DNA from: Chloracidobacterium thermophilum B
GTDB lineage: Bacteria > Acidobacteriota > Blastocatellia > Chloracidobacteriales > Chloracidobacteriaceae
Reading direction: 5' to 3'
Assembly (NCBI RefSeq): GCF_000226295.1
Contig: NC_016025.1
Coordinates: 930,001 to 994,000 of the forward strand
Length of the DNA: 64,000 nucleotides
The position numbers and the translations under genes were made by a program. A model generated the notes under the pieces. The model was not told where the DNA came from. It saw nothing but the letters and a program-made list of their open reading frames with translations, and ran no database searches. This document shows positions 1 through 64,000 of this stretch, one piece after another. How positions within the stretch are numbered: the first letter of the stretch is position 1; each line of letters begins with the position of its first letter.

Positions 1-179
1 GCGGACTTCTGGAACGCGGCGCTGGCCGTTTGCTGGAAGGTTGTCCAGCGCAGGCCGTTGTAAGCCCCGAAGACACACAGGCCAGACAGGACCAGCCCAA
101 CCAGCCACAGACTCTTTTCCCGCAGAAGGTGCTGCCACTCGTGCCGGAAGACGGACAGCCAAAGTTTTGCGTGCATCAT
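1..179 (-). CDS. ABC transporter permease, 5'-terminal part only (runs off window)
   Basis: An open minus-strand frame starts at ATG 179 (or 176) and runs off the left edge. It begins MMHAKLWLSVFRHEWQHLLR, followed by a hydrophobic stretch (LWLVGLVLSGLCVFGAY), which is a cytoplasmic N-terminus leading into a first membrane helix. The preceding permease has the same architecture and ends at 198, 18 bases upstream, so the two are probably co-transcribed with the ATPase at 1645-2355. The likely role is the second permease of an ABC-2/DUF3526-type exporter. Only about 60 residues are visible, so the family call rests on position and N-terminal style. Confidence 0.6.
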   Translation of the reverse strand, partial: MMHAKLWLSVFRHEWQHLLREKSLWLVGLVLSGLCVFGAYNGLRWTTFQQTASAAFQKS

Positions 180-197
180 GGAAACAAGGTTGCCGGT

Positions 198-1616
198 TCA
201 GGTTGTCGCTGTCAGACCGCGTGCTGCGCTGGAGAGCGCCAGAAGGGAGAAACCCAACCAACCACCGAGCCAGGCCAGCGCCAACCACTGCCGTTTCAGC
301 GCCAGCGTCAGCGGCGGCGGGGTGTAGGTAAAAGGCTGGACACTCGTCCAAAGCCGGGTATCGGCAACGTAGGTTTCATCCGTCGCCAGCGTTGAGTTGT
401 AGGCCCAGTCTTCGTTGAGGGTTTTGATGAGCGGTTGGCGGTAGCGCTCGGCGGCGTCGGCAAAGTCCAGGTGGTGGAAGACATCCGTTCCGGCCAGGGC
501 CATCGAGAGGCTGCGGACGGCCAGCACCGGCGCGACGACGGCGGCGGCGTTGTGCAGCGCCACCTGCCGCTCAAATGCTGACCACAGGCGGGCATAGTGA
601 TGGGCATAGACCTGGTTGCTGTGCTCTTCGCTTTCCTGCATCAGCAAGCCAGCCGGATTGATGGGCAAGTCTTCGAGACGCCTGGCGTTGTATTGGGCCA
701 GCAACCTGGCCTCGAAGGCTTTGAGTCGTTCTTCCTGGGGATTGTGACCATCAATCCCCTGCCTGATGTCGTGTGCGACGGCGGCATCAAAAGCTGCGCG
801 GGCGGGCGTCGGATACCAGCGGGCCGCCAGGTCAGTCACCATCCGCGGCACGACAAAACTACTCACCGCCCAGAATGTCAACATACCCAACAGTGTCATC
901 CGCGCTGACCAACGGGACGACACCGCCAGGGTCAGCGCCAGAAAGATGAAACCGTAGAGCAGATAGCTGACCACCATCAGGGCCAGGCGGACGAAATCCC
1001 ACGGGGCATCCTCCAGCCACCACAGAAGCAGGAAACTACTGACCGCAGCCGGCAGCAACGCCACACCCAGGGCGGCCCCGATGCCGGCCAGCTTGCCCGC
1101 GAGCAGCGTCCGGGGGCGAACGCCAAGGCTGAGGAGATAGCGCAGCGTACCGTGTTCGCGTTCGCCGGCAAGGGCGTCGAAGGCCAGGACGATGATGAGC
1201 AGCGGGAGCAGGTACTGCAACACCCCGGCGGCGGTGAGCGCGAGCAGGCGTTGGGTACGTCCATCCTGGGCGGCAGCGCCGGTGAGATCATGGCGTTTGT
1301 GAGCTTCGAGAAAAGCCACGACGCCGGCGTGCTCATCCACGCCAATATCAACGAACGCCAGCGCCGTCTGGGGCTTGAAGGCATAGACGCCGTAGTGGGC
1401 CGCCGCATGGGGATTCTTCGGCGGCTGTGTCACCCAGTGCTCGCGGGCGACAGCGTTCGCGGCAGTGCGCTGGGCGCGAACCGTCTGCGTCTGTTGCCAA
1501 CCGACGATGAGGACGGCCAGAAGGCAGAGTCCAACGGCGCTGCACAGCCAGCGAAAGCGGCGGTCGCGGAGCAGGCCTCGGAACTCCTGCCGGGCAATGA
1601 TCAACCATCCAGCCAT
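198..1616 (-). CDS. ABC-2 type permease, DUF3526-like (472 aa)
   Basis: Inner-membrane subunit of an ABC exporter. The N-terminus (MAGWLIIARQEFRGLLRDRR) leads into a first helix near residues 22-40. A long extracytoplasmic region lies between this helix and a block of four to five helices at about 130-290, and the last helix is near the C-terminus. This is the layout of the DUF3526 and NosY-like permeases. I chose ATG 1616 because GGGGAG lies just upstream and because the longer frame (to 1679) would overlap the ATPase gene by 35 bases. It follows the ATPase by 28 bases and precedes a second permease. The substrate cannot be inferred. Confidence 0.8.
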   Translation of the reverse strand: MAGWLIIARQEFRGLLRDRRFRWLCSAVGLCLLAVLIVGWQQTQTVRAQRTAANAVAREHWVTQPPKNPHAAAHYGVYAFKPQTALAFVDIGVDEHAGVVAFLEAHKRHDLTGAAAQDGRTQRLLALTAAGVLQYLLPLLIIVLAFDALAGEREHGTLRYLLSLGVRPRTLLAGKLAGIGAALGVALLPAAVSSFLLLWWLEDAPWDFVRLALMVVSYLLYGFIFLALTLAVSSRWSARMTLLGMLTFWAVSSFVVPRMVTDLAARWYPTPARAAFDAAVAHDIRQGIDGHNPQEERLKAFEARLLAQYNARRLEDLPINPAGLLMQESEEHSNQVYAHHYARLWSAFERQVALHNAAAVVAPVLAVRSLSMALAGTDVFHHLDFADAAERYRQPLIKTLNEDWAYNSTLATDETYVADTRLWTSVQPFTYTPPPLTLALKRQWLALAWLGGWLGFSLLALSSAARGLTATT

Positions 1617-1644
1617 ATTGTTCGGTTCTCCCCGGTGGCGGGGT

Positions 1645-2355
1645 TCAGTTCCGCATGTAGTCGAGATAAAGCTGTTCAAGCGCCTGGGGTGTCAGGTCAG
1701 TGCCGGTCAGGGTCGTCAACAGTTTTCCCTGGCGCATGATGCCGATGTGCATACCGATTTCTCTGGCGCGGAACAGATCGTGGGTCGCCATCAGGACGGC
1801 CATGCCCTGGGCGGCCAGCCGGGTCAGCAGTTGTGAAAACTCATTGGCAGCTTGTGGGTCCAGTCCCGAAGTTGGTTCGTCCAGCAGAAGGGCTTTGGCT
1901 TCTTTGGCCAGGGCAATGGCGATGCCGACCTTCTGGCGCATCCCTTTGGAGTACGTGGCTACGCGCCGCTCGGCAGCCTCGGCAGACAAACCAACACCGG
2001 CCAGCCAGTCGAGAAGTTCGCGCCTGGTGTAGTGTTTTCCGGCCAGCTCACTGAAGTAGTCGAGGTTTTCAAGTCCTGTAAAATTTCGATACAGCATGAC
2101 CTGCTCCGGGATGTAGGCCAGCCACTGCTTGGTTTCGATGGGATGTTCGGCAACGACATAGCCGTTGATGCGGGCTTCGCCCCTGGTCGGCGTAATGAAG
2201 TTCAGGAACAGGTTGATGGTGGTTGTTTTGCCAGCGCCGTTGGCACCCAGCAGGCAGAAAATCTCGCCGGGGGCAACCTGCAGGTTGAGGTCATCCAGGA
2301 CGATGCGCTCACCATAGGCTTTGGTGAGGTGGACGGCTTCGAGCATGGGCGGCAC
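1645..2355 (-). CDS. ABC transporter ATP-binding protein (236 aa)
   Basis: Cytoplasmic ATPase that powers the permeases encoded downstream. It has a Walker A motif (LLGANGAGKTTTINLFL, about residue 35), the ABC signature as the degenerate YSKGMRQKVGIA (about 135), Walker B (ALLLDEPTSGLDPQAANE) and the H-loop (LMATHDLFRA). Length is typical of ABC-2 exporter ATPases. The start is a GTG at 2355 with AGGA seven bases upstream; a later ATG (MLEAVHL) is possible. It is first of a three-gene minus-strand operon. Confidence 0.92.
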   Translation of the reverse strand: MPPMLEAVHLTKAYGERIVLDDLNLQVAPGEIFCLLGANGAGKTTTINLFLNFITPTRGEARINGYVVAEHPIETKQWLAYIPEQVMLYRNFTGLENLDYFSELAGKHYTRRELLDWLAGVGLSAEAAERRVATYSKGMRQKVGIAIALAKEAKALLLDEPTSGLDPQAANEFSQLLTRLAAQGMAVLMATHDLFRAREIGMHIGIMRQGKLLTTLTGTDLTPQALEQLYLDYMRN

Positions 2356-2435
2356 AGGGGCATCCTACCGGCACACAGGAATCAGTAAATAGGAATAATC
2401 TGAATACCAGAGAGCCGCCCCCGATGCAAGAACCG

Positions 2436-2490
2436 GGCGCGCGGGCGTCTCGCCCGCACGAGCTTGGGAGCGCGGGCATCCTGCCCGCAT
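2436..2490. repeat. Dispersed palindromic GC-rich repeat, two units
   Basis: Two adjacent imperfect units share the core GCGGGC-(N4-5)-GCCCGC: GCGGGCGTCTCGCCCGC, then GCGGGCATCCTGCCCGC. Each forms a short hairpin. The same unit recurs at 51141-51260 inside cas3 and at 52527-52579 between cas genes, so it is a dispersed family. Here it lies between the ATPase gene and the secreted protein at 2527. Confidence 0.8.
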
Positions 2491-2526
2491 GACGAAAGGA
2501 AATGAGGCGTGTGGGTATCCAGAGAA

Positions 2527-3357
2527 TTACCGACCGGGTTCCGTGAACTCCACGACTTCCACGGCCGGCTCCACTGGCGGTGCGAAGTCGTCCCAGCCGG
2601 CCACCACCACCCCCAGGCCACCGTCGGGGAAACGTTCCATCATCCGGGCCACGTCGGGCAGGGGTTCCTGTGCCGGTTCGGTGACGGCGCTGGCCAGCAG
2701 CATACCGGCGGTTTCCATCCAGACGTGAACTTCACGGCCGCCAACCGGCATCCGGCCAAGGTAGGCGTAAGGCGACCGGACGGTGTAGGCATGGCTGTAC
2801 CAGAGCTTGACGGTGGCCCCGTCGGCTGTGGCGGAGTACCCGGCGAACTCGTAGGTCACACTTTCGGCAACGGCCACACTTTCGGCAACCTGGATGCCAT
2901 CACCCACAGCAGGCGGAACCGCTAACGCAACGTCAACGGCGGCCGGTTTCCGGGTCGTGCGGGAGACAACGGCCGTCGGTGCCGCTTTCTTTGCCGCAAC
3001 CGTCAACTTGACTGGACTCTTAGCCTTCCGGGCCGCCAGGGCGCGCTCCCCGACACGGGTTCTGCCCAACCACATCTGGCGCGCGGCCCGGTTGCTGGTG
3101 GTCTTACCTGTCCGGCGCACATGCGCCCGGCAGGAAACCCGGCAGGATTTGCGCCGGACAAACCGCCGACCGGACTTCACACTGGCTGGCGCAATCGTTT
3201 TCATGCCAAGCGCCGGCTGCCGGGAAGCTCCGGCTGAAGACAAGGCATGGGCACGGTCACCTGCCACTTCGCCGGCGAGCGTCGCTGTGCCACAGAACAG
3301 AAAGGTGAGGCAAACCAGGATGACAGTGCGTGTCAGACCGTGAAAGAATCGCGCCAT
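2527..3357 (-). CDS. Secreted protein of unknown function (276 aa)
   Basis: The N-terminus (MARFFHGLTRTVILVCLTFL, then FCGTATLAGE) is a convincing Sec signal peptide. I therefore place the start at ATG 3357, with GGAG nine bases upstream, rather than at the longer frame beginning at 3450. The middle (about 45-130) is very rich in Arg, Lys and Ser, with several Cys residues. The C-terminal half (about 150-276) has more ordinary composition, including a Tyr-rich segment (YSHAYTVRSPYAYLGRM) and an acidic tail. I do not recognise the family. It is on the minus strand with no close operon partner. Confidence 0.7.
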   Translation of the reverse strand: MARFFHGLTRTVILVCLTFLFCGTATLAGEVAGDRAHALSSAGASRQPALGMKTIAPASVKSGRRFVRRKSCRVSCRAHVRRTGKTTSNRAARQMWLGRTRVGERALAARKAKSPVKLTVAAKKAAPTAVVSRTTRKPAAVDVALAVPPAVGDGIQVAESVAVAESVTYEFAGYSATADGATVKLWYSHAYTVRSPYAYLGRMPVGGREVHVWMETAGMLLASAVTEPAQEPLPDVARMMERFPDGGLGVVVAGWDDFAPPVEPAVEVVEFTEPGR

Positions 3358-3667
3358 CGTGTTACGCTCCAGAACCGAACCCGAACTCAGCCGCCGTGTT
3401 TGTCGCGGTGCCTGCGGCTCAACCGAGTCCTGGTGCAAATTCCGCGCCACACGCTTCCTTCATTCGATGTCGCCCTCCGCCGACGCCGGGACAAACCGCA
3501 AAGTCTTTGCAAGAAAAGCCTTAGATAAAGGTGTCAACACAATTTCCACGTTGGCGATAACTGTCTCACAGAGACTCTCTGGGTTTCGTGCGTCAATGTC
3601 CCGGACAGATGACTGTCGAATGAACATGTTTCACCACATCAGGCTTGCCTGACCACAACCTGGCACT

Positions 3668-6658
3668 ATGCGTTACTTTGACCTGCAACCGGCTGATGAC
3701 CTTTCCGCCATAGGGCGCATCACTCAGAACATTGGGGACGTTTCGGGACGCGACCCGCTGGCCGCCCTCAAGGAACTCGAAGACCTGCTTTCAATTTCCC
3801 TGCCACCGCTCGACTCGCTGCGCCGCTGTCAAATTGCTGAACAGTGGGAAGTGCTGGGCAACTACAGTGCGGCGGAGCAGCAATTGTCCCAAATCAGCAT
3901 GGAAGGGCTGCCGGATGACATTGCAGCCCAGGTGCTGCTGCGGCGGGCCAGCCTCTGCCGCTGGACGAACGATGCGCCGCAGGCCATTCACCTCGCCAAG
4001 CAGGCGCAGGAACTTGCCCAAAAGGTCAATGATGACGAATGCGCCGGCGAAGCCGCAGCGGTCATCGGCTACGCTTACTGGCTGCTGGATGAATACGAAA
4101 TGGCCTACGACGCCCTGCGGCAGGCCGTTGAAGTGCTCGGGCGGACCAAAAACCTGCGCGCCTTTGCACAAGCCTGCTGGGCGCTGACCTACGTCTGCAA
4201 TCTGCTGGGACGTACCTCTGAAGCCCAGGAGGTTTCGGAGCGTGGCATTGTGGCGCTGACCAACTCCCCCAAGGCCGACACGCCCTTCGGACAGACCATT
4301 CTCGGACACCTGCGGGCAAGCCAGGCGGTCATCGCCTTTGAGTGCGGCAATGTTGAGATTGCCCTCATGATCCACGAGCGGGCGCTTGATCACTGGATGT
4401 CCACGAATGACCCGCGCCTGCTGGCCAATGGCTACCGCAATGTCGCCGAAATTCACTTTGCCACCGGCAACTGGGACCAGGCCGAGGACCTGCTCGAACA
4501 GGCGGACTACCTGATTAGCGAAAGCGATCCCTCCATCCGCTGTTCAACACTTATTACCATGAGCCGCCTGTCGGCCCGGCGTGGCAAGTTTTCCGACGCC
4601 CGCCTGGCGCTGGCCGACGCCAACATGCTGGCGTCACAATCCGGCAGCCGCAGCCTGTTGGCCGAATACCACGATGCCCTTGGTGAAACCGACCTGCTGG
4701 AGCAAAACTACGCCGACGCCGAAAACAACTTTGCGGCGGCGCGCGACCTGTTCATCAAGATGAACCAACCCAGCCGGGTGGCTTACGCCAACCTGCGGCT
4801 GGCCGAAACCCGTCTCGCGCAGGGGGACCTTGCCGGGGCCCAAGGCTTTTTTGAAGTTGCCCGCGAGTTGGCGGCCCGTACGACCAATCCGCTGCTTGAA
4901 GCCCACGTAGAGCGGATCAGCGGCAAACTCGCTCTGGCACAGGGGGATACAACAACCGGACTCGTGGCGCTGCTGCGCAGTATCCACGGCTTCGAATCGC
5001 TCAACTTCGCCTGGCAGGTGGCCCTGGGTTACTTCGATATTGGGACGGCCGTAGGTGAGGGCATTCCTCTCATGCAGCAGCGGGAATGGCTCGAAACGGC
5101 CATCAGCATCTTCCGGCATCTTGGGACGGCTCCCCACCTGATGGCCGCGGAAGCGGCGCTGGTCGAACTCAGCCGGCGCACGCCCGTGACCCTGCAGGAC
5201 CTGCCCGGTCTCAACACCACCCAGGTTGAGCGTCTGACAACGGCGATGGCTTCGACCGAATCCGTCGCCCGTGAACTCGCCGCCATCATTGACAGCTACA
5301 AGATCGCCGTCGCCGTCTTTGCCGAAAATGTCGAAGGGGATGTCCTGGTCATCACCTCCCGTGGGCTGGAAAATGAAACCGTTCAGGATTTGCGCACCCT
5401 TCTGAGACGACGCCTCCAGCACCCGGACACGCCCCACAGCGACTCCATCCGCTTCGAGTGTCTCTGGCAGACCGAAACCCATCTTTCGCCGCATCGTCCG
5501 CGCAGCCTGTGGGTTCATCTGGGACGGCTCAAACCGGACATCGAGCCACTCATTCATTCCCTGCTGCGTCTGGCCGGCACGGCCCTGGAGCTATGTCATC
5601 TCCGGGCTGTGGTGGAGGAACTCTCCACCGCCCAGAAAGTCAGCGAAGTGCGCGTGGATGATGCTACTCTGTCTGAACTGGGACTCATTGGCGTCTCGCC
5701 AGCGATGCGCGAGATTGCCGCAAGGATTCTGCGCATCCGGGATGCTTCCGTGACGGTGCTCATCACCGGCGAGTCCGGCACTGGCAAGGAAGTCGTGGCG
5801 CGCGCCATTCACCGCGCCTCGGCGCGGCGTCACAAACCCTTTGTCGCCTTCAACTGCGCGGCTGTTCCGTCCGAACTGCTCGAAAGCCAGCTCTTCGGCC
5901 ACAAGAAGGGGGCCTTTACCGGGGCGGACAAAGATGCCCTGGGGGTCATCCGGGCCGCCGACGGCGGAACACTCTTCCTCGATGAAATTGGTGAGCTGCC
6001 ACTGCACCTTCAACCCAAACTCCTGCGCTTTCTTCAGGAACGGGAAGTCCACCCGGTCGGCGCTGACCGGGCGATGGCCGTGGATGTACGGGTCATTGCC
6101 GCCACCAACCGCGATCTTGCACGGGAAGTCGCCGCCCGCAACTTTCGGGAGGACCTGTTTCACCGGCTCAATGTCCTCAACATCGCCCTGCCGCCGCTGC
6201 GCGAACGGCGGGCTGACATCCCTGTGTTGGCCCAGGCGTTCCTTCAGGAAGCCGCAGCGCGCAACCAAAAGACAGTGACGCTGTCCGAAGCAGCCCTGAC
6301 GGCGCTGACCCTTTATGACTGGCCGGGCAACGTCCGGCAGTTGCAGAATGAAATCGAGCGTGTCGTCGCACTGGCCGATGACCGGGAGCTGCTTACCCCG
6401 TCGTCGTTTAACTTTACCGTGCCGTCCACCAGCCCGCCGACCGAAGCTGGACTGGAAACCATTTTCCCGGAAGGGCACATCCCGCCAAAACTCGCCGACG
6501 CCGTCGCGCTGCTCGAACGCCACCTGATCACCGAAAGCCTCAAACGCCACGGCGGCAATGTCACCCGGACGGCGCAGGAACTTGGCATCAGCCGTCCCAG
6601 CCTCTATGCCAAGTGCAAAACCTATGGCATTACCATCAGCAAAGCTGTGGGCGGCTGA
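3668..6658 (+). CDS. TPR-containing sigma-54-dependent transcriptional activator (996 aa)
   Basis: Enhancer-binding protein that remodels sigma-54 RNA polymerase. Residues 1 to about 500 are helical repeats of TPR style, presumably the sensory or protein-binding part. A less defined region (about 510-650) follows. The AAA+ domain runs from about 670 to 900, with Walker A (GESGTGKEVVARAIH, about 700), the sigma-54 contact loop GAFTGA (about 748) and Walker B (GGTLFLDEIGELP). The C-terminus holds a Fis-type helix-turn-helix (about 962-990, TRTAQELGISRPSLYAKC). There is no N-terminal phosphoacceptor receiver domain, so the input is probably protein or ligand binding. It lies 55 bases upstream of the sugar-nucleotide operon and may regulate it, but no -24/-12 promoter was confirmed. 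Confidence 0.9.
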   Translation: MRYFDLQPADDLSAIGRITQNIGDVSGRDPLAALKELEDLLSISLPPLDSLRRCQIAEQWEVLGNYSAAEQQLSQISMEGLPDDIAAQVLLRRASLCRWTNDAPQAIHLAKQAQELAQKVNDDECAGEAAAVIGYAYWLLDEYEMAYDALRQAVEVLGRTKNLRAFAQACWALTYVCNLLGRTSEAQEVSERGIVALTNSPKADTPFGQTILGHLRASQAVIAFECGNVEIALMIHERALDHWMSTNDPRLLANGYRNVAEIHFATGNWDQAEDLLEQADYLISESDPSIRCSTLITMSRLSARRGKFSDARLALADANMLASQSGSRSLLAEYHDALGETDLLEQNYADAENNFAAARDLFIKMNQPSRVAYANLRLAETRLAQGDLAGAQGFFEVARELAARTTNPLLEAHVERISGKLALAQGDTTTGLVALLRSIHGFESLNFAWQVALGYFDIGTAVGEGIPLMQQREWLETAISIFRHLGTAPHLMAAEAALVELSRRTPVTLQDLPGLNTTQVERLTTAMASTESVARELAAIIDSYKIAVAVFAENVEGDVLVITSRGLENETVQDLRTLLRRRLQHPDTPHSDSIRFECLWQTETHLSPHRPRSLWVHLGRLKPDIEPLIHSLLRLAGTALELCHLRAVVEELSTAQKVSEVRVDDATLSELGLIGVSPAMREIAARILRIRDASVTVLITGESGTGKEVVARAIHRASARRHKPFVAFNCAAVPSELLESQLFGHKKGAFTGADKDALGVIRAADGGTLFLDEIGELPLHLQPKLLRFLQEREVHPVGADRAMAVDVRVIAATNRDLAREVAARNFREDLFHRLNVLNIALPPLRERRADIPVLAQAFLQEAAARNQKTVTLSEAALTALTLYDWPGNVRQLQNEIERVVALADDRELLTPSSFNFTVPSTSPPTEAGLETIFPEGHIPPKLADAVALLERHLITESLKRHGGNVTRTAQELGISRPSLYAKCKTYGITISKAVGG

Positions 6659-6713
6659 CCCGGCACTGACCACACCCGGCGACGCCCCGTACTAAGCCAA
6701 GGAACGCTCTGTC

Positions 6714-7502
6714 ATGAAAGTTGCCATTCTCTGTGGCGGACGAGGGACACGCCTGCGGGAGGTGAGCGAAACCATCCCGAAGCCCATGGTGCCGATTGGC
6801 GAGCATCCGATTCTGTGGCATGTCATGAAACTTTACGCCTCGCACGGCCTGACCGAGTTTGTCCTGCTGCTGGGCTACAAAGGGACGGTCATCCGGGAGT
6901 ATTTTCTCAACTTCGCCGCCTATGAATGTGACGTGACGGTGGACCTGTCCGCAACCGGCGACCGCCGCCTCACCTTTCACGGGACGCCAGCCGAGCCGTG
7001 GCAGGTGACGCTGCTCAACACCGGGGAGGACACCCTGACCGGCGGGCGGGTCCGCCGGGCGCGCCGCTATCTGGAAACGGACGAGCTGTTCTGCCTGACC
7101 TACGGGGATGGCGTCGGCAACGTGGACATCACCGCCCTGCTCGCCTTCCACCGGCAGCACGGGCGGCTGGCAACGGTCACGGCCGTCCGCCCGCCGGGAC
7201 GTTTCGGCGAACTCGTGCTGGATGACCACCGCCACGTGCGCGTTTTCAACGAAAAGCCCCAGGTGAGCGGCGGCTACATCAACGGCGGTTTTTTTGTCTT
7301 TCACCGGGATGTCCTGGAGCGGTATTTTCCCGACCGCGATGACCTCATGCTCGAAAAGGAACCTCTCGAAGCCCTGGCGCGGGATGGCGAACTCATGGCC
7401 TTCCGGCACGATGGCTTCTGGCAACCCATGGACACACCGCGCGAGTTTCAACTTCTGAACGACCTGTGGAGGAGCGGCGAGGCCCCGTGGAAAATCTGGT
7501 GA
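6714..7502 (+). CDS. rfbF: Glucose-1-phosphate cytidylyltransferase (262 aa)
   Basis: Makes CDP-glucose from CTP and glucose-1-phosphate, the first step to CDP-linked deoxysugars. The N-terminal nucleotide-binding signature is clear ([19 protein letters not shown], then [19 protein letters not shown]), followed by family-typical [21 protein letters not shown] and [12 protein letters not shown]. Full length for RfbF. AAGGA lies upstream of ATG 6714. The 3' end overlaps the next gene by 16 bases. It opens a five-gene operon (6714-11051). Confidence 0.95.
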
Positions 7503-8512
7503 ACTTCTGGCGCGACCGGCGGGTGTTTGTTACCGGGGCCACAGGTCTGGTCGGGTCGTGGCTGGTCAAGGCGTTGCTCGCCCAAGGCGCGCAGGTCATT
7601 GCCCTCATCCGGGATGCCGATCCGCAATCCGAACTGCTGCGCTCCGGCGACCTCCGGCGCGTCGCCGTCGTCAACGGCCGGCTGGAAGACTTTGCAACGC
7701 TCGAACGCGCCCTCCACGACCACGAACCCGACACCGTGTTTCATCTGGCGGCGCAGACCATCGTTGGAGCGGCGCACCGCAATCCGCTGGAGAACTTCGA
7801 GTCGAATGTCCGTGGCACGTATCACCTGCTCGAAGCCTGCCGGCGGGGACAGCCCTTCGTTCAGCGCATCGTGGTGGCTTCCAGCGACAAGGCCTACGGC
7901 ACGGCTGAAACCTTGCCTTATGTCGAGACCATGCCGCTGCGCGGCCAGCATCCCTACGAAGTGGCCAAAAGCTGTGCCGACCTCATCACAGCCGCCTATC
8001 ACCACACCTACGGCCTGCCGGTGGCCATTGCCCGGTGCGGCAACATCTACGGCGGCGGCGACCTGAACTGGAGCCGCATCGTACCGGGCACAATCCGCGC
8101 CTTCTGGCGGGGTGAACGCCCTGTCATCCGCAGTGACGGCACGTACGTCCGTGACTACCTCTATGTCGAGGACGTGGTTGACGCTTACCTGCGGCTGGCC
8201 GTTTACCTTGACCGGCCCGGCGTTGCAGGGGAAGGGTTCAACTTCAGTCCCGAACGGCCTCTGACGGTGCTGGAACTTGTAGAGCGGATTCAGGACCTGA
8301 TGGACTGCCGGCATATTCCGCTCGACATCCGCAATACGGCCGTGGGCGAAATTCACTCGCAGTACCTGGATGCCTCCAAGGCGCGGGAGCGTCTCCACTG
8401 GACGCCCCGGCGTCCGCTGGAGGACGGCCTGCGCGCCACCATTGCGTGGTATCGTGCCTTCCTCGATGAGCAGGACCGCCTCTGGAAAGACCGAAATCTG
8501 ACGGGAGCTTGA
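7487..8512 (+). CDS. rfbG: CDP-glucose 4,6-dehydratase (341 aa)
   Basis: Converts CDP-glucose to CDP-4-keto-6-deoxyglucose. It is an extended SDR with the NAD-binding [15 protein letters not shown] near the N-terminus, a Ser-containing SSDKAYG segment, and [11 protein letters not shown] supplying the YxxxK catalytic pair. The C-terminal part includes [13 protein letters not shown], typical of RfbG. I favour the GTG at 7487 ([10 protein letters not shown]) because GGAGGAGCGGCGAGG lies just upstream; an in-frame GTG at 7466 is also possible. It overlaps rfbF, implying translational coupling. Confidence 0.93.
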
Positions 8513-8521
8513 CTTTGAACC

Positions 8522-8971
8522 ATGATTGACGGCGTGGCCGTGCGCCCCCTGCGGCAGATTCCTGACGAACGCGGCAAGATCATGCACATGCTGCGGGCTG
8601 ATGCGCCGCACTTCGAGCGGTTCGGCGAGATTTACTTTTCCTGTGTCTATCCGGGAGCCATCAAGGCCTGGCACATCCACAAGGCAATGACGCTCAACTA
8701 CGCCGTCATCGTCGGGCGCATCAAGCTCGTGCTCTACGACGACCGGGAGCACTCGCCGACCCGTGGCGAACTCATGGAGCTGTTCATCGGGGACGGCAAC
8801 TACGCCCTCGTGACCATCCCGCCCCGGATTTGGAACGGCTTCAAAGGCATTGGCACGGAAACGGCCATCGTGGCCAACTGTGCCACCCTGCCCCATGACC
8901 CGGAGGAAATCGAACGGATGGACCCGTTCACCGACCGCATTCCCTACCGCTGGGACATCCGCCACGGATGA
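8522..8971 (+). CDS. dTDP-4-dehydrorhamnose 3,5-epimerase-like cupin (149 aa)
   Basis: Small RmlC-type cupin. The family pattern is visible: PDERGKIMHMLR near the N-terminus, then YPGAIKAWHIHKAMTLNYAV containing the catalytic-site His, IKLVLYDDR, and IPPRIWNGFKGIG. It is shorter than classical RmlC (about 180 aa) and fits the epimerase-like proteins found with CDP-sugar genes. In this operon it probably epimerises the 4-keto-6-deoxy sugar made by RfbG, at C3, C5 or both. Its stop overlaps the next start (ATGA). Confidence 0.85.
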   Translation: MIDGVAVRPLRQIPDERGKIMHMLRADAPHFERFGEIYFSCVYPGAIKAWHIHKAMTLNYAVIVGRIKLVLYDDREHSPTRGELMELFIGDGNYALVTIPPRIWNGFKGIGTETAIVANCATLPHDPEEIERMDPFTDRIPYRWDIRHG

Positions 8972-9951
8972 GTTCCGGCACATGTCCAGGCATGGCTGAA
9001 CCGGTGTATCTCCTCATTGGCGGAGCCGGCTACTTTGGCGCGCGGCTGGCGGAAGACCTTGCCCAACGCGGGCGGGTTGTCATCACCGGCCGCCGCCGCT
9101 CCCCCGCGCGTGACCGGTGGCTGGCGCGCCAGGTCGGACGCATCACCTGGCAGTTCTATGACGCGGCCGAAACGTCCCGGCTGCCGGCGGAAACCGACTA
9201 TGCCGCCGTGTTCAATCTGGCGACACCGGGCGCAGCCGAAGCTGCCGCACAGCCGGAAACCGCCCGGCAGCAGGCCTTGACCACGGTGGAACAGGCACTG
9301 CACCTCGTCACCACCGGGCGCGCGCGTCGGCTGATACATTTTTCGACCTTCCACGTCTATGGCGCGCCGTCGCCTGAAACGCCGCGCACCTGGTACGGGG
9401 AGGACGACCCGCCGACGCCGACGCATCCGTATGGCCTTGTTCATGCCGCCTGCGAGGCCCGTCTGGCCGAGGCAGCCCTACCTTCCGTGCTGGTTGTGCG
9501 TCCGACGAATCTCGTGGGGCGGCCGGCGCACATGGACCTGGGACCGCAGCAGCGGCTCATCTTTCTTGACCTTTGCCGGCAGGTTGTCACCCAACGCGCC
9601 CTGACGCTGCTGACCGATGGTTTGGCCTACCGGGACTTCTTGCCGATCCCGGCGGCGCTGGCTGCCATTCACTGCCTGCTCGATGCCCCTTCCTGGCCCC
9701 GGCAGTGTCATCTGGCGGCCGGCCAGGCCATGACGCTGCGGACGCTGGCCGAACGCATCCAACAGGTTGCCGCCCGGCAGTACCAATGGGAAGTGGCACT
9801 GACCACGGGCAACCGGACGGATGCCTTCCGGGTTCCGTTTCATGTGGACACCACCACCCTGCGCCGGCTGGGATGGTCGCCGCCCGAAGAAGCGGTGCTC
9901 GATGCTGAAATTGCCGCCACCCTGGCCGGCTTTCAGACGGTCACGGAATGA
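8968..9951 (+). CDS. NAD-dependent epimerase/reductase, SDR family (327 aa)
   Basis: Rossmann-fold sugar-nucleotide enzyme with a dinucleotide-binding GGAGYFGARLAEDLA near residue 18, a downstream STFHVYG segment and a YGLVHAACE segment that supplies YxxxxxA rather than a clean YxxxK. The catalytic Lys is therefore not obvious. It is likely to reduce or epimerise the 4-keto group of the CDP-6-deoxyhexose intermediate. ATG 8968 overlaps the previous stop by four bases; a second in-frame ATG at 8992 (MAEPVYLLIG) is an equally good start. Confidence 0.8.
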   Translation: MSSGTCPGMAEPVYLLIGGAGYFGARLAEDLAQRGRVVITGRRRSPARDRWLARQVGRITWQFYDAAETSRLPAETDYAAVFNLATPGAAEAAAQPETARQQALTTVEQALHLVTTGRARRLIHFSTFHVYGAPSPETPRTWYGEDDPPTPTHPYGLVHAACEARLAEAALPSVLVVRPTNLVGRPAHMDLGPQQRLIFLDLCRQVVTQRALTLLTDGLAYRDFLPIPAALAAIHCLLDAPSWPRQCHLAAGQAMTLRTLAERIQQVAARQYQWEVALTTGNRTDAFRVPFHVDTTTLRRLGWSPPEEAVLDAEIAATLAGFQTVTE

Positions 9952-11051
9952 TGCGCCAGCCGCCGGTTGTTCTTTTTGTCACCAGCTATGTGTCGCCGTT
10001 CATGACCGAGCTGACGGCGGCCGTCAATGACCTGGGACAGGTGGCGTTCCACGCCGCCTATCTCGAAACCTCCCAGTTTGCCAACCACGGGGCGCACTGG
10101 AACACAGCGGCCGAGCGCCCGGATACGCATCGCCGCCCGGCCGACGTGCCGGTGACGGACTTCCTGCGGGACTGGTTTGACCGCTACCGTCCGCAAGTTG
10201 TGATTTGCGGTTACGGGCGGGGGCCGGCGTACGAAGCCACCTTTGCCTACTGCCGGCGTACCGGTGCGGTTTTTGGCGTCTTTGCCGAACAGCCCATGCG
10301 CGATGGCCGGCTCAAGCATCTGGCGCGCCGGGCCTACTACGCCCAACTCTGGCGGCGGATGCCTCCGACCTTTGTTCTGGCTGTTGGCGACCGCGCCGTA
10401 CAGTTTTACCGGCGTCTGTTGCGCGACCCCGAAGCAGCCGTGTTTTTCCCGTACTATCAGGATTTACGCCCGGTGCTCGCCATTCCCGACCGGCCGGCGC
10501 GGGACACTCTCCACTTTCTCTTTTCCGGCCGGCTGGCAGCGCAGCATGGCATCCGTGGTCTGGCGGCGGCCTTTGAAAAGTTGGCGCAGACGCATCCCGG
10601 CCGCTTTCACTGGTGTGTTTCAGGCACTGGAGACGAAGAACGCTGGATTCGGCAGGCCATGGCGCGTTGCCCGGCGCTGGCGCAGGCGGTGAGCTTCGAC
10701 CGGGAGTTTGCGACCTGGAACGACCGTCTGCGGCCGTTTGCCGCTTCGGACGTGCTGGTACTGCCGAGTTTTCATGCGGGTTGGGGACTGGTGATCCCGG
10801 AAGCGTTGGGCGCGGGGATGCCGGTCATCACCACGCGCGGCGTCGAAGCAGCGCGTTATTATGTCGAGGCTGGCGTCAACGGCCTGTTCGTTGAGCCGCA
10901 CCCGAAAGACATCCACCGGGCGCTGGCCTTTTGTCTCGATCACCCGCAGGCTGTCGAGGCCATGCGTCGGCATACCCGCGCCTCTGTGGCGCGGGGCGAC
11001 GTCCGGGTGGGAGCTGCCCGGCTGGTGGATGTGTTGTCCCGGTGGCTTTGA
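9948..11051 (+). CDS. Glycosyltransferase, GT4/GT1-like (367 aa)
   Basis: The C-terminal Rossmann domain has the GT-B retaining-enzyme pattern: SDVLVLPSFHAGWGLVIPEA, then GAGMPVITTRGVEAARYYVE, which includes the E-x7-E type motif region. The N-terminal domain begins VVLFVTSYVSPFM. ATGA overlap with the SDR gene makes it the last gene of the CDP-sugar operon. By context it transfers the deoxysugar made by the preceding enzymes onto a surface polysaccharide or lipid, though donor specificity cannot be read from sequence. Confidence 0.85.
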   Translation: MMRQPPVVLFVTSYVSPFMTELTAAVNDLGQVAFHAAYLETSQFANHGAHWNTAAERPDTHRRPADVPVTDFLRDWFDRYRPQVVICGYGRGPAYEATFAYCRRTGAVFGVFAEQPMRDGRLKHLARRAYYAQLWRRMPPTFVLAVGDRAVQFYRRLLRDPEAAVFFPYYQDLRPVLAIPDRPARDTLHFLFSGRLAAQHGIRGLAAAFEKLAQTHPGRFHWCVSGTGDEERWIRQAMARCPALAQAVSFDREFATWNDRLRPFAASDVLVLPSFHAGWGLVIPEALGAGMPVITTRGVEAARYYVEAGVNGLFVEPHPKDIHRALAFCLDHPQAVEAMRRHTRASVARGDVRVGAARLVDVLSRWL

Positions 11052-11094
11052 GGATATGCCCGGTTGTTGACTTTTCTGCATCGCAGGCGAGGGC

Positions 11095-11124
11095 TTGAAC
11101 TTGCGCAGATGGCGGGCGTATGAT
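11095..11124 (+). promoter_or_regulatory. Candidate sigma-70 promoter for larE
   Basis: TTGAAC (11095-11100), an 18-base spacer and TATGAT (11119-11124) lie 45 bases upstream of the larE start. Both hexamers are one mismatch or near from consensus. No experimental support. Confidence 0.45.
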
Positions 11125-11168
11125 TTCGCACGCTTCGCGCATCTTTCGACCAACGGGGCTATGCTTCC

Positions 11169-12074
11169 GTGGACGCTGCTTCATCCCCCTCCTTAGCCGG
11201 TCACGCTGCCGCCGACAAAGAACAGGCTCTCCGGGTGTGGTTGCGCCAGGCGCAACGCCTCATTGTGGCGCTTTCGGGTGGTGTGGACAGCGGTTATCTG
11301 GCCTTCCTGGCCCATCAGGAATTAGGCACGCAAGCCCTCATGGTCACGGGCGACAGCCCCAGTCTGGCCCGCCTGGAACGGGAAGCCATAACGCAATTCG
11401 TGACGCGCTATGGAATGCGTCATGTGTTTGTGGAAACCCACGAACTCGACCATCCGGCCTACCGCGCCAACCCGGTTGAACGCTGCTACTTCTGCAAGCA
11501 GGAACTCTTCGGCCAGCTCTGGTCTCTGGCCCGGCAGGAAGGCATCGGTGTGGTCTGCGATGGCACCAACGCTGATGATATGAACGACTTCCGTCCCGGA
11601 CAGCGCGCGGCGGCCGAACAGTCCGTCAGCAGTCCGCTGGCGCAGTTTGGGTTCACCAAGACGGACATTCGGGAGCGCGCGCAGCACTGGGAGTTACCCA
11701 TGGCCGACAAGCCGGCTTCACCCTGTCTGGCGTCGCGGATTCCGCATGGGCAGCCGGTGACCATTGGCAAGCTCACGGCCATCGAGCGCGGCGAGCAGGC
11801 GTTGCGCGCACTGGGGTTTCGTGAGGTGCGCCTCCGTCACCACGCGGATGTGGCCCGGATTGAAGTGGGTGCTGCCGAGCTGTCCCGTGCGCTCAATCCA
11901 GCGATGGCTGCCCGGCTGGTGGCGGCGCTCAAACCCCTTGGCTTTCGCTTCATCACCCTCGACCTTGAAGGCTTTCGCAGCGGCTCGCTCAACCCTGCTG
12001 CGGCCAGCCATGCCGCGGCCTGTCATACCGAACGTCATACCGAATCGCCGTCCGCACTTTCGAGGACACTCTGA
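11169..12074 (+). CDS. larE: ATP-dependent sacrificial sulfur transferase LarE (301 aa)
   Basis: PP-loop enzyme of the LarE family, which in known members adds sulfur to pyridinium biscarboxylate in the synthesis of the nickel-pincer cofactor. The PP-loop ALSGGVDSGYLAFLA is at about residue 35. NPVERCYFCKQELF, DGTNADDMNDFRPG and SPCLASRIPHGQPV are family hallmarks, and the sulfur-donating Cys is expected at the RCYFCK segment or nearby. The start is a GTG at 11169. No larA, larB or larC is in the window, so the client pathway is not evident locally. Confidence 0.9.
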   Translation: MDAASSPSLAGHAAADKEQALRVWLRQAQRLIVALSGGVDSGYLAFLAHQELGTQALMVTGDSPSLARLEREAITQFVTRYGMRHVFVETHELDHPAYRANPVERCYFCKQELFGQLWSLARQEGIGVVCDGTNADDMNDFRPGQRAAAEQSVSSPLAQFGFTKTDIRERAQHWELPMADKPASPCLASRIPHGQPVTIGKLTAIERGEQALRALGFREVRLRHHADVARIEVGAAELSRALNPAMAARLVAALKPLGFRFITLDLEGFRSGSLNPAAASHAAACHTERHTESPSALSRTL

Positions 12075-12101
12075 CCGCCATCATTTCGTGAGGAACGTCC
12101 C

Positions 12102-13382
12102 ATGCCAAACGCTTTTGTTGATGACGCCCGTAATTTCAAGGAAGACAACCCGTTCGAGTCCATGATGTCGCGCTTCGACAATGCGGCAAAACTGCTCGAC
12201 CTTGACCCGAACATCTATCGCATCCTGCGCTGCCCCACACGCGAAATGACCGTGTACATCCCGACCATGATGGATGACGGTCACTATGAAGTCTTTGTGG
12301 GCTATCGCGTCCAACACAACTTTGCCCGTGGGCCGGCCAAAGGCGGCATCCGCTATGCGCCCGACGTGACGCTGGATGAGGTCCGCGCCCTGGCAGCCTG
12401 GATGACCTGGAAGTGCGCTGTGGTCAACATTCCCTACGGCGGCGGCAAGGGGGGCATTGTGTGTGACCCGCACAAGATGTCCCTGACGGAACTCGAACGC
12501 CTTACCCGGCGCTACACGGCTGAAATTCTTGACATCATTGGACCCGAACGGGACGTTCCGGCGCCGGACATGAACACCAACGAGCAGGTCATGGCGTGGG
12601 TGATGGACACCTACTCGATGCATGCCCGCCACACCGTCAATGCCGTCGTCACCGGCAAGCCCGTTGAACTCGGCGGCTCGCGGGGCCGGCGGGAAGCCAC
12701 CGGACGGGGACTGCTGTTCGTCATCCAGGAAGCCTGCAAGAAATTTGACCTCAAGCCGGAGGAAACCCGGATCGTCGTCCAGGGCGCAGGCAATGTCGGC
12801 GGCATCGGCGCCACCCTGTTGCACGAGGCCGGGTTCAAGGTCATCGGCATCTCGGAAATTCGCCACGGACTCTACAACCCGAACGGGCTGGACATTCCGG
12901 CGGCGCTTGCTCACCTGCGCAAACACAAGACCTTCGAGGGTTTTGAGGGCGGCGAACTCATCACCAATGCGGAGTTGCTCGAACTCGACTGCGAAGTACT
13001 CCTGCCGGCGGCGACGGAAAACCAGATCACGACCCAGAATGTCGAACGGATCAAGTGCCGCATCCTGTGCGAAGGGGCCAACGGGCCGACGACGGCAGCC
13101 GCCGACGAAGTGCTTGAAAGAAAGGGCGTTTTCGTCATCCCGGACATCCTCGCCAACGCCGGCGGCGTGACGGTTTCCTACTTCGAGTGGGTGCAGAACC
13201 GCATGGGCTTCTTCTGGAAGGAAGACTTTGTCAACGAGCGCCTGCAGGACACGATGGTGTCCAGCTTCAACGATGTCCTCAGCTATGCCGAAAAGCATAA
13301 GGTGAACATGCGCACGGCGGCGTACATGCTGGCCATTGACCGTGTAGCCTACGAAACCAAGATGCGGGGCATCTACGCCTGA
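12102..13382 (+). CDS. gdhA: Glutamate dehydrogenase (Glu/Leu/Phe/Val family) (426 aa)
   Basis: Oxidative deamination of glutamate to 2-oxoglutarate, or the reverse. The substrate site region reads [13 protein letters not shown], with the catalytic-Lys segment [16 protein letters not shown] and conserved PAPDMNT. The NAD(P)-binding Rossmann motif is [13 protein letters not shown] (about residue 225), and [11 protein letters not shown] and [10 protein letters not shown] follow. Length and order match hexameric bacterial and archaeal GDH. GTGAGGA lies upstream of ATG 12102. Cofactor choice (NAD or NADP) is not decided. Confidence 0.95.
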
Positions 13383-13628
13383 TACCCGCACGACTCCGGG
13401 AGCTTTTGCGCCTTCTGGAAAGCGACTCCAGGGCGGTCCTGCCTGAAGTGCCCGAGACCCGGAAGCGATAAAACTTGGTTTCCGGGAGTTGGCTGTGTTA
13501 GCTTCGCCCAAGTTTTGTCACCAAAAGCGTTGCACGAGGCAGCCCACTGGTTGATGGGCCTGAAAATGATGAAGGTCTTTTTTGCTTTTTTGTATCGTGC
13601 GAACGTGACAAGGTTGGAACAACATCAA

Positions 13629-13644
13629 CTGGTCATGTGACCAG
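13629..13644. promoter_or_regulatory. Inverted repeat adjoining the RBS of the OmpA-like gene
   Basis: CTGGTCATGTGACCAG has 7-base arms (CTGGTCA/TGACCAG) around a 2-base centre. It sits immediately 5' of the strong AGGAGGAG ribosome-binding sequence for the gene at 13659. It could be an operator, or an RNA hairpin that affects ribosome access. Confidence 0.4.
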
Positions 13645-13658
13645 GAGGAGATATAAGG

Positions 13659-15782
13659 ATGAGACACCGTACTTGGCTTGCGCTGTTCGCCTGCATGTTT
13701 TTGGGCAGTGCGACGGTCATGGCGCAATCGGCGCGCGAGCAGGACCGCCCGCTCAACCCGACCGTCACCGGCGGCACCGGTCTGTTTACGGTCTATGATG
13801 CCTCAACGCTGAAGCGGGGCGAGTTTAATATCGCGGCCTACTACAACAACTTCGACCGTGAACCGGGCAACGTGGACATCAGTCAACAAATTGTGAGCGG
13901 TGCTGTCGGCCTCACAGATCGGTTGGAATTCTTTGCCGCTTCGGTCTTCCGGCAGCAGCTTGTCGCTGACCAGCGCCGCGAGATCAGCGGGTTCTTCCTG
14001 CCAAATGTACGCTTTCCGGGAACGCTGGCCGGGCCGGTGCCCCTGGGACCCGGCTCTTCAGCTGGCGCGCCTTTCGTCGGCCTCATCGGGCCAAGCACAA
14101 CCAACATCTCCAACGCCGGCGCCGCCGTTGGCGGGGTGCTGCCGGGGCTGGTGCAAAGCGGAACGCGCATTGTCGGCACAGGTCTCAACCAGCGACTGAT
14201 TGGCAATCTGCCTGGCTACCTGAATGACTTTCCCTTCCTGGCCAGCAGTGAATACACCAGCGGTAACACAACACTCGGCGCCAAGTTTCGTTTCACCAAT
14301 CCAGAAAATCCACTTGGGTTGGCGATTGTCGGCTTCGTGAACATCCCGACCTCTTTTGCCAACGGCATCTTTCGTGGCACGGGCAACGGCGTGGTGCGTG
14401 GTGGCGGACCGGGCGCGGTGGACTACGGTGTGATCCTCGTCCCGGCCGTGCGTGCCGGGCGTTTCACCTTTACCGGCAACCTTGGTGCGGTCAAAGCTGG
14501 TGATCCATCCGCCAACAACATCCGCTACCTTGACCGGCGCAACATCTTCATCGCCTCCGGCGCGGTGGATGTGGCCGTCAACAAATACTTCCAGGCCATC
14601 GGTGAAATCACCTCCAACATCTACTACGGGAGTGGCACGCCGAATCTCAACCCGGTCAATCCACTCGACCTGACCGTTGGCGCCCGCTTCACGCCAACCG
14701 GCAATGACAAGTCGGTTCACTTCAGCTTCGGCGGCGGCTACCGGCGGCTGCTGAACAATGCCAACTCGGAACGCGGCTCGAACCGGGGTGATGTCAACGG
14801 TTTCGTCGTGAACGCGGTCATTGGCTACCGGCGGCGGGTGCAGACGGTCGAAGCACCCGACCCTTGCGCCAACAACCGGCCGCCAACGGTTACACTGTCC
14901 TCTGACCGGACGCGCCTCAAGACCACCGAACGGGCGCGCCTGACGGCCGTGGCCAGCGACCCCGATCCGTATGACACGAACCTGACCTACAACTGGACGG
15001 CCAGCGTCGGACGGATTGAAGGCACCGGGCCGAATGTGACCTATGTTCCGCCCACGGACCGCGCCGGTACAACCACGGTGACGGTCACGGTTTCAGACCT
15101 CTGCTGTGCTACAGCAACGGCCTCGCTTGAACTCACCATCGAGAAGAACACCTGCCCGACGGTGACGGTGACGGCTTCACCCACGCAGGTCAAGGAAGGC
15201 TCCGACGCCCCCATCAGCCTCTCGGCCGTGGGACGTGACGCCGATGACGATCCGCTGACCTACCGCTGGACGACCTCGGCCGGGCGCATCCAGGGTAGTG
15301 GCGCCAATGTCACACTCGACACGACCGGGCTTTCGGCCGGGCGCGTCATCGTGACTGTGACGGTGGACGATGGCAAGTGCACGGGCGAGGCCTCGACGGC
15401 GATTGAAATCCTGTCGCCGCCACCACCGCCGCAGGCATACACTGTCGCCTGCGACGGCACACTGGCCAACCCGCCGTTCCGCCGCAACGTGGCGCGAGTG
15501 GACAACCAGTGCAAGGCGTTGCTTGACCAAGTGGTGACCCGCATCCAGAGCGACCCGACGGCGCAGGTCATCGTGGACGGCCATTCCGACAAGGGCGAGA
15601 AGCGCGGCACGGCGCGGAAGCGGGCCGACAATGTCCGGGCCTACCTGGTGGGCAAGGGCGTTGACCCGAACCGCATTGAGCTGCGCATCTTCGATGACCA
15701 GCGGGCCGCCGAGGCCCCGGGTGGCAACAACCGCCGCGTCGTGGTGACGGTCGTCCCAGAAGGGGCCCAACGCCCCGAATAA
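13659..15782 (+). CDS. OmpA-family outer-membrane protein with Ig/PKD-like repeats (707 aa)
   Basis: Starts with a clear signal peptide (MRHRTWLALFACMFLGSATV, cleavage after MAQS). Residues about 30-400 are Gly/Asn/aromatic-rich with alternating hydrophobics, consistent with a beta-barrel-like outer-membrane part. Two Ig/PKD-like modules follow (about 410-590, with NRPPTVTLSSDRTRL and TCPTVTVTASPTQV). The C-terminal OmpA peptidoglycan-binding domain covers about 600-700, including VIVDGHSDKGEKRG and NRRVVVTVVPEG. The strong AGGAGGAG plus AAGG leader suggests high expression. A perfect 10-bp stem terminator follows. Likely role: anchoring outer membrane to peptidoglycan. Confidence 0.88.
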   Translation: MRHRTWLALFACMFLGSATVMAQSAREQDRPLNPTVTGGTGLFTVYDASTLKRGEFNIAAYYNNFDREPGNVDISQQIVSGAVGLTDRLEFFAASVFRQQLVADQRREISGFFLPNVRFPGTLAGPVPLGPGSSAGAPFVGLIGPSTTNISNAGAAVGGVLPGLVQSGTRIVGTGLNQRLIGNLPGYLNDFPFLASSEYTSGNTTLGAKFRFTNPENPLGLAIVGFVNIPTSFANGIFRGTGNGVVRGGGPGAVDYGVILVPAVRAGRFTFTGNLGAVKAGDPSANNIRYLDRRNIFIASGAVDVAVNKYFQAIGEITSNIYYGSGTPNLNPVNPLDLTVGARFTPTGNDKSVHFSFGGGYRRLLNNANSERGSNRGDVNGFVVNAVIGYRRRVQTVEAPDPCANNRPPTVTLSSDRTRLKTTERARLTAVASDPDPYDTNLTYNWTASVGRIEGTGPNVTYVPPTDRAGTTTVTVTVSDLCCATATASLELTIEKNTCPTVTVTASPTQVKEGSDAPISLSAVGRDADDDPLTYRWTTSAGRIQGSGANVTLDTTGLSAGRVIVTVTVDDGKCTGEASTAIEILSPPPPPQAYTVACDGTLANPPFRRNVARVDNQCKALLDQVVTRIQSDPTAQVIVDGHSDKGEKRGTARKRADNVRAYLVGKGVDPNRIELRIFDDQRAAEAPGGNNRRVVVTVVPEGAQRPE

Positions 15783-15813
15783 CGGGAGGCCCTGAACCTC
15801 ACAACCCTCAACG

Positions 15814-15850
15814 ACGGGGCAGGCAAAACCACCTGCCCCGTTTCTCCTTT
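15814..15850 (+). terminator. Rho-independent-like terminator
   Basis: Perfect 10-bp stem ACGGGGCAGG/CCTGCCCCGT with an 8-base loop, followed by TTTCTCCTTT, directly downstream of the OmpA-like gene and 15 bases before tsaE. Confidence 0.75.
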
Positions 15851-15864
15851 CTGCGGTCAGCCCG

Positions 15865-16335
15865 GTGAACGAACAAATCTACCTGAGCCACAGTCCGGAT
15901 GAGACGTTCGCTGTGGGCTACAGCCTGGGCGAGCGTCTGGCGGCGTGGCCTGAACCCACGGGGCGGGTGGTGTTACTGAGCGGGGAACTCGGCAGCGGAA
16001 AAACGCAGTTTGTGAAAGGTCTGGCCGCAGCGCTCGGTCTCGACCCGGCGGAAGTCACCAGCCCGACCTTTGCCCTCGTTCAGGCGCATGCCTTTCCGGG
16101 CGGCACGCTCTGGCACGTGGACCTGTACCGCCTGCCGACTGGCCCCGGTGCGGCCGAGGCCATCGCCCTGGCGGAGCTGTTGGGGCAACCCGGCATCGTG
16201 GCCATCGAGTGGCCGGAACGGCTCGGCCCGGTGTTGCCCACGCTTGCTGCCGGCGAGGACCGGACGTGGCGGGTTTATCTCGATGAACTGCAGGACGGAA
16301 ACCGCCGGATCACCCTTCACTCCCCGGTGGGCTGA
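15865..16335 (+). CDS. tsaE: tRNA threonylcarbamoyladenosine biosynthesis ATPase TsaE (156 aa)
   Basis: P-loop ATPase that works with TsaB and TsaD to make t6A37 in ANN-decoding tRNAs. Walker A is LLSGELGSGKTQFVKGL (about residue 37), followed by the family signature VTSPTFALVQ and LWHVDLYRLP, and IVAIEWPERLG near the C-terminus. Length is normal. The product is generally essential in bacteria, which argues that this replicon is indispensable. The start is the GTG at 15865. Confidence 0.93.
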   Translation: MNEQIYLSHSPDETFAVGYSLGERLAAWPEPTGRVVLLSGELGSGKTQFVKGLAAALGLDPAEVTSPTFALVQAHAFPGGTLWHVDLYRLPTGPGAAEAIALAELLGQPGIVAIEWPERLGPVLPTLAAGEDRTWRVYLDELQDGNRRITLHSPVG

Positions 16336-16401
16336 CTACACCTTTGTGGCAAAAAGTGAATGCGCGAAAGCGGCAATACCAACCAGAGAGCGCGCACGGA
16401 C

Positions 16402-17172
16402 TCAGGAAGATTCAGTGTTTCCGGACAGCCCGGCGTTGGCTTCGTCGAGTTCACGCAGAATGTCGAGCGTCAGGCTGGTGTTACTTCCGGCCGTGATCGT
16501 AACCGGAAAGGGCTTGGTCGAACGTTCGACCTCGAAAAATCCCTCGGTGAAGCTCACGAACTTGCGGAAGGCTTCCAGTCCGCGCAAGTGACCCACCTCG
16601 CAGGTGACGATGAGACCTTCATTGAAGCCGAGCCAGCCGCTTTGCCCATGGGTGGCGCGTACGGTGAAGGCAGCCGTCAACCGGTTGGCTTCCACCACCT
16701 GGATGACATCAAAAACGGAAATCCGGCTCAGGTCCCCGGTCAGAAACTTCGATCCGCTGCGCAGCGGAAGCACAAAGACAAAGGTGTGGGAGCCAATCGT
16801 AAAACGGTCGCCATCCGACAACAGGCAGCGTTCCTGGGGAGCGAGCCGCCGTCCGTTGAGAAACGTACCGTTTGTGCTGCCCAGATCAATGAGGAAGTAG
16901 CGCCGCCGGTCAGACTCACCAGCGGCTTCGAGGTCGAGCATCACTTTGGCATGCTCACGGGAAGCCACGGCGTCATTGACAAGCGATACTGTCACCAGCG
17001 GGGAACGCCCAATAACTGTCGTCGGTTTGTCGAGGATATAGGTTTGCTTGACGGCAGCACCCTCCAACACGAGCAGCGTGGCGAACTGTTCATCCGACGA
17101 GGCGAGCCACCCCAGGGACTCCACATCGAGCCGAGCCGTTTTGATGGTTGGCACTTCCGAACTCTCTGACAT
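16402..17172 (-). CDS. FHA domain protein with C-terminal DUF4388/PATAN domain (256 aa)
   Basis: Cytoplasmic signalling adaptor. The FHA domain (about residues 45-135) contains VIGRSPLVTVSL, SREHAKVMLD and LIDLGSTNGTFLNGRRL, i.e. the phosphothreonine-binding Arg, Ser and Asn residues. The C-terminal part (about 150-240, LTGDLSRISVFDVIQVVE and WLGFNEGLIVTCEVG) matches DUF4388/PATAN, also seen in the response regulator at 25954. I place the start at ATG 17172, with GAGG five bases upstream; a longer frame reaches 17220. It follows the suhB-like gene in the same minus-strand operon. Confidence 0.82.
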   Translation of the reverse strand: MSESSEVPTIKTARLDVESLGWLASSDEQFATLLVLEGAAVKQTYILDKPTTVIGRSPLVTVSLVNDAVASREHAKVMLDLEAAGESDRRRYFLIDLGSTNGTFLNGRRLAPQERCLLSDGDRFTIGSHTFVFVLPLRSGSKFLTGDLSRISVFDVIQVVEANRLTAAFTVRATHGQSGWLGFNEGLIVTCEVGHLRGLEAFRKFVSFTEGFFEVERSTKPFPVTITAGSNTSLTLDILRELDEANAGLSGNTESS

Positions 17173-17223
17173 TGATGCCTCGCTTGCCAGACCGGGCTGA
17201 ACAGCCCGGCCGCCCTCCATCGC

Positions 17224-18006
17224 TTACTGCGGAGTTGATTTCATGAGCACCTGACACATGGCCGCGTGGAGATGCCCATTGCTGGCCACAATCTCAGGCA
17301 CATACGGACTGAACGCCTGCCCGCTGAAAGCCGTGACCTGCCCTCCAGCTTCGGTAACGAGCAAACTGCCGGCGGCCATATCCCACGGCGCAAGGTTCAG
17401 CTCCCAGAAGCCATCGAAACGCCCGGCCGCCACATACGCCAGATCGAGTGCCGCCGATCCGTCGCGCCGGATAGCCTGCGCAACGTCAAGAAAAGCACTG
17501 AAGTGATCCAGGTTTTTTTGTGGCGACGCTTTGACATTATAGGGAAATCCAGTGACAAGCAATGCCTGTTCCAGACTTGTTACGTCTGAAACGTGCAGCG
17601 GACGGCCATTGCACTGGGCGCCCTGCCCCTTGGCAGCCGAAAACAGCTCATCGCGGAGCGGGTCATACACCACACCGACGATGATTTCCCTCTGCCACTC
17701 GACAGCAATGGCGACGCTGAAAAACGGATACCCGTGGGCATAGTTGGTCGTGCCGTCCAACGGGTCCACAATCCACCGGAAGGCTGACGCAGTTTCCGTC
17801 AATCCACTTTCCTCCGCCAGAATGGCATGGTCTGGAAAGCGCGCCTGAATGCGACGGCGGATGCACTGCTCGGCCAGCACATCCACTTCGGTGACGAGGT
17901 CAATCCGCCCTTTGTGGCGCACATCGAGGGGCGCGCCAAACCGCTCACGCAGCAACGCCCCGGCCTCACGGGCGACGGCTTCAGCAAAAGGCAGGAGATC
18001 GGTCAT
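17224..18006 (-). CDS. suhB: Inositol monophosphatase family protein (260 aa)
   Basis: Mg-dependent phosphatase fold. ILAEESG supplies the first metal-binding Glu, and IVDPLDGTTNYAHGYPFFSV is the DPxDxT metal-site signature. A C-terminal WDMAAGSLLVTEAGG completes the family pattern. Length matches SuhB/IMPase. Substrates of bacterial members include inositol-1-phosphate, fructose-1,6-bisphosphate and PAP, and the sequence does not decide. The start overlaps the upstream gene's stop (ATGA). Confidence 0.9.
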   Translation of the reverse strand: MTDLLPFAEAVAREAGALLRERFGAPLDVRHKGRIDLVTEVDVLAEQCIRRRIQARFPDHAILAEESGLTETASAFRWIVDPLDGTTNYAHGYPFFSVAIAVEWQREIIVGVVYDPLRDELFSAAKGQGAQCNGRPLHVSDVTSLEQALLVTGFPYNVKASPQKNLDHFSAFLDVAQAIRRDGSAALDLAYVAAGRFDGFWELNLAPWDMAAGSLLVTEAGGQVTAFSGQAFSPYVPEIVASNGHLHAAMCQVLMKSTPQ

Positions 18007-18653
18007 GGCCGGCGCTTCTCCGGTTCGAGCTGAAAGGCCATGTTGCGTGCTTCCCGCTTCTGCACATCCAGTTCCTTGGTCTGTGGGCGGTAGCCCCTGG
18101 CTGTCGCCGTGATACGGTACACCGCTTCCCCACCGGGAAACCGGAAGGCAAACTCACCGGCGCCGTTGGTCGTGGTGGTTCCAACCTTGCCCGGCTTGAG
18201 ACTGGCATCCGCCGCCGACACCCGCTCGGCAACGACGGTCACGTTGGGCATCGTCAGACCGTGCTCGTTGAACACTGCGCCGCGAATCACCGAATAGGTG
18301 CGCTCGGCTTCCAGCTCGAAGGGACGCTTGATGACCGTCGTCTTTCCGCCCTCAACGGTCTGCAGGATATTCAGCCGCGCCGCCGACCGGCCTTCGGCTT
18401 CGACTTCGACCACGTAGTTGCCCGGCGGCAGGCCGTCCAGGTGAAACTCCCCTTTGGCGCCGGTCTCCCCGGTATAGGTTTCCTTTGTCACCGAGCGGGT
18501 CAGGGTCACTTTGGCGCCGGCCAGCGGCTGTTTGTTTTCACGCGCCACGACGCGCCCTTCCAGCTTTCCCGTGGCCATCGGCGACTGGGCCAACAGGGTG
18601 CCACCACACAGGCACCACCCCATCACCATTCCAATCAACCATTTCCGCAGCAT
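18003..18653 (-). CDS. Exported carboxypeptidase-regulatory-like (CnaB-type) protein (216 aa)
   Basis: Signal peptide MLRKWLIGMVMGWCLCGGTL, then two beta-sandwich modules: LEGRVVARENKQPLAGAKVT and GEFHLDGLPPGNYVVEVEAEG in the first, GAVFNEHGLTMPNVTV and GEFAFRFPGGEAVYRI in the second. These are typical carboxypeptidase-regulatory-like domains, common in acidobacterial periplasmic and TonB-associated proteins. I start at ATG 18653 so that the signal peptide is at the N-terminus. Translationally coupled to the suhB-like gene. Confidence 0.78.
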   Translation of the reverse strand: MLRKWLIGMVMGWCLCGGTLLAQSPMATGKLEGRVVARENKQPLAGAKVTLTRSVTKETYTGETGAKGEFHLDGLPPGNYVVEVEAEGRSAARLNILQTVEGGKTTVIKRPFELEAERTYSVIRGAVFNEHGLTMPNVTVVAERVSAADASLKPGKVGTTTTNGAGEFAFRFPGGEAVYRITATARGYRPQTKELDVQKREARNMAFQLEPEKRRP

Positions 18654-18748
18654 AGTGTCGGCTGCCGGCAGCCCCCGCCGCCGGCTCACGCTCTCCTTCC
18701 AGACTCACGCTGACCGGCCAGACTCACGCTGACCGGATGTGCCCCAGG

Positions 18749-19285
18749 CTAAAACGTCTTGAACATGCTCTTGAGCGTGCTCCCGATCACATCGGTCAGC
18801 GTATGTGTGGCCGCGCCCCACCACAAGCCGATGAAAGCCACCAGCCACACCTTGCCGTCCACGGCGCGGAACAGACGCGACATGTGATGCCCGGCTGTTT
18901 GCAGGGTCCGTACGGCTTGATCGCCATCGGCCGGCAGTCCGTCAATCCAGACCGCCCGCACGTAGAGCACAGCGGCCAGCGCCAGGGTCATCACCAGCGT
19001 GAAGTAGCCCACCCGCAGCCAGGTGCTCCACAGCAGGCCGTGTGTCCAGTGTGACCGGTGCGGAAAGAGCTTTTTGTAGGGATACCATAACCAGCGCAGG
19101 ATGCCCCAGCGCGTGTACTGCTTGCTGTGCGTGTCGAGGTCGGGGCCGAACATCAGTCCGCCGAAGAGCATCGTCGCTGTCCCCAGCACCGTCAGCCCCA
19201 CGTGGCGCGTTAGAAAGAACAACCCGACGGCCGTGGGTATGGCCAGGACGTACGTCACCAGATCATGCGTTCGGCCGGAAGGCAT
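18749..19285 (-). CDS. DUF2227 putative metal-binding membrane protein (178 aa)
   Basis: The N-terminus MPSGRTHDLVTYVLAIP starts with the conserved His of DUF2227, followed by a hydrophobic segment, then GGLMFGPDLDTHSKQYTRWG and PHRSHWTHGLLWSTWLRV with the family's Asp and His ligands. Two further membrane segments follow. The His/Asp pattern resembles YdjM-like membrane hydrolases. The function is not known. Confidence 0.85.
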   Translation of the reverse strand: MPSGRTHDLVTYVLAIPTAVGLFFLTRHVGLTVLGTATMLFGGLMFGPDLDTHSKQYTRWGILRWLWYPYKKLFPHRSHWTHGLLWSTWLRVGYFTLVMTLALAAVLYVRAVWIDGLPADGDQAVRTLQTAGHHMSRLFRAVDGKVWLVAFIGLWWGAATHTLTDVIGSTLKSMFKTF

Positions 19286-19342
19286 CGTCCTCTCACCCGT
19301 CTCAACCGTGTCAGTGCGCTACGCCGTCAGGCGCTCACATCT

Positions 19343-20953
19343 TCAGGCACCGGCCGACCCCTGCGCCAGCCCCTCGCGCAGCGCCCGTTTGAGCACCTTG
19401 CCCGTCGGACCAATCGGCAACTCCGTGCGAAACTCAATCAGGCGCGGGTATTTATACGCGGCCATCTGTTCTTTGCACCAGTCGCGGAGTTCGTCTTCTG
19501 TGATCGTGGCGCCCGGCTTGCGGACAACATAGGCTTTGACTTCCTCGCCCAGCCGCTCATCGGGAACGCCAATGACCGTCACCAGCGAAACGGCCGGGTG
19601 CGTCATCATCACTTCCTCGATTTCGCGGGGATAGACGTTGTAGCCGCCACGGATGATGAGGTCTTTCTTGCGGTCAACGATGGTGATGTAGCCATCTTCA
19701 TCTATGAAGCCCAGGTCGCCAGTGTGAAACCAGCCGTTGCGCATGGCTTCCGCTGTGGCTTCGGGCCGCTTGTAGTAGCCTTTCATCACGCAGTGGCCGC
19801 GCACGACGATTTCGCCCACCGTGCCGGTCGGCACGGGTTGGTCGTTTTCGTCGTGAACCCGGATTTCAATCCCCATCAGCGGTTGCCCGACCGTCCCCGG
19901 TTTCGCCGGCTTGGTGAGTTGGTTGTAGGAAAGCACGCCGGTTTCGGACATTCCATAGCCTTCCAGCACAAGGGTCTTGAACTTCTCCCCAAAGGCGCGC
20001 ATCAGCTCGACTGGCATCGGAGCCGCCCCGACGTTGGCAACTTTGAGCGTCTCGGCAATGGGTGAAACATCAATGTTGTGCTCGTTGGCGTAGTTGAGCA
20101 GCGCCCAGTACATCGTCGGCACAGCCGCCCAGGAATTGATGCGCTCGGCGATCATGGTCTCAATGGTTTGTTTGGGATCAAAGCGCGGCAGCAGAACCGA
20201 CGTGCCGCCGGCATACATCACCACACCAAACTGCGCAATGAGGGCTGTGGCGTGAAAGAGCGGGGCCGTGGAAAGCACCTTGAAGTCGGCTTCGATTCGG
20301 ACATCCACGGTCGGCAGCAGCAGTTCGCGCAGGTGAACGAAGTTCAGAATGAGTTGCCAGTGCGTGAGTTCCGCCCCCTTGGGCTGTCCGGTCGTGCCCG
20401 AGGTGTAGAGCATCAGCGCCGTATCGAACGGGCTGACCGGCGGACGCTCACAGGTCGGCGGCTGACCAGCCATCAGCTCTGCCAGCGTGATCGCGCCTGG
20501 GAGCGCAGGTGGAGATTCGGGATTGGCCGGCATCACCACGAATGTCTGGCAAAGCTGCGCCTCCTGAAGCGCCGCCTGCGCCATCTGCGCCATGGGCAGT
20601 TCCGGGAGACCCTCAAAGCAGAGCAGGGCTTTGGCGTCACAGTCGTTGAGGTGATAGGCAATCTCACGCGGCTTGAGCAGGACGTTGAGCGGCACAACCA
20701 CCGCGCCGGCCTTGAGAATGCCGAAAAAAGCCATGGGAAAGTAGGCTATGTTCGGACAGGACAGCGCCACGTGGTCGCCGGGCTGGATGCCCCGCGCCCG
20801 CAGGCCATTGGCAATCTGATTGGCCGCCGCCGCAAGTTGGGCATAGGTCAAACGGGCCGGCCCGGCGATGACGGCCAGCCGGTCAGGACGATGTACGGCA
20901 TGATGGTCGAGGATGGAAGCAATCGAATACGTGGCAGCAGCAGGAAGCACCAT
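19343..20953 (-). CDS. Long-chain acyl-CoA synthetase / AMP-dependent ligase (536 aa)
   Basis: ANL-superfamily enzyme that adenylates a carboxylate and transfers it to CoA. Visible motifs are the P-loop LMLYTSGTTGQPKGAELTH (about residue 185), VLEGYGMSETGVLSYNQ, HTGDLGFIDEDGYI and DRKKDLIIRGGYNVYPREIE, with a C-terminal GPTGKVLKRALR carrying the catalytic Lys. Start at ATG 20953 with AAGG eight bases upstream; a longer frame goes to 20995. Likely a fatty-acid CoA ligase; chain length is not deducible. Confidence 0.9.
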   Translation of the reverse strand: MVLPAAATYSIASILDHHAVHRPDRLAVIAGPARLTYAQLAAAANQIANGLRARGIQPGDHVALSCPNIAYFPMAFFGILKAGAVVVPLNVLLKPREIAYHLNDCDAKALLCFEGLPELPMAQMAQAALQEAQLCQTFVVMPANPESPPALPGAITLAELMAGQPPTCERPPVSPFDTALMLYTSGTTGQPKGAELTHWQLILNFVHLRELLLPTVDVRIEADFKVLSTAPLFHATALIAQFGVVMYAGGTSVLLPRFDPKQTIETMIAERINSWAAVPTMYWALLNYANEHNIDVSPIAETLKVANVGAAPMPVELMRAFGEKFKTLVLEGYGMSETGVLSYNQLTKPAKPGTVGQPLMGIEIRVHDENDQPVPTGTVGEIVVRGHCVMKGYYKRPEATAEAMRNGWFHTGDLGFIDEDGYITIVDRKKDLIIRGGYNVYPREIEEVMMTHPAVSLVTVIGVPDERLGEEVKAYVVRKPGATITEDELRDWCKEQMAAYKYPRLIEFRTELPIGPTGKVLKRALREGLAQGSAGA

Positions 20954-21134
20954 GACACACACCTTTTCAGAGGGATTGACGCATCCGGCAGACACGACCC
21001 GGAATGGGCCGGCCCGACGCAGGCAGATGGCAACTATCGTGGCGGGTCACTTTGCGCGCGTCAACCGCCTTCGCCTTACCTGAAAGAACTCATCCACCCG
21101 AAGCCGGCAGCCGCGGTTCACTCACTGGTTACAT

Positions 21135-21821
21135 TCAGAACAGCCCGGTCTGATGCGGTTCCGGCATCACCGGCGCAATCAGCGATGCGTCATCGTTGGT
21201 CACGACATTGACCGCGCGCGATACCGGATAGAGCCGCATGGCTTCAGCCGGATAGGGGCGCAGCAGCCGTTCGAGGCGGTCGAGGTCGTTGGCTTCCAAC
21301 CAGATTCTCTCCTCTTCCGGCAACAGGATGACCGGCATGCGCTCGTGGACGGCTGCCAGCAGAGGGTTGGCCTGCGTCGTCACCACCGTGCAGGAACGCA
21401 GCACACCGCCGTCAGGGGCTGGACGCTCATCCCACAGGCCGGCCAGCGCAAAGGGCTCGCCGTCCTTGAGGACGGCCCGGAACGGTGTCCGTGTGCCGTC
21501 CTGGTTCTTGCGCCATTCGTAGAAACCGTCACAGAGCACCCAGCAGCGCCGCCGCCGGAAACTTTCCCGGAAGGAAGGTTTTGTGCGCAGGGTCTCGGCG
21601 CGGGCATTGATGAGCGGCGGCCCGGAAGTGTCCTTTTGCCAGGCCGGGAGCAACCCCCAGCGCGCGCTGGAGAGCGTGGTTGGCGCGTCGTCAAACACGA
21701 CGGCCACTGGCTGCGTCGGCGCAATGTTGTAGCGCAGGCGCAGCGCAACTTGGGCGGTCGTCAGACCAAAGCGCGTCATCAAAGCTTCCTGGGGTGTGGT
21801 CAGCGTGTAGCGTCCGCACAT
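21135..21821 (-). CDS. SOS response-associated peptidase, YedK/HMCES family (228 aa)
   Basis: The protein must begin MCGRYTLTTP because Cys2 is the catalytic residue exposed after Met removal, forming a thiazolidine crosslink to abasic sites in single-stranded DNA. ATG 21821 gives exactly this. Other family blocks are RYNIAPTQPVAVV, RWGLLPAWQK, INARAETLRTKPSFRE, RRCWVLCDGFYEWRK, ALAGLWDER and MPVILLPEEERIWLE. Full length. It shields abasic sites at stalled forks. Confidence 0.94.
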   Translation of the reverse strand: MCGRYTLTTPQEALMTRFGLTTAQVALRLRYNIAPTQPVAVVFDDAPTTLSSARWGLLPAWQKDTSGPPLINARAETLRTKPSFRESFRRRRCWVLCDGFYEWRKNQDGTRTPFRAVLKDGEPFALAGLWDERPAPDGGVLRSCTVVTTQANPLLAAVHERMPVILLPEEERIWLEANDLDRLERLLRPYPAEAMRLYPVSRAVNVVTNDDASLIAPVMPEPHQTGLF

Positions 21822-21888
21822 GAGGTGGAAACCTTTTACGGGCAGGTTCTGCCGGACAGGCGCTGCCTCCCGGCGGCGCTGCCGGCGT

Positions 21889-24800
21889 TCATTCAATCCT
21901 GGCAATCGCCATCGTGATGCGCGATTCAGCCTCCTGGGGCTGGACGCGCGGCAGCGTGATGGTGAAGCGACTGCCCCGGCCCGGCCCCTCCGACGTGGCT
22001 TCAATACAACCGCCATGCGCGTCAATGTAGCTTTTGGCAATAGTGAGGCCGAGACCTGTGCCGCGCGTGTTGAACTCAAACCGCCCGGACGAATGCCGTG
22101 AGGTATCCCGGCCGGTGTAGAACCGCTCAAAGATGTGAGGCAAATCGGCGGCATCAATGCCGATTCCGTTGTCGGCAATTTCAACGGTGACGAATGTTTC
22201 CCCGCCCGTCACGGTTACAGCAATCTCGCCGCCATCCGGGGTGAACTTGATGGCGTTTTGAATGACGTTGAGAAACGACAGGTTGAGTTTGTGGGCATCG
22301 CCTTCAATCTGGGTGTTGCCACTGGCGACGAACAGCACCTGCTGCCGGCGCCTGGACGTAAAGACGCTGACCTCCTGCAGAATCTCACGCAGCAACGACT
22401 CGACGACGACAGGCTCGCGCTGGAGACCAATGTAGCCTTCCTGAATCTTGAGCACCTCGAAGATGTCCTCGACAATCCGCGCCAGCCGGTCGGTGGTCTT
22501 CAGGCAGGTGGCGAGAGCCATCTGCTGGCGTTCAGTAGGCGGGTCAAACGCGCCAAATGCCATGGCTTCGAGAAAGCCCTTGATGACCGTCAGCGGGGTG
22601 CGCATCTCGTGCGAGGTCACGGCCAGGAAGTTGTTTTTCATGACATCGAGTTCCTGCATCCGCGCCACGACTTCCTGTTCACGGCGGTAGAGACGCTCGG
22701 CCCGCTCAGCTGCTTCCCGGAGCTGGCGGTTGATGGTGGCATTCTCGATAGCTACGGCCGCCTGATGGGTCAGCCCTTCGATGAGGTCGCAGTCCTGCTC
22801 AGTGAAAGGCTCCCGTCCAAGTGGACGCCGAATGTCAAGGACGCCAATCGTCGCGCCGCTGCGATTGCGGATAGGCACGTCCATGATGCCGTGCACCCCA
22901 TACACCTCAATGAGGTCAGGATGCGCCAGGTCAGGGCAGGTGCGGACATCATTGACAATCCGTGGCTTCCCTGTCGCCGCCACACTCCCGGCAACCCCCT
23001 TGCCCAGCGGAAAGGGGACTTCACAATCTTCCCAGGCTTTTCCATTCCAGACGTGGCGAAAGACCAGCGTATCGCCCTCCATTAGGCCAATCCCGCCCGG
23101 CTCACCCCGTACCAGCAGCGCGCTCTCCGAGGCAATCTTGCGCAGGACTTCCCCCACATCCAGAGTCGAGTTGATGACGCGCGTGCTGTCGAGCAACTGC
23201 CGCAGCGCCGCAATGCGCAGTTCCTGATGGCGTCGGATTTGGCGTACCCGCAGGTCATACAGGGCATAGCCAAAGCCAAACAGCGCCAAGGCATAGAGCA
23301 CGTAGGCCCAGGGTTGCCGCCACGGTGCCGCCTGAATGGAAAACGACAGGGTGACGGGCCTGACCATCTGCCCCGTGGCATCCCGCGCCCAGACCGTGAG
23401 CGTGTAGTTCCCCGGCGGCAGATTTGAGCAGTCGCGCCGGGTGCGTCCTGTCCAGGGGGTCGGTTCGGCATCGTAAGGGGCAAGCTGCGTGCGGTACATC
23501 ACCTCCTGCCCACGCCGCAGCACGGGCAGGACAAAGTGAAACGAAAGGTCGCGCAGCGTATGCGGGAAAGCCAGCCCGGGTGACGGGGATAGCAGAGTAT
23601 CCTCCGCAGTGGCGATGTGCACCAGCAGTTTTCCCGGTGTCTCTTCGGCAGGAAAGATATGTGTGTCGAGGACAGCCAGGCCACGCACCGTCCCCACCCA
23701 GGCCCGGCCCCGGCGATCACAGCCGGCGCGCCCGAAGTTGCATTCATTGCTGGGCAGACCGTCTTCCACGGTAAAGGTTTTCAGCACACGCTCCTGACCT
23801 TCCTGCGCCCTGTCCAGCGCCAGACACACAACCCCCCGGTTGGTCGTCGCCCACAACCGGCGGTGATCATCCTCGAACAGGTGATACACCACATCGTTGG
23901 GCAGTGCCGGCGTGGTCCGGGTGTTGAGATGTTCAAGGATGCGCGGGGGGTCGCCCGGTTCGAGACACACCAGACCCCCACCCTGCAAACCACACCACAG
24001 CCGGGTGTGACCGGTGGCGTCGCGGGTCACGTGCAGGGCATTGACCATCGGCTGCCCACTCAGCCCAAGCTCAAAACGCTTCCACCCGGCCGCCGTCCGG
24101 CAGGCAATGCCCTGGTCAAGGCCGGCCCAGAGCTGCACTTCCCCATCCGGGCCGGACACTTCTGCCACCGTGTACACGGCTTCATTTTCGAGACCCAACG
24201 ACTCGCTTTCGCCCGTATCGGGGCGCAGGGCCAGCAACCCCCGGTTGGTTCCCACATACAGCCGCGCCGGTGTCGTTGCAGCGCGTGACGGACACAGGAC
24301 ATGAATGTGGGCATCCGCCGGGACGAATTCAACACGCGAAGCGCGCAAGGGGCGTCTGTTCTCTGCAAGTTGCCACAAACCGGCCGTGGCCGTGCCAATC
24401 CACAGCACCCGCCGGCCCGGCTGCCCGGTTGTCAGCAGCGTGCGGACGTTGTCGGCCGGGAAGCCCTGTTCAGGGCCAATGGTTGCCCATGTGCCACGCT
24501 CCCACTTGGCCAATCCGGCCAGCGTTCCGGCCCAGAGAATTTCCGTACCATCGGCGGCGTCCCAGACTTCGGCACACCAGGCCATGTTGGAAGGCAACCC
24601 CTGCGCCTTTGACAGCGACCACCAGGCACCGTGGTGCAGGTAGGTCACGCCACCGCCGCCGCCCTGTCCGATCCAAATCCCGCCACTGCGGGGTTGACTG
24701 ATGAACAGGGAACGCACGAGGTCACTCGACAGCCCCTGGGCTGTTGCGTAGCGCCGCCACTGGCCGCCGGCTTGGGCGTACAGTCCCTGATTCGTGCCGA

Positions 24801-25788
24801 TCCACACAAGGGGGCTGCCATCCGGGCCCTCGACTTCCAGCATGGCGTTAATGGACAGCGTCGCAAGTTCCGCCGGTACTCCTGACAACGCCTGCACCTG
24901 CCGGCCGACCACCAGCGCCGCGCCGCGTACGGTGCCAACCCAAACGCTGTCGGGTGCCAGCCGTCGGGACAGGCAGGTGATGTTGTTCGCCGGCAGGCCA
25001 TCCGCGGTTGTCAATGGTTCCCACTGCTCTGTGCCCAGCACCTGCCGCCAGAGACCGCGGTCCTGCGTCCCCACCCACAGGCAGGGCACAGGTTTGTCGG
25101 TTACGCTCAAGCACTGCACCACACAGCCCTGGAGCGGCAGGGCCGCTGGCGGGCGCTCCCACCGCTCATCCCGGAAGCGAAACAGGCCGTCATGCGTGCC
25201 AATCCACAGCCCTCCTGCCCTGTCGTCCGGTATGGCCAGCAGCGCAGTGATGTTGTTGGCACGTTCACTGCCGAGAGAAAATGTCCGCCATGGCTGGGAC
25301 GGATGCGCCAGCGCATCGTAGCGACAGAGTCCGTTGGGCGTGCCCAACCAGACGCTTTCCCCGGTCACGGCCAGCGCCGTCACGAAGTTGGAACCCAAGG
25401 CGCGTGGCACAGCAACCGGCGTCCAGAGGCGGCCGTCGAAATAGGCCGCGCCGTCCTGTGTCGCCGCCCAGAGTCGGCCCTGCTGGTCACGCACCAACGC
25501 CCGGATGGAGTTCTGGGGCAGCCCCTGCTGGTCGGTGTAGGTTTGCAGCGCCGGCTGGGCTATGCTGAGTGGCGTTGCGGCGGTTGGCGGCGACGATATT
25601 TTTCCCGGACGGGGAAGGGATTGCGGCTGCGCCCACCCTCCCAACAGACAAAGCCAGAAGCACAGCAGGACGCACCATGGGCAACGGCGTTCGGACCGAC
25701 GCCGGGGAGACCTTCGCAGGGGATGGGCGGAAGCCGAATGCCCCTGCACGGTGGCTTTTCGTAAGGCGCTGCCCATGTTCAACACCAT
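21889..25788 (-). CDS. Membrane sensor histidine kinase with regulatory beta-propeller (1299 aa)
   Basis: Reg_prop-type sensor. After an N-terminal hydrophobic segment (CVLLCFWLCLLGGWAQ), residues about 60-750 form repeated propeller blades (GLPQNSIRALVRDQQGRLWA and similar). A Y_Y_Y domain lies at about 750-815 (LPPGNYTLTVWARD) and a transmembrane helix at about 826-845. A GAF domain covers about 866-1016. HisKA has the phospho-His in SHEMRTPLTVIKGFLEAM (about 1050), and the HATPase (about 1150-1285) has NAIKFTPDGGEIAV, DNGIGI and GTGLGLTIAKSYID. There is no receiver domain. I chose ATG 25788; the frame extends to 25866. The divergent response regulator at 25954 is the obvious partner candidate. 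Confidence 0.9.
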   Translation of the reverse strand: MVLNMGSALRKATVQGHSASAHPLRRSPRRRSERRCPWCVLLCFWLCLLGGWAQPQSLPRPGKISSPPTAATPLSIAQPALQTYTDQQGLPQNSIRALVRDQQGRLWAATQDGAAYFDGRLWTPVAVPRALGSNFVTALAVTGESVWLGTPNGLCRYDALAHPSQPWRTFSLGSERANNITALLAIPDDRAGGLWIGTHDGLFRFRDERWERPPAALPLQGCVVQCLSVTDKPVPCLWVGTQDRGLWRQVLGTEQWEPLTTADGLPANNITCLSRRLAPDSVWVGTVRGAALVVGRQVQALSGVPAELATLSINAMLEVEGPDGSPLVWIGTNQGLYAQAGGQWRRYATAQGLSSDLVRSLFISQPRSGGIWIGQGGGGGVTYLHHGAWWSLSKAQGLPSNMAWCAEVWDAADGTEILWAGTLAGLAKWERGTWATIGPEQGFPADNVRTLLTTGQPGRRVLWIGTATAGLWQLAENRRPLRASRVEFVPADAHIHVLCPSRAATTPARLYVGTNRGLLALRPDTGESESLGLENEAVYTVAEVSGPDGEVQLWAGLDQGIACRTAAGWKRFELGLSGQPMVNALHVTRDATGHTRLWCGLQGGGLVCLEPGDPPRILEHLNTRTTPALPNDVVYHLFEDDHRRLWATTNRGVVCLALDRAQEGQERVLKTFTVEDGLPSNECNFGRAGCDRRGRAWVGTVRGLAVLDTHIFPAEETPGKLLVHIATAEDTLLSPSPGLAFPHTLRDLSFHFVLPVLRRGQEVMYRTQLAPYDAEPTPWTGRTRRDCSNLPPGNYTLTVWARDATGQMVRPVTLSFSIQAAPWRQPWAYVLYALALFGFGYALYDLRVRQIRRHQELRIAALRQLLDSTRVINSTLDVGEVLRKIASESALLVRGEPGGIGLMEGDTLVFRHVWNGKAWEDCEVPFPLGKGVAGSVAATGKPRIVNDVRTCPDLAHPDLIEVYGVHGIMDVPIRNRSGATIGVLDIRRPLGREPFTEQDCDLIEGLTHQAAVAIENATINRQLREAAERAERLYRREQEVVARMQELDVMKNNFLAVTSHEMRTPLTVIKGFLEAMAFGAFDPPTERQQMALATCLKTTDRLARIVEDIFEVLKIQEGYIGLQREPVVVESLLREILQEVSVFTSRRRQQVLFVASGNTQIEGDAHKLNLSFLNVIQNAIKFTPDGGEIAVTVTGGETFVTVEIADNGIGIDAADLPHIFERFYTGRDTSRHSSGRFEFNTRGTGLGLTIAKSYIDAHGGCIEATSEGPGRGSRFTITLPRVQPQEAESRITMAIARIE

Positions 25789-25953
25789 TTGAGCATGTGG
25801 CGTCCGAAGCTGGTGGGAGACCGGCTGATGGAACCTGGATACCCCGCACTGTGCGCGCCACGCCAAGGCAAGTCAAGCAAAAGCTTCCGGCTGGTCAGGA
25901 GAAGCCGGAATGTATTAGAAAATGCACATCACACGCAGCAAGGATGCCGTTTT

Positions 25954-26707
25954 ATGACCCTGCCGTATGTGTCACCGGCTGAGACCGCTTCCCTGACTTC
26001 CGCCTGGATACTGGTGGTTGACGACGAGCCATTGATTCGTCAGTCCATTGGACAGGCCCTGCAGAAACAGGGTCATCAGGTTGCACTGGCCGCAGACGGG
26101 CGTGATGCCCTTGAGCAGCTTGGCGCGGCGACCTTTGAGTTTGGTGGTCTGTGACATCAGCATGCCGCACCTGGATGGCATCGAGCTGTGCAACCTCGTG
26201 CGCAGCGACCCGCGGACGGCCGCCATACCGTTCCTTTTCCTCAGCGCCTACCAGGACATCGAGACCCGCCTTCAGGGGCTGTCTGCCGGGGCCAATGATT
26301 TTCTGGGCAAGCCGTTCAGTCTCGATGAGCTGGTCTATCGGGTCAACCGCCTGCTGACCAATCGCCGTTCCCCGCTCGTGGATGAAGCCCTCGAAGTCAA
26401 CCCCAACCACCTGGGGCAGTTTTCCTTCGAGCAGGCGCTTCACGTCATTCGCAGCCAGGCGCTGAGCGGACTGCTGACGGTTATTTTCCCCCAGGGCGAG
26501 GTTGGGCGGGCTGTGTTCGAGCAGGGCAACCTGACGGCAGCGGAAATCGAAGCGGCCAACGGCGACAGTGTACTCGCGGGCTCTGTGGCGCTCGAATACC
26601 TCTTGCAGTCGCCACGGGTGACGTTCACGTTTTCCGGGCAGCAGACTCTCGACAACGCCGTGCTGATGACCCAGATCACACGGACGGTCGAATCGGAAGC
26701 CGGCTAG
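25954..26707 (+). pseudogene. Response regulator with DUF4388/PATAN output, broken by a 1-base frameshift
   Basis: The first frame (25954 to about 26140) encodes a receiver N-terminus, ILVVDDEPLIRQSIGQALQ, and then hits TGA at 26152. The next frame continues it precisely: LVVCDISMPHLDGIELCNLV with the phospho-acceptor Asp, then FLFLSAY and the KPFSLDEL Lys, followed by a PATAN-type domain (about residues 130-240). Removing one T from TTT 26140-26142 restores an uninterrupted protein of about 250 aa (ATF-E-LVVCD). It is therefore either a very recent frameshift or a sequencing error. ATG 25954 has AAGGA upstream. It is divergent from the sensor kinase and probably its partner. Confidence 0.82.
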
Positions 26708-26720
26708 GAAGCAACGTTGT

Positions 26721-26748
26721 ACGGGTGACACACCCGTGTCGTTTTTTC
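26721..26748 (+). terminator. Rho-independent terminator after the response regulator
   Basis: Perfect 7-bp stem ACGGGTG/CACCCGT with an ACA loop, then GTCG and a six-T run. It lies 14 bases after the stop of the response-regulator frame. Confidence 0.85.
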
Positions 26749-26825
26749 ATTCTCAAGTAACGCCGGTGTGGGATAGGATGCGTCTGTCCTCCCGCCAACT
26801 TCTCTGACACGGACGTTCACCACCG

Positions 26826-28151
26826 ATGACTGCCCCGCATACAACCTCATCGCCGGTTGACATTCTGGTTCTGGGCGGTGGCTTTGCCGGCCTCAACACC
26901 GCCTTCCAGTTGTCGAACTATCCCTGGACGCGCCCCGTACGCATTACGCTCGTTGACCGCAACGACCGGTTTCTGTTTACGCCGATGGCCTACGAAATTC
27001 TCACCGGCGAAGTTGAGGTGTGGGAGATTGCCCCCTTGTACCGCGACATCCTCGGCAACCGGCCGGTGCGGTTCGTGCAGGGCGTCATTGAGCGGATTGA
27101 CCTTGAAAAACGCCAGGTACAGGTTGGCGACACGACGCACCGGTACGACTATCTCGTGCTGGCGCTGGGGGGACGCCCCAACTTCCGGCAGGTGCCGGGC
27201 GCTGACAAATACTCGCAGCCGTTCTATGACCTGGCACACGTCCAGGCCTATCAGAAGCACCTGGCCCACACGCTCGACCGCGCCAGGCAGACCACTGATC
27301 CCAAGGTGCGCAAGGCGCTGTTGAACTTTCTGGTGGTTGGCGCTGGCACCTGCGGCGTCGAAGTAAGCTGCAAGCTGGCCGATTACCTTGATGCGCAGTC
27401 CCGGGCGTACGGACTCGACCGCCAGGAAATGGAAATCCACCTCATTGACCGCAACGAGCGGATTCTGCGGGGTGTGGCCCACCGTCTGGAGCCGATTGCC
27501 CTCGACGCGCTGCGGCGGCGGCGGGTCAACTTGGTTCTGGACTGGGGCGTGACCAAAGTCACCCCGGAAGGCGTCGAAATCCGCTGCGACAAGCAGGGCA
27601 CGCTCAAGCAGGTGGCGGCGGCCACTGTCACCTGGACTGGCGGCATCGAGATGCATCCGCTTCTGACGGCCCTTCCCGTTGAGAAGGATGCGCACGGGCG
27701 GATTCGGGTCACCCAGCAGCTTGAAGTTCCGGGCCAGCGGGGCGTCTATGCACTGGGGGATGCCACGCATTTTCCGACCGACGATGGGCAGGGATTGCCG
27801 GCCACGGCTCAGGTTGCCGTCCGGCAGTCAGAAATCGCTGCCTGGAACATTCGCGCCGACATCGAAGGCTGGGTGAAGCTGCCCTACATCTACATCGGGC
27901 TGGGTGAAATGCTCACCCTGGGTATCGGAGAAGCTGGTGTGGATGCCTTTGGGATGTGCATCGGCGGCACACTTGGCGCGGCGATGCGGCGTGCGGTCTA
28001 TCTGACGAAGCTTCCGACGATGGGGCTGAAAGTGCGGGTGGGCGGCACGTGGATGGGTGAAATTGCGAAAAGCCTGCTCGCTACCGGCGAGCGCGCTGTG
28101 GATGCTGTCCGGCAGGCTGCCGCACAGGCACAGGTGAATCAGGCAGCCTAG
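26826..28151 (+). CDS. ndh: Type II NADH dehydrogenase, FAD-dependent (441 aa)
   Basis: Non-proton-pumping NADH:quinone oxidoreductase at the membrane surface. The FAD-binding VLGGGFAGLNTAFQL is at the N-terminus, followed by FLFTPMAYEILTGEVE, typical of NDH-2. A second Rossmann motif (FLVVGAGTCGVEVSCKLADY, about residue 165) binds NADH. GVYALGDATHF and LPATAQVAVRQ close the FAD and quinone region. The C-terminus is amphipathic, as expected for membrane attachment. Length is normal. A terminator separates it from the gene upstream. Confidence 0.9.
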   Translation: MTAPHTTSSPVDILVLGGGFAGLNTAFQLSNYPWTRPVRITLVDRNDRFLFTPMAYEILTGEVEVWEIAPLYRDILGNRPVRFVQGVIERIDLEKRQVQVGDTTHRYDYLVLALGGRPNFRQVPGADKYSQPFYDLAHVQAYQKHLAHTLDRARQTTDPKVRKALLNFLVVGAGTCGVEVSCKLADYLDAQSRAYGLDRQEMEIHLIDRNERILRGVAHRLEPIALDALRRRRVNLVLDWGVTKVTPEGVEIRCDKQGTLKQVAAATVTWTGGIEMHPLLTALPVEKDAHGRIRVTQQLEVPGQRGVYALGDATHFPTDDGQGLPATAQVAVRQSEIAAWNIRADIEGWVKLPYIYIGLGEMLTLGIGEAGVDAFGMCIGGTLGAAMRRAVYLTKLPTMGLKVRVGGTWMGEIAKSLLATGERAVDAVRQAAAQAQVNQAA

Positions 28152-28314
28152 CCAAATGCTCAGGTACCTCCCCGACCGGCTTGTTCCCGGCCGGACGCCC
28201 CGGCTGGTTGCAAACCCGGACGCCGACAACGGCAGTCTGGACGGCACGGCCAGCCCTGCCGCTGAAACTGCACCTTCCCGCCGGTATCCTTATTGCTCTG
28301 GGCGGATCACTTAC

Positions 28315-28352
28315 CAGACGCCAAACTTCAGCCCAGACGCCAAACTTCAGCC
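28315..28352. repeat. Tandem 19-bp direct repeat at the left side of the IS607 element
   Basis: CAGACGCCAAACTTCAGCC occurs twice in perfect tandem (28315-28333 and 28334-28352), 58 bases before the transposase gene. It could be a binding site of the IS607 recombinase or simply a local duplication. Confidence 0.6.
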
Positions 28353-28380
28353 CCGAAGCGTGGGGGAGCCGGACTCTAGC

Positions 28381-28409
28381 TTGCCGTATAGTACGCGATA
28401 GTGTATAAT
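28381..28409 (+). promoter_or_regulatory. Strong sigma-70-like promoter at the IS607 tnpA start
   Basis: TTGCCG (28381-28386), a 17-base spacer and a perfect TATAAT (28404-28409). The -10 box ends one base before the ATG at 28411, so the predicted transcript would start downstream of that codon. Either translation starts later, or expression uses another promoter. Confidence 0.55.
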
Positions 28410-28410
28410 A

Positions 28411-29061
28411 ATGCTCATAGAAAGCACTATAAGCACAGGCAAGGCGGCAAAACTCCCTGGTGTCCCGGTCAAGACGTTGCAGCGTTGGGAACGCGAAGGA
28501 AGGCTGATTCCGGTGGCCCGAACGGACAGCAACCGCCGCCTCTACACTGAGACGCGGATCCGTGAGTTCATCGGTTTGCGGCAGGCCAACCACGCGCCAA
28601 CAAAGCTTGTCGCCTACTGTCGGGTATCGAGTGCGGCGCAGAAGCCGGACCTGGCGAATCAGCGCAAAGTGCTGGAAGAGTTCGTGGTGGCGAAGGGATT
28701 GGCGGGGGTCGGGTTTATCGAGGAAGTGGGCAGCGGGCTGGACTTCAGGCGCAAGCGGTTTCTGGCCCTTATGGACGAGATCGGGCGACGGGAAGTCAGG
28801 ATGCTGATCCTCGCTCACCGGGACCGCCTCACCCGTTTCGGCTTTGAGTGGTTCGAACATTACGCCCAAACCCATGGCTGCGAAGTGCTGGTCCTCAACC
28901 AGGAACGGCTGTCTCCCGAACAGGAAATGGTGCAAGACTTAATGACCATCGTGCGCTGTTTTTCGTCTCGGCTGTACGGTTTGAGGAACTATCGAAAGAA
29001 GTTGGATGAAGCGCTGAAACAGGATGCGAATGACGTCAAAAAGGCCCAACAATGCAACTGA
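28411..29061 (+). CDS. tnpA: IS607-family serine recombinase transposase TnpA (216 aa)
   Basis: The N-terminal MerR-like helix-turn-helix (TGKAAKLPGVPVKTLQRWER) precedes a small serine-recombinase domain beginning at AYCRVSSAAQKPDLANQRK; the Ser in CRVSS is the nucleophile. ILAHRDRLTRFGFEWFEH is the conserved resolvase segment. This fusion order defines IS607 transposases. It overlaps tnpB by 10 bases. No ribosome-binding site is visible before ATG 28411. The recombinase frame itself is intact. Confidence 0.92.
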   Translation: MLIESTISTGKAAKLPGVPVKTLQRWEREGRLIPVARTDSNRRLYTETRIREFIGLRQANHAPTKLVAYCRVSSAAQKPDLANQRKVLEEFVVAKGLAGVGFIEEVGSGLDFRRKRFLALMDEIGRREVRMLILAHRDRLTRFGFEWFEHYAQTHGCEVLVLNQERLSPEQEMVQDLMTIVRCFSSRLYGLRNYRKKLDEALKQDANDVKKAQQCN

Positions 29062-30388
29062 CCCACAAGATCGCTCTTTGTCCGACTCCTGAGCAAGTGG
29101 ACTACTTCAAGCGCGCCTGCGGCACGGCGCGGCGTGTTTGGAACTGGGCGCTCAATGAGTGGAACAGGCAATACGCAGCAGGCGGCAGGCCAAACGCCAT
29201 GGCGCTCAAAAAACAGTTCAACGCCATCAAGTACACCGACCCGCAGTGGCTCGATGAGAACGGTCGGCCTTGGTTGCAAGACATTCACCGGGATGCCCAC
29301 GCCCAGCCGTTCAGGAATCTCGCCAAAGCCTGGGAACGGTTCTTCGCCAACCCTCAAGGAGGGCAAAGAAGCGCACGAGCCACGGCTCAAGAAAAAGGGG
29401 CGTTGCCGCGACAGCTTTTATGTTGCCAACGACAAGTTCACCCTGGAAGGCAAGACGATCCGTCTGCCCAGGATCGGTGAAGTCGCCATGACCGAGGAGC
29501 TGCGCTTCGCGGGCAGGATTTTGGGCGCAACGGTTTCTCGCACCGCGGATCGTTGGTTTGTGGCCATACAGGTCGAGGTGCCTGATGCGCAATTTTATCG
29601 GCGTCGCACGTCGCACGAGGTCAACGGCATCGACCTGGGCATCAAGGCTGCCGCAACGATCTCCAGCGGTGAAGTCATCGAGGCGCCAAAGCCGCTCAAA
29701 GCAGCGCTGCGCCGTCTGGAAATCCGTAGCCGACGTCTCAGCCGCAAGCTGGAAGCCGCCAGGAAGGCAGCAGGATTTGAACGCCATGCCCGCCTGCCTG
29801 AAGGAACGCGCCTGCCGGTATCGAACAACCGGCAGAAGTCCGCTGCGACATTGGCAAGGCTCTATGCCCGCATGGCCAATATCCGAGCGGATTTCACCCA
29901 CAAGCTCACGACTCGACTCTGCCGCGAAAACCAAGCGTTGGTGATCGAGGATTTAAACGTCAAGGGGATGCTGGAGAACGAGAAGCTCGCTCGCGCCATC
30001 TCTGACGTGGGTTTTGGGATGTTACGCTCGCCGTTGGAATACAAGGCCCGGCGCTACGGTACTCAGCTTACCATCGCTGATCGCTGGTATCCAGGCAGCC
30101 GACTGTGCTCCATCTGTGGCTGGAAGAACGAGGCGCTGACATTGAGAGAAATGGGTGTGTGCTCAATGTGGTGCGCACCATGACCGTGACCTCAATGCGG
30201 CGCTGAACCTGAAACGGCTGGCAACCGAAACGGCCCTACCCGTGGCGAGTCCGTCCAGCAATGGCGGCGCTGCGGCGGGGACCGTCCCCGCCGTAGTCGG
30301 GAAAGTCACGCCTGTCAGATACGACGGTGGTCAACAGGACACGTCGGGGCAGGAAGAGAACCGTGCGCACTTTTGCGCACATTCTTGA
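29052..30388 (+). pseudogene. tnpB: TnpB RNA-guided nuclease (OrfB), two frameshifts
   Basis: Frame 1 (29052 to about 29350) has MQLTHKIALCPTPEQVDYFK and an ARRVWNWALNEW helix. Frame 2 (to about 30150) has the RuvC-I Asp (GIDLGIKAAA), the RuvC-II Glu (ALVIEDLNVKGM) and the first zinc-knuckle half (CSICGWKN). Frame 3 (to 30388) has the second half (CAQCGAHHDRDLNAALNLKR) with the RuvC-III Asp. Deleting one C from CCC 29351-29353 and one A from AAA 30149-30151 restores a single reading frame of about 445 codons with all catalytic residues intact. The decay is therefore minimal, or the breaks are sequencing errors. Confidence 0.88.
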
Positions 30389-30479
30389 TAGCAGATAGTG
30401 GTGACGTTGGTGCCCGTAACAGTTGAGTTTCCCGCTGGCCGGCAGGCTGCCGCTCCAGCCCAAACCGATGAAGCCGCAA

Positions 30480-31199
30480 CTAGCCGGCTTCGTCCGGCCT
30501 GAGCAGCCCCTCGCGCTGCATGGCTTCGCGCAGGCGCTTGATGGCGCGCGCATGCAGGCGCGATCCCCACGACCGTGACAGCCCCAGTTCAGCGGCGTAA
30601 TCCGCCGCGCTCCGCCCCTTGAAATACAGAGCCTCGATGGTGGCGCGGTCTTCATCAGGCAGTTGCGCCACAAGGCGCATCATCCGGCCGATGAGGTCAT
30701 CCCGTTCCAGGGCGCTGGCAAAATCCAGGCTCCGGTCGTCGGCAATCGTGAGTTCCTCGTGATCGAGCGACAGCAGGTAAATCGGGATGAGACTTTCAAG
30801 CTGCGCCTGCGCGTCGGCAATGTCGTCGTCGAGGGTCGTGCCATGGGACGGACGCCCGGACTCCTCTTCGGCCAGACTGTGGAGAAAATCCGTCGCATTG
30901 GCTTCGGCACGCACGCGCCCGCCATCCACCCGGGCAAAGTTGGCCATTTTGCGCACTTCATCCCAGATGGCACCCTTGATGTAGTAGTGGGCAAAGGTCA
31001 CAAACGACACACCCCGCGCCGGATTGTATTTCTCAGCGGCGCGCACCAGTCCCAGGTTGCCGTAGGCAATCAGGTCGTCGAGTTCGACGCTGGGCGGCAA
31101 CTTCCGCACAATGTCGTAGGCAATCGTCCGCACGTAGTGCAGATGCTGCTCGATGAGCGCATCCCGCTGGACATTGGGAGATGGCTGCGTTCCGCTCAT
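30480..31199 (-). CDS. Sigma-70 family factor of the FliA/WhiG type (239 aa)
   Basis: RNA polymerase sigma subunit with region 2 (VELDDLIAYGNLGLVRAAEK, VSFVTFAHYYIKGAIWDEVR) and region 4 (LPDEDRATIEALYFKG, then YAAELGLSRSWGSRLHARAI). No ECF-style shortening; regions 2, 3 and 4 are all present, as in sigma-28. ATG 31199 starts MSGTQPSPNVQ; a GTG at 31214 is possible. Flagellar sigma-28 and relatives often control surface-secretion genes. The next gene upstream on the same strand is a lytic transglycosylase. Confidence 0.85.
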   Translation of the reverse strand: MSGTQPSPNVQRDALIEQHLHYVRTIAYDIVRKLPPSVELDDLIAYGNLGLVRAAEKYNPARGVSFVTFAHYYIKGAIWDEVRKMANFARVDGGRVRAEANATDFLHSLAEEESGRPSHGTTLDDDIADAQAQLESLIPIYLLSLDHEELTIADDRSLDFASALERDDLIGRMMRLVAQLPDEDRATIEALYFKGRSAADYAAELGLSRSWGSRLHARAIKRLREAMQREGLLRPDEAG

Positions 31200-31234
31200 G
31201 CCGTTTCGCGCCACCGTACGGGAGTGACCTCACG

Positions 31235-32335
31235 TCACCCGGCGGCGGTACGGCGGCGCGCGGCCCGAGCGACGATCTGTTCTGGGTAGTTGCGGATTTC
31301 GACAAACTTCTGGGCCGCCAGTTTAGGAAAGTAGCGCGCAGCGGCCAACGCCAAGGGCGCAGTTTCGCCCCCAAGCGCCAGATGTTCCCACTTGGTGGCC
31401 CATTCGCGGGCAAACGCGACGGCTTCCGGCCCGGTCAGCCCTTCCTCGCGGGCGCGGGCAAGGCCCTCGCGGTAGGCATGCCCCATCGCCACGGTAATCG
31501 TTCCTTCTCCACCGTTGTACGCACCCATGACGAACTTCCAGTACTCATCCCCCTGCGGCGTGCCGTAGCGCGAAAAGGCCATTTCCGTCAGGCGCTGCGC
31601 CTTGACGTGCAGCAACCGCGCAGCGGCCGGAATGGCCAGGCTCGGATTGAGCCGCTCGTCGCTTTCCGTTCCCGGAACGCCTACGGACAACCCCAGTTCG
31701 CGGGCTTCACGGCGGCCAATCTGGGCAATACCGGCGTAGCCATACTGGTTGACGACATCGGTGCGCAGCCCCGACTCCTGCACGAGCAAACTCTTGAGCA
31801 ACCGTGGCGGCAATCCCGGACACAGGGCCACGGCCTGCTCGATGAGGGGATCAAGCGCACTGGCTGCGGCCATTTTGTCTTTGCCCACTCCACGCGGCGC
31901 GGCATCGTCAGACGATGGCGCAACGAAGTGCCGGTCGGGTCCCCCTGGCGCCTGGCCCGGCGCAGCCGATGACTGAAGGGCGGCCAGGTCGTTGAGCATA
32001 GGCTGCACGAGCCGGGCGCTGATGTCGTTCCATTCATCGAGCAGTTCCGGCGACTGCGACAGGTCAGCGCCAATCAGCTCTGGATGGCGCGCCTGAAAGA
32101 TCAGGTCTGTCAACTGCCACGGATCGGTAAAGCCGGCCTGCACCGCCAGGACAATGGTCTTGAGTTCTTCACGGGTCCGGCGCTGCGTCTCCGGGTCGTT
32201 GCCCAGAGCCTGTTCCAGGCGGGTTTCAAAGGCCGTTTTACCGGTGGCACGGGTGGCAGCGGCCGGTTGCCGCAGAAAGGCATCCGGCCGTATCCGCGCC
32301 AAGTCAGTACGCTGAATGTTTTGCTCGTTTGCCAT
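31235..32335 (-). CDS. Lytic transglycosylase-like peptidoglycan hydrolase without signal peptide (366 aa)
   Basis: The C-terminal half (about residues 165-330) has the SLT fold: LLKSLLVQESGLRTDVVNQY with the catalytic Glu, GYAGIAQIGRREARELGL, LNPSLAIPAAARLL and VMGAYNGGEGTI. The N-terminal 150 residues (MANEQNIQRTDLARIRPDAF) are hydrophilic and lack any Sec or lipoprotein signal. That is unusual for a wall enzyme and recalls hydrolases exported by flagellar or type III machineries. Located 35 bases upstream of the sigma-factor gene on the same strand. Confidence 0.8.
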   Translation of the reverse strand: MANEQNIQRTDLARIRPDAFLRQPAAATRATGKTAFETRLEQALGNDPETQRRTREELKTIVLAVQAGFTDPWQLTDLIFQARHPELIGADLSQSPELLDEWNDISARLVQPMLNDLAALQSSAAPGQAPGGPDRHFVAPSSDDAAPRGVGKDKMAAASALDPLIEQAVALCPGLPPRLLKSLLVQESGLRTDVVNQYGYAGIAQIGRREARELGLSVGVPGTESDERLNPSLAIPAAARLLHVKAQRLTEMAFSRYGTPQGDEYWKFVMGAYNGGEGTITVAMGHAYREGLARAREEGLTGPEAVAFAREWATKWEHLALGGETAPLALAAARYFPKLAAQKFVEIRNYPEQIVARAARRRTAAG

Positions 32336-32595
32336 GGCACTTCCCCGTCAAGCCAAACTCAAAACCCCGTCTGCCCTTTACCGCTGCCGACGCGGGGGCT
32401 TTGCAACGTTTCCGGCGCTCACGCACAGTGCGCCCTATCCTTGGTTATCGTTCGATGTACAGCCATGTTGCGCGCGTCCCAGGAAACGTCCGTGCCAAGA
32501 CGTACGCGCTGCGCTGGCGGGCTGTGCTAATCTGCACCCCATCTTCAAACGGCTCGTGTCAAACACTTGTTATCCGAAAGGAGTGTTCCCATCCA

Positions 32596-33018
32596 ATGCG
32601 AAACCTCTGGCTGCGATACGCCTGGCTGCGATACGGACTCTGCCTGTGGGTCGTCCTTGGACTGCTGCCCGTGGCCGCCACAGCCTACGGGCCCGATGAA
32701 CCGAAGAAGGCTCCGGCCGTCGAAGGCGAATATGACATGGAAATCACCGTGACCGGCGCGGGGATTTTTCCCGTTGAGCTGAAGGTCATGCGCGACGAGC
32801 AAGGCAAACTCATCTGTGAGTCCAAAGACCAGATTGGCGTGTCCATCACGGGTATCACTGTGGACGACGACGGGCAGGTGACGTTGACCGGCAACTACCA
32901 GGGCATGGAATTCGAGTTCAAAGGCAAACTCGAAGGCGACACGATGAAGGGTGAGTTCGACATTTCGGGCTACGCCGGCACGTGGGTCGCCACCCGCCGC
33001 AAGCCTTCAAAGGAATAA
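32596..33018 (+). CDS. Small exported protein of unknown function (140 aa)
   Basis: Signal peptide (YAWLRYGLCLWVVLGLLPVA, cleavage near TAYG), then an all-beta-looking mature domain beginning GEYDMEITVTGAGIFPVELK, with QVTLTGNYQGMEFEFKGKLE and a C-terminal GYAGTWVATRRK. The repeated amphipathic strands suggest a lipocalin-like or barrel fold, but I cannot name the family. The N-terminus has a duplicated LRYAWLRYG. It ends at a hairpin shared with the convergent gene. Confidence 0.75.
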   Translation: MRNLWLRYAWLRYGLCLWVVLGLLPVAATAYGPDEPKKAPAVEGEYDMEITVTGAGIFPVELKVMRDEQGKLICESKDQIGVSITGITVDDDGQVTLTGNYQGMEFEFKGKLEGDTMKGEFDISGYAGTWVATRRKPSKE

Positions 33019-33019
33019 T

Positions 33020-33053
33020 GGTGCAGGGCGAACGGCGGTTCGCCCCTGCCACC
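33020..33053. terminator. Bidirectional hairpin between convergent genes
   Basis: An imperfect stem pairs GGTGCAGGGCGAAC with GTTCGCCCCTGCCACC around a short GGCG loop. It lies directly between the stop codons of the converging genes at 33018 and 33056. Confidence 0.55.
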
Positions 33054-33055
33054 GG

Positions 33056-34126
33056 TCATCCCATGGCGCGTTGGGCCAGTTCGGCAAACAGGCGGGCCAT
33101 AGCCCCCATGCGGGCAAAACGCTCGTCGTGCGTGAAGCCTTTCACATACCGGAAGTAGATTTGCTGCACGATGACCGCCACCTTGAACAGCGCAAAGGCT
33201 TCGTGCCAGCGCATTTCACGGACATCCCGGCGGCTGGTTTCGGCGTAGCGGGCCAGCAGTTCGGCGCGGGTCAGGTTGCCGGGCAGCGCCGTCAGCCCGA
33301 AACTCATGGCGTGGACTTCCGGCGGATCATCCCGCTCCACCCAGTAGGCAAGTGCTGTGGCCACGTCCGTCAGCGGATCGCCCACCGTAGCCATTTCCCA
33401 GTCCAGCACGGCGCGAATCCGGGTCAGATCGTCCGGGTCGAGAACGACGTTGTCGTACTTGTAATCGTTGTGAATGAGCGTGGCGGCGCTGTCTTCGGGA
33501 ATGCGCGCCGTCACCCAGGCAATGACCCGTTCCATGGCCGGCACGTCATCGGTCTGGGCAGCGCGATACCGCTTGACCCAGCCCTCGACCTGACGGCGGA
33601 CGTACCCGGCTCCCCGGTAAAGATCGCGCAATCCGGCGGCTTCGACATCCACGGCATGCAGCTCGGCAAGATGGTCAATGAAGTTTGTCGAAAGCCGGCG
33701 CATGGTTTCGGTGTCGAGTGTGATTCCATCCGGGACCCTGGTGCGCAGAATGACGCCCCGCACGCGCGTCATGACGTAAAACGGGACGCCCAACGGCGAA
33801 CTTTCCGCCGGGATGTAGCACAGCGGCTGTGGCACGCGCGGATAGACCCGGTGCAGGCCCGACAGCACCCGAAACTCGCGGTGCATGTCGTGTCCCGCCT
33901 TGATATGTTCCGCGCCAAAGGGCGGACGCCGCAGCACATATTCCCGGTCGCCGCTCCGCAGGGCGTAGGTCAGATTGGAGTGCCCGGCCGGAAACTGCTC
34001 GATGATGAGCGGCGGGGCAAGTTCCGGGAGATGCGGTTGCAGGCAGGCCAACAGCGCCTCTGCATCCAAGTCCTCACCAGCCCGGGGTGGACGCGGAGCA
34101 TCAAGGGCAGAAAGCGGAATGGTCAT
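33056..34126 (-). CDS. APH-family phosphotransferase (ACAD10-like kinase domain) (356 aa)
   Basis: Aminoglycoside-phosphotransferase-fold protein. PAGHSNLTYALRSGDREYVL is the nucleotide-binding N-lobe. TLIHNDYKYDNVVLDPDD is the Brenner-type HxDxxxxN catalytic loop, and IRAVLDWEMATVGDPLTDV carries the Mg-binding Asp. This close variant occurs with acyl-CoA dehydrogenases and probably phosphorylates a small molecule or acyl-CoA derivative rather than giving drug resistance. No acyl-CoA dehydrogenase gene is adjacent. Confidence 0.88.
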   Translation of the reverse strand: MTIPLSALDAPRPPRAGEDLDAEALLACLQPHLPELAPPLIIEQFPAGHSNLTYALRSGDREYVLRRPPFGAEHIKAGHDMHREFRVLSGLHRVYPRVPQPLCYIPAESSPLGVPFYVMTRVRGVILRTRVPDGITLDTETMRRLSTNFIDHLAELHAVDVEAAGLRDLYRGAGYVRRQVEGWVKRYRAAQTDDVPAMERVIAWVTARIPEDSAATLIHNDYKYDNVVLDPDDLTRIRAVLDWEMATVGDPLTDVATALAYWVERDDPPEVHAMSFGLTALPGNLTRAELLARYAETSRRDVREMRWHEAFALFKVAVIVQQIYFRYVKGFTHDERFARMGAMARLFAELAQRAMG

Positions 34127-34274
34127 CGGTGTGCCTCACTGGATGAACCGGCGCGGCCGGTCAGTCTCGGCAGTTGCGTCTGGACAGAGGTCTGGAAAAG
34201 GGGAAATAACATACCGTTGACCGGGCGACAACGGGCCGCCGGTTTTTACAGACGGGAATGGGACAGGAAACATC

Positions 34275-34796
34275 ATGACCTCACGACGAGCATTTCTGAC
34301 GATGGCTTTGTGGCTGGCTTCCGGCACGGGCCTGGGTGCGCCAGCGGCGGCGCACAAATTTCACGCCAGTTTTACGACCATCGAGTTCAACGCGGAAACC
34401 GGCTCGCTGGAGATTTCCCTGCGCGTTTTCAGTGATGATCTGGAAAACGCCCTGAGCCGCCAGGCGCGGCGGCGCATTGAACTCGACCGGACGCCGGATG
34501 TCGCCGAGCTGGCCAGCGCTTATGTGCGGGAACGGTTCAAACTGCGCTGTACCGATGGCACACCGGTGCGGATGGCGTGGGTCGGCATGGAGCAGCGGGT
34601 GGATATGACGTGGATATACATCGAAGCACCGGCTCCTGCTGGCTTCACCGGACTGGAAGCCTTGGTGACGGTCTTCTTCGAGCTGTTCCGCGACCAGAAA
34701 AACAACGTCTCATGCAAGGATGCGCAGGGCAAGCGCCACGACATCCTGTTTCGTCCCAGCGACAACACCTTCAAACCGCTGGTGCCAGCTTCCTGA
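34275..34796 (+). CDS. DUF6702-like exported protein (173 aa)
   Basis: An N-terminal signal peptide with a twin-Arg-like start (MTSRRAFLTMALWLASGTGL) is followed by AAAHKFHASFTTIEFN and LEISLRVFSDDLENALSRQA, a pattern I associate with DUF6702 periplasmic proteins. The middle is predicted alternating strands; no enzyme motif is seen. The stop (TGA) overlaps the next start by one base, so the pair is co-translated. Confidence 0.72.
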   Translation: MTSRRAFLTMALWLASGTGLGAPAAAHKFHASFTTIEFNAETGSLEISLRVFSDDLENALSRQARRRIELDRTPDVAELASAYVRERFKLRCTDGTPVRMAWVGMEQRVDMTWIYIEAPAPAGFTGLEALVTVFFELFRDQKNNVSCKDAQGKRHDILFRPSDNTFKPLVPAS

Positions 34797-35296
34797 TGAT
34801 GGTGGTGTTCGACTTTGCAGACCCGACGGCCGCCACCGCCTGGTACGCCATTGGCGATCAGGTCATGGGCGGCTGTTCGTCCGGGCAGTTGCGCCCGACG
34901 AACCACGGCTTTGCCGTCTTTGAAGGTGTGGTGTCTCTCGCCAACCATGGCGGCTTTGCTTCCGTGCGCTCAGCTCCTCTCGCGCAGCGCCTGCCGCCCC
35001 AGGCGGTGTTTGTCATCGAGGTCAGGGGCGACGGGAAAACCTACAGGTTCGTGGTACGCACCGATGCCAATTTTGACGGACTGGCCTATCAGGCCACCTT
35101 CACGCCTGCGCCCAACACGTGGCAGACCTGCCGGTTTGCCGCGACTGACTTTGTGCCGACGTTTCGTGGCCGCCCTGTTCCGGCCCCGCCCCTGCGGACG
35201 GAAGCCACGACGACTGTGGGCCTGATGATTGCCGGCAAACAGGCCGGCCCCTTTGCCCTGGCCCTGCGGCGGTTGGTGGTTCTCACCGAAGCCTGA
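34796..35296 (+). CDS. CIA30-family protein (166 aa)
   Basis: Beta-jellyroll protein of the CIA30/NDUFAF1 family. The N-terminus VVFDFADPTAATAWYAIGDQ, then VMGGCSSGQL, is diagnostic, followed by FEGVVSLANHGGFASVRS and FVVRTDANFDGLAYQATF. Bacterial members are short stand-alone proteins of unknown molecular role; the eukaryotic homologue helps assemble complex I. It is coupled to the DUF6702-like gene and has no signal peptide. Confidence 0.86.
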   Translation: MMVVFDFADPTAATAWYAIGDQVMGGCSSGQLRPTNHGFAVFEGVVSLANHGGFASVRSAPLAQRLPPQAVFVIEVRGDGKTYRFVVRTDANFDGLAYQATFTPAPNTWQTCRFAATDFVPTFRGRPVPAPPLRTEATTTVGLMIAGKQAGPFALALRRLVVLTEA

Positions 35297-35469
35297 CCGG
35301 CGCGGCTTCCGTGTGGCGCACACTTTGAGCAGGCAGGGCAGACATTTCGCTGGCAACTGGCCGGCTCAAAAACATGCTGCCCTGACGCAACATCGGACGC
35401 TGCCAACCGATAACGGAAGTGAGGACCGACAGTGTCGGCACACCACGATGGATGGGAGACTTGAACGCG

Positions 35470-37455
35470 ATGGCACGGCTCAACGGGGTTACACGGACAC
35501 CGGCGACTTCTTCACAGACTCCAACCACCGGCACCCAACACCTGATCCGGCGCGGGGAAACCCTGTCGGGCATTGCACAGCGTTATGGGACAACGGTGGA
35601 TGCGCTCCTGCAGGCCAACCGCCAGATCAGAAATCCGAACCTCATTTACGCCGGACAGACGCTGACGATTCCAACGACCCGTAACACAAGTGCGCCGAAC
35701 CAGGCCGGCAGTCAGGCTGGCAGCCAGTATGTCGTGCGCCGGGGCGATACGCTTTCCGAAATTGCCGCCCGCAACGGCATTGATCTGGCGCGGCTCATCA
35801 AGGCCAATACGCAGATTCAGAATCCCAACCTCATCTATCCCGGACAGGTCATCAACCTGCCGGGCCGCCAGGTAGCAACTCCGGCTCCGGCGCGCCCCAA
35901 TCCGTCTCAGCCCAGCCCGGCCCAGCCCGGTCCGGCGCCCTCGCGCCCGACGCCCACGCCCTCCCAGCCAACCACGCCTGCGCCACCCCGAGTGGATACC
36001 ACCGCCCCGGTTGGCACGATTCCACGGACCGGCAACGCTTTCATTGATTCGATTGCAGCCGATGCCATCCGCAGCCAGCGGACAACCGGTGTGCCAGCGT
36101 CAGTGACGATTGCCCAGGCCATTCTCGAAAGCGGCTGGGGACGTTCGGAGTTGACCCGCCAAGCCAATAACTACTTCGGCATCAAGGGCACGGGCCCCGC
36201 CGGGTCCGTCACGATGCGGACGCGCGAGGTCTTCAACGGCCGCGAGGTCTATGTCAACGCCCAGTTCCGCAAGTACAACTCCGCCGCCGAGTCCTTCGCC
36301 GACCATGCCCAGTTCTTCATCCGCAATCCACGCTATGCCACCGCTATGCGGCACACCAACGACGCCTTCCGTTTTGCGGCGGAGATTCACAAGGCCGGAT
36401 ACGCCACCGACCCGAACTACACCAAACTGCTCCACAGTCTCATGCGCGAGTACAATCTGACGCGCTTTGACGCCATTGCGCGGAATGGCAACGCCACACC
36501 GGCACCGCCTCCGGCAGCGCCAACCCCGGCACCTGCGCCCTCGGCACCGCCGGCGGCCGGCACGCGGGAGCACCGGGTTCGGGTCGGCGACACGCTCTCC
36601 GGTATTGCCCAGCAGTACGGGACGACCGTCGCGGCGCTTCAGCGCGCCAATCCCAGCATCACCAACCCCAACCTCATCTATCCGGGCCAGCGCATTGTGA
36701 TTCCCGGCAGCGGCAGCACGAATGGCAGTCGGCCAGCGCCGACACCAGCCCCGTCCACCCCGCCGACCTCCGGCTCGCCTGTGCCTCCTGGCCGGGGATT
36801 GCCACGCACGGAAGGGATGACCACAGCCCAGAAGTTCGCCCTGTATGCCAACTACATTGAGCGTCACGGCTCCGCCCAGGCCAAGGCTGATCTGGCCGCC
36901 GGACGGGTCGTGATTCTGGGGCTGCGTACGGAGACCAACACCCGCGCTAATGGCGGGCAGGGCGTCTATGACGACCGCATCGTGACCCTGCGCAAGCTGC
37001 CCAACGGTCAGTTCCAGGTGACGGAACTGCGCGCCAACACGGAACCGAGCAGCCAGTACGAAGATGGCTGGTCAGGACGGACACGGCGCCCGATGGGCGT
37101 GGACAGCAACCGGGATGGCTGGCTTGACCTGGGCCGGCTGGTGGATGGCACGCACGAGTACATGCGCGCCAATGTCGGCCCCAACTTCGGCCCGACCCAA
37201 CCCGACGGGAACAACATCCTGATGCCCACGACAAGCCGCCCGGTCGTGCGCGACACCAACCACGACGGTGTCTTCGACGAGCGCGATCGCAACCGGAACA
37301 GCTTTGAGGGACAGACGATGTACTTCCACCGTGGCGGCACGACCAACACCTACTCGGCCGGATGCCAGACCATGCCCCAGAGTGAGTTCAACCGCTTCTG
37401 GGATTCGCTTGGCAACCAGCAGCGGTTCCAGTACGTTTTGGTCACGGTTGGCTAG
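35470..37455 (+). CDS. LysM/glucosaminidase peptidoglycan hydrolase with extra C-terminal domain (661 aa)
   Basis: Two N-terminal LysM modules (LIRRGETLSGIAQRYGTTVD and YVVRRGDTLSEIAARNGIDL) bind peptidoglycan. A Pro-rich linker follows, then a FlgJ-like glucosaminidase domain (about 185-330; SVTIAQAILESGWGRSELTR with the catalytic Glu, NNYFGIKG). A third LysM lies at about 365-415. The last 220 residues form a separate domain with DGNNILMPTT and TYSAGCQTMP, which recalls a catalytic-Cys L,D-peptidase site. There is no signal peptide. Start chosen at ATG 35470; the frame is open from 35419. Confidence 0.85.
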   Translation: MARLNGVTRTPATSSQTPTTGTQHLIRRGETLSGIAQRYGTTVDALLQANRQIRNPNLIYAGQTLTIPTTRNTSAPNQAGSQAGSQYVVRRGDTLSEIAARNGIDLARLIKANTQIQNPNLIYPGQVINLPGRQVATPAPARPNPSQPSPAQPGPAPSRPTPTPSQPTTPAPPRVDTTAPVGTIPRTGNAFIDSIAADAIRSQRTTGVPASVTIAQAILESGWGRSELTRQANNYFGIKGTGPAGSVTMRTREVFNGREVYVNAQFRKYNSAAESFADHAQFFIRNPRYATAMRHTNDAFRFAAEIHKAGYATDPNYTKLLHSLMREYNLTRFDAIARNGNATPAPPPAAPTPAPAPSAPPAAGTREHRVRVGDTLSGIAQQYGTTVAALQRANPSITNPNLIYPGQRIVIPGSGSTNGSRPAPTPAPSTPPTSGSPVPPGRGLPRTEGMTTAQKFALYANYIERHGSAQAKADLAAGRVVILGLRTETNTRANGGQGVYDDRIVTLRKLPNGQFQVTELRANTEPSSQYEDGWSGRTRRPMGVDSNRDGWLDLGRLVDGTHEYMRANVGPNFGPTQPDGNNILMPTTSRPVVRDTNHDGVFDERDRNRNSFEGQTMYFHRGGTTNTYSAGCQTMPQSEFNRFWDSLGNQQRFQYVLVTVG

Positions 37456-37499
37456 GAACAACCGCATCGCACTGGCGGTGCAGGAAAGGACAGACATCT

Positions 37500-38024
37500 A
37501 TGAGCGGACAAATTGGTGGCATTGCGCCCGGCGTTCCCACGCCGGGCACTTCCAACCATCCCCACGGAGCACAGTCACCCGCGACTGGCGGCAAATCCTT
37601 TGAATCCATTATGCAGCAGACAGCCGGGCAACCGACCGATGTGCTCCACCAGGGAAGCGGTACGTCGGGCCTGACCTTGGAGCAACTCCGTGCTGACCTG
37701 ATGCAACGCTTAGCCAACCCAAACGCCAACGACTTTGGAATTTCCTTTGACCAGGCGCGGCTGCGGATTTCTGCTCTGCGGGATGGTATCCACGGCATGG
37801 CTCCCGACCGGCGCTCCCCAGACCTGCTGGCGCGGTTCTCACAGGTCGAAAATCAGTGGATGCAGATTGAGACGATACTCAATTCCGACCGGGAACTGTC
37901 GCAGGGAGAGTTGCTCGGCTTGCAGGCACGCATGTACCAACTGACTCAGAACATCGAAATTCTGAGCAAGGTCGTGGATCAGGTCACGAGCGGCATCAAG
38001 ACCGTTCTCCAAACAAACGTTTGA
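37500..38024 (+). CDS. Small protein resembling a type III secretion inner-rod subunit (SctI/YscI-like) (174 aa)
   Basis: The N-terminal 60 residues are Gly/Pro/Thr-rich and disordered-looking. The C-terminal 50 residues read as one amphipathic helix pair: LSQGELLGLQARMYQLTQNI, then EILSKVVDQVTSGIKTVLQT. This resembles the SctI/FliE-like C-terminal signature (…ELL.LQ….E..SKVV…..GI..L). No Sec signal is present. It follows the LysM/glucosaminidase gene by 44 bases. The family call is from pattern memory and needs a profile search. Confidence 0.45.
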   Translation: MSGQIGGIAPGVPTPGTSNHPHGAQSPATGGKSFESIMQQTAGQPTDVLHQGSGTSGLTLEQLRADLMQRLANPNANDFGISFDQARLRISALRDGIHGMAPDRRSPDLLARFSQVENQWMQIETILNSDRELSQGELLGLQARMYQLTQNIEILSKVVDQVTSGIKTVLQTNV

Positions 38025-38063
38025 ATTGCCCGGCCTGGCTTCATCCACCCGCCAGGCGGTGAG

Positions 38064-38091
38064 TTGACAGGCAATCTGGAACCGTTACAAT
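38064..38091 (+). promoter_or_regulatory. Near-consensus sigma-70 promoter
   Basis: TTGACA (38064-38069), a 16-base spacer and TACAAT (38086-38091). It lies 141 bases upstream of the GTG start at 38232 and would give a leader of about 135 bases. Confidence 0.6.
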
Positions 38092-38231
38092 CGGCATGCT
38101 GCGCTTCCTGTTCAGCTTTGGTAAGTCCTTAGCGAAGTTGAACTTGAAGCAAGCTGCCAAGCTGTGCGCGAAACCTTTGACCGGACATCCGCCGCACAGC
38201 CGCCCCCACCACATTCGACACGAAGGGCATT

Positions 38232-38657
38232 GTGCCGATGAAGCAGCACCGCAGATCACGCCGAGGTGGTAATCACGGCAACAACCAGAATGGCAATGTT
38301 GCCAAAAGCTCCAAGGGAAAACGCCCCGGACAACCAAATCAGAATGGGTTGCCCCAGTATGCCGATGAGGTGTACGAATCCGCTGTCGCCCCACAGTCAC
38401 CAGCCGAACTTGAAGCCTACCTGGCAATGCAGATGCGCCGTCTCATCCATGCCCGTCAGGAGCAGGAACGGGCGCTGCGCCAGATTCGGGCCCTGGGCGA
38501 GCAACTCGCGCAGGAAGGCACGCCGCCACAGGTCCAGGAGCAGTACGCGCAGGCCGTTGCTCTTTGGCAATCGTCCCGTCGCAATGGAGTGAGCGCCCGG
38601 CAAAAGCTGCTCTTTGCCATGTCTGAAAAGCTTATGATTGACACCAATCAGCCATGA
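38232..38657 (+). CDS. Small basic protein with helical C-terminus, unknown function (141 aa)
   Basis: Residues 1-40 are very basic and Asn/Gly-rich (KQHRRSRRGGNHGNNQNGN). Residues about 50-135 are helical with heptad-like spacing (MRRLIHARQEQERALRQIRA). I do not recognise the family. The GTG start at 38232 has GAAGGG upstream; an ATG at 38238 is two codons later. The stop overlaps the next start by four bases, so the two are one transcription unit. Confidence 0.65.
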   Translation: MPMKQHRRSRRGGNHGNNQNGNVAKSSKGKRPGQPNQNGLPQYADEVYESAVAPQSPAELEAYLAMQMRRLIHARQEQERALRQIRALGEQLAQEGTPPQVQEQYAQAVALWQSSRRNGVSARQKLLFAMSEKLMIDTNQP

Positions 38658-39049
38658 CGGACGTTGGGACCTCCCCGCCAGCCACGCTTGACGAATCGCT
38701 TGTCAACCGTATCCACGAGTTGGCCCGCGCCCTTGGCGTTCCTTCCGATTCGTTTCTGTTCTCCGATTTTGCCGTGGTGGATGCTGACCTGCTGCGCCAG
38801 ATCGCTGATGGTTTGACCTTGGCTTTCGTGACGCACTGCTACCACCACCATCCCCGTGGGGAGAATGTCTATGAGCTGATGGCGCTGGAAGAAAAAACCG
38901 CTCCCAACACACCGGAAGCGGCCGCGCTCGAAGCCCGTATCGAGGAAGCCGCCGCTGCCCAGATTCCCTTTGTGGTGAGTGTCAATCGCCTGCTCGAAGA
39001 CTACTACCGCATCCGCTGTCAGATTGAGGCGCACCTGAGCGCGCTGTAG
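38654..39049 (+). CDS. Small acidic helical protein, unknown function (131 aa)
   Basis: Begins MTDVGTSPPATLDESLVNRI, is mostly helical, and contains a His-rich turn (FVTHCYHHHPRGENVYELMA). No signal peptide or membrane segment. ATGA overlap with the previous gene suggests the products act together. Small coupled pairs like this near secretion genes are sometimes chaperones, but nothing in the sequence proves that. Confidence 0.65.
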   Translation: MTDVGTSPPATLDESLVNRIHELARALGVPSDSFLFSDFAVVDADLLRQIADGLTLAFVTHCYHHHPRGENVYELMALEEKTAPNTPEAAALEARIEEAAAAQIPFVVSVNRLLEDYYRIRCQIEAHLSAL

Positions 39050-39099
39050 CTGTAGGGTGCCACGACTGAAAGGCACCACCGGGCCCGGTTGGACTTCGG

Positions 39100-40449
39100 C
39101 TAGGTTTTGCCGAGATGCGAATCCAGCCACCAGCCGCCCAGCGCCGCGACGCCCACTGCGGCCCCACACGCCAGGATGGTTATCGTTGTGGAAAGGCGGC
39201 TGGCGATGGCACCCGCTGCCAGTCCTCCCAAGGCGTATCCTCCTTGGAACGTCACCAGAAAGAGGCTCATCACACGCCCGCGCACTTCGTCCACCAGACC
39301 AAACTGGACGAGCGCCGTCAGTTGGCTCAGCAGGGCAATCAGCGTTCCGCCAGTAGCCACGATGGCCAGCGCCCCGGTGTGTGGCGAGGGCATCAGGGCA
39401 AAGATGCACAGTGCGGTGCCCGTCGCACCCGTCAGAAAGAGTGCCCGCCGTCCGCCGCCGACCGGTTTCGGACGCTGTGCAATGTAGAGCGAGCCAAGCA
39501 CTGTTCCCAGTCCGTAAAGCCCAAGCAGCACGGTGTAGAGCCACGCCGGGCCATTCCAGGCTTCCCGTACGTGACTGGGCAGCAGCACCGGCACACAACC
39601 TCCGAAGAACGTGGCCACAAAGCACAGGACATAGACTTCGACGAGCCCCGGACGCCGCTTCAGATAGTGGCGCACCTGCCGGGCTTCCTGGGCCAGCGCC
39701 TGCCACAGGCTGAGTTCGGCCAGCGGCCGCAGCGGACGGGTAATCCTGGCAAAGGCATCCATCGCCAGGGCTTCTGGCGGGTGCTCCGGCACACGCCCGG
39801 CCACTACCAGTAGCAGCACAAAGGACAGACAGTTGGCGGCGTAGCAGGCGGCCGGCCCCAACATCAGCAGAACTCCGCCTGCCGCCAGCGGGCCAACCAT
39901 GCGCGCCACACTGAGCTGGAGCGAGTTAAGTGCCGTCGCCTGGGGAACTTCGCGGGTGGGCACCAGCCGTGGCAGCAGGGAGACATAGGCCACATTGGCA
40001 AAGGCCTGCCCAATGCCGGTTCCAAACGACAGTGCCAGCAACCACCAGACCTTTGGCTGTCCGGTCACAAACAGCAGCGTCCCCCAGGCCGTGCAGAGGA
40101 TTTGCAACAGGGAAGCCAGCAGAAAAACCCGCCGCCGCTCGAACCGATCCACCACCATGCCGCCGGGAAAGGTCAGCAAAAACAGCGGCGACAACATCAG
40201 AAAGGCATTCAGCCCCAGATACCAGGCGCTGCGCGTGGTTTCATAGATGAACCACGCCTGGGCGGTGTTCTGCATCCAGGTCCCGACATTCGACAGCAGG
40301 GCCGCTCCCAGCAGCCACGCCAGTGCGCGATGCCGCAACACCTGCCAGCTTCCCGGTGCGGGTGTGTCCTGCTCCTGCGCCCGCAGCAGGTCCTGCATCA
40401 GCTCCGGGTCGAGCGCCCGAAAGTTGGTGGTGTCGTGGATGTTGCGCAT
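39100..40449 (-). CDS. MFS transporter, EntS-like (449 aa)
   Basis: Twelve-helix inner-membrane exporter of the MFS_3 group. After a cytoplasmic N-terminus, helices begin at about residue 45. MVVDRFERRRVFLLASLLQI is the conserved loop 2-3 signature, and ATALNSLQLSVARMVGPLAA is typical of EntS-like members. The 5' end lies 39 bases after the Wza-like gene on the same strand. Substrate unknown. It converges with the gene ending at 39049. Confidence 0.88.
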   Translation of the reverse strand: MRNIHDTTNFRALDPELMQDLLRAQEQDTPAPGSWQVLRHRALAWLLGAALLSNVGTWMQNTAQAWFIYETTRSAWYLGLNAFLMLSPLFLLTFPGGMVVDRFERRRVFLLASLLQILCTAWGTLLFVTGQPKVWWLLALSFGTGIGQAFANVAYVSLLPRLVPTREVPQATALNSLQLSVARMVGPLAAGGVLLMLGPAACYAANCLSFVLLLVVAGRVPEHPPEALAMDAFARITRPLRPLAELSLWQALAQEARQVRHYLKRRPGLVEVYVLCFVATFFGGCVPVLLPSHVREAWNGPAWLYTVLLGLYGLGTVLGSLYIAQRPKPVGGGRRALFLTGATGTALCIFALMPSPHTGALAIVATGGTLIALLSQLTALVQFGLVDEVRGRVMSLFLVTFQGGYALGGLAAGAIASRLSTTITILACGAAVGVAALGGWWLDSHLGKT

Positions 40450-40488
40450 GGCCGCAGGCTGCCGGGAACCCGCCTACGGAAACCCGGA

Positions 40489-41553
40489 TTACCGGATGAT
40501 GGCGGTCGTCAGAAGGGGAATGAGTGCTGAAGTGACAAGTGTAGGCAGGCTGCGCATCACGGTTGTTCCAGCCGACCGCAGTTCGGAATGGGGCACGTAA
40601 AGCACGTCGTTAGCCTGCAACACCAGGTCTTTCTGTTTCCCGGACTGAATCGCGGCGAGGCTGATCTTGATTTCTTCACGCTCCAGCTTGCCGGGAACCG
40701 TCCGGTAGAGGCGAATGTCATTGCGTTTGGCTCCCTCGGCCAGCCCGCTGGCCATAGCAATCGCCTGCGTGACAGTAATCGGGTTGCGTGCCGTAATGGG
40801 ACCGGGCTTGCGCACATTCCCGGCCAGATAGACGACATCGGCTCGTGGTACGGAAATGATGTCCCCCGGCTGTAACAGAAGGTTGTTTTTGGCATTGCCG
40901 GCGATGATGTCATCAATGTTGATGGAAAGAATTTCGACATCCGGTGGCACATCCTCATCTGGCTCCGGTGTCGGTGCGGCTCCCAGTGCCGGCTGGGCTT
41001 CTTCCGCCGGTTTTGACACGTAGCGGATGACATTGACAAAGCGGCTGGAGTCTTCGGCAAGCCCCCCTGCCAAGGCAATGACATCGAGCAGGCGCATGGC
41101 GCGCCGCAGCGGCTGCCGTCCCGGCGTGCGGACGGCGCCAATCACGGTCACGAGCCGCGAGTTGAATTCCGTCACCGTAACACTGACTTCCGGCTGCCGG
41201 AGATACTTCCGCAACTCCTGCCGCAGCAAATCGGCGGCTTCGCTCTCGGTCAGCCCGGCCAACTGCTGTTTGCCAATGAACAGCAGCTCGACGCTGCCGC
41301 TGTCGCCCACCCGGAAGCGCCCCGTCAGATCGGGCTGCTTGAACACCTTGATGTCCACGACATCCCCCGGCCCAATCACGTAGTCCCCAGTTGGCGCTGT
41401 ATAGACCTGGGTGGCCCGCACGGCCGGGCTGGGCATCACCGGCGGAAATGAAGGTGGATTCGGCGCTGTCTCCTGGGCAAAACTGAAGCCGGCCAGCCCC
41501 GGCAACGCCAACAACCATAACGCAAGGTAAAGCATGTGTCGTCGGTTCAACAT
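40489..41553 (-). CDS. Polysaccharide export protein, Wza/SLBB type (354 aa)
   Basis: Signal peptide (MLYLALWLLALPGLAGFSFA). The PES domain is YVIGPGDVVDIKVFKQPDLT with GSVELLFIGKQQLAGLTESE. SLBB domains follow (VTVIGAVRTPGRQPLRRAM and VYLAGNVRKPGPITARNPIT). No lipobox Cys is obvious at the signal-cleavage site, so membrane attachment may differ from classical Wza. It forms the outer-membrane or periplasmic part of an exopolysaccharide exporter. It is first of a two-gene unit with the MFS gene. Confidence 0.9.
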   Translation of the reverse strand: MLNRRHMLYLALWLLALPGLAGFSFAQETAPNPPSFPPVMPSPAVRATQVYTAPTGDYVIGPGDVVDIKVFKQPDLTGRFRVGDSGSVELLFIGKQQLAGLTESEAADLLRQELRKYLRQPEVSVTVTEFNSRLVTVIGAVRTPGRQPLRRAMRLLDVIALAGGLAEDSSRFVNVIRYVSKPAEEAQPALGAAPTPEPDEDVPPDVEILSINIDDIIAGNAKNNLLLQPGDIISVPRADVVYLAGNVRKPGPITARNPITVTQAIAMASGLAEGAKRNDIRLYRTVPGKLEREEIKISLAAIQSGKQKDLVLQANDVLYVPHSELRSAGTTVMRSLPTLVTSALIPLLTTAIIR

Positions 41554-41660
41554 AGCGCCATCCTGAATCAGAATTTTCGATAGAGAGTCAGATAGTGATG
41601 CTCACTGTAAAGCATTCTTTTCAGGCATCAAAGCCAGTTTGTTGGGCGTGGCGCTACACT

Positions 41661-41777
41661 TCGCCACTCGCCACTCACCACTCGCCACTCGCTATTCGCT
41701 ATTCGCTATTCGCTATTCACTACTCACCACTCGCTACTCACCACTCGCTACTCACTACCCGCCACTCGCTACTCGCC
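41661..41777 (+). repeat. Heptanucleotide tandem repeat array, about 16.7 units
   Basis: Sixteen consecutive 7-base units plus a final TCGCC match the consensus TC(G/A)C(C/T)A(C/T). Main variants are TCGCCAC, TCGCTAT, TCACCAC and TCGCTAC. The period is unbroken, and the array ends exactly at the ATG (41778) of the mog gene. Confidence 0.95.
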
Positions 41778-42314
41778 ATGACACTCTCAACCATCACCAT
41801 CGGCATTCTGACCATTTCTGACCGCGCCAGTCAGGGGGTGTATCAGGATGAATCCGGCCCGGCCATTCTGGCCGTGCTGCGCGAGTACATCGCCAACGAC
41901 TGGACGCCCCTCATGCGCCTTGTGCCCGATGAACAGCCGCTTATCGAGGCCGAACTCCGGCGGCTCACAGACGAAGACGGCTGCTGCCTGGTCGTCACCA
42001 CCGGCGGCACGGGTCCCGCCCCGCGCGATGTGACGCCGGAAGCCACGGCAGCCGTCTGCGACAAAATGCTGCCCGGCTTCGGCGAACTCATGCGCGCCGT
42101 GTCACTTCAGTACGTCCCGACGGCAATTCTTTCGCGGCAGACGGCCGGCATCCGGGGGCGCAGTCTCATCGTCAACCTGCCCGGCAAGCCCAAATCCATC
42201 CGGGAGTGCCTGGCTGCTGTGTTTCCGGCGATTCCCTACTGCATTGATCTCATCGGTGGACCTTACATCACGGGCAACCCTGAGCACGTTACCGTGTTTC
42301 GTCCGAAGACGTGA
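41778..42314 (+). CDS. mog: Molybdopterin adenylyltransferase, Mog/MoaB family (178 aa)
   Basis: Adenylates molybdopterin before molybdenum insertion. The N-terminus TITIGILTISDRASQGVYQD and the signature VVTTGGTGPAPRDVTPEATA are diagnostic; LMRAVSLQYVPTAILSRQTA and LIVNLPGKPKSIRECL complete the fold. Length matches Mog. The 7-bp repeat array abuts the start codon, so there is no normal Shine-Dalgarno sequence. An upstream extension would read through the repeat and is unlikely to be protein. Confidence 0.92.
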   Translation: MTLSTITIGILTISDRASQGVYQDESGPAILAVLREYIANDWTPLMRLVPDEQPLIEAELRRLTDEDGCCLVVTTGGTGPAPRDVTPEATAAVCDKMLPGFGELMRAVSLQYVPTAILSRQTAGIRGRSLIVNLPGKPKSIRECLAAVFPAIPYCIDLIGGPYITGNPEHVTVFRPKT

Positions 42315-42318
42315 TCTG

Positions 42319-44295
42319 ATGCGTGCGTTTTGCGCCCTCTGCCGGGCTGTCCGTTGCCACCTGGCCTGGAGCCTGGCGTTACTGCTGTTTTGTGTGTCGG
42401 TTGTCGGCGCGCAAAGTGTTCCTTCGGCGGCAGTGGATGCGGCGGCTCCGGCCGATGACCCGACGGCCCCGGATTATGTCAACCGCCTGACCCGCGCCGA
42501 CTTTGACCGGCTGGCGCGTCTGACCCGCCAGGGCAGAGGGCTGGACGTTCCGGCTGTCATGTTCGTCATTGACCGCGCGGATGGGCGCGTCTATTACGCC
42601 AACTCGCGCCGGTTCCGGTTTCACAGCGACTTTGCCCGCGCCACCTACCTGACGCTCGATGCCGGCGATGTCTTTCTGCGCCACAACTACACCAACGAAC
42701 GCCGGCGGTTCCTGCTCGGCACGGTGACGTTTCAACCCCGGCTGGAACGTTTCACCTACGAGTTCTGGGAAGGTGACCTGCTGACGCCGTCGTTGCTGGC
42801 CGAAGCTCACCAACGCCTGACGGCCACCGGCTTTGCCCCGTTGACCTTCAAGGCCAACGCCCGCCGTCACGAGGAAATTGCCGCGCAGCTTCCCGACCTG
42901 CCCTGGGTTCGGGCGGAGACCACACTGCCGGAAACGACGTTCCTGGCGCTCAATCCCGGCCGCGCCGTGGGTGTGCTGCGGCTGGTGGAGCAGTTGCCGC
43001 CGGCGCAACCCTTTGAGCGCGAAGACATTGTGATCTTCAAGGAAACGCCCCTTTCGACGACGCCCCTGCGCGGCATCCTCGTGACGCAGCCGGGCGCGCC
43101 GTTGTCGCACCTGAATCTGCTGGCCAAGGGCTGGGGCATTCCCAACGCCTACGTCAAAGATGCCGACGTGCGCTTTCGGAGCCTCGTCAACCGCTGGGTC
43201 ACGCTCGTCGTCACGGATGACGGCATCACACTCGAACCGGCTGAACAAATCACCGAATCGGAACGCGAACGCGAACTCAGCCGGGAACTGCGCCTCCCAC
43301 GCGCTGACCTGCGCTGGCGCGCGTTGACCGACCTGCACCGCCAACGGGCGCGGGATGTCGTCCGGTTTGGGGCCAAGTCCGCCAATCTGGGCGAAGTCGC
43401 CCAGGCGCGTCTGCCCGGCATCATCGTGCCGCGTGGCTTCACCATTCCCTTTGCCCACTACAAGGCCTTTGCCGACCGGCACGGCATCGAGGCGCGCGTC
43501 CTGGCGCTGCTCAACGACGAGCAGTTTCACCACGACCCACAAACCCGGCAGGTTGAGCTGGCGAAGCTGCGGGACTTCATCGTGGCCGCGCCTTTTGACC
43601 GGGCATTGCGCCGCGCTGTTCTGGCGAAGGTTCACCGGGAATACCGTGGACGCGGGCTGTTTGCCCGCAGCTCGACCAACGCCGAAGACCTGCCCGACTT
43701 CAGCGGCGCCGGGCTGTACACCACTGTGCCCAACATCATTGGCGACGAGGCGTTGATCACGGCCATCAAGACCGTCTGGGCTTCAATCTGGAACTTCGAG
43801 GCGTTTGAAGCCCGTGAAGCGGCGCGCATTGACCATCTGGCCGTCTATCCGGCGGTGCTCATCCAGGAAGGCATCAACGCCGACAGCGCCGGCGTGCTTG
43901 TCACGACCAATCCCTTTGACCGGCGCGACGCCGAGGGTATCTACATCAACGCCAAACGGGGTCTGGGACTGCGGGTTGTTGAAGGCCGGCGCATCCCGGA
44001 GCAGATCATCTACCGTCCCCAAAGCGATGCAGCCCTTGTTCTCACCCGGGCGGATGACGAAACGATATTGACCTTTGACGTAAAAGGCGGCGTCAGGGAA
44101 GTGGCCGGCGTTCCCGACCAACCGGTACTCACCGCCGACCTGATCCGCCGGCTGGGGCAGGCGGCGCTGGCCATTGAGCGCCTCTTTGGCGGCCGGAAGC
44201 AGGACATTGAGTGGCTGACCTACCGTGGGCAGCTCTACATCGTGCAGTCACGCCCGTTCATTGACCGCAACTGGCCAGCGGGGGCGGTACGCTGA
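42319..44295 (+). CDS. Exported PEP synthase/PPDK-like ATP-grasp protein (658 aa)
   Basis: An N-terminal signal peptide (HLAWSLALLLFCVSVVGAQS) is followed by a unique region (about 40-230). A swivelling-domain-like segment (TQPGAPLSHLNLLAKGWGIP, about 260-290) includes a His. The C-terminal part (about 360-658) is the PPDK N-terminal ATP-grasp domain, with GAKSANLGEVAQARLPGIIV, FARSSTNAEDLPDFSGAGLY and a C-terminal QDIEWLTYRGQLYIVQSRPF. Export of such a domain is odd. The 3' end overlaps the convergent WYL gene by 48 bases. No PEP-binding barrel is present. Confidence 0.8.
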   Translation: MRAFCALCRAVRCHLAWSLALLLFCVSVVGAQSVPSAAVDAAAPADDPTAPDYVNRLTRADFDRLARLTRQGRGLDVPAVMFVIDRADGRVYYANSRRFRFHSDFARATYLTLDAGDVFLRHNYTNERRRFLLGTVTFQPRLERFTYEFWEGDLLTPSLLAEAHQRLTATGFAPLTFKANARRHEEIAAQLPDLPWVRAETTLPETTFLALNPGRAVGVLRLVEQLPPAQPFEREDIVIFKETPLSTTPLRGILVTQPGAPLSHLNLLAKGWGIPNAYVKDADVRFRSLVNRWVTLVVTDDGITLEPAEQITESERERELSRELRLPRADLRWRALTDLHRQRARDVVRFGAKSANLGEVAQARLPGIIVPRGFTIPFAHYKAFADRHGIEARVLALLNDEQFHHDPQTRQVELAKLRDFIVAAPFDRALRRAVLAKVHREYRGRGLFARSSTNAEDLPDFSGAGLYTTVPNIIGDEALITAIKTVWASIWNFEAFEAREAARIDHLAVYPAVLIQEGINADSAGVLVTTNPFDRRDAEGIYINAKRGLGLRVVEGRRIPEQIIYRPQSDAALVLTRADDETILTFDVKGGVREVAGVPDQPVLTADLIRRLGQAALAIERLFGGRKQDIEWLTYRGQLYIVQSRPFIDRNWPAGAVR

Positions 44296-45327
44296 CGGCG
44301 GCAGCACGCGCGCGCGGCCCAGACGGCAGGCTTCGATGCGCCGGCGCAGCGTGGCGGGCGCCAGAACCTCGACTTCCGGGAGCCAGCTCAGAATGAACCG
44401 CTCCAGACCGCGCCCCCGCGCCACGGTCATTTCGATGTCAACCGTCTCCGGCCGGCCGCGGGTGGCCGGTGTGTAACTCACGATCCGTTGCGTGACGTGA
44501 TGCTGGCGCTCCAGAAACACCTGGGATGTGACGCCGAAAAACCGCAACCGGACCCGGAGCGGCTCCCCGAAAAAACCGTTGAAGTGGTATCGCTCCAGGT
44601 AGCTCTGCACGCTGGTGAAATCCGGCGGCAGGGTGAACCGCTCCTCAAGCAGCGTGACCTGCCGCATGTGGTCAACGGCCAGGGTGACAATGCCGCGCCG
44701 GCGGCTGTCGTAACCAAAGGTCTTGAGCGTCCCGCCGTTGGGATCGAAATACAGCCCATACGGGTCATAGCGCCGGGTTTTCGGGTGTTGGCTGCCGAGC
44801 GAGACATATTCAACCTCGATCCGCCGTTTCCTGATGGCAGCGGTAAGCACCTGGTTCAGCGTCTCCACGTGGGGCGTGTAGTCCTTGGCCGGAATGAGTG
44901 CCGTACCGTAAACGGCGGCCAGCTCACCGAGATGCGCGGCCAGGGCGGGGGGCAAAGTGGCGCGGAGCTTTTCCAGCAGCGACCGTCCATCCTGACTCAA
45001 CGGCCAGCGGGGCGAGGAGCCATCCATGAGCACCGCCTTTTGCGCCAACCACAGCGCTGCCACTTCCGCTGGCTTGAGCGCCGGCGGCCGGAAGGTGTAG
45101 CCATCAGCGAAACCGTAAAACACCTCCCGCCCCCGTTTCTCCTCGGTAATCCGGTAGTGAAACGAAAGCTCATCTACGAGCCGCTTGATGGTTTTCTTGT
45201 CACAGCCGAAGTGTTTGGCCAGTTCGGTCTTGGATTTGGAGCCGGAGGCCAGCAGCAGGGGCAGCTCGATGGCCAGGCGCGTCAGATTGCCGCGTTTGGA
45301 GTCCGCCTGCGGAGAAACCGGGAGCAT
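44248..45327 (-). CDS. WYL-domain HTH transcriptional regulator (359 aa)
   Basis: N-terminal winged helix (KTELAKHFGCDKKTIKRLVD, residues about 33-55) followed by a WYL domain (about 165-240; KRRIEVEYVSLGS, YGLYFDPNGGTLKTFGYDSR) and a WCX-like C-terminal region. It is transcribed divergently from csb1 with 219 bases between the starts. WYL proteins are repeatedly associated with CRISPR-Cas loci as regulators, so control of this cas operon is the natural inference. The final 48 bases overlap the convergent gene at 42319-44295. Confidence 0.88.
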   Translation of the reverse strand: MLPVSPQADSKRGNLTRLAIELPLLLASGSKSKTELAKHFGCDKKTIKRLVDELSFHYRITEEKRGREVFYGFADGYTFRPPALKPAEVAALWLAQKAVLMDGSSPRWPLSQDGRSLLEKLRATLPPALAAHLGELAAVYGTALIPAKDYTPHVETLNQVLTAAIRKRRIEVEYVSLGSQHPKTRRYDPYGLYFDPNGGTLKTFGYDSRRRGIVTLAVDHMRQVTLLEERFTLPPDFTSVQSYLERYHFNGFFGEPLRVRLRFFGVTSQVFLERQHHVTQRIVSYTPATRGRPETVDIEMTVARGRGLERFILSWLPEVEVLAPATLRRRIEACRLGRARVLPPSAYRPRWPVAVNERA

Positions 45328-45546
45328 GAACGGATTTCTTCACTCCTCGCATCAGGCTGGAAGTTTTTGTCACACAGCGCCACACCTGACGGGCGTGGCC
45401 CTTGCGTACGCCCAACCGTTGCGGCTGATGCTTTGAACCTGTGGCGGACAGCTTAGGACGTTGCCCCGTTCTTGTCCACTGTCGTCCCTACCATATCGGA
45501 CTGGCTGCTGTCGGCAGCCGAATCCAAACCCAGCGAGGTCAACGCT

Positions 45547-46920
45547 ATGTCACTTTCACTTCAGCAACTCCAGCAGGCCGTCCGCACGGCGACGGCCCTG
45601 CGCTGCCGTCTTCGTCTCCAACCGGCTGGCGGCCCTGGCACCAAGGTCTTTCCCCCAACCTACGAAGGCGGACGCTACGCCCTCGAAGAACGCCGGATGC
45701 CGGGTTACGACCATCCGGTACGCTGCGTCCTGATGGATTCCGTGCAATCCCAGGCCAACCGCATGGAAGAGGCACTCCAGCAGGCCGTGGATGACGGCCG
45801 CCTTGCCCTTCCCCTGGTCGAAGTGGATTTCACGCCCTACTTCCCCGGCAATGGCCAGCCGGAAGACATGCGGCTTCTGGAACCCATCGGCAGGGTGTCG
45901 TCCCTGCAGGCCCCACACCGCATCGTGGATGCCATCCTGCGCGACAGCGTCGTGATTCAAGAACAGCGGAAACCGTTTCGTTCGTCCAACGTCAAGCAGG
46001 AATCCTCCTATGGACGCCAGCTTCGTGAAGCGGCAGCCCACCATGCCACGCCTTTGTTCGAGCTGTGCCCGACAGCGCTTCTGTTTGGCATGTGGGATTC
46101 CACCGGCCCCAAAGGTGGTCTCGGCGCCAAGTTTGAACGCGCCATGGTGAGCGAGATTGTGGGCATCAACGCCGTTCTGGGCGCGAAAACCAGCAGCCGG
46201 ATTGACCCGCTGGGCATCCAGCTCAAGGCCGGGCCGCTGTACCGGACGCCGCCCACCGAACCGCTCGGATGGACGCTTGACCCTGGGAAAGCCGTCAAGG
46301 ACAACAAGGGCAAGCCTGTCCTGCTCGGCGATACCGGACGCCCTTCAGAAGCCAATCACGGCAATGTCACGCGCCCGTCAACCTCAGGCAGCAGCCGCGC
46401 CGGAACCGGACGCCCTTCAGAAGCCAATCACGGCAATGTCACCCCAACCATCTCCGAACGTGACCGGCAGGGTGAATTCCTGGGCGGCGGCGTCACCATT
46501 GACTACGCCGAACAGAGCATCGTCCTGTCGCTGCCGGCCCTGCGCCGGCTCCGCTTCCCCATCAATGGCCGGAACAACCGCGCGGCCGATGAAGCGGCGT
46601 GGACCGTACTGGCGGCGCTGGGCCTCTGTGCGGCCATTCTGGCCGACGACGCCGGGCTGGATTTGCGTTCCCGCTGCCTGCTCTGGCCGCAGGAGCCGTT
46701 GAAGTGGGAACTGCTGGGCCGCCCCGGTGAAATTCAGTCAGACATCGTTCTCGATGCGGAAGCCGCGCTCCGGCTGTTCATGGAAGCCGTTGACGAAGCC
46801 CGGAAGTGTGGCCTTCCGTGGCGCACCACCCCGCTCCAGCTTCAGCCGGCACCGGAACTCGTCAAGCTCGTCGTCAAAAGCCAACAACTGGCGCAGAGCC
46901 AGGGAACCCAGGAGGAGTAA
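45547..46920 (+). CDS. csb1: Type I-G CRISPR-associated Csb1 (Cas7g) (457 aa)
   Basis: Backbone RAMP subunit of the Cascade complex, expected to polymerise along the crRNA. Family blocks are VLMDSVQSQANRMEEAL, LFGMWDSTGPKGGLGAKFER, SEIVGINAVLGAKTSSRIDP and the SEANHGNV motif. The last is duplicated by a 72-bp in-frame repeat (residues about 263-299). Start at ATG 45547 with GAGG nine bases upstream. The next gene starts five bases after its stop. Somewhat longer than typical Csb1. Confidence 0.93.
   Translation: MSLSLQQLQQAVRTATALRCRLRLQPAGGPGTKVFPPTYEGGRYALEERRMPGYDHPVRCVLMDSVQSQANRMEEALQQAVDDGRLALPLVEVDFTPYFPGNGQPEDMRLLEPIGRVSSLQAPHRIVDAILRDSVVIQEQRKPFRSSNVKQESSYGRQLREAAAHHATPLFELCPTALLFGMWDSTGPKGGLGAKFERAMVSEIVGINAVLGAKTSSRIDPLGIQLKAGPLYRTPPTEPLGWTLDPGKAVKDNKGKPVLLGDTGRPSEANHGNVTRPSTSGSSRAGTGRPSEANHGNVTPTISERDRQGEFLGGGVTIDYAEQSIVLSLPALRRLRFPINGRNNRAADEAAWTVLAALGLCAAILADDAGLDLRSRCLLWPQEPLKWELLGRPGEIQSDIVLDAEAALRLFMEAVDEARKCGLPWRTTPLQLQPAPELVKLVVKSQQLAQSQGTQEE
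46333..46442 (+). repeat. Perfect 38-bp direct repeat inside csb1
   Basis: Two identical 38-base copies (46333-46370 and 46405-46442), separated by 34 bases, encode TGRPSEANHGNVT twice. The 72-bp offset keeps the frame and adds 24 residues. Confidence 0.9.
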
Positions 46921-46925
46921 CCGCC

Positions 46926-48476
46926 ATGCTGACGTTGGCTTGGACCTACCTGACGGGCTACGCCCGCGCCACCGACCCGGCGCGGCGCGACGCCCCGGAG
47001 TGGCCGCCACATCCGGCGCGGGTGTGGCTGGCGCTGGCGGCCGCCTTTTTCGAGACCGGCGAGGACCCCGCCGAAGGTCATGCGCTGGAGTGGCTGCGCA
47101 CGCTGCCTGACCCGCAGGTGTGGCTTCCTCTCCAGGCTGGCGGCCGCCGGCACGTTGTCACCGCCTACGTGCCGGTCAACGACAAGGCCGAAGGCACGGC
47201 CCTGCTGCAATCCGCCCCGCTGGCACGCAGCAAGCAGCCGCGCACATTTCCGGCGGTCTGGGTTGGCGACCGGCCATGCTTCCTGCACTGGCCGGAAGCC
47301 CCGGACAGCGACCGCTACCGACCGGCGCTGACGCAGCTCTGCGCCAGGGTGACGCGCCTCGGACACTCGGCTTCACTGGTGCAGATGTGGGTCGCCGAAA
47401 GACTGCCCACACCGGAGGACAGCTTTGCTGGCTGGCTGCCGACGGAAGAGGCGGACAGCGGGTTGGCTGACCTGCACCTCCGCCGTATCTTCCAGGGACC
47501 TTCACTCGAACGCCTGCGGGAAACGTTTCAGGCTGGCCGGCGTCCGCTGGTCGGTCTGGCCGCCGGGTATCGTGCCGCCACCTTCACACCGCCGCCTATG
47601 ACCAACACAACGGCTTTCGACCGCGACCTTCTGGTGTTGACACAAGTTGACGGCCCGGCACTGCCGGTCACCGCCAGCCTTCAGGTGATGCAGGCGCTCC
47701 GGGACACCCTGATGGCCCACTGCCCGCAGCCGCCGCCGGCATGGGTGAGCGGCCATGACGCCCAGGGCCAACCGCTGGCCGACAGGCGCGGACATCTGGC
47801 GCTGCTCCCTCTGCCTTTCGTGGGCTACGAATATGCTGATGGGCGGTTGCTCGGCGTGGCGCTGGCGTTCCCCACGGAGATTGACCGCCGCGAGCGCGGC
47901 CGCGTCATCAGGCCGCTCTTTGTCAACCAGCAGGGCAAGCCGGCGGATGTCAGTCTCCGGCTCGGCCGGCTGGGCGTCTGGGTGCTGCGCAAGCGTGCCT
48001 GGGACGACACCCGCCTCACGCTCCAGCCTGAAACCTGGACGGCCTTTCCCCGTGGAGCCAAACGCTGGGCCAGCGTGACGCCGGTCGTGCTCGACCGCTT
48101 CCCCAAAGCCAACCGCCTGACCGAGCGCGCCAACTGGGAATACGAAGTCGGCTCCATTCTCTTTGAGGCCTGCCAGTACGCCGGGCTGCCGGAGCCGGTT
48201 GAAATTGACTTCGGCACAACGGCCTGGACTCCGGGTGCTCCCCGCGCCATTGCCAAAGAGCGTCCCGTGCGCGGCGCTTCCCCGCCGGCGCAGGCCAGGC
48301 TGGGCGACGGATTTCCCCCCTACCTGCTCAAAGGCGCACGCGCTGCAAAGCCACAGGTTCATGTCTTCTTGCGTTTTGCCGAGCCGGTCGTTGGCCCGGT
48401 TCTGCTCGGCGCTGGCCGCTTTCTCGGCTACGGCCTGTTCAAACCCCTCGATTTTTTTGTTCCCAAACGGAGCTAG
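46926..48476 (+). CDS. csb2: Type I-G Csb2 (Cas5g-Cas6g fusion) (516 aa)
   Basis: RAMP protein that in type I-G combines the Cas5 role (crRNA 5' end, complex tail) with Cas6 pre-crRNA processing. The N-terminus (MLTLAWTYLTGYARATDP, PPHPARVWLALAAAFFET) is typical of Csb2. The C-terminus ends in a Gly-rich loop (GPVLLGAGRFLGYGLFKPL), the RAMP signature. A catalytic His for Cas6 activity cannot be assigned by eye. Tightly spaced between csb1 and cas3. Confidence 0.9.
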   Translation: MLTLAWTYLTGYARATDPARRDAPEWPPHPARVWLALAAAFFETGEDPAEGHALEWLRTLPDPQVWLPLQAGGRRHVVTAYVPVNDKAEGTALLQSAPLARSKQPRTFPAVWVGDRPCFLHWPEAPDSDRYRPALTQLCARVTRLGHSASLVQMWVAERLPTPEDSFAGWLPTEEADSGLADLHLRRIFQGPSLERLRETFQAGRRPLVGLAAGYRAATFTPPPMTNTTAFDRDLLVLTQVDGPALPVTASLQVMQALRDTLMAHCPQPPPAWVSGHDAQGQPLADRRGHLALLPLPFVGYEYADGRLLGVALAFPTEIDRRERGRVIRPLFVNQQGKPADVSLRLGRLGVWVLRKRAWDDTRLTLQPETWTAFPRGAKRWASVTPVVLDRFPKANRLTERANWEYEVGSILFEACQYAGLPEPVEIDFGTTAWTPGAPRAIAKERPVRGASPPAQARLGDGFPPYLLKGARAAKPQVHVFLRFAEPVVGPVLLGAGRFLGYGLFKPLDFFVPKRS

Positions 48477-48479
48477 CCC

Positions 48480-51400
48480 ATGACGCAGGTTGGTATTGGC
48501 GACTTTGACGCTTTTTTCCGCGAAGCTCACGACTGTGATCCCTACCCGTGGCAGCGGCGACTGGCGGCCGCAGCCGTGGCTGGAGACTGGCCGCCAGTGC
48601 TCGATCTGCCCACCGGCAGCGGCAAAACGGCCGTCATTGACATTGCCGTGTTCGCTCTCGCCTGTCAGGCGGCGCTGGAACCGCCGGCGCGCACGGCCGC
48701 GCGCCGGGTGTTTTTTTGCGTCAACCGGCGCGTCATTGTGGATGCCACTTACGAGCGGGCCCTGCGCCTGGCCGGGAGACTGCTGGAAGCGGAAGCTTCC
48801 CCGACCCGGTGGCCGACGCTGCACAAGGTTGCGGCGGCTTTGCGGCAGCTTTCAACCCTCCGCCCGGAAAGCGCGCCACCGCTCGATGTGCTGGAACTGC
48901 GCGGCGGTCTGTACCGCGACAATCGCTGGGCCCGGTCGGTGACGCAGCCAATGGTGGTCTGCACAACCATTGACCAGTTTGGCTCGCGGCTGCTCTTTCG
49001 CGGCTACGGTGTTTCGGCCCACGCGGCTCCGATTCACGCCAGTCTGGCCGCCTACGACAGCCTGGTGTTTCTCGATGAAGCCCACATCAGCGAACCTTTC
49101 CGGCAAACCCTGTGTGCCGTCCAGGACTACCTTGACCCGCAGCGGTGGGCAGAAGAAGCCATCGGTGTGTCCCCTTTTCGGCCCGTGGCCATGACGGCGA
49201 CGCCGCCCAAAGCCGCCGGCCAGGCGGCCTTCCGGCTGGACCATACCGACCGGCGCACGCCACGCCTGGCTGCCGTTCTGGGTGCTGACAAACTGGTGCA
49301 GCTCAGGGTTGTCTCCGATCTTCCGAAAGACCTTGTTTTTGAAGCCAAGGCGATGGCGGAAACCGGTCAGTTGGCGGTTGGTATCATCGTCAACCGGGTG
49401 GCGACAGCCCGCGCCGTCCACCGGCTGCTCTGCGAAGCCTTTCCCGATGCCCCGGTGGAACTCGTCATCGGCCCGATGCGTCCGGTTGACCGCGATGCCC
49501 AGCAGCGGCGCTTGATGCCACGCATCGGCCCTGACCGGCCTGACCGGAGCGCGCAGCTCAGCTTTGTGGTGGCGACCCAGTGCCTTGAAGTCGGCGCCGA
49601 CTATGACTTTGACGTGCTGCTGACGGAATGCGCCTCACTGGACGCGCTGCGGCAGCGGTTCGGACGGCTCAACCGCCGCGGCCGGCCCATTGCCGCCTCA
49701 GCCGTGGTGTTCATTGAAGTAAAGGCGCTCAATCCCAAAAAGCCCGATCCTGTCTATGGCGACGCCCTGCCCAAAACCTGGGAATGGCTTACCGAGTGGG
49801 GGCAATCCGACGACGTGAATTTTGGCATTGACGCTTTTGACGCTTACCTGAACGGCCAGGGGCTGCCCGTGGAATGTCTGGCGCCTGCCGCCCGGCGCGA
49901 ACCTGCGGTGCTGCTGCCGGCGCATCTGGACTTGCTCTGCCAGACGAGTCCCCGGCCGGCGCTGGAACCCAACGTGGGACAGTTGCTGCACGGCCCGCAG
50001 CCCGGCGAACCGGACGTGCAGGTGTGCTGGCGGGCTGACCTCGATGCTTTTCCGCCGGATGACTGGAGTGAAGTCGTCAGCCTGCTGCCGCCGACGGCAA
50101 CCGAGTGCATGACCGTACCGATGTCGGTAGTGCGCCGGTGGCTGACCGGTGCGGAGGAGACTGGCAAAGACGATGCGGCTGACCTTTTGGAGCTTGGCGG
50201 CGAAACAGCCGGGACGGATGCCAAACCGGAAGCTCCAGATGGAAGCGCCGTCAAGCCTGAGCGCCGTGGCCTGCTGTGGCGCGGTCTGGCGGACAACCGG
50301 CTTTTGACGGCAGTGAGTGACCTGCGTCCGGGCGATACCCTGGTCTTTCCGGTGGCAGCCGGTGGCTGGGAGGTGGTGGGGCATCTGCCGGTGGACGCCT
50401 CGCCAGATGCCGCCGAGGCTGCTTCTGTGACGGCCCGCAACCGCCCTGTCGTACGGCTGCACCCACATCTTTTTGACCGCGAGTGGCCGGCTCTGCAGGA
50501 ACTCTTCGCCCGCCTCGCCGAGCCGGAAACCGTGTTCGGGGTGGAGGACTGGCGCGAAGCGTTGCGCGCTCTGGCGGACGACCTGCAAACCGGAGCGGAA
50601 GACAAGTTGCCTCAGCACTGGCCGGCTGACGCCCTGCGCACGGCGCTGCACCAGTTGGCTGACCCAAAGCTGGGCCTGCTTCGTACGCCTTACCCGGACG
50701 GCCGGGGCTACGTGCTGACCACCCGGAAGCGACTGGCCGGGAGGGCGGACTGGTCGCTGCCGCTGATGGACGAAGGCGAAGATGAGCGTTCCTGGATTGC
50801 CAGCGCCGAGCCGGTGACGCTGGCGGCGCACAGCCGGCATGTCCGGGATGAAATCCAGCGTACGGTACGGGCGCTGCCGCTGAACATTCGGGAGGAAGTG
50901 TTTCTGGCGGCGGCCGAGGCCCACGACTGGGGCAAGGCGGATGAACGCTTCCAGGCGCTTTTGCAGCGTGCTGACCGGACGGAAACCTGGCTGCTGGGGG
51001 CTTCCCCGCTGGGTTTGCTGGCCAAGTCGGACGGCTTGCCATTGACGCCGCTCGAACGGCGGCAGGCGCACGAGCGGGCCGGGCTGCCGGCCGGTTTCCG
51101 GCATGAGATGCTTTCAGTGCAGATGATGGAAACCCTCCTTGGGAGTGTGGGCGTCCCGCCCGCAAAGCCTGGGAACGCGGGCATCCTGCCCGCAGAGCCT
51201 GGGAATGTGGGCGTCCCGCCCGCAGAACGTGAGAGCACAGGACTCCTGCCCGCCGAACTCGATCTCATCCTTTACCTCATTGGCACACACCACGGACGGG
51301 GCCGCCCGCTGGCCCCGGTCGTGGTGGACCTCGAAGCGCCTGACGTTGCCCTCACGGCCGAGCTTTTGGGCCAGTCGTACACCGTGGCGGTATCGCATGC

Positions 51401-51566
51401 CTGGCGTGAAAAAGCGCCGCCGCACCGGCTCGATTCGGGCATTGGCGCGCGTTTCTGGCGGATGCAGCGCCGTTTCGGTTGGTGGGGCGCGGCGTATCTG
51501 GAGACGATTCTGCGTCTGGCCGACCACCAGGCCAGCGCCGATGAAGAAGCCGGTCTTGTGTCCTGA
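48480..51566 (+). CDS. cas3: Type I-G Cas3 helicase-nuclease, helicase-HD order (1028 aa)
   Basis: Degrades target DNA after Cascade recruitment. SF2 helicase motifs come first: LDLPTGSGKTAVIDIAVFA (about 40), LVFLDEAHISEPF (about 196), AMTATPPKA, and QRFGRLNRRGRP (about 390). The HD nuclease is C-terminal, as in I-G: LAAHSRHVRDEIQ (about 781), AEAHDWGKADERFQALL (about 813) and IGTHHGRGRP (about 934). Four 10-residue repeats from a dispersed DNA element interrupt the HD domain at about 888-927. All key motifs remain. Confidence 0.94.
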   Translation: MTQVGIGDFDAFFREAHDCDPYPWQRRLAAAAVAGDWPPVLDLPTGSGKTAVIDIAVFALACQAALEPPARTAARRVFFCVNRRVIVDATYERALRLAGRLLEAEASPTRWPTLHKVAAALRQLSTLRPESAPPLDVLELRGGLYRDNRWARSVTQPMVVCTTIDQFGSRLLFRGYGVSAHAAPIHASLAAYDSLVFLDEAHISEPFRQTLCAVQDYLDPQRWAEEAIGVSPFRPVAMTATPPKAAGQAAFRLDHTDRRTPRLAAVLGADKLVQLRVVSDLPKDLVFEAKAMAETGQLAVGIIVNRVATARAVHRLLCEAFPDAPVELVIGPMRPVDRDAQQRRLMPRIGPDRPDRSAQLSFVVATQCLEVGADYDFDVLLTECASLDALRQRFGRLNRRGRPIAASAVVFIEVKALNPKKPDPVYGDALPKTWEWLTEWGQSDDVNFGIDAFDAYLNGQGLPVECLAPAARREPAVLLPAHLDLLCQTSPRPALEPNVGQLLHGPQPGEPDVQVCWRADLDAFPPDDWSEVVSLLPPTATECMTVPMSVVRRWLTGAEETGKDDAADLLELGGETAGTDAKPEAPDGSAVKPERRGLLWRGLADNRLLTAVSDLRPGDTLVFPVAAGGWEVVGHLPVDASPDAAEAASVTARNRPVVRLHPHLFDREWPALQELFARLAEPETVFGVEDWREALRALADDLQTGAEDKLPQHWPADALRTALHQLADPKLGLLRTPYPDGRGYVLTTRKRLAGRADWSLPLMDEGEDERSWIASAEPVTLAAHSRHVRDEIQRTVRALPLNIREEVFLAAAEAHDWGKADERFQALLQRADRTETWLLGASPLGLLAKSDGLPLTPLERRQAHERAGLPAGFRHEMLSVQMMETLLGSVGVPPAKPGNAGILPAEPGNVGVPPAERESTGLLPAELDLILYLIGTHHGRGRPLAPVVVDLEAPDVALTAELLGQSYTVAVSHAWREKAPPHRLDSGIGARFWRMQRRFGWWGAAYLETILRLADHQASADEEAGLVS
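51141..51260 (+). repeat. Four tandem 30-bp units of the dispersed repeat, in frame in cas3
   Basis: Units at 51141, 51171, 51201 and 51231 are 30 bases each. Unit 2 contains GCGGGCATCCTGCCCGC exactly, as in the noncoding copies at 2466-2490 and 52527-52550. They encode SVGVPPAKP, NAGILPAEP, NVGVPPAER and STGLLPAEL. Confidence 0.93.
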
Positions 51567-51607
51567 CCGGCAGGGAAAACCGCTTCCGACTGACTTGGGA
51601 GAAACCG

Positions 51608-52519
51608 ATGACACCGAATCACCACATTGTGTTGCGCGGATTGGATGGCACAACGCCGCTGGGTTTTCTGGCGGCGCTGGGGCTGGTGAATGCTTTGCGG
51701 GAATGCCTGCCCGACCTGTGTCTGGCGTGGACGACTGACGAGGGCGGGTGGGTAGCCCAACTGGGCAGCTCAGCGCCAATCCGTCAGGCCGACCTGCTGA
51801 ACTGGCTGGATAAAATGCTGGTCAGGTCGCTGGACCAGCATCCGGCGCGGCTTTACGAAGAAGTCAAACAACAGCCGGGGAATGTGTTTTTGCAGGTACG
51901 TCAGGCAGCGGCTGTTGGTCATCGTCGGGAGGCTGATTTTCTGGCCGCGATCGCCAGCAATCTGGCGCCGGCAGAGGCGACGAGCCAGCTTCAGACAACG
52001 CGCCGGGATTATCACGTAGGCAATATCAAGTCCATTTTGGGAAGAACCACGCGCAGTCATCTGGACCGGACGCTGTTCAAGCCGTGGGATTATGCCGACC
52101 CGATGGACAATCAATCCCTACATCTCGACCCTTCGGAGGACCGGCGGCATGCCTATCAGTGGCATAAGCCCTCTGGCGACCCGACCCGCAGGCAGCGGGG
52201 CACGATGTTGGGTGCCAACCGGTTGGCCATTGAGGCGTTTGCGTGGTTCACCGTCTGGCCTGTGGGTGGCGCGCTCAAAACGCTTGGATTCAGCGGGTTT
52301 GGCAGCGGGGAGACGCGGTGGACGTGGCCCATCTGGACGCCCTTTGTTCCCCCTGATCTCATCCCTTCCCTGTTAGCGTTGGCGCCGCTTCAGGACGATC
52401 CCATTGGGGAGAGCGACCGGCGGCGATTGCGTCACATGGGGATTGCGGCGGTGTATCGCGTACGGCGGATTTTAGTAGGCAAGACACCGAACTTCACGCC
52501 GGCGCGCAACATCGCCTGA
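51608..52519 (+). CDS. Small type I-G Cas protein in the Cas8 position (303 aa)
   Basis: The N-terminus VLRGLDGTTPLGFLAALGLV resembles the opening of Csx17/Cas8-type subunits, and a WTTDEGGWVAQLGSS segment follows. The middle has YHVGNIKSILGRTTRSHLDR and the C-terminal part LKTLGFSGFGSGETRWTWPI. At 303 aa it is less than half a normal Csx17. Candidates are Csb3/Cas8u1 or the Cas3-extension family of type I-G loci; I cannot decide. By position it is probably the Cascade subunit for PAM reading or Cas3 recruitment. Confidence 0.72.
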   Translation: MTPNHHIVLRGLDGTTPLGFLAALGLVNALRECLPDLCLAWTTDEGGWVAQLGSSAPIRQADLLNWLDKMLVRSLDQHPARLYEEVKQQPGNVFLQVRQAAAVGHRREADFLAAIASNLAPAEATSQLQTTRRDYHVGNIKSILGRTTRSHLDRTLFKPWDYADPMDNQSLHLDPSEDRRHAYQWHKPSGDPTRRQRGTMLGANRLAIEAFAWFTVWPVGGALKTLGFSGFGSGETRWTWPIWTPFVPPDLIPSLLALAPLQDDPIGESDRRRLRHMGIAAVYRVRRILVGKTPNFTPARNIA

Positions 52520-52526
52520 CCACCCT

Positions 52527-52579
52527 GGGAGCGCGGGCATCCTGCCCGCATATCTCGAAGCCTGGGCGTTTTGCCCGCA
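52527..52579. repeat. Dispersed palindromic repeat between cas genes
   Basis: A unit with GCGGGCATCCTGCCCGC (in 52527-52550) is followed by a degenerate GGGCGTTTTGCCCGCA (52564-52579). It occupies most of the 81-base gap before cas4-cas1. Confidence 0.88.
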
Positions 52580-52600
52580 TAACCTTTTCACGGAAAGCCT

Positions 52601-54346
52601 ATGAAAGACAATCTCCTTGCTACGCCGGACCTCATCCCGGCCAGGATGCTCAATGAGTATGTGTACTGCCCACGTCTGTTTTACCTTGAGTACGTCCAAC
52701 GTGAGTGGGCAGAAAATGTTGATGTTCTGGAAGGACGTTTCGTTCATCGGCGCGTTGATCGGCCGGGCGGGCCGGCGCCGGTGCCGGCCGAAATCACGGC
52801 GGAGAGCAAAATCCATGCGCGTTCGGTGGAGGTTGGCTGCCCGGAGCTTGGCGCTGTGGCGGTGATTGACCTGCTTGAAAGTGACGACGGGCAGGTGGTG
52901 CCGGTGGATTACAAACGGGGTGCCGCGCCGGACCTGCCGGAAGGCGCCTGGGAACCGGAGCGCATTCAGGTTTGTTTGCAGGGGCTTTTGCTGCGCGCCA
53001 ATGGCTACCGCTCTGGTTATGGGATCATCTACTACGCAGCCGATAAAACCCGCGTCCAGGTGGATTTTACACCGGCTCTCGTTGCACGGACAAAGCAGCT
53101 TTTGGCAGCAGCGCGGGCTTTGGCTGTTTCAGGCGCGATACCTCCGCCACTGGTCAACTCTAACAAGTGTCCGCGTTGCTCTTTGGTTGGCATTTGCCTG
53201 CCAGATGAAATCAATTTCCTGCGCGGCGACGACAAGGCCTCGGAAGCCACAGTAGCGACAACGCTACCGTCTGCAACCGAAGCGCCTGGAGGCGTGTTGC
53301 CAGCTCCAACCGGTAGGGAAGTACGGCGTTTGGTACCGGCGCGTGACGACAACAAGGCCGTCTATGTTCAGGGCCAAGGTTATGCGCTGGGCCTCAATGG
53401 CACCGTACTTGAAATCCGCGACAAAGGACAGGCCGTAGACGCGGTGCGGTTGGTTGAAATCAGCCAGGTTAATCTGTTTGGCAATGTACAGATTTCGGCA
53501 CAGGCGCTCCGGGCTTTGGTGAACCGGGAGGTTCCTGTTTTGCACTTGAGCTACGGTGGCTGGTTACAGGCCGTTACAACAGCTCCGCCGCACAAAAACA
53601 TTGAATTACGTCGGCAGCAGTTTCAGGCAGCCGGCGATCCGGATTTTTGTCTTAGGCTGGCAAAGGCTTTCGTGAGTGGAAAAATCCGTAACAGCCGTCT
53701 TCTTTTGCGGCGAAATGGACGTCGACTTGATCCGGAAGTGTTATCCCAGTTGGCAGCATTACGTAATGCTGTTGAGAGGTGCGAAGAACTATCTTCGCTT
53801 TTGGGAATTGAAGGCAACGCAGCACGTGAGTATTTCCGTCATTTCTCGGCAATGTTTAAGCCAGAGAACGAGCCGCCATTTGATTTTACCGGGCGCAACC
53901 GGCGTCCGCCCAAGGACCCGGTCAATGCCTTGCTTTCCTTTGCGTACAGCCTTTTGGTCAAGGAAATGATGGTGGCGGTCATTGGCGTTGGCTTTGACCC
54001 TCACCTTGGTTTTTACCACCAGCCGCGCTATGGAAGACCGGCTTTGGCTCTTGACCTGATGGAGGAGTTTCGCCCTTTGGTAGCGGATTCGGTAGTCATC
54101 ACGGTTATCAACAATGGTGAAATCGGGCCTTCGGATTTCATCCAGCGGGGCGAAGCAGTGGCATTGACACCGCGTGGTAGAAAGACCTTCATCGAGGCTT
54201 TTGAGCGTCGGCTTGATCAGTTGGTCATGCATCCGGTTTTCAATTATCAGGTCAGCTATCGCCGGATTTTTGAAATTCAGGCGCGACTTCTGGCGCGTAC
54301 GCTGATGGGTGAAATCCCACGCTACATTCCCTTTGTCACTCGCTGA
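52601..54346 (+). CDS. cas4-cas1: Cas4-Cas1 fusion, spacer acquisition (581 aa)
   Basis: Residues 1 to about 205 are Cas4: MLNEYVYCPRLFYLEYVQ with the first cluster Cys, a RecB-type active site (LLESDDGQVVPVDYKRG), and the C-terminal cluster NKCPRCSLVGICL (4Fe-4S). Residues about 245-581 are Cas1, with GIEGNAAREYFRHF (Glu), GVGFDPHLGFYHQ (His) and ALDLMEEFRPLVAD (Asp). The fusion is a hallmark of type I-G and couples PAM trimming to integration. The Cas1 half looks more A/T-rich than the genes upstream. Confidence 0.95.
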   Translation: MKDNLLATPDLIPARMLNEYVYCPRLFYLEYVQREWAENVDVLEGRFVHRRVDRPGGPAPVPAEITAESKIHARSVEVGCPELGAVAVIDLLESDDGQVVPVDYKRGAAPDLPEGAWEPERIQVCLQGLLLRANGYRSGYGIIYYAADKTRVQVDFTPALVARTKQLLAAARALAVSGAIPPPLVNSNKCPRCSLVGICLPDEINFLRGDDKASEATVATTLPSATEAPGGVLPAPTGREVRRLVPARDDNKAVYVQGQGYALGLNGTVLEIRDKGQAVDAVRLVEISQVNLFGNVQISAQALRALVNREVPVLHLSYGGWLQAVTTAPPHKNIELRRQQFQAAGDPDFCLRLAKAFVSGKIRNSRLLLRRNGRRLDPEVLSQLAALRNAVERCEELSSLLGIEGNAAREYFRHFSAMFKPENEPPFDFTGRNRRPPKDPVNALLSFAYSLLVKEMMVAVIGVGFDPHLGFYHQPRYGRPALALDLMEEFRPLVADSVVITVINNGEIGPSDFIQRGEAVALTPRGRKTFIEAFERRLDQLVMHPVFNYQVSYRRIFEIQARLLARTLMGEIPRYIPFVTR

Positions 54347-54373
54347 CGGGTGGAAAAACCAGGAGAGGGTTCG

Positions 54374-54670
54374 ATGCGGAGTCGGTACATTGTTTGCTAT
54401 GACATTGCCAATCCGAAGCGGTGGCGTCAGGTCTATCGGATTATGCGTGGATTTGGCGATCCCTTGCAGTATTCGGTTTTTCGGTGTGATTTGTCGGCGA
54501 CGGAGCGTGTTCTGTTGCTGATGGCGGTGACCGAAGTAATCAACCAGCGTGAGGATCGGATTATGCTGGTGGATGTTGGTCCGGTGGACGGGCGTGGCCG
54601 GACTTGCATCGAGGCGCTTGGGAAGCCTTTGGAAGTGGCGCCGACGGAGCGCATCACGGTTGTTGTATAG
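54374..54670 (+). CDS. cas2: Cas2 endoribonuclease-fold protein (98 aa)
   Basis: Forms the Cas1-Cas2 integrase. The N-terminus YIVCYDIANPKRWRQVYRIM has the conserved Asp; QYSVFRCDLSATERVLLL and a C-terminal beta strand complete the ferredoxin fold. ATG 54374 has a strong AGGAGAGGG five bases upstream. Only 27 bases separate it from cas4-cas1. It is the last cas gene before the array. Confidence 0.95.
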   Translation: MRSRYIVCYDIANPKRWRQVYRIMRGFGDPLQYSVFRCDLSATERVLLLMAVTEVINQREDRIMLVDVGPVDGRGRTCIEALGKPLEVAPTERITVVV

Positions 54671-54882
54671 CGTTCATTGGCTTAGAGTGGTGACGTGTGG
54701 GGTCTGTGCGAGAGGCGGGGTGGTGCCGTGTGGTGCGGGAGCCGCTCGCAGGACTTAGGGGCTTATGTGGCTTGAGTTTACAAAAACAGGGTTGACGCGA
54801 TCCGGGTTTTGCGGGTACAAACTCTCCGCCGCTCGCAAGATACCCTGCAGGTCTTTGAAAGCAAGGGACTTGTGAGAGTGCG
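54671..54882 (+). promoter_or_regulatory. CRISPR leader with candidate promoter
   Basis: This 212-base gene-free region lies between cas2 and the first repeat. TTGACG (54792-54797), an 18-base spacer and TACAAA (54816-54821) form a plausible promoter that would start transcription about 55 bases before repeat 1. The repeats decay at the opposite end, which supports this side as the leader. Confidence 0.65.
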
Positions 54883-57800
54883 GTTTTCCGCTTTGAAAAA
54901 AAGCGGCTCCATTGAAGCATCGCTGCCACAGCCCTGCTCCATCTGGCGGAAGCCGTTTTCCGCTTTGAAAAAAAGCGGCTCCATTGAAGCTTTCCCATGA
55001 GGCGGTGCGCTGGGTGCTCTGCTTCGTTTTCCGCTTTGAAAAAAAGCGGCTCCATTGAAGCACGGAGCGGTTTGCCGCTTTGTTGCCGCCCGAGGTGCCG
55101 TTTTCCGCTTTGAAAAAAAGCGGCTCCATTGAAGCCTCCGGGTCGCCGGACCACGTCCACGCATACAGCAGGGTTTTCCGCTTTGAAAAAAAGCGGCTCC
55201 ATTGAAGCCCAGGCGGCGGAGTAGGCGCTCCAGCGCCGCCCAAAGGTTTTCCGCTTTGAAAAAAAGCGGCTCCATTGAAGCTCAACGATACTGAAGCGGT
55301 CGTCCAGCACGAAAAGGGTTTTCCGCTTTGAAAAAAAGCGGCTCCATTGAAGCGGCAAACGGGTGAACAGGCTGCTTGAAGTGATGCCGCGTTTTCCGCT
55401 TTGAAAAAAAGCGGCTCCATTGAAGCTCAGTCGTTGGCGCGCCGTCAAGAGCTTCCAGTACGCGTTTTCCGCTTTGAAAAAAAGCGGCTCCATTGAAGCT
55501 GGCGCGTAGTTTCCCACCTAGCGTCCATCAGCGCCTGTTTTCCGCTTTGAAAAAAAGCGGCTCCATTGAAGCCTTGACGCGAACGTTTTGCTCGGGCGGC
55601 TGATTGGCCAGTTTTCCGCTTTGAAAAAAAGCGGCTCCATTGAAGCATTCTTACCGGCTGGCCTTCTTGGTCTACCCATACCGTTTTCCGCTTTGAAAAA
55701 AAGCGGCTCCATTGAAGCCCCTTGACGGTGGAGGCTACGGGCGGGCTGCTCGCACGTTTTCCGCTTTGAAAAAAAGCGGCTCCATTGAAGCGCAACCGCG
55801 TGACGGGACGCTGCGTAGCGATCACCGTGTTTTCCGCTTTGAAAAAAAGCGGCTCCATTGAAGCACTGCACAACCGACATCGCGAACTGCTTGAACGCTT
55901 GTTTTCCGCTTTGAAAAAAAGCGGCTCCATTGAAGCATTGACTGGAACAGCGACGAAAACGCCTTCTTTGACGGTTTTCCGCTTTGAAAAAAAGCGGCTC
56001 CATTGAAGCGCGCCTGCGCGCCTATCTGTGCCCGGCGGGTGTCTGTTTTCCGCTTTGAAAAAAAGCGGCTCCATTGAAGCATTGACTGGAACAGCGACGA
56101 AAACGCCTTCTTTGACGCGTTTTCCGCTTTGAAAAAAAGCGGCTCCATTGAAGCGCCCGGTTGCGGCAAATGCGCCGTATATCGTTGGCGGTTTTCCGCT
56201 TTGAAAAAAAGCGGCTCCATTGAAGCATCCCGACGTTGCCCGCGCCGATTGTTTTGTCAGCGGGTTTTCCGCTTTGAAAAAAAGCGGCTCCATTGAAGCG
56301 GGACTTCTGGTTTCACAGGTGGGTTCTTGCTGATCAGTTTTCCGCTTTGAAAAAAAGCGGCTCCATTGAAGCTCCCAGCGCCAGTCTCTGGCGCGAACCA
56401 GCGCCAGGTTTTCCGCTTTGAAAAAAAGCGGCTCCATTGAAGCTGCAAGGACGCTTTGACGCAATGGCCGGAGACAAGAATGTTTTCCGCTTTGAAAAAA
56501 AGCGGCTCCATTGAAGCGCTAGCGAACTGGCGGGGTAGCCCCTACGGGGCTATAGTTTTCCGCTTTGAAAAAAAGCGGCTCCATTGAAGCAACAGCGGGA
56601 GCATCTTTTCAGACGCTGGCAATCCGTTTTCCGCTTTGAAAAAAGGCGGCTCCATTGAAGCAGACAGTCTCCGCTGGTGGCTGAAATGTCCTGGGAGTAG
56701 TTTTCCGCTTTGAAAAAAAGCGGCTCCATTGAAGCCCGGCTCCGGGACGCCACAGGGTTCTCCGGCAACCGGCGTTTTCCGCTTTGAAAAAAAGCGGCTC
56801 CATTGAAGCTACGAAGAGCGTGACGGCAAGTTTGTCCTGCCGGTGGTTTTCCGCTTTGAAAAAAAGCGGCTCCATTGAAGCGTGACCGGCGGCGCGCCGG
56901 ACGGCTGGATGGTGATGGGTTTTCCGCTTTGAAAAAAAGCGGCTCCATTGAAGCATCCGCAAGGTGGCAGAAGAAGTTGGCGTCTAACCGTTTTCCGCTT
57001 TGAAAAAAAGCGGCTCCATTGAAGCCGCAAGCCGACACGACAAGTGCCGGGCTGCTGATTCCGTTTTCCGCTTTGAAAAAAAGCGGCTCCATTGAAGCGG
57101 TTACGTCCCCGCTCCTACCAGCGGTCAGGTTACGTTTTCCGCTTTGAAAAAAAGCGGCTCCATTGAAGCGGGATTTCGGCGAGGGAAAGATTGACAGTAC
57201 GCACGGGTTTTCCGCTTTGAAAAAAAGCGGCTCCATTGAAGCCAGATGGTGCTCCGCGGCAAGCTGACGCGCCAGTTGCGGTTTTCCGCTTTGAAAAAAA
57301 GCGGCTCCATTGAAGCTGTGACACGAGGTGTGCCTCGTCAATAACGACGAGATGTTTTCCGCTTTGAAAAAAAGCGGCTCCATTGAAGCGGTGCATAACT
57401 TATTGATCTGACTGGGCTTAGCTGGTTTTCCGCTTTGAAAAAAAGCGGCTCCATTGAAGCTTGACACTGTAGTGCGGCGTCCAGTGCCAGCGCGTGTTTT
57501 CCGCTTTGAAAAAAAGCGGCTCCATTGAAGCCGGCTTGGTCACGGGCTGATTACCGATCCGCCAGCGTTTTCCGCTTTGAAAAAAAGCGGCTCCATTGAA
57601 GCACCTGCGTTTATGGCCCGCCGGCCACTGTTTGATTCGTTTTCCGCTTTGAAAAAAAGCGGCTCCATTGAAGCTAAATCCGGTCGTCGTCCTTGCACAC
57701 GGCGTAGTAGTTTTCCGCTTTGAAAAAAAGCGGCTCCATTGAAGCTCAAGGCGCCACGCGACCTCTTCGTTGTCGTGCTCCTGTTTTCCGCTTTGAAAAA

Positions 57801-58557
57801 AAGCGGCTCCATTGAAGCCCGGCGCCGGTCGGGATCGCGTGCAAGGGGTGCCGACATGTTTTCCGCTTTGAAAAAAAGCGGCTCCATTGAAGCCGCGTCG
57901 GACAAGTGTGACAGGCGGACACACGGGACGGTAGTTTTCCGCTTTGAAAAAAAGCGGCTCCATTGAAGCTAGACCTTGCCCGGCTCCGGCTCAGGCAGGC
58001 CAATGACCGTTTTCCGCTTTGAAAAAAAGCGGCTCCATTGAAGCGCGCGAACAAGGGCGAGCTTAGACTGGGGGAGCGGGGAGTTTTCCGCTTTGAAAAA
58101 AAGCGGCTCCATTGAAGCCGGCGTGACGCCCGCCAGAGATCGAGTAACTCGATGGCGTTTTCCGCTTTGAAAAAAAGCGGCTCCATTGAAGCAGTTCACA
58201 ATCTCCATTTCGTTCTCCTTTCTTTTTCGGTTTTCCGCTTTGAAAAAAAGCGGCTCCATTGAAGCGCTGCGGTGAGTTCGGCAATCAGTTTGCCCCGGCA
58301 GGGTTTTCCGCTTTGAAAAAAAGCGGCTCCATTGAAGCGCGGTCAGCGTTAGCCTGTGTCAGTTCGCTTCTGACGTTTTCCGCTTTGAAAAAAAGCGGCT
58401 CCATTGAAGCGCAAGCCTATCTCGACGCCATCGCCCGTCGGGCTGAAGGTTTTCCGCTTTGAAAAAAAGCGGCTCCATTGAAGCTGCTATGCTGCCCTGC
58501 TTGAGGAAAGTGCCCGTCTTGAGTTTTCCGCTTTGAAAAAAGTTGCTTCATTGAAGC
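54883..58557 (+). CRISPR. Type I-G CRISPR array, about 50 repeats plus a degenerate last repeat
   Basis: The 36-base repeat begins GTTTTCCGCTTTG, has a seven-A run, and ends AGCGGCTCCATTGAAGC. I count 50 repeats (54883 to 58484). All are identical except one A-to-G variant at 56626-56661. A degenerate copy follows at 58523-58557. Spacers are about 36-38 bases. The repeat can form a short stem (CCGCTTT/AAAGCGG). One spacer occurs twice (55937-55973 and 56081-56118). Cas genes lie directly upstream, so the array is expected to be transcribed on the plus strand. Confidence 0.99.
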
Positions 58558-58591
58558 CCGATGCTTGACAAGACAACCAAACTGTGCCAAA

Positions 58592-58626
58592 CTTTTTCCA
58601 CTTTGAAAAATTGGCTTCATTGAAGT
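58592..58626 (+). repeat. Degenerate CRISPR repeat relic
   Basis: CTTTTTCCACTTTGAAAAA followed by TTGGCTTCATTGAAGT: several substitutions and a shortened A run relative to the array repeat. It is 34 bases beyond the last array repeat. Confidence 0.75.
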
Positions 58627-58643
58627 GGTTTTTCTTTCCGCAA

Positions 58644-58906
58644 ATGCTAACCGAAGCGACTAATGCTGCTTTGAATGAAATCGGACAGGCATTGATTCGT
58701 GGTTATGAAGGGAGAGTTTATGAACACAGAACTAGAGTTCTTACGGAAGATGATTGAGCTGAGTTTGAAAAGGAAAAAGCGCTAAAGAAATAACCGACGA
58801 GATGCTACCAGCGTTTCAGGAAATCAGGGCACGGATAGAACAGGAAATGGCGGAACTTCTGGCGAAAAGAAAAGAATACTTCCGACGCCAAAAGGAAGAA
58901 GAATAA
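58644..58906 (+). pseudogene. Decayed small helical-protein gene beyond the array
   Basis: One frame reads MLTEATNAALNEIGQALIRG and ends at TGA 58755. The same frame resumes with AEFEKEKALKK. After a further one-base shift near 58790 it continues EITDEMLPAFQEIRARIEQE to a TAA at 58904-58906. The charged coiled-coil character is continuous across the breaks, which suggests a degraded gene of about 85 codons. A 21-codon ORF at 58720 with its own GGGAGAG site is an alternative. The DNA is richer in A/T than the surroundings. Family unknown. Confidence 0.4.
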
Positions 58907-58934
58907 AAATCAACTGCAGTCTGCTTGCCACGCC

Positions 58935-59034
58935 GTTTTCCGCTTTGAAAAAAGCGGCTTCATCAAAGCGGCAGAAAAGCGAGCGGTGAATGGTGAGTGA
59001 TTTTCTGCCTTGAAAAAAGCAGCCCTGTTGAAAC
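58935..59034 (+). repeat. Two isolated CRISPR-repeat relics
   Basis: 58935-58969 starts GTTTTCCGCTTTGAAAAAAG and ends GGCTTCATCAAAGC. 59000-59034 (ATTTTCTGCCTTGAAAAAAG, then CAGCCCTGTTGAAAC) is more diverged. The 30-base gap between them is spacer-sized. They lie about 310 bases past the previous relic. Confidence 0.75.
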
Positions 59035-59086
59035 CTTTGCAAGGTCTCAGTGAACCGAAGCAAGAGTGTTCGAGAACTTCCAGCCT

Positions 59087-61162
59087 TCACCAGCGTGGGG
59101 ACTGGCCGATGATCTCAATGCCGGTCAGATACCCATGTGTGTCACGGGCTATCGTCCGTACAATCGCCTCTCCCTGCCAGCCGTAATCCGGCACCGAAAT
59201 GGTGAGCGGTGATGGAATCGCCATCGGCTGCGCCAGCCGAACACAGGCACCTGACTGGCTGACATCCACCGTCTCCGTTTCCTGCTCAAAAGACCGGCCG
59301 CTGAGGTCCGTCCCGGCCACAACCACCCGGACCGTAAGCTTCCGGCGCGGTTCACGCTGAACTGCCGTCCCACCCAAACCTGTCCGCAAAATCGTCTCAG
59401 ATTCCACCACCGGGTCTCTTGCCGCGCTGTGAAAAAATGTCTGGTCTCCACTACCATCCGTTTTCCCTTCACCCTTCAGCGCAACCAGTTCCTGCCCCCA
59501 CAACACACGATATACGTTGACCTCCTGGAGCTTTCCCTTGACCTTCAAACCACCCAGCGGGACAAAAGCAAACTCCTGTTCCTCTTCCCCAAACTCAAAG
59601 CCGGTCTGAAGCAACGCCTTCAAACACCGGGCGGTTGTCTCCCCAATCAGGATTTGCCCCGGTTTGGCATTGGACTCCAACCGCGCCGCCAGATTCACAG
59701 CATCTCCGATGACGGTGTAATCCGTACGCTGGCGGGAACCGATGTAACCCGCCGTCACCTCCCCGGTGTTGATGCCGATGCCAATACTCAACCGCAGGTC
59801 TGATCCCTGGGCTTCCAGGTCGGCATTGACCTGCTCGATGACTTCCTGCAGGGCAATCGCCGCCTGGACGGCGTTGATCGGGTCACGCTCACTGGGCTGG
59901 GGCGCGCCAAACAACGCCATGATGCCGTCGCCAATGAACTTGTCGAGCGACCCCCCGTGCCGAAAAATGGCCGTCGCCGCCCGTTCAAAGTAGTTGTTCA
60001 AAATGGCAACGATTTCCTGCGGCGACTTGCGCTCGGAAAGCGTGGTGAAACCCCGGATGTCTGCAAACAGCGTCGTCACCACCTGGTTTGTGCCGCCAAG
60101 TTGCAGGCTGTCCGGGTCCTGCATGATCTGGTCAACAACGTGCGGCGGCAGAAAGCGCCGGTAAGCCGTTCGCGCGGCTTCTTCATGCAGGAGACGTTCA
60201 TGGGCCATGAGGCTCTCCAACGTCAGTGCCACCGTCGAAGCCAAACCCGTCAGGTAATCCACATCGTCTTCCGTAAAACCATCCCGATGCAAACTGTCGG
60301 CATAAATCACACCCAGCGGACCCTCTTCCTGACCGAGCATCGGCACACACATCAGAGACTGGATGCCCAGAATGGCCGTGCCCTTGACGTCCGTCATGTC
60401 CCGGCTCAGCAGTGAAACCCGCTCCTGCATCACCTTCCGAATCACACTGCGGCTGACAGGCATCTTCCCGTAAGCCGCACGCGTGACGTCATCGCGGTAT
60501 GTGGCCCACTCAATCATCGGCTGATCATCCAACCCCCGCTTGCCAATCAGCAGCCGCCCCGCATTCGAGATTTCAAAAACCTGCCGGGCAACCTCGGCAT
60601 AGATGGCCGCTTTGTCAAACTCACGCGCGACCCGTTTGTTGAAATCGTAAAAGAGACTGAGCATCTGGCTGCGCTTCTTCAAAAGGTGCAGTTCCTCGGC
60701 CCTGACCAGAATGCTTTGCGCGGGCGGCGGTGCCACGGCCCGAAAGCTGCCCGACGGCTTTCCCGTCACATCTCCCGAAAGCCCCAGTGCCAGCAGCGTA
60801 GCCGCTTTCTGCAACCTGACCGTCCCGGTAATCGGCGCGTCATCGTAACGGATGGTTGCCGGCGCCGGCAGGCGAAACACCAACGTATGACTGCCAATGC
60901 CAATGCTGTCGCCATCCTTCAGAAACGTCGGCTGCGTCACCAGCTTGCCATTGAGAAGGGTGCCATTCCGGCTGCCCAGATCAACCAACTGGTAGTTCCC
61001 ATCCGGCGAGACTTCAATCCTGGCATGCGAACGCGACGCCCGTTCATCCGCCACAATGACATCACAAGTAGTGGCACGCCCTATCACCAGCGGAAACTTC
61101 CGGCATTCATCCACCCGCTGACTTGCCGTCGGTCCCGTCACAATCAGTTTGGGAAACTCCAT
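59087..61162 (-). CDS. FHA-GAF-adenylate/guanylate cyclase-PilZ protein (691 aa)
   Basis: Class III nucleotide cyclase with several signal inputs. The FHA domain (about 20-95) has VIGRATTCDVIVADERASRS and LGSRNGTLLNGKL. GAF spans about 150-330. The cyclase domain (about 360-545) has TTLFADIRGFTTLSERKSPQ and FIGDGIMALFGAPQ, giving both metal-binding Asp residues, then DYTVIGDAVNLAARLES. The C-terminal 90 residues are PilZ-like (EPRRKLTVRVVV, DVSQSGACVRL). No membrane segment. The PilZ domain suggests cross-talk with cyclic-di-GMP. A phosphodiesterase gene is its upstream neighbour. Confidence 0.9.
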   Translation of the reverse strand: MEFPKLIVTGPTASQRVDECRKFPLVIGRATTCDVIVADERASRSHARIEVSPDGNYQLVDLGSRNGTLLNGKLVTQPTFLKDGDSIGIGSHTLVFRLPAPATIRYDDAPITGTVRLQKAATLLALGLSGDVTGKPSGSFRAVAPPPAQSILVRAEELHLLKKRSQMLSLFYDFNKRVAREFDKAAIYAEVARQVFEISNAGRLLIGKRGLDDQPMIEWATYRDDVTRAAYGKMPVSRSVIRKVMQERVSLLSRDMTDVKGTAILGIQSLMCVPMLGQEEGPLGVIYADSLHRDGFTEDDVDYLTGLASTVALTLESLMAHERLLHEEAARTAYRRFLPPHVVDQIMQDPDSLQLGGTNQVVTTLFADIRGFTTLSERKSPQEIVAILNNYFERAATAIFRHGGSLDKFIGDGIMALFGAPQPSERDPINAVQAAIALQEVIEQVNADLEAQGSDLRLSIGIGINTGEVTAGYIGSRQRTDYTVIGDAVNLAARLESNAKPGQILIGETTARCLKALLQTGFEFGEEEQEFAFVPLGGLKVKGKLQEVNVYRVLWGQELVALKGEGKTDGSGDQTFFHSAARDPVVESETILRTGLGGTAVQREPRRKLTVRVVVAGTDLSGRSFEQETETVDVSQSGACVRLAQPMAIPSPLTISVPDYGWQGEAIVRTIARDTHGYLTGIEIIGQSPRW

Positions 61163-61254
61163 AAACTCAACCTTCCCTTTCCAAGTGCGTTATCCCCCGC
61201 AGCACCACCGCTGAAACGTGACTCCCCAGCGCCGCAACGGCCCCGGTACCCCTC

Positions 61255-62016
61255 TTACCAGGTGTAGTCCACATCCAGTTCCGCCACCTGTACGTTGGGC
61301 AGCGCGAGCGCCCGGACTTCATCCTTCACCTGCTCACGGCAGAAAGGTTTCAGATTCACCGCCAGCACCTGCGAGGGCCGCCGCAACTTCGCCAACTCGC
61401 CAACCAGCAGGCGGGGTGAGAGATGATACGAAGCCTTCGCCACAAACTCATTGGCATTGTCAAAGGCAACATCCACAAAAACGGCGTCCAGCCGTGGCAG
61501 GGCATTGAGGACCTCCCAGAACTCGTCCGTCACGCCAGTGTCGGAAGTAAACGCAACACAGCGGCCCTGCCCATCTTCAACGACGAGACCGGCTGTTTCC
61601 ACCGTATGCGTCACCGGAATCGCCGTCAGCCGCAGCCCGGCAACCTCAAATGGATCCCGCCACGTGAACGGCACAAACGTCAGCAGTTCGCCATGCACAT
61701 TCCGCAGCCGGGTAAAGTCTGGCCAGATGACATCGTTGAAGATGTGGCAGCGCAACCGCTCGATGTCAGCCACCGTGGCGTGAATACGCACCGGTGTCCG
61801 AATGCTGGAGAACATTTCCGAGAAGATGAAAGGCAGTGAAGCAATGTGGTCCAGATGGACATGGGTCAACACGATGTCCTGTACTGCCAGGAGCGCCTCC
61901 CCGGTGAGGTGAAAGGCCAGGGCACCGGCATCAATTGCCACGCAGTCATTGACAAGGAACGTAATCAACAACTGACTCCGTGGATCCGTCACGCTTGGCA
62001 ACACTCGGATACGCAT
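61255..62016 (-). CDS. Class II 3',5'-cyclic-nucleotide phosphodiesterase (MBL fold) (253 aa)
   Basis: Metallo-beta-lactamase-fold hydrolase. It has a non-canonical first motif, VLTHVHLDHIASLPFIFSE (HxHxDH), then IPVTHTVETAGLVVE and a metal-ligand Asp in VAFTSDTGVTDEFWE. This matches the PDE1/CpdP class that hydrolyses cAMP. Length is normal and no signal peptide is present. It lies 92 bases upstream of the cyclase gene on the same strand, so the two may be co-transcribed. Confidence 0.87.
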   Translation of the reverse strand: MRIRVLPSVTDPRSQLLITFLVNDCVAIDAGALAFHLTGEALLAVQDIVLTHVHLDHIASLPFIFSEMFSSIRTPVRIHATVADIERLRCHIFNDVIWPDFTRLRNVHGELLTFVPFTWRDPFEVAGLRLTAIPVTHTVETAGLVVEDGQGRCVAFTSDTGVTDEFWEVLNALPRLDAVFVDVAFDNANEFVAKASYHLSPRLLVGELAKLRRPSQVLAVNLKPFCREQVKDEVRALALPNVQVAELDVDYTW

Positions 62017-62182
62017 ATCCCACCTCCCACAGCTCCCAACCTATCGGCACGCAACCGGAACGCCAACCCTTCACTCCCTGGGAAGGCAGGCCTGCACCGG
62101 TACGTTGCACCACGTCCGCACAGCACGGCCCTGACAGCACCGGGCAGCAGTTCCCCGGTCCGCCAGCACCATGCCTCCAGAA

Positions 62183-62728
62183 CTATTGACCCTTGACATA
62201 AAAAATCCGGCCCTCCCAGCCCTGGCTCACCCAACATACCACTTGAAGCCGCCCTCGGTAAGGTACTGCCCAGTCCTGCCTTGTACCGCCCCTGAACCGC
62301 GTCTGACCCATATCTTGTGGCTATTGACCTTTGACATAAAGACTATTGACCTTTGACATAAAAACTATTGACCCTTGACATAAAACTATTGACCCTTGAC
62401 GTAAAACTATTGACCTTTGACGTAAGGCTATTGACCTTTGACGTAAGAAAACACCCGCGGATGACCACTATCTGCCCCCTTGCAGACCACAATATCTTGT
62501 GGTTGGCATAATTTCCGCGTTTTTTGCGTCGGTTTGACTCGAACGTTGGGCGGCACTATTGACCTTTGACGTAAAACTATTGACCTTTGACATAAAAACC
62601 ATTGACCTTTGACGTAAACGCTATTGACCTTTGACATAAAACTATTGACCTTTGACGTAAAAAACAGCCTTTTTTGGCTCTTATGTCAAAGGTCAAGGTC
62701 AAGGTGCTATTGACCCTTGACATAAAAA
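62183..62728 (+). repeat. Replication-origin iterons (13 direct, 1 inverted)
   Basis: The consensus CTATTGACC(T/C)TTGAC(A/G)TAA recurs at 62183; at 62321, 62343, 62365, 62386, 62407 and 62428; at 62556, 62577, 62599, 62621 and 62642; and at 62707. An inverted copy lies at 62681-62698. Spacing within clusters is 21-22 bases, i.e. two helical turns. Each iteron contains TTGAC twice. ATATCTTGTGG appears next to both main clusters (near 62310 and 62492). The second copy lies in the inverted repeat ACCACAA-TATC-TTGTGGT. Confidence 0.93.
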
Positions 62729-62816
62729 TTCGCCCGTAAATTATTGAAAACAAAAGACTTTTGGGCGCCATTAACTAATTAATGATAATTGATGATGATG
62801 ATGATAATTTAAGCCA
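62722..62816. other. AT-rich stretch, candidate DNA-unwinding element
   Basis: Directly after the last iteron, about 95 bases are strongly A/T-rich, including TTAACTAATTAATGATAATT and a (GAT)5 run. This contrasts with the GC-rich surroundings and is the usual arrangement in iteron origins. Confidence 0.6.
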
Positions 62817-62911
62817 AAGCCGGCATTTGACACCTTTTTGTCATTCCATCCCCAACCCCGCCTGTCCGGGCCGGGACGCCGGCGCTGGAACAAGCCAGGA
62901 GAGCGCCAGCC

Positions 62912-64000
62912 ATGGCAGAGAAACGCGGCCGCCGGAAGAAACGCGAGACGGACATACCTGAAGGGTCGCCCACTGCTGCCGGAGCCACATCCGCTACGGC
63001 AGCTACCGCGGCCGAAGCGGATGACGCCGAAAAGCCGGAGGTCATCCGCATTGCCCAAGATGAGTTCAACCTGGCGGTTTTCCCGATTGCCGTCCTCGAC
63101 AAGCGCGCCCAGAAAAGCAAAAACTACCTGACCTTTACCGAGCACATCACCTCGAACGGCCGTGAAATCCAGCGGGTGTGGACCGTCATGCCCCACCCCA
63201 TCGAGGGCCTGCCCAGCACGACGGATGAAGATGTGTACGTGGCCCTGATGGAGCTTTCATACGAACAGGGCGCGCAAAAGAAAGTGTACTTCAGCCGCTA
63301 TGACCTCATCCGCCGGCTGGGGTGGCCGATGAACGCCAAGCACTACGAACGGCTCGAAAGTTCCCTGCGGAAACTCGCCGCCGTGCGCATCGAAGCCAAG
63401 AACGCCTACGTGGACCGCCACACGGGACGCCTGGTGGATGTCGGGATGAGCATCATCCAGGAGTTCAAGATTTTCGATGAGGGGGCTGGCAAGCGCACCG
63501 GCGCCAAAAGCTATGTGATGTGGAGCGACCGCGTGGCCCAGAGCCTGAGCGAAAAGCTCTTCAAAAAGCTGGATGCGGATTTTTACTTCAACCTGACCTC
63601 GCCCATCGCCAAGCGGCTGTTCCGTTACCTCGACAAGAAGTTCGGCAGCTCCGATTACTTTGTCATCAACGTGCGCAAGCTGGCCTTTGAACACGTCGGT
63701 ATGTCCCGTGAGATGACCTACGTCTCGCAGATTATGCAGCGCCTGGAACCCGCCCTGAACGAGCTGGTGGCCAAGCAGTTCCTGGTTGAATGGACGCTGA
63801 CAGAGGAAACCATCCACTTCCGCAAGAACCTTGAGTTCGGGGCGCGCATCCAGCAGATGGCCCTGCCCATCTACGACGTGATGGATGCCATGTGCGACGA
63901 TGACCTGTCGCCCGAAGAACGCGCTGTCCGCGACGTGGCGCTGCACCTGGAAGGGCAGCTCACGGCGCGCGGCATGATTGGGTCCGTCGCCAAGAAGCTT
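62912..64000 (+). CDS. repA: Replication initiator protein, RepA/RPA-like (partial, at least 363 aa)
   Basis: The frame runs from ATG 62912 to the window end without a stop. A basic, Ala-rich N-terminus (MAEKRGRRKKRETD) precedes DEFNLAVFPIAVLDKRAQKS, the opening of plasmid replication initiator protein A. YFSRYDLIRRLGWPMNAKHY and LESSLRKLAAVRIEAKNAY look like the first winged-helix domain. A second half (about 200-330) includes ADFYFNLTSPIAKRLFRYLD. AGGAG lies upstream. The iterons just upstream are its probable binding sites. Confidence 0.85.
   Translation, partial: MAEKRGRRKKRETDIPEGSPTAAGATSATAATAAEADDAEKPEVIRIAQDEFNLAVFPIAVLDKRAQKSKNYLTFTEHITSNGREIQRVWTVMPHPIEGLPSTTDEDVYVALMELSYEQGAQKKVYFSRYDLIRRLGWPMNAKHYERLESSLRKLAAVRIEAKNAYVDRHTGRLVDVGMSIIQEFKIFDEGAGKRTGAKSYVMWSDRVAQSLSEKLFKKLDADFYFNLTSPIAKRLFRYLDKKFGSSDYFVINVRKLAFEHVGMSREMTYVSQIMQRLEPALNELVAKQFLVEWTLTEETIHFRKNLEFGARIQQMALPIYDVMDAMCDDDLSPEERAVRDVALHLEGQLTARGMIGSVAKKL

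Follow-up and report, generated by a model that had tools for sequence, protein, structure and literature searches.

An in-frame REP array in the HD domain of Cas3g and a putative mover embedded in a defence methylase of Chloracidobacterium thermophilum B

The cas3g gene of Chloracidobacterium thermophilum B carries, in frame within its HD domain, four tandem units of a REP-type palindrome, CCTGGGAGCGCGGGCRTCYYGCCCGC, which has about 90–100 dispersed copies in the genome. The insert probably originated as a REP copy, or a pair of copies, that a RAYT transposase moved into an HD-domain loop of variable length, before this and a sister species separated, and was then duplicated, with a RAYT embedded in the methylase HmaB as the likely mover. 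A REP array in cas3 together with a likely transposase in another defence gene suggests how such elements can live within coding sequence.

An in-frame array between the HD motifs of Cas3g

The window, the whole 64,000-nucleotide stretch that was analysed (positions 930,001 to 994,000 of contig NC_016025.1), contains a type I-G CRISPR-Cas locus with the following features.

45472–46920, + strand: csb1/cas7g (PF09617, 180 bits; TIGR02570)
46806–48476, + strand: csb2 (cas5/6-type), upstream neighbour of cas3g (TIGR02165, 256 bits)
48480–51566, + strand: cas3g, type I-G CRISPR helicase/nuclease of 1028 aa, helicase then HD domain (TIGR02621, 704 bits; PADLOC Cas3g, 767.5 bits)
51140–51259, + strand: tandem array of four REP units, in frame in cas3g
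51140–51169, + strand: unit 1 (A), core GTGGGCGTCCCGCCCGC
51170–51199, + strand: unit 2 (B), core GCGGGCATCCTGCCCGC
51200–51229, + strand: unit 3 (A'), core as in unit 1, 26/30 bases identical to unit 1
51230–51259, + strand: unit 4 (B'), degenerate; the sister species (G149) is 24 bp shorter here
51608–52519, + strand: type I-G Cas3-extension family protein, downstream neighbour of cas3g (NF049934, 164 bits)
52526–52549, + strand: intergenic REP copy, exact, between the Cas3-extension gene and cas4-cas1
52556–52578, + strand: degenerate second intergenic REP copy, 29 bp downstream of the 52526 copy, same strand
52601–54346, + strand: cas4g-cas1g fusion (NF049935, 788 bits)
54883–58557, no strand assigned: CRISPR array with repeat GTTTTCCGCTTTGAAAAAAAGCGGCTCCATTGAAGC, extent taken from tandem-repeat rows with periods of about 71–74 and multiples

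Cas3g matches TIGR02621 over residues 8–1020 at 704 bits, against a cut-off of 400, as a full-length type I-G Cas3g with its HD motifs. The four 30-bp units stand head to tail in codons 888–927, after the RHE motif and before the HHG motif of the HD domain, and are translated as GSVGVPPAKP/GNAGILPAEP/GNVGVPPAER/ESTGLLPAEL. An earlier sequence-only reading had described four tandem units encoding decapeptides between the HD motifs, and this is borne out; its coordinates, 51141–51260, are in-frame coordinates, since codons 888–927 fall there, while the units themselves occupy 51140–51259. Units 1 to 3 share 26/30 bases (1 and 3) or 24/30 (1 and 2; 2 and 3), and unit 4 shares 18/30, 21/30 and 19/30 with units 1, 2 and 3, respectively. 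These pairwise identities fit an order A-B-A'-B', weakly for unit 4. A tandem-repeat finder also reports a 60-bp period, which extends further than the 30-bp period. Rfam at gathering thresholds gave no match anywhere in the window.

The HD motif residues H784, H815-D816, R874-H875-E876 and H937-H938-G939 are invariant among seven Cas3g sequences, and the cas3 frame is open throughout in both species that carry the array. Between these two species, the 200 codons upstream of the array differ by two synonymous and one non-synonymous change, and the 90 codons downstream by two synonymous changes and no non-synonymous one. The position of the insert within a catalytic domain could mean that cas3 is decaying and that the insertion was a step towards loss of function. 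To this reading we give hardly any credence, as both species have full-length open frames with conserved HD motif residues, replacements around the array are few, and the remaining I-G genes are present, as is a long CRISPR array.

In a poor AlphaFold model of full Cas3 (pLDDT 53), the whole array is predicted as coil, with the RHE helix on one side and the HHG helix on the other. A second poor model, of the HD part (pLDDT 64, pTM 0.68), predicts coil except for a four-residue helix, mostly at pLDDT below 50. A Foldseek search gave nothing at E ≤ 0.001, with Cas3 absent among the 50 matches listed, and the PDB searched by Cas3 sequence returned two weak helicase matches only. None of the conclusions here depends on the predicted fold.

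The unit belongs to a dispersed REP family

The genome searched consists of two contigs, of 2,683,362 and 1,012,010 bases (3,695,372 in total), which we take to be the two chromosomes of C. thermophilum B. The 17-mer core of the unit occurs 21 times exactly and 35 times with at most one mismatch, with no match for the reversed-pattern control. A looser core, GYGGGCRTCYYGCCYGC, has 93 matches with at most one mismatch, on both strands and mostly outside genes, again with a reversed control of 0, so the description of the unit as a dispersed palindromic repeat holds. Within the window, the 24-mer at up to three mismatches gave three matches, and 100 dinucleotide shuffles gave none. With the same number of mismatches allowed, the 17-mer gave 10 (shuffle mean 0.87, largest 3), three of which are the same sites on the opposite strand. 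The sequence-only reading had also placed the same core in noncoding DNA and at two places in one cas operon; the 17-base core is indeed found at 2472–2488 and 52533–52549, and the operon holds both the cas3 array and the intergenic site at 52526. The first of these noncoding cores lies in a head-to-tail pair at the other end of the window.

2435–2457, + strand: intergenic REP copy with a GTCTC loop, first of the head-to-tail pair
2466–2488, + strand: intergenic REP copy with an ATCCT loop, exact, 31 bp after the 2435 copy

Twenty stretches around REP matches were taken from the genome for consensus, coding and spacing counts. The consensus of 97 copies is CCTGGGAGCGCGGGCRTCYYGCCCGCAT; 81 of these copies have C at −2, and 83 have T at −1. 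No stop codon interrupts the 30-bp consensus in any of the six frames, and its tag is GGAG, one base off GTAG. In the broad sense the family is a REP: a palindrome of 20–40 bp with a 5' tag, in tens of copies per genome, mostly extragenic, with copies that flank a RAYT gene. We do not assign it to the GTAG superfamily of Di Nocera 2013, despite the resemblance, because GGAG is not among the tags of that superfamily (GTAG, or GYAG, GYRG, GTRG, GTMG, GTGG).

When copies with up to five mismatches were recounted (116 in all), eight pairs of opposite-strand neighbours no more than 70 bp apart had their tags outside, and none had them inside. Among same-strand neighbours 29–34 bp apart, a spacing of 30 is found in cas3 alone (3/3). 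Outside cas3 the spacings are 29 (five cases), 31 (two), 32 (one), 33 (six) and 34 (one), so that 6 of these 15 are divisible by three; five further neighbours are spaced 22. As the 30-bp period is confined to cas3, the multiple-of-three spacing looks like a constraint of the gene and not a property of the element.

Copies within genes

Codon use on both flanks in a shared frame was scored for 98 REP copies in the fetched stretches. Sixteen scored as coding and 14 were kept: three in cas3g, where three of the four units pass the search pattern, seven in hmaB (L040) and four in its paralogue (L046). Since the test requires 90 nt of frame on both sides, copies close to gene ends can escape it. 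Two candidates were dropped, C1:537471 with four mismatches, probably a chance match, and C2:867522 with flank scores near zero. PADLOC calls both paralogues HmaB (1471 and 1582 bits), and all three genes with clearly coding copies, cas3g and the two HmaB methylases, are thus defence genes by PADLOC.

These counts qualify the proposal of the sequence-only reading that a 30-bp, stop-free element can multiply in genes: the consensus is free of stops, but its 30-bp period belongs to cas3 alone and clearly coding copies make up only 14/98, in three genes.

Rickettsia palindromic elements (RPEs) are palindromes that lie in frame in protein genes, and the same is found here in cas3g and the two hmaB genes. 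Compared by description, the present family differs from RPEs in that it is mostly intergenic, its copies in cas3 are tandem and a RAYT is associated with it.

The array in sister species

Among seven genomes of the genus, the cas3 array has four units in the present genome (G000) and three in G149, whose Cas3 has eight residues fewer and is 97% identical in the genome search (95.6% by blastp). Cas3 of G096, G151 and G152 has ordinary loops without the array. In G150, where cas3 is in pieces, the matches to residues 797–886 and 922–1008 lie 12 bp apart in one frame, which means that the array is absent; the G153 genome (85% complete) has no match to Cas3. Nor is the array present in the other homologues aligned (15 rows, and nine besides G149 in a second, partly overlapping alignment). 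The homologue alignment that had been suggested as a check therefore shows residues 888–927 as an insert absent from the other homologues read. The two results that would have spoken against a dispersed, inserted element, the same repeats in distant Cas3 proteins or no further copies in the genome, were not found. Loop length varies among homologues without repeats too, which leaves both a target-site duplication and the exact empty site of the insert undefined.

The intergenic site at 52526 has one full and one degenerate unit here, and four full and additional partial units in G149. With four against three units in cas3, unit number thus differs between the sister species at both places. The core search that gave 93 matches in G000 gave 86 in G149 and 0–5 in the other five species of the genus, two of which also show 1–2 control matches. 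Among dispersed G000 copies anchored in G149 (six regions and the window), none lacks the repeat there, so that no transposition since the split has been caught. This anchoring is weak: 4 of 10 window copies have no anchor, the cluster anchors are not unique, and the same 16 REP copies were anchored to two G149 regions. The active spread proposed earlier is supported only in part, by the change of unit number in cas3 and at the intergenic site; no dispersed site unique to one sister species was found with this weak anchoring.

The unequal unit number invites an explanation by replication slippage alone, as a plain minisatellite in which 30 bp of cas3 were duplicated and no mobile element took part. 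The units are tandem and in register, and the last growth step was probably of the slippage kind. Nevertheless, the unit is a palindrome present some 93 times in the genome, mostly outside genes and on both strands, and no precursor of it was found in the loops of the homologues read. We hold this explanation to be very improbable; as a sole cause it is largely refuted by the dispersed copies.

Recombination or gene conversion between REP copies, rather than a RAYT, could also have brought the array into cas3, with the intergenic copy about 1.3 kb downstream as a possible donor. Head-to-tail REP pairs do occur in the same window (2435–2488 and 52526–52578), and the copy number of the intergenic site differs strongly between the sister species. 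This leaves the first copy in a REP-free loop unexplained, and we regard it as rather unlikely.

Retention of the array in frame in two species, beside catalytic motifs, might instead reflect selection, either for altered Cas3 activity (for example regulation of the HD nuclease) or for control of the operon by mRNA hairpins; that the three genes with clearly coding copies are all defence genes could be read in the same way. Against this, unit 4 is degenerate and missing from the sister species, and the loop is variable in length in homologues and a low-confidence coil in the models. We therefore consider a functional insert improbable, and the insert would be tolerated rather than useful.

A RAYT in frame within HmaB

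The genome has three Y1_Tnp genes. One of them, C1:1423735–1423965, lies in frame within the 1203-aa open frame of HmaB, as a RAYT of about 187 aa with an HUH motif (PNHVH) and Tyr. It is flanked by a direct REP copy of the cas3g family upstream and by an opposite-strand pair downstream. The same arrangement is found in G149. In the paralogue L046 the flanking sequence matches, but there is no RAYT. The RAYTs of G000 and G149 differ by no synonymous and two non-synonymous changes, too few for an informative dN/dS. The hmaB gene looks mosaic: its N-terminal end has a dS of 0.03, its C-terminal end one of 0.55.

From its REP flanks, this embedded RAYT is the likely mover of the REP family. A possible alternative is the product of C1:2474065: a single REP (2474522) lies just downstream of this gene, and the nearest one upstream is about 6 kb away. 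The third gene, C1:2294845, was rejected, with no REP copy within 80 kb in the core match list. Of 297 genomes of the phylum, 45 have a RAYT match at E ≤ 1e-30, and 15 of these carry at least five copies of the REP, against 5 of the other 252 (p = 5e-10, counted by hand and ignoring kinship). The five REP-rich genomes without such a match, out of 20, are G051 (48 copies), G075, G188, G255 and G290.

Proposed origin of the insert

The element, with its 5' CT, GGAG tag and GC-rich hairpin, is of the palindrome type that RAYT (HUH/Y1) transposases cut and join in single-stranded form. We propose that one REP copy, or a head-to-tail pair A-B, entered the HD loop of Cas3g in the common ancestor with the sister species. 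Further duplication would have given the four units seen here, with three now in the sister. The gene would have kept only in-frame, stop-free outcomes, in a loop that was already variable in length. The HmaB-embedded RAYT, bounded by the same REP, would have moved the cas3 copy, and this mover would itself persist in frame inside REP arrays. We infer that this RAYT, and not one since lost, was responsible, and that the units were then duplicated by slippage or recombination; activity of the embedded RAYT is presumed.

Other RAYTs tolerate some changes of the tag. In E. coli no change of the GTAG tag is tolerated (PMC8266576, available part), which counts against a mover of GGAG REPs. According to the same source, E. 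coli TnpA-REP cuts at CT beside the REP, in a model in which the site is chosen by the AG of the tag; cleavage at CT suits the CT-GGGAG element of this genome.

Relation to known REP systems

The family resembles the GTAG-tagged REPs and REPtrons (Nunvar 2010, PMC2817692; Di Nocera 2013, PMC3733652; PMC8266576; each as far as its text was accessible). In both, a short tagged palindrome is present in tens of copies, single, paired and clustered, some of them intragenic, and REP copies flank a RAYT. The present system differs in that its tag is GGAG, its RAYT lies in frame inside a host enzyme and one insert lies in a CRISPR nuclease.

Another related group is that of the REPINs (Bertels and Rainey 2011, PMC3116915). 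REPINs are REP pairs in opposite orientation; such pairs occur here as well, whereas the cas3 array consists of head-to-tail singlets and not of an inverted pair.

Intragenic REPs, including clusters of up to 82 residues, are already known, as are the in-frame palindromes of Rickettsia. The main text of PMC3733652 gives most inserts as 20–30 amino acids, and 43–82 in clusters, places many of them in DNA repair genes and counts RPE-4 and RPE-6 among intragenic REPs. That main text does not name Chloracidobacterium and mentions CRISPR five times, the one mention examined being background. For C. thermophilum B, 3,109 REPs have been counted in intergenic regions (PMC12306157), and the accessible part of that paper does not mention the REP family of cas3g. 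Searches of the open-licence literature, by title and abstract start, gave no account of a REP array within the HD domain of a Cas3, nor of RAYTs lying in frame inside defence methylases or a metabolic enzyme, and the REP core strings and AGILPA returned nothing relevant there. The known intragenic REPs raise the question of how a palindrome can get into a reading frame and stay there. Here it becomes testable, as one genome offers the repeat, a CRISPR nuclease that carries it, a sister species with another unit number and a plausible mover.

Embedded RAYTs across the phylum

A RAYT query against the 297 phylum genomes listed 67 matches at E ≤ 1e-30 (hand count). Among the matches listed, 15 lie in open frames of 600 aa or more; all of these were read, and in 14 the RAYT is in frame within a host enzyme. 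The exception, G271 (frame of 699 aa), was dropped, with a RAYT that precedes an aminotransferase and is not inside it. The hosts are HmaB in four cases (G000, G149, G074, G021), type IIG/Eco57I restriction-modification (R-M) enzymes in four (G096, G074 twice, G079), a type III-like methylase in one (G123) and acyl-CoA synthetases in five (G247, G114, G169, G105, G279). All nine non-synthetase hosts match PADLOC defence models.

Both ends of the host enzyme are visible in 12 of the 14, and the contig ends inside the host gene in L154 (G079) and L156 (G021). Pfam finds host domains in 14/14 and Y1_Tnp above the cut-off in 13/14 (21.5 bits against 23 in G096), and the HUH and Tyr residues are kept in all 14. 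Judged from their positions, the insertions occupy about eight sites. A hairpin stem of at least 7 bp lies within 240 nt in 25 of the 26 flanks of 13 loci (G149 not repeated), with a stem of 6 in the remaining flank. Of 251 control windows taken from these host genes, 55 have a stem of that length, and some of the 55 hold other REP arrays. The tags beside the embedded RAYTs are GGAG, GGAA, GGAC, GTGG, GTAA and GTAG. In acyl-CoA synthetase, four species have the RAYT at one and the same site; in G247 this site contains repeat peptides only, and the RAYT is found elsewhere in the enzyme.

A tree of 48 RAYTs requires at least six changes between the free and embedded states, three of them forced by well-supported branches. 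Embedded RAYTs cluster by host gene: the five synthetase RAYTs group with an SH-aLRT of 99, as do three of the four from type IIG enzymes (99), while the fourth groups weakly with free RAYTs. A single all-embedded R-M lineage of four was given up, as it kept only three members once free RAYTs were added to the tree. With the G096 RAYT as query against the 297 genomes, the three closest relatives (68, 60 and 45% identity) likewise lie within R-M enzymes, and the next (37–45%) are free.

In seven more distant pairs of embedded RAYTs, pS is 0.71–0.91 against a pN of 0.17–0.33. These sequence comparisons indicate constraint, part of which may predate embedding. In all four embedded pairs in which the host was compared, the RAYT is more diverged than its host.

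A survey of TnpA-Y1 proteins found a few unexpectedly long members per subclass, ascribed them to fusions or annotation errors and discarded them (available part of PMC6006769). We read the 14 such proteins here as RAYTs that were inserted in frame and are flanked on each side by hairpins, and they suggest a lifestyle of the transposase that at least this survey set aside. The open-licence literature (titles and abstract starts) gave no account of embedded in-frame RAYTs, and PMC2817692 contains none of six terms for fusion or intragenic position. RAYT-REP elements may be able to live inside coding sequence, a generalization that we offer tentatively and lean slightly against. The transposase, with no start or stop of its own, would be translated as a domain of the host enzyme (a defence methylase in 9/14) and keep its catalytic residues, and stop-free REPs would seed in-frame insertions such as that in cas3. 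Such an element would in effect correspond to an intein and its homing enzyme, residing in a gene but not splicing.

RAYT matches also occur in plasmids, in 25 records, all below 60% identity, in which the matched stretch is annotated as transposase, as hypothetical protein or not at all.

RAYTs embedded in enzyme genes

In the source genome, an hmaB-like DNA methylase gene (C1:1422070-1425681; positions 2071-5682 of the fetched locus L040) carries an in-frame REP-associated tyrosine transposase (RAYT). The REP of the cas3 insert lies on both sides of this RAYT, and additional REP pairs, likewise in frame, occur in the same gene. The hmaB-like gene of the sister species G149 (locus L109) has the same arrangement of RAYT and REPs.

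Comparison of the hmaB region of the source genome (C1:1420000-1427000) with L109 gave a dS of 0.03 in the N-terminal part of the gene, 0 in the RAYT insert, and 0.30-0.55 towards the C terminus. hmaB looks like a mosaic between the two genomes, and the uneven dS suggests recombination.

RAYTs are also found in frame in other enzymes. In G096, of the same genus, a Type IIG/Eco57I-like restriction-modification enzyme of 1811 aa (C2, L114 4060-9492) contains a RAYT and, in addition, two long in-frame tandem arrays whose repeat (VEQTFLSV.../VEQAFLPV...) differs from the cas3 REP. Acyl-CoA synthetase genes from five genomes (L148-L152) carry in-frame RAYTs at two sites, with repeat peptides present at other sites.

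Eleven matches to the RAYT domain Y1_Tnp were found in G152, another member of the genus (L095, L097, L099-L107). Most are short or interrupted by stop codons, as if the family were in decay, and copies of the cas3 REP are few in this genome.

Cas3g genes and further repeats

Three Cas3g genes of the source genome score above the family cut-off (C2:978501, C2:175020, and C1:117843). The Cas3g at C2:175020, included in the alignment of homologues, lacks the repeat array.

A second recurring sequence, GTCGCTACGCGACG / TCGCTGACGCGACGG, precedes many REP copies at C1 226-233k, 477-478k, and 2468-2489k, and also makes it harder to anchor REP copies of the source genome in G149 by their flanks.

The tandem-repeat search returned other arrays in the window:

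62321-62446 and 62555-62663, two arrays with a 21-bp unit of type CTATTGACCTTTGACATAAAA
41661-41776, array built on the heptamer TCGCTAC, also of period 21
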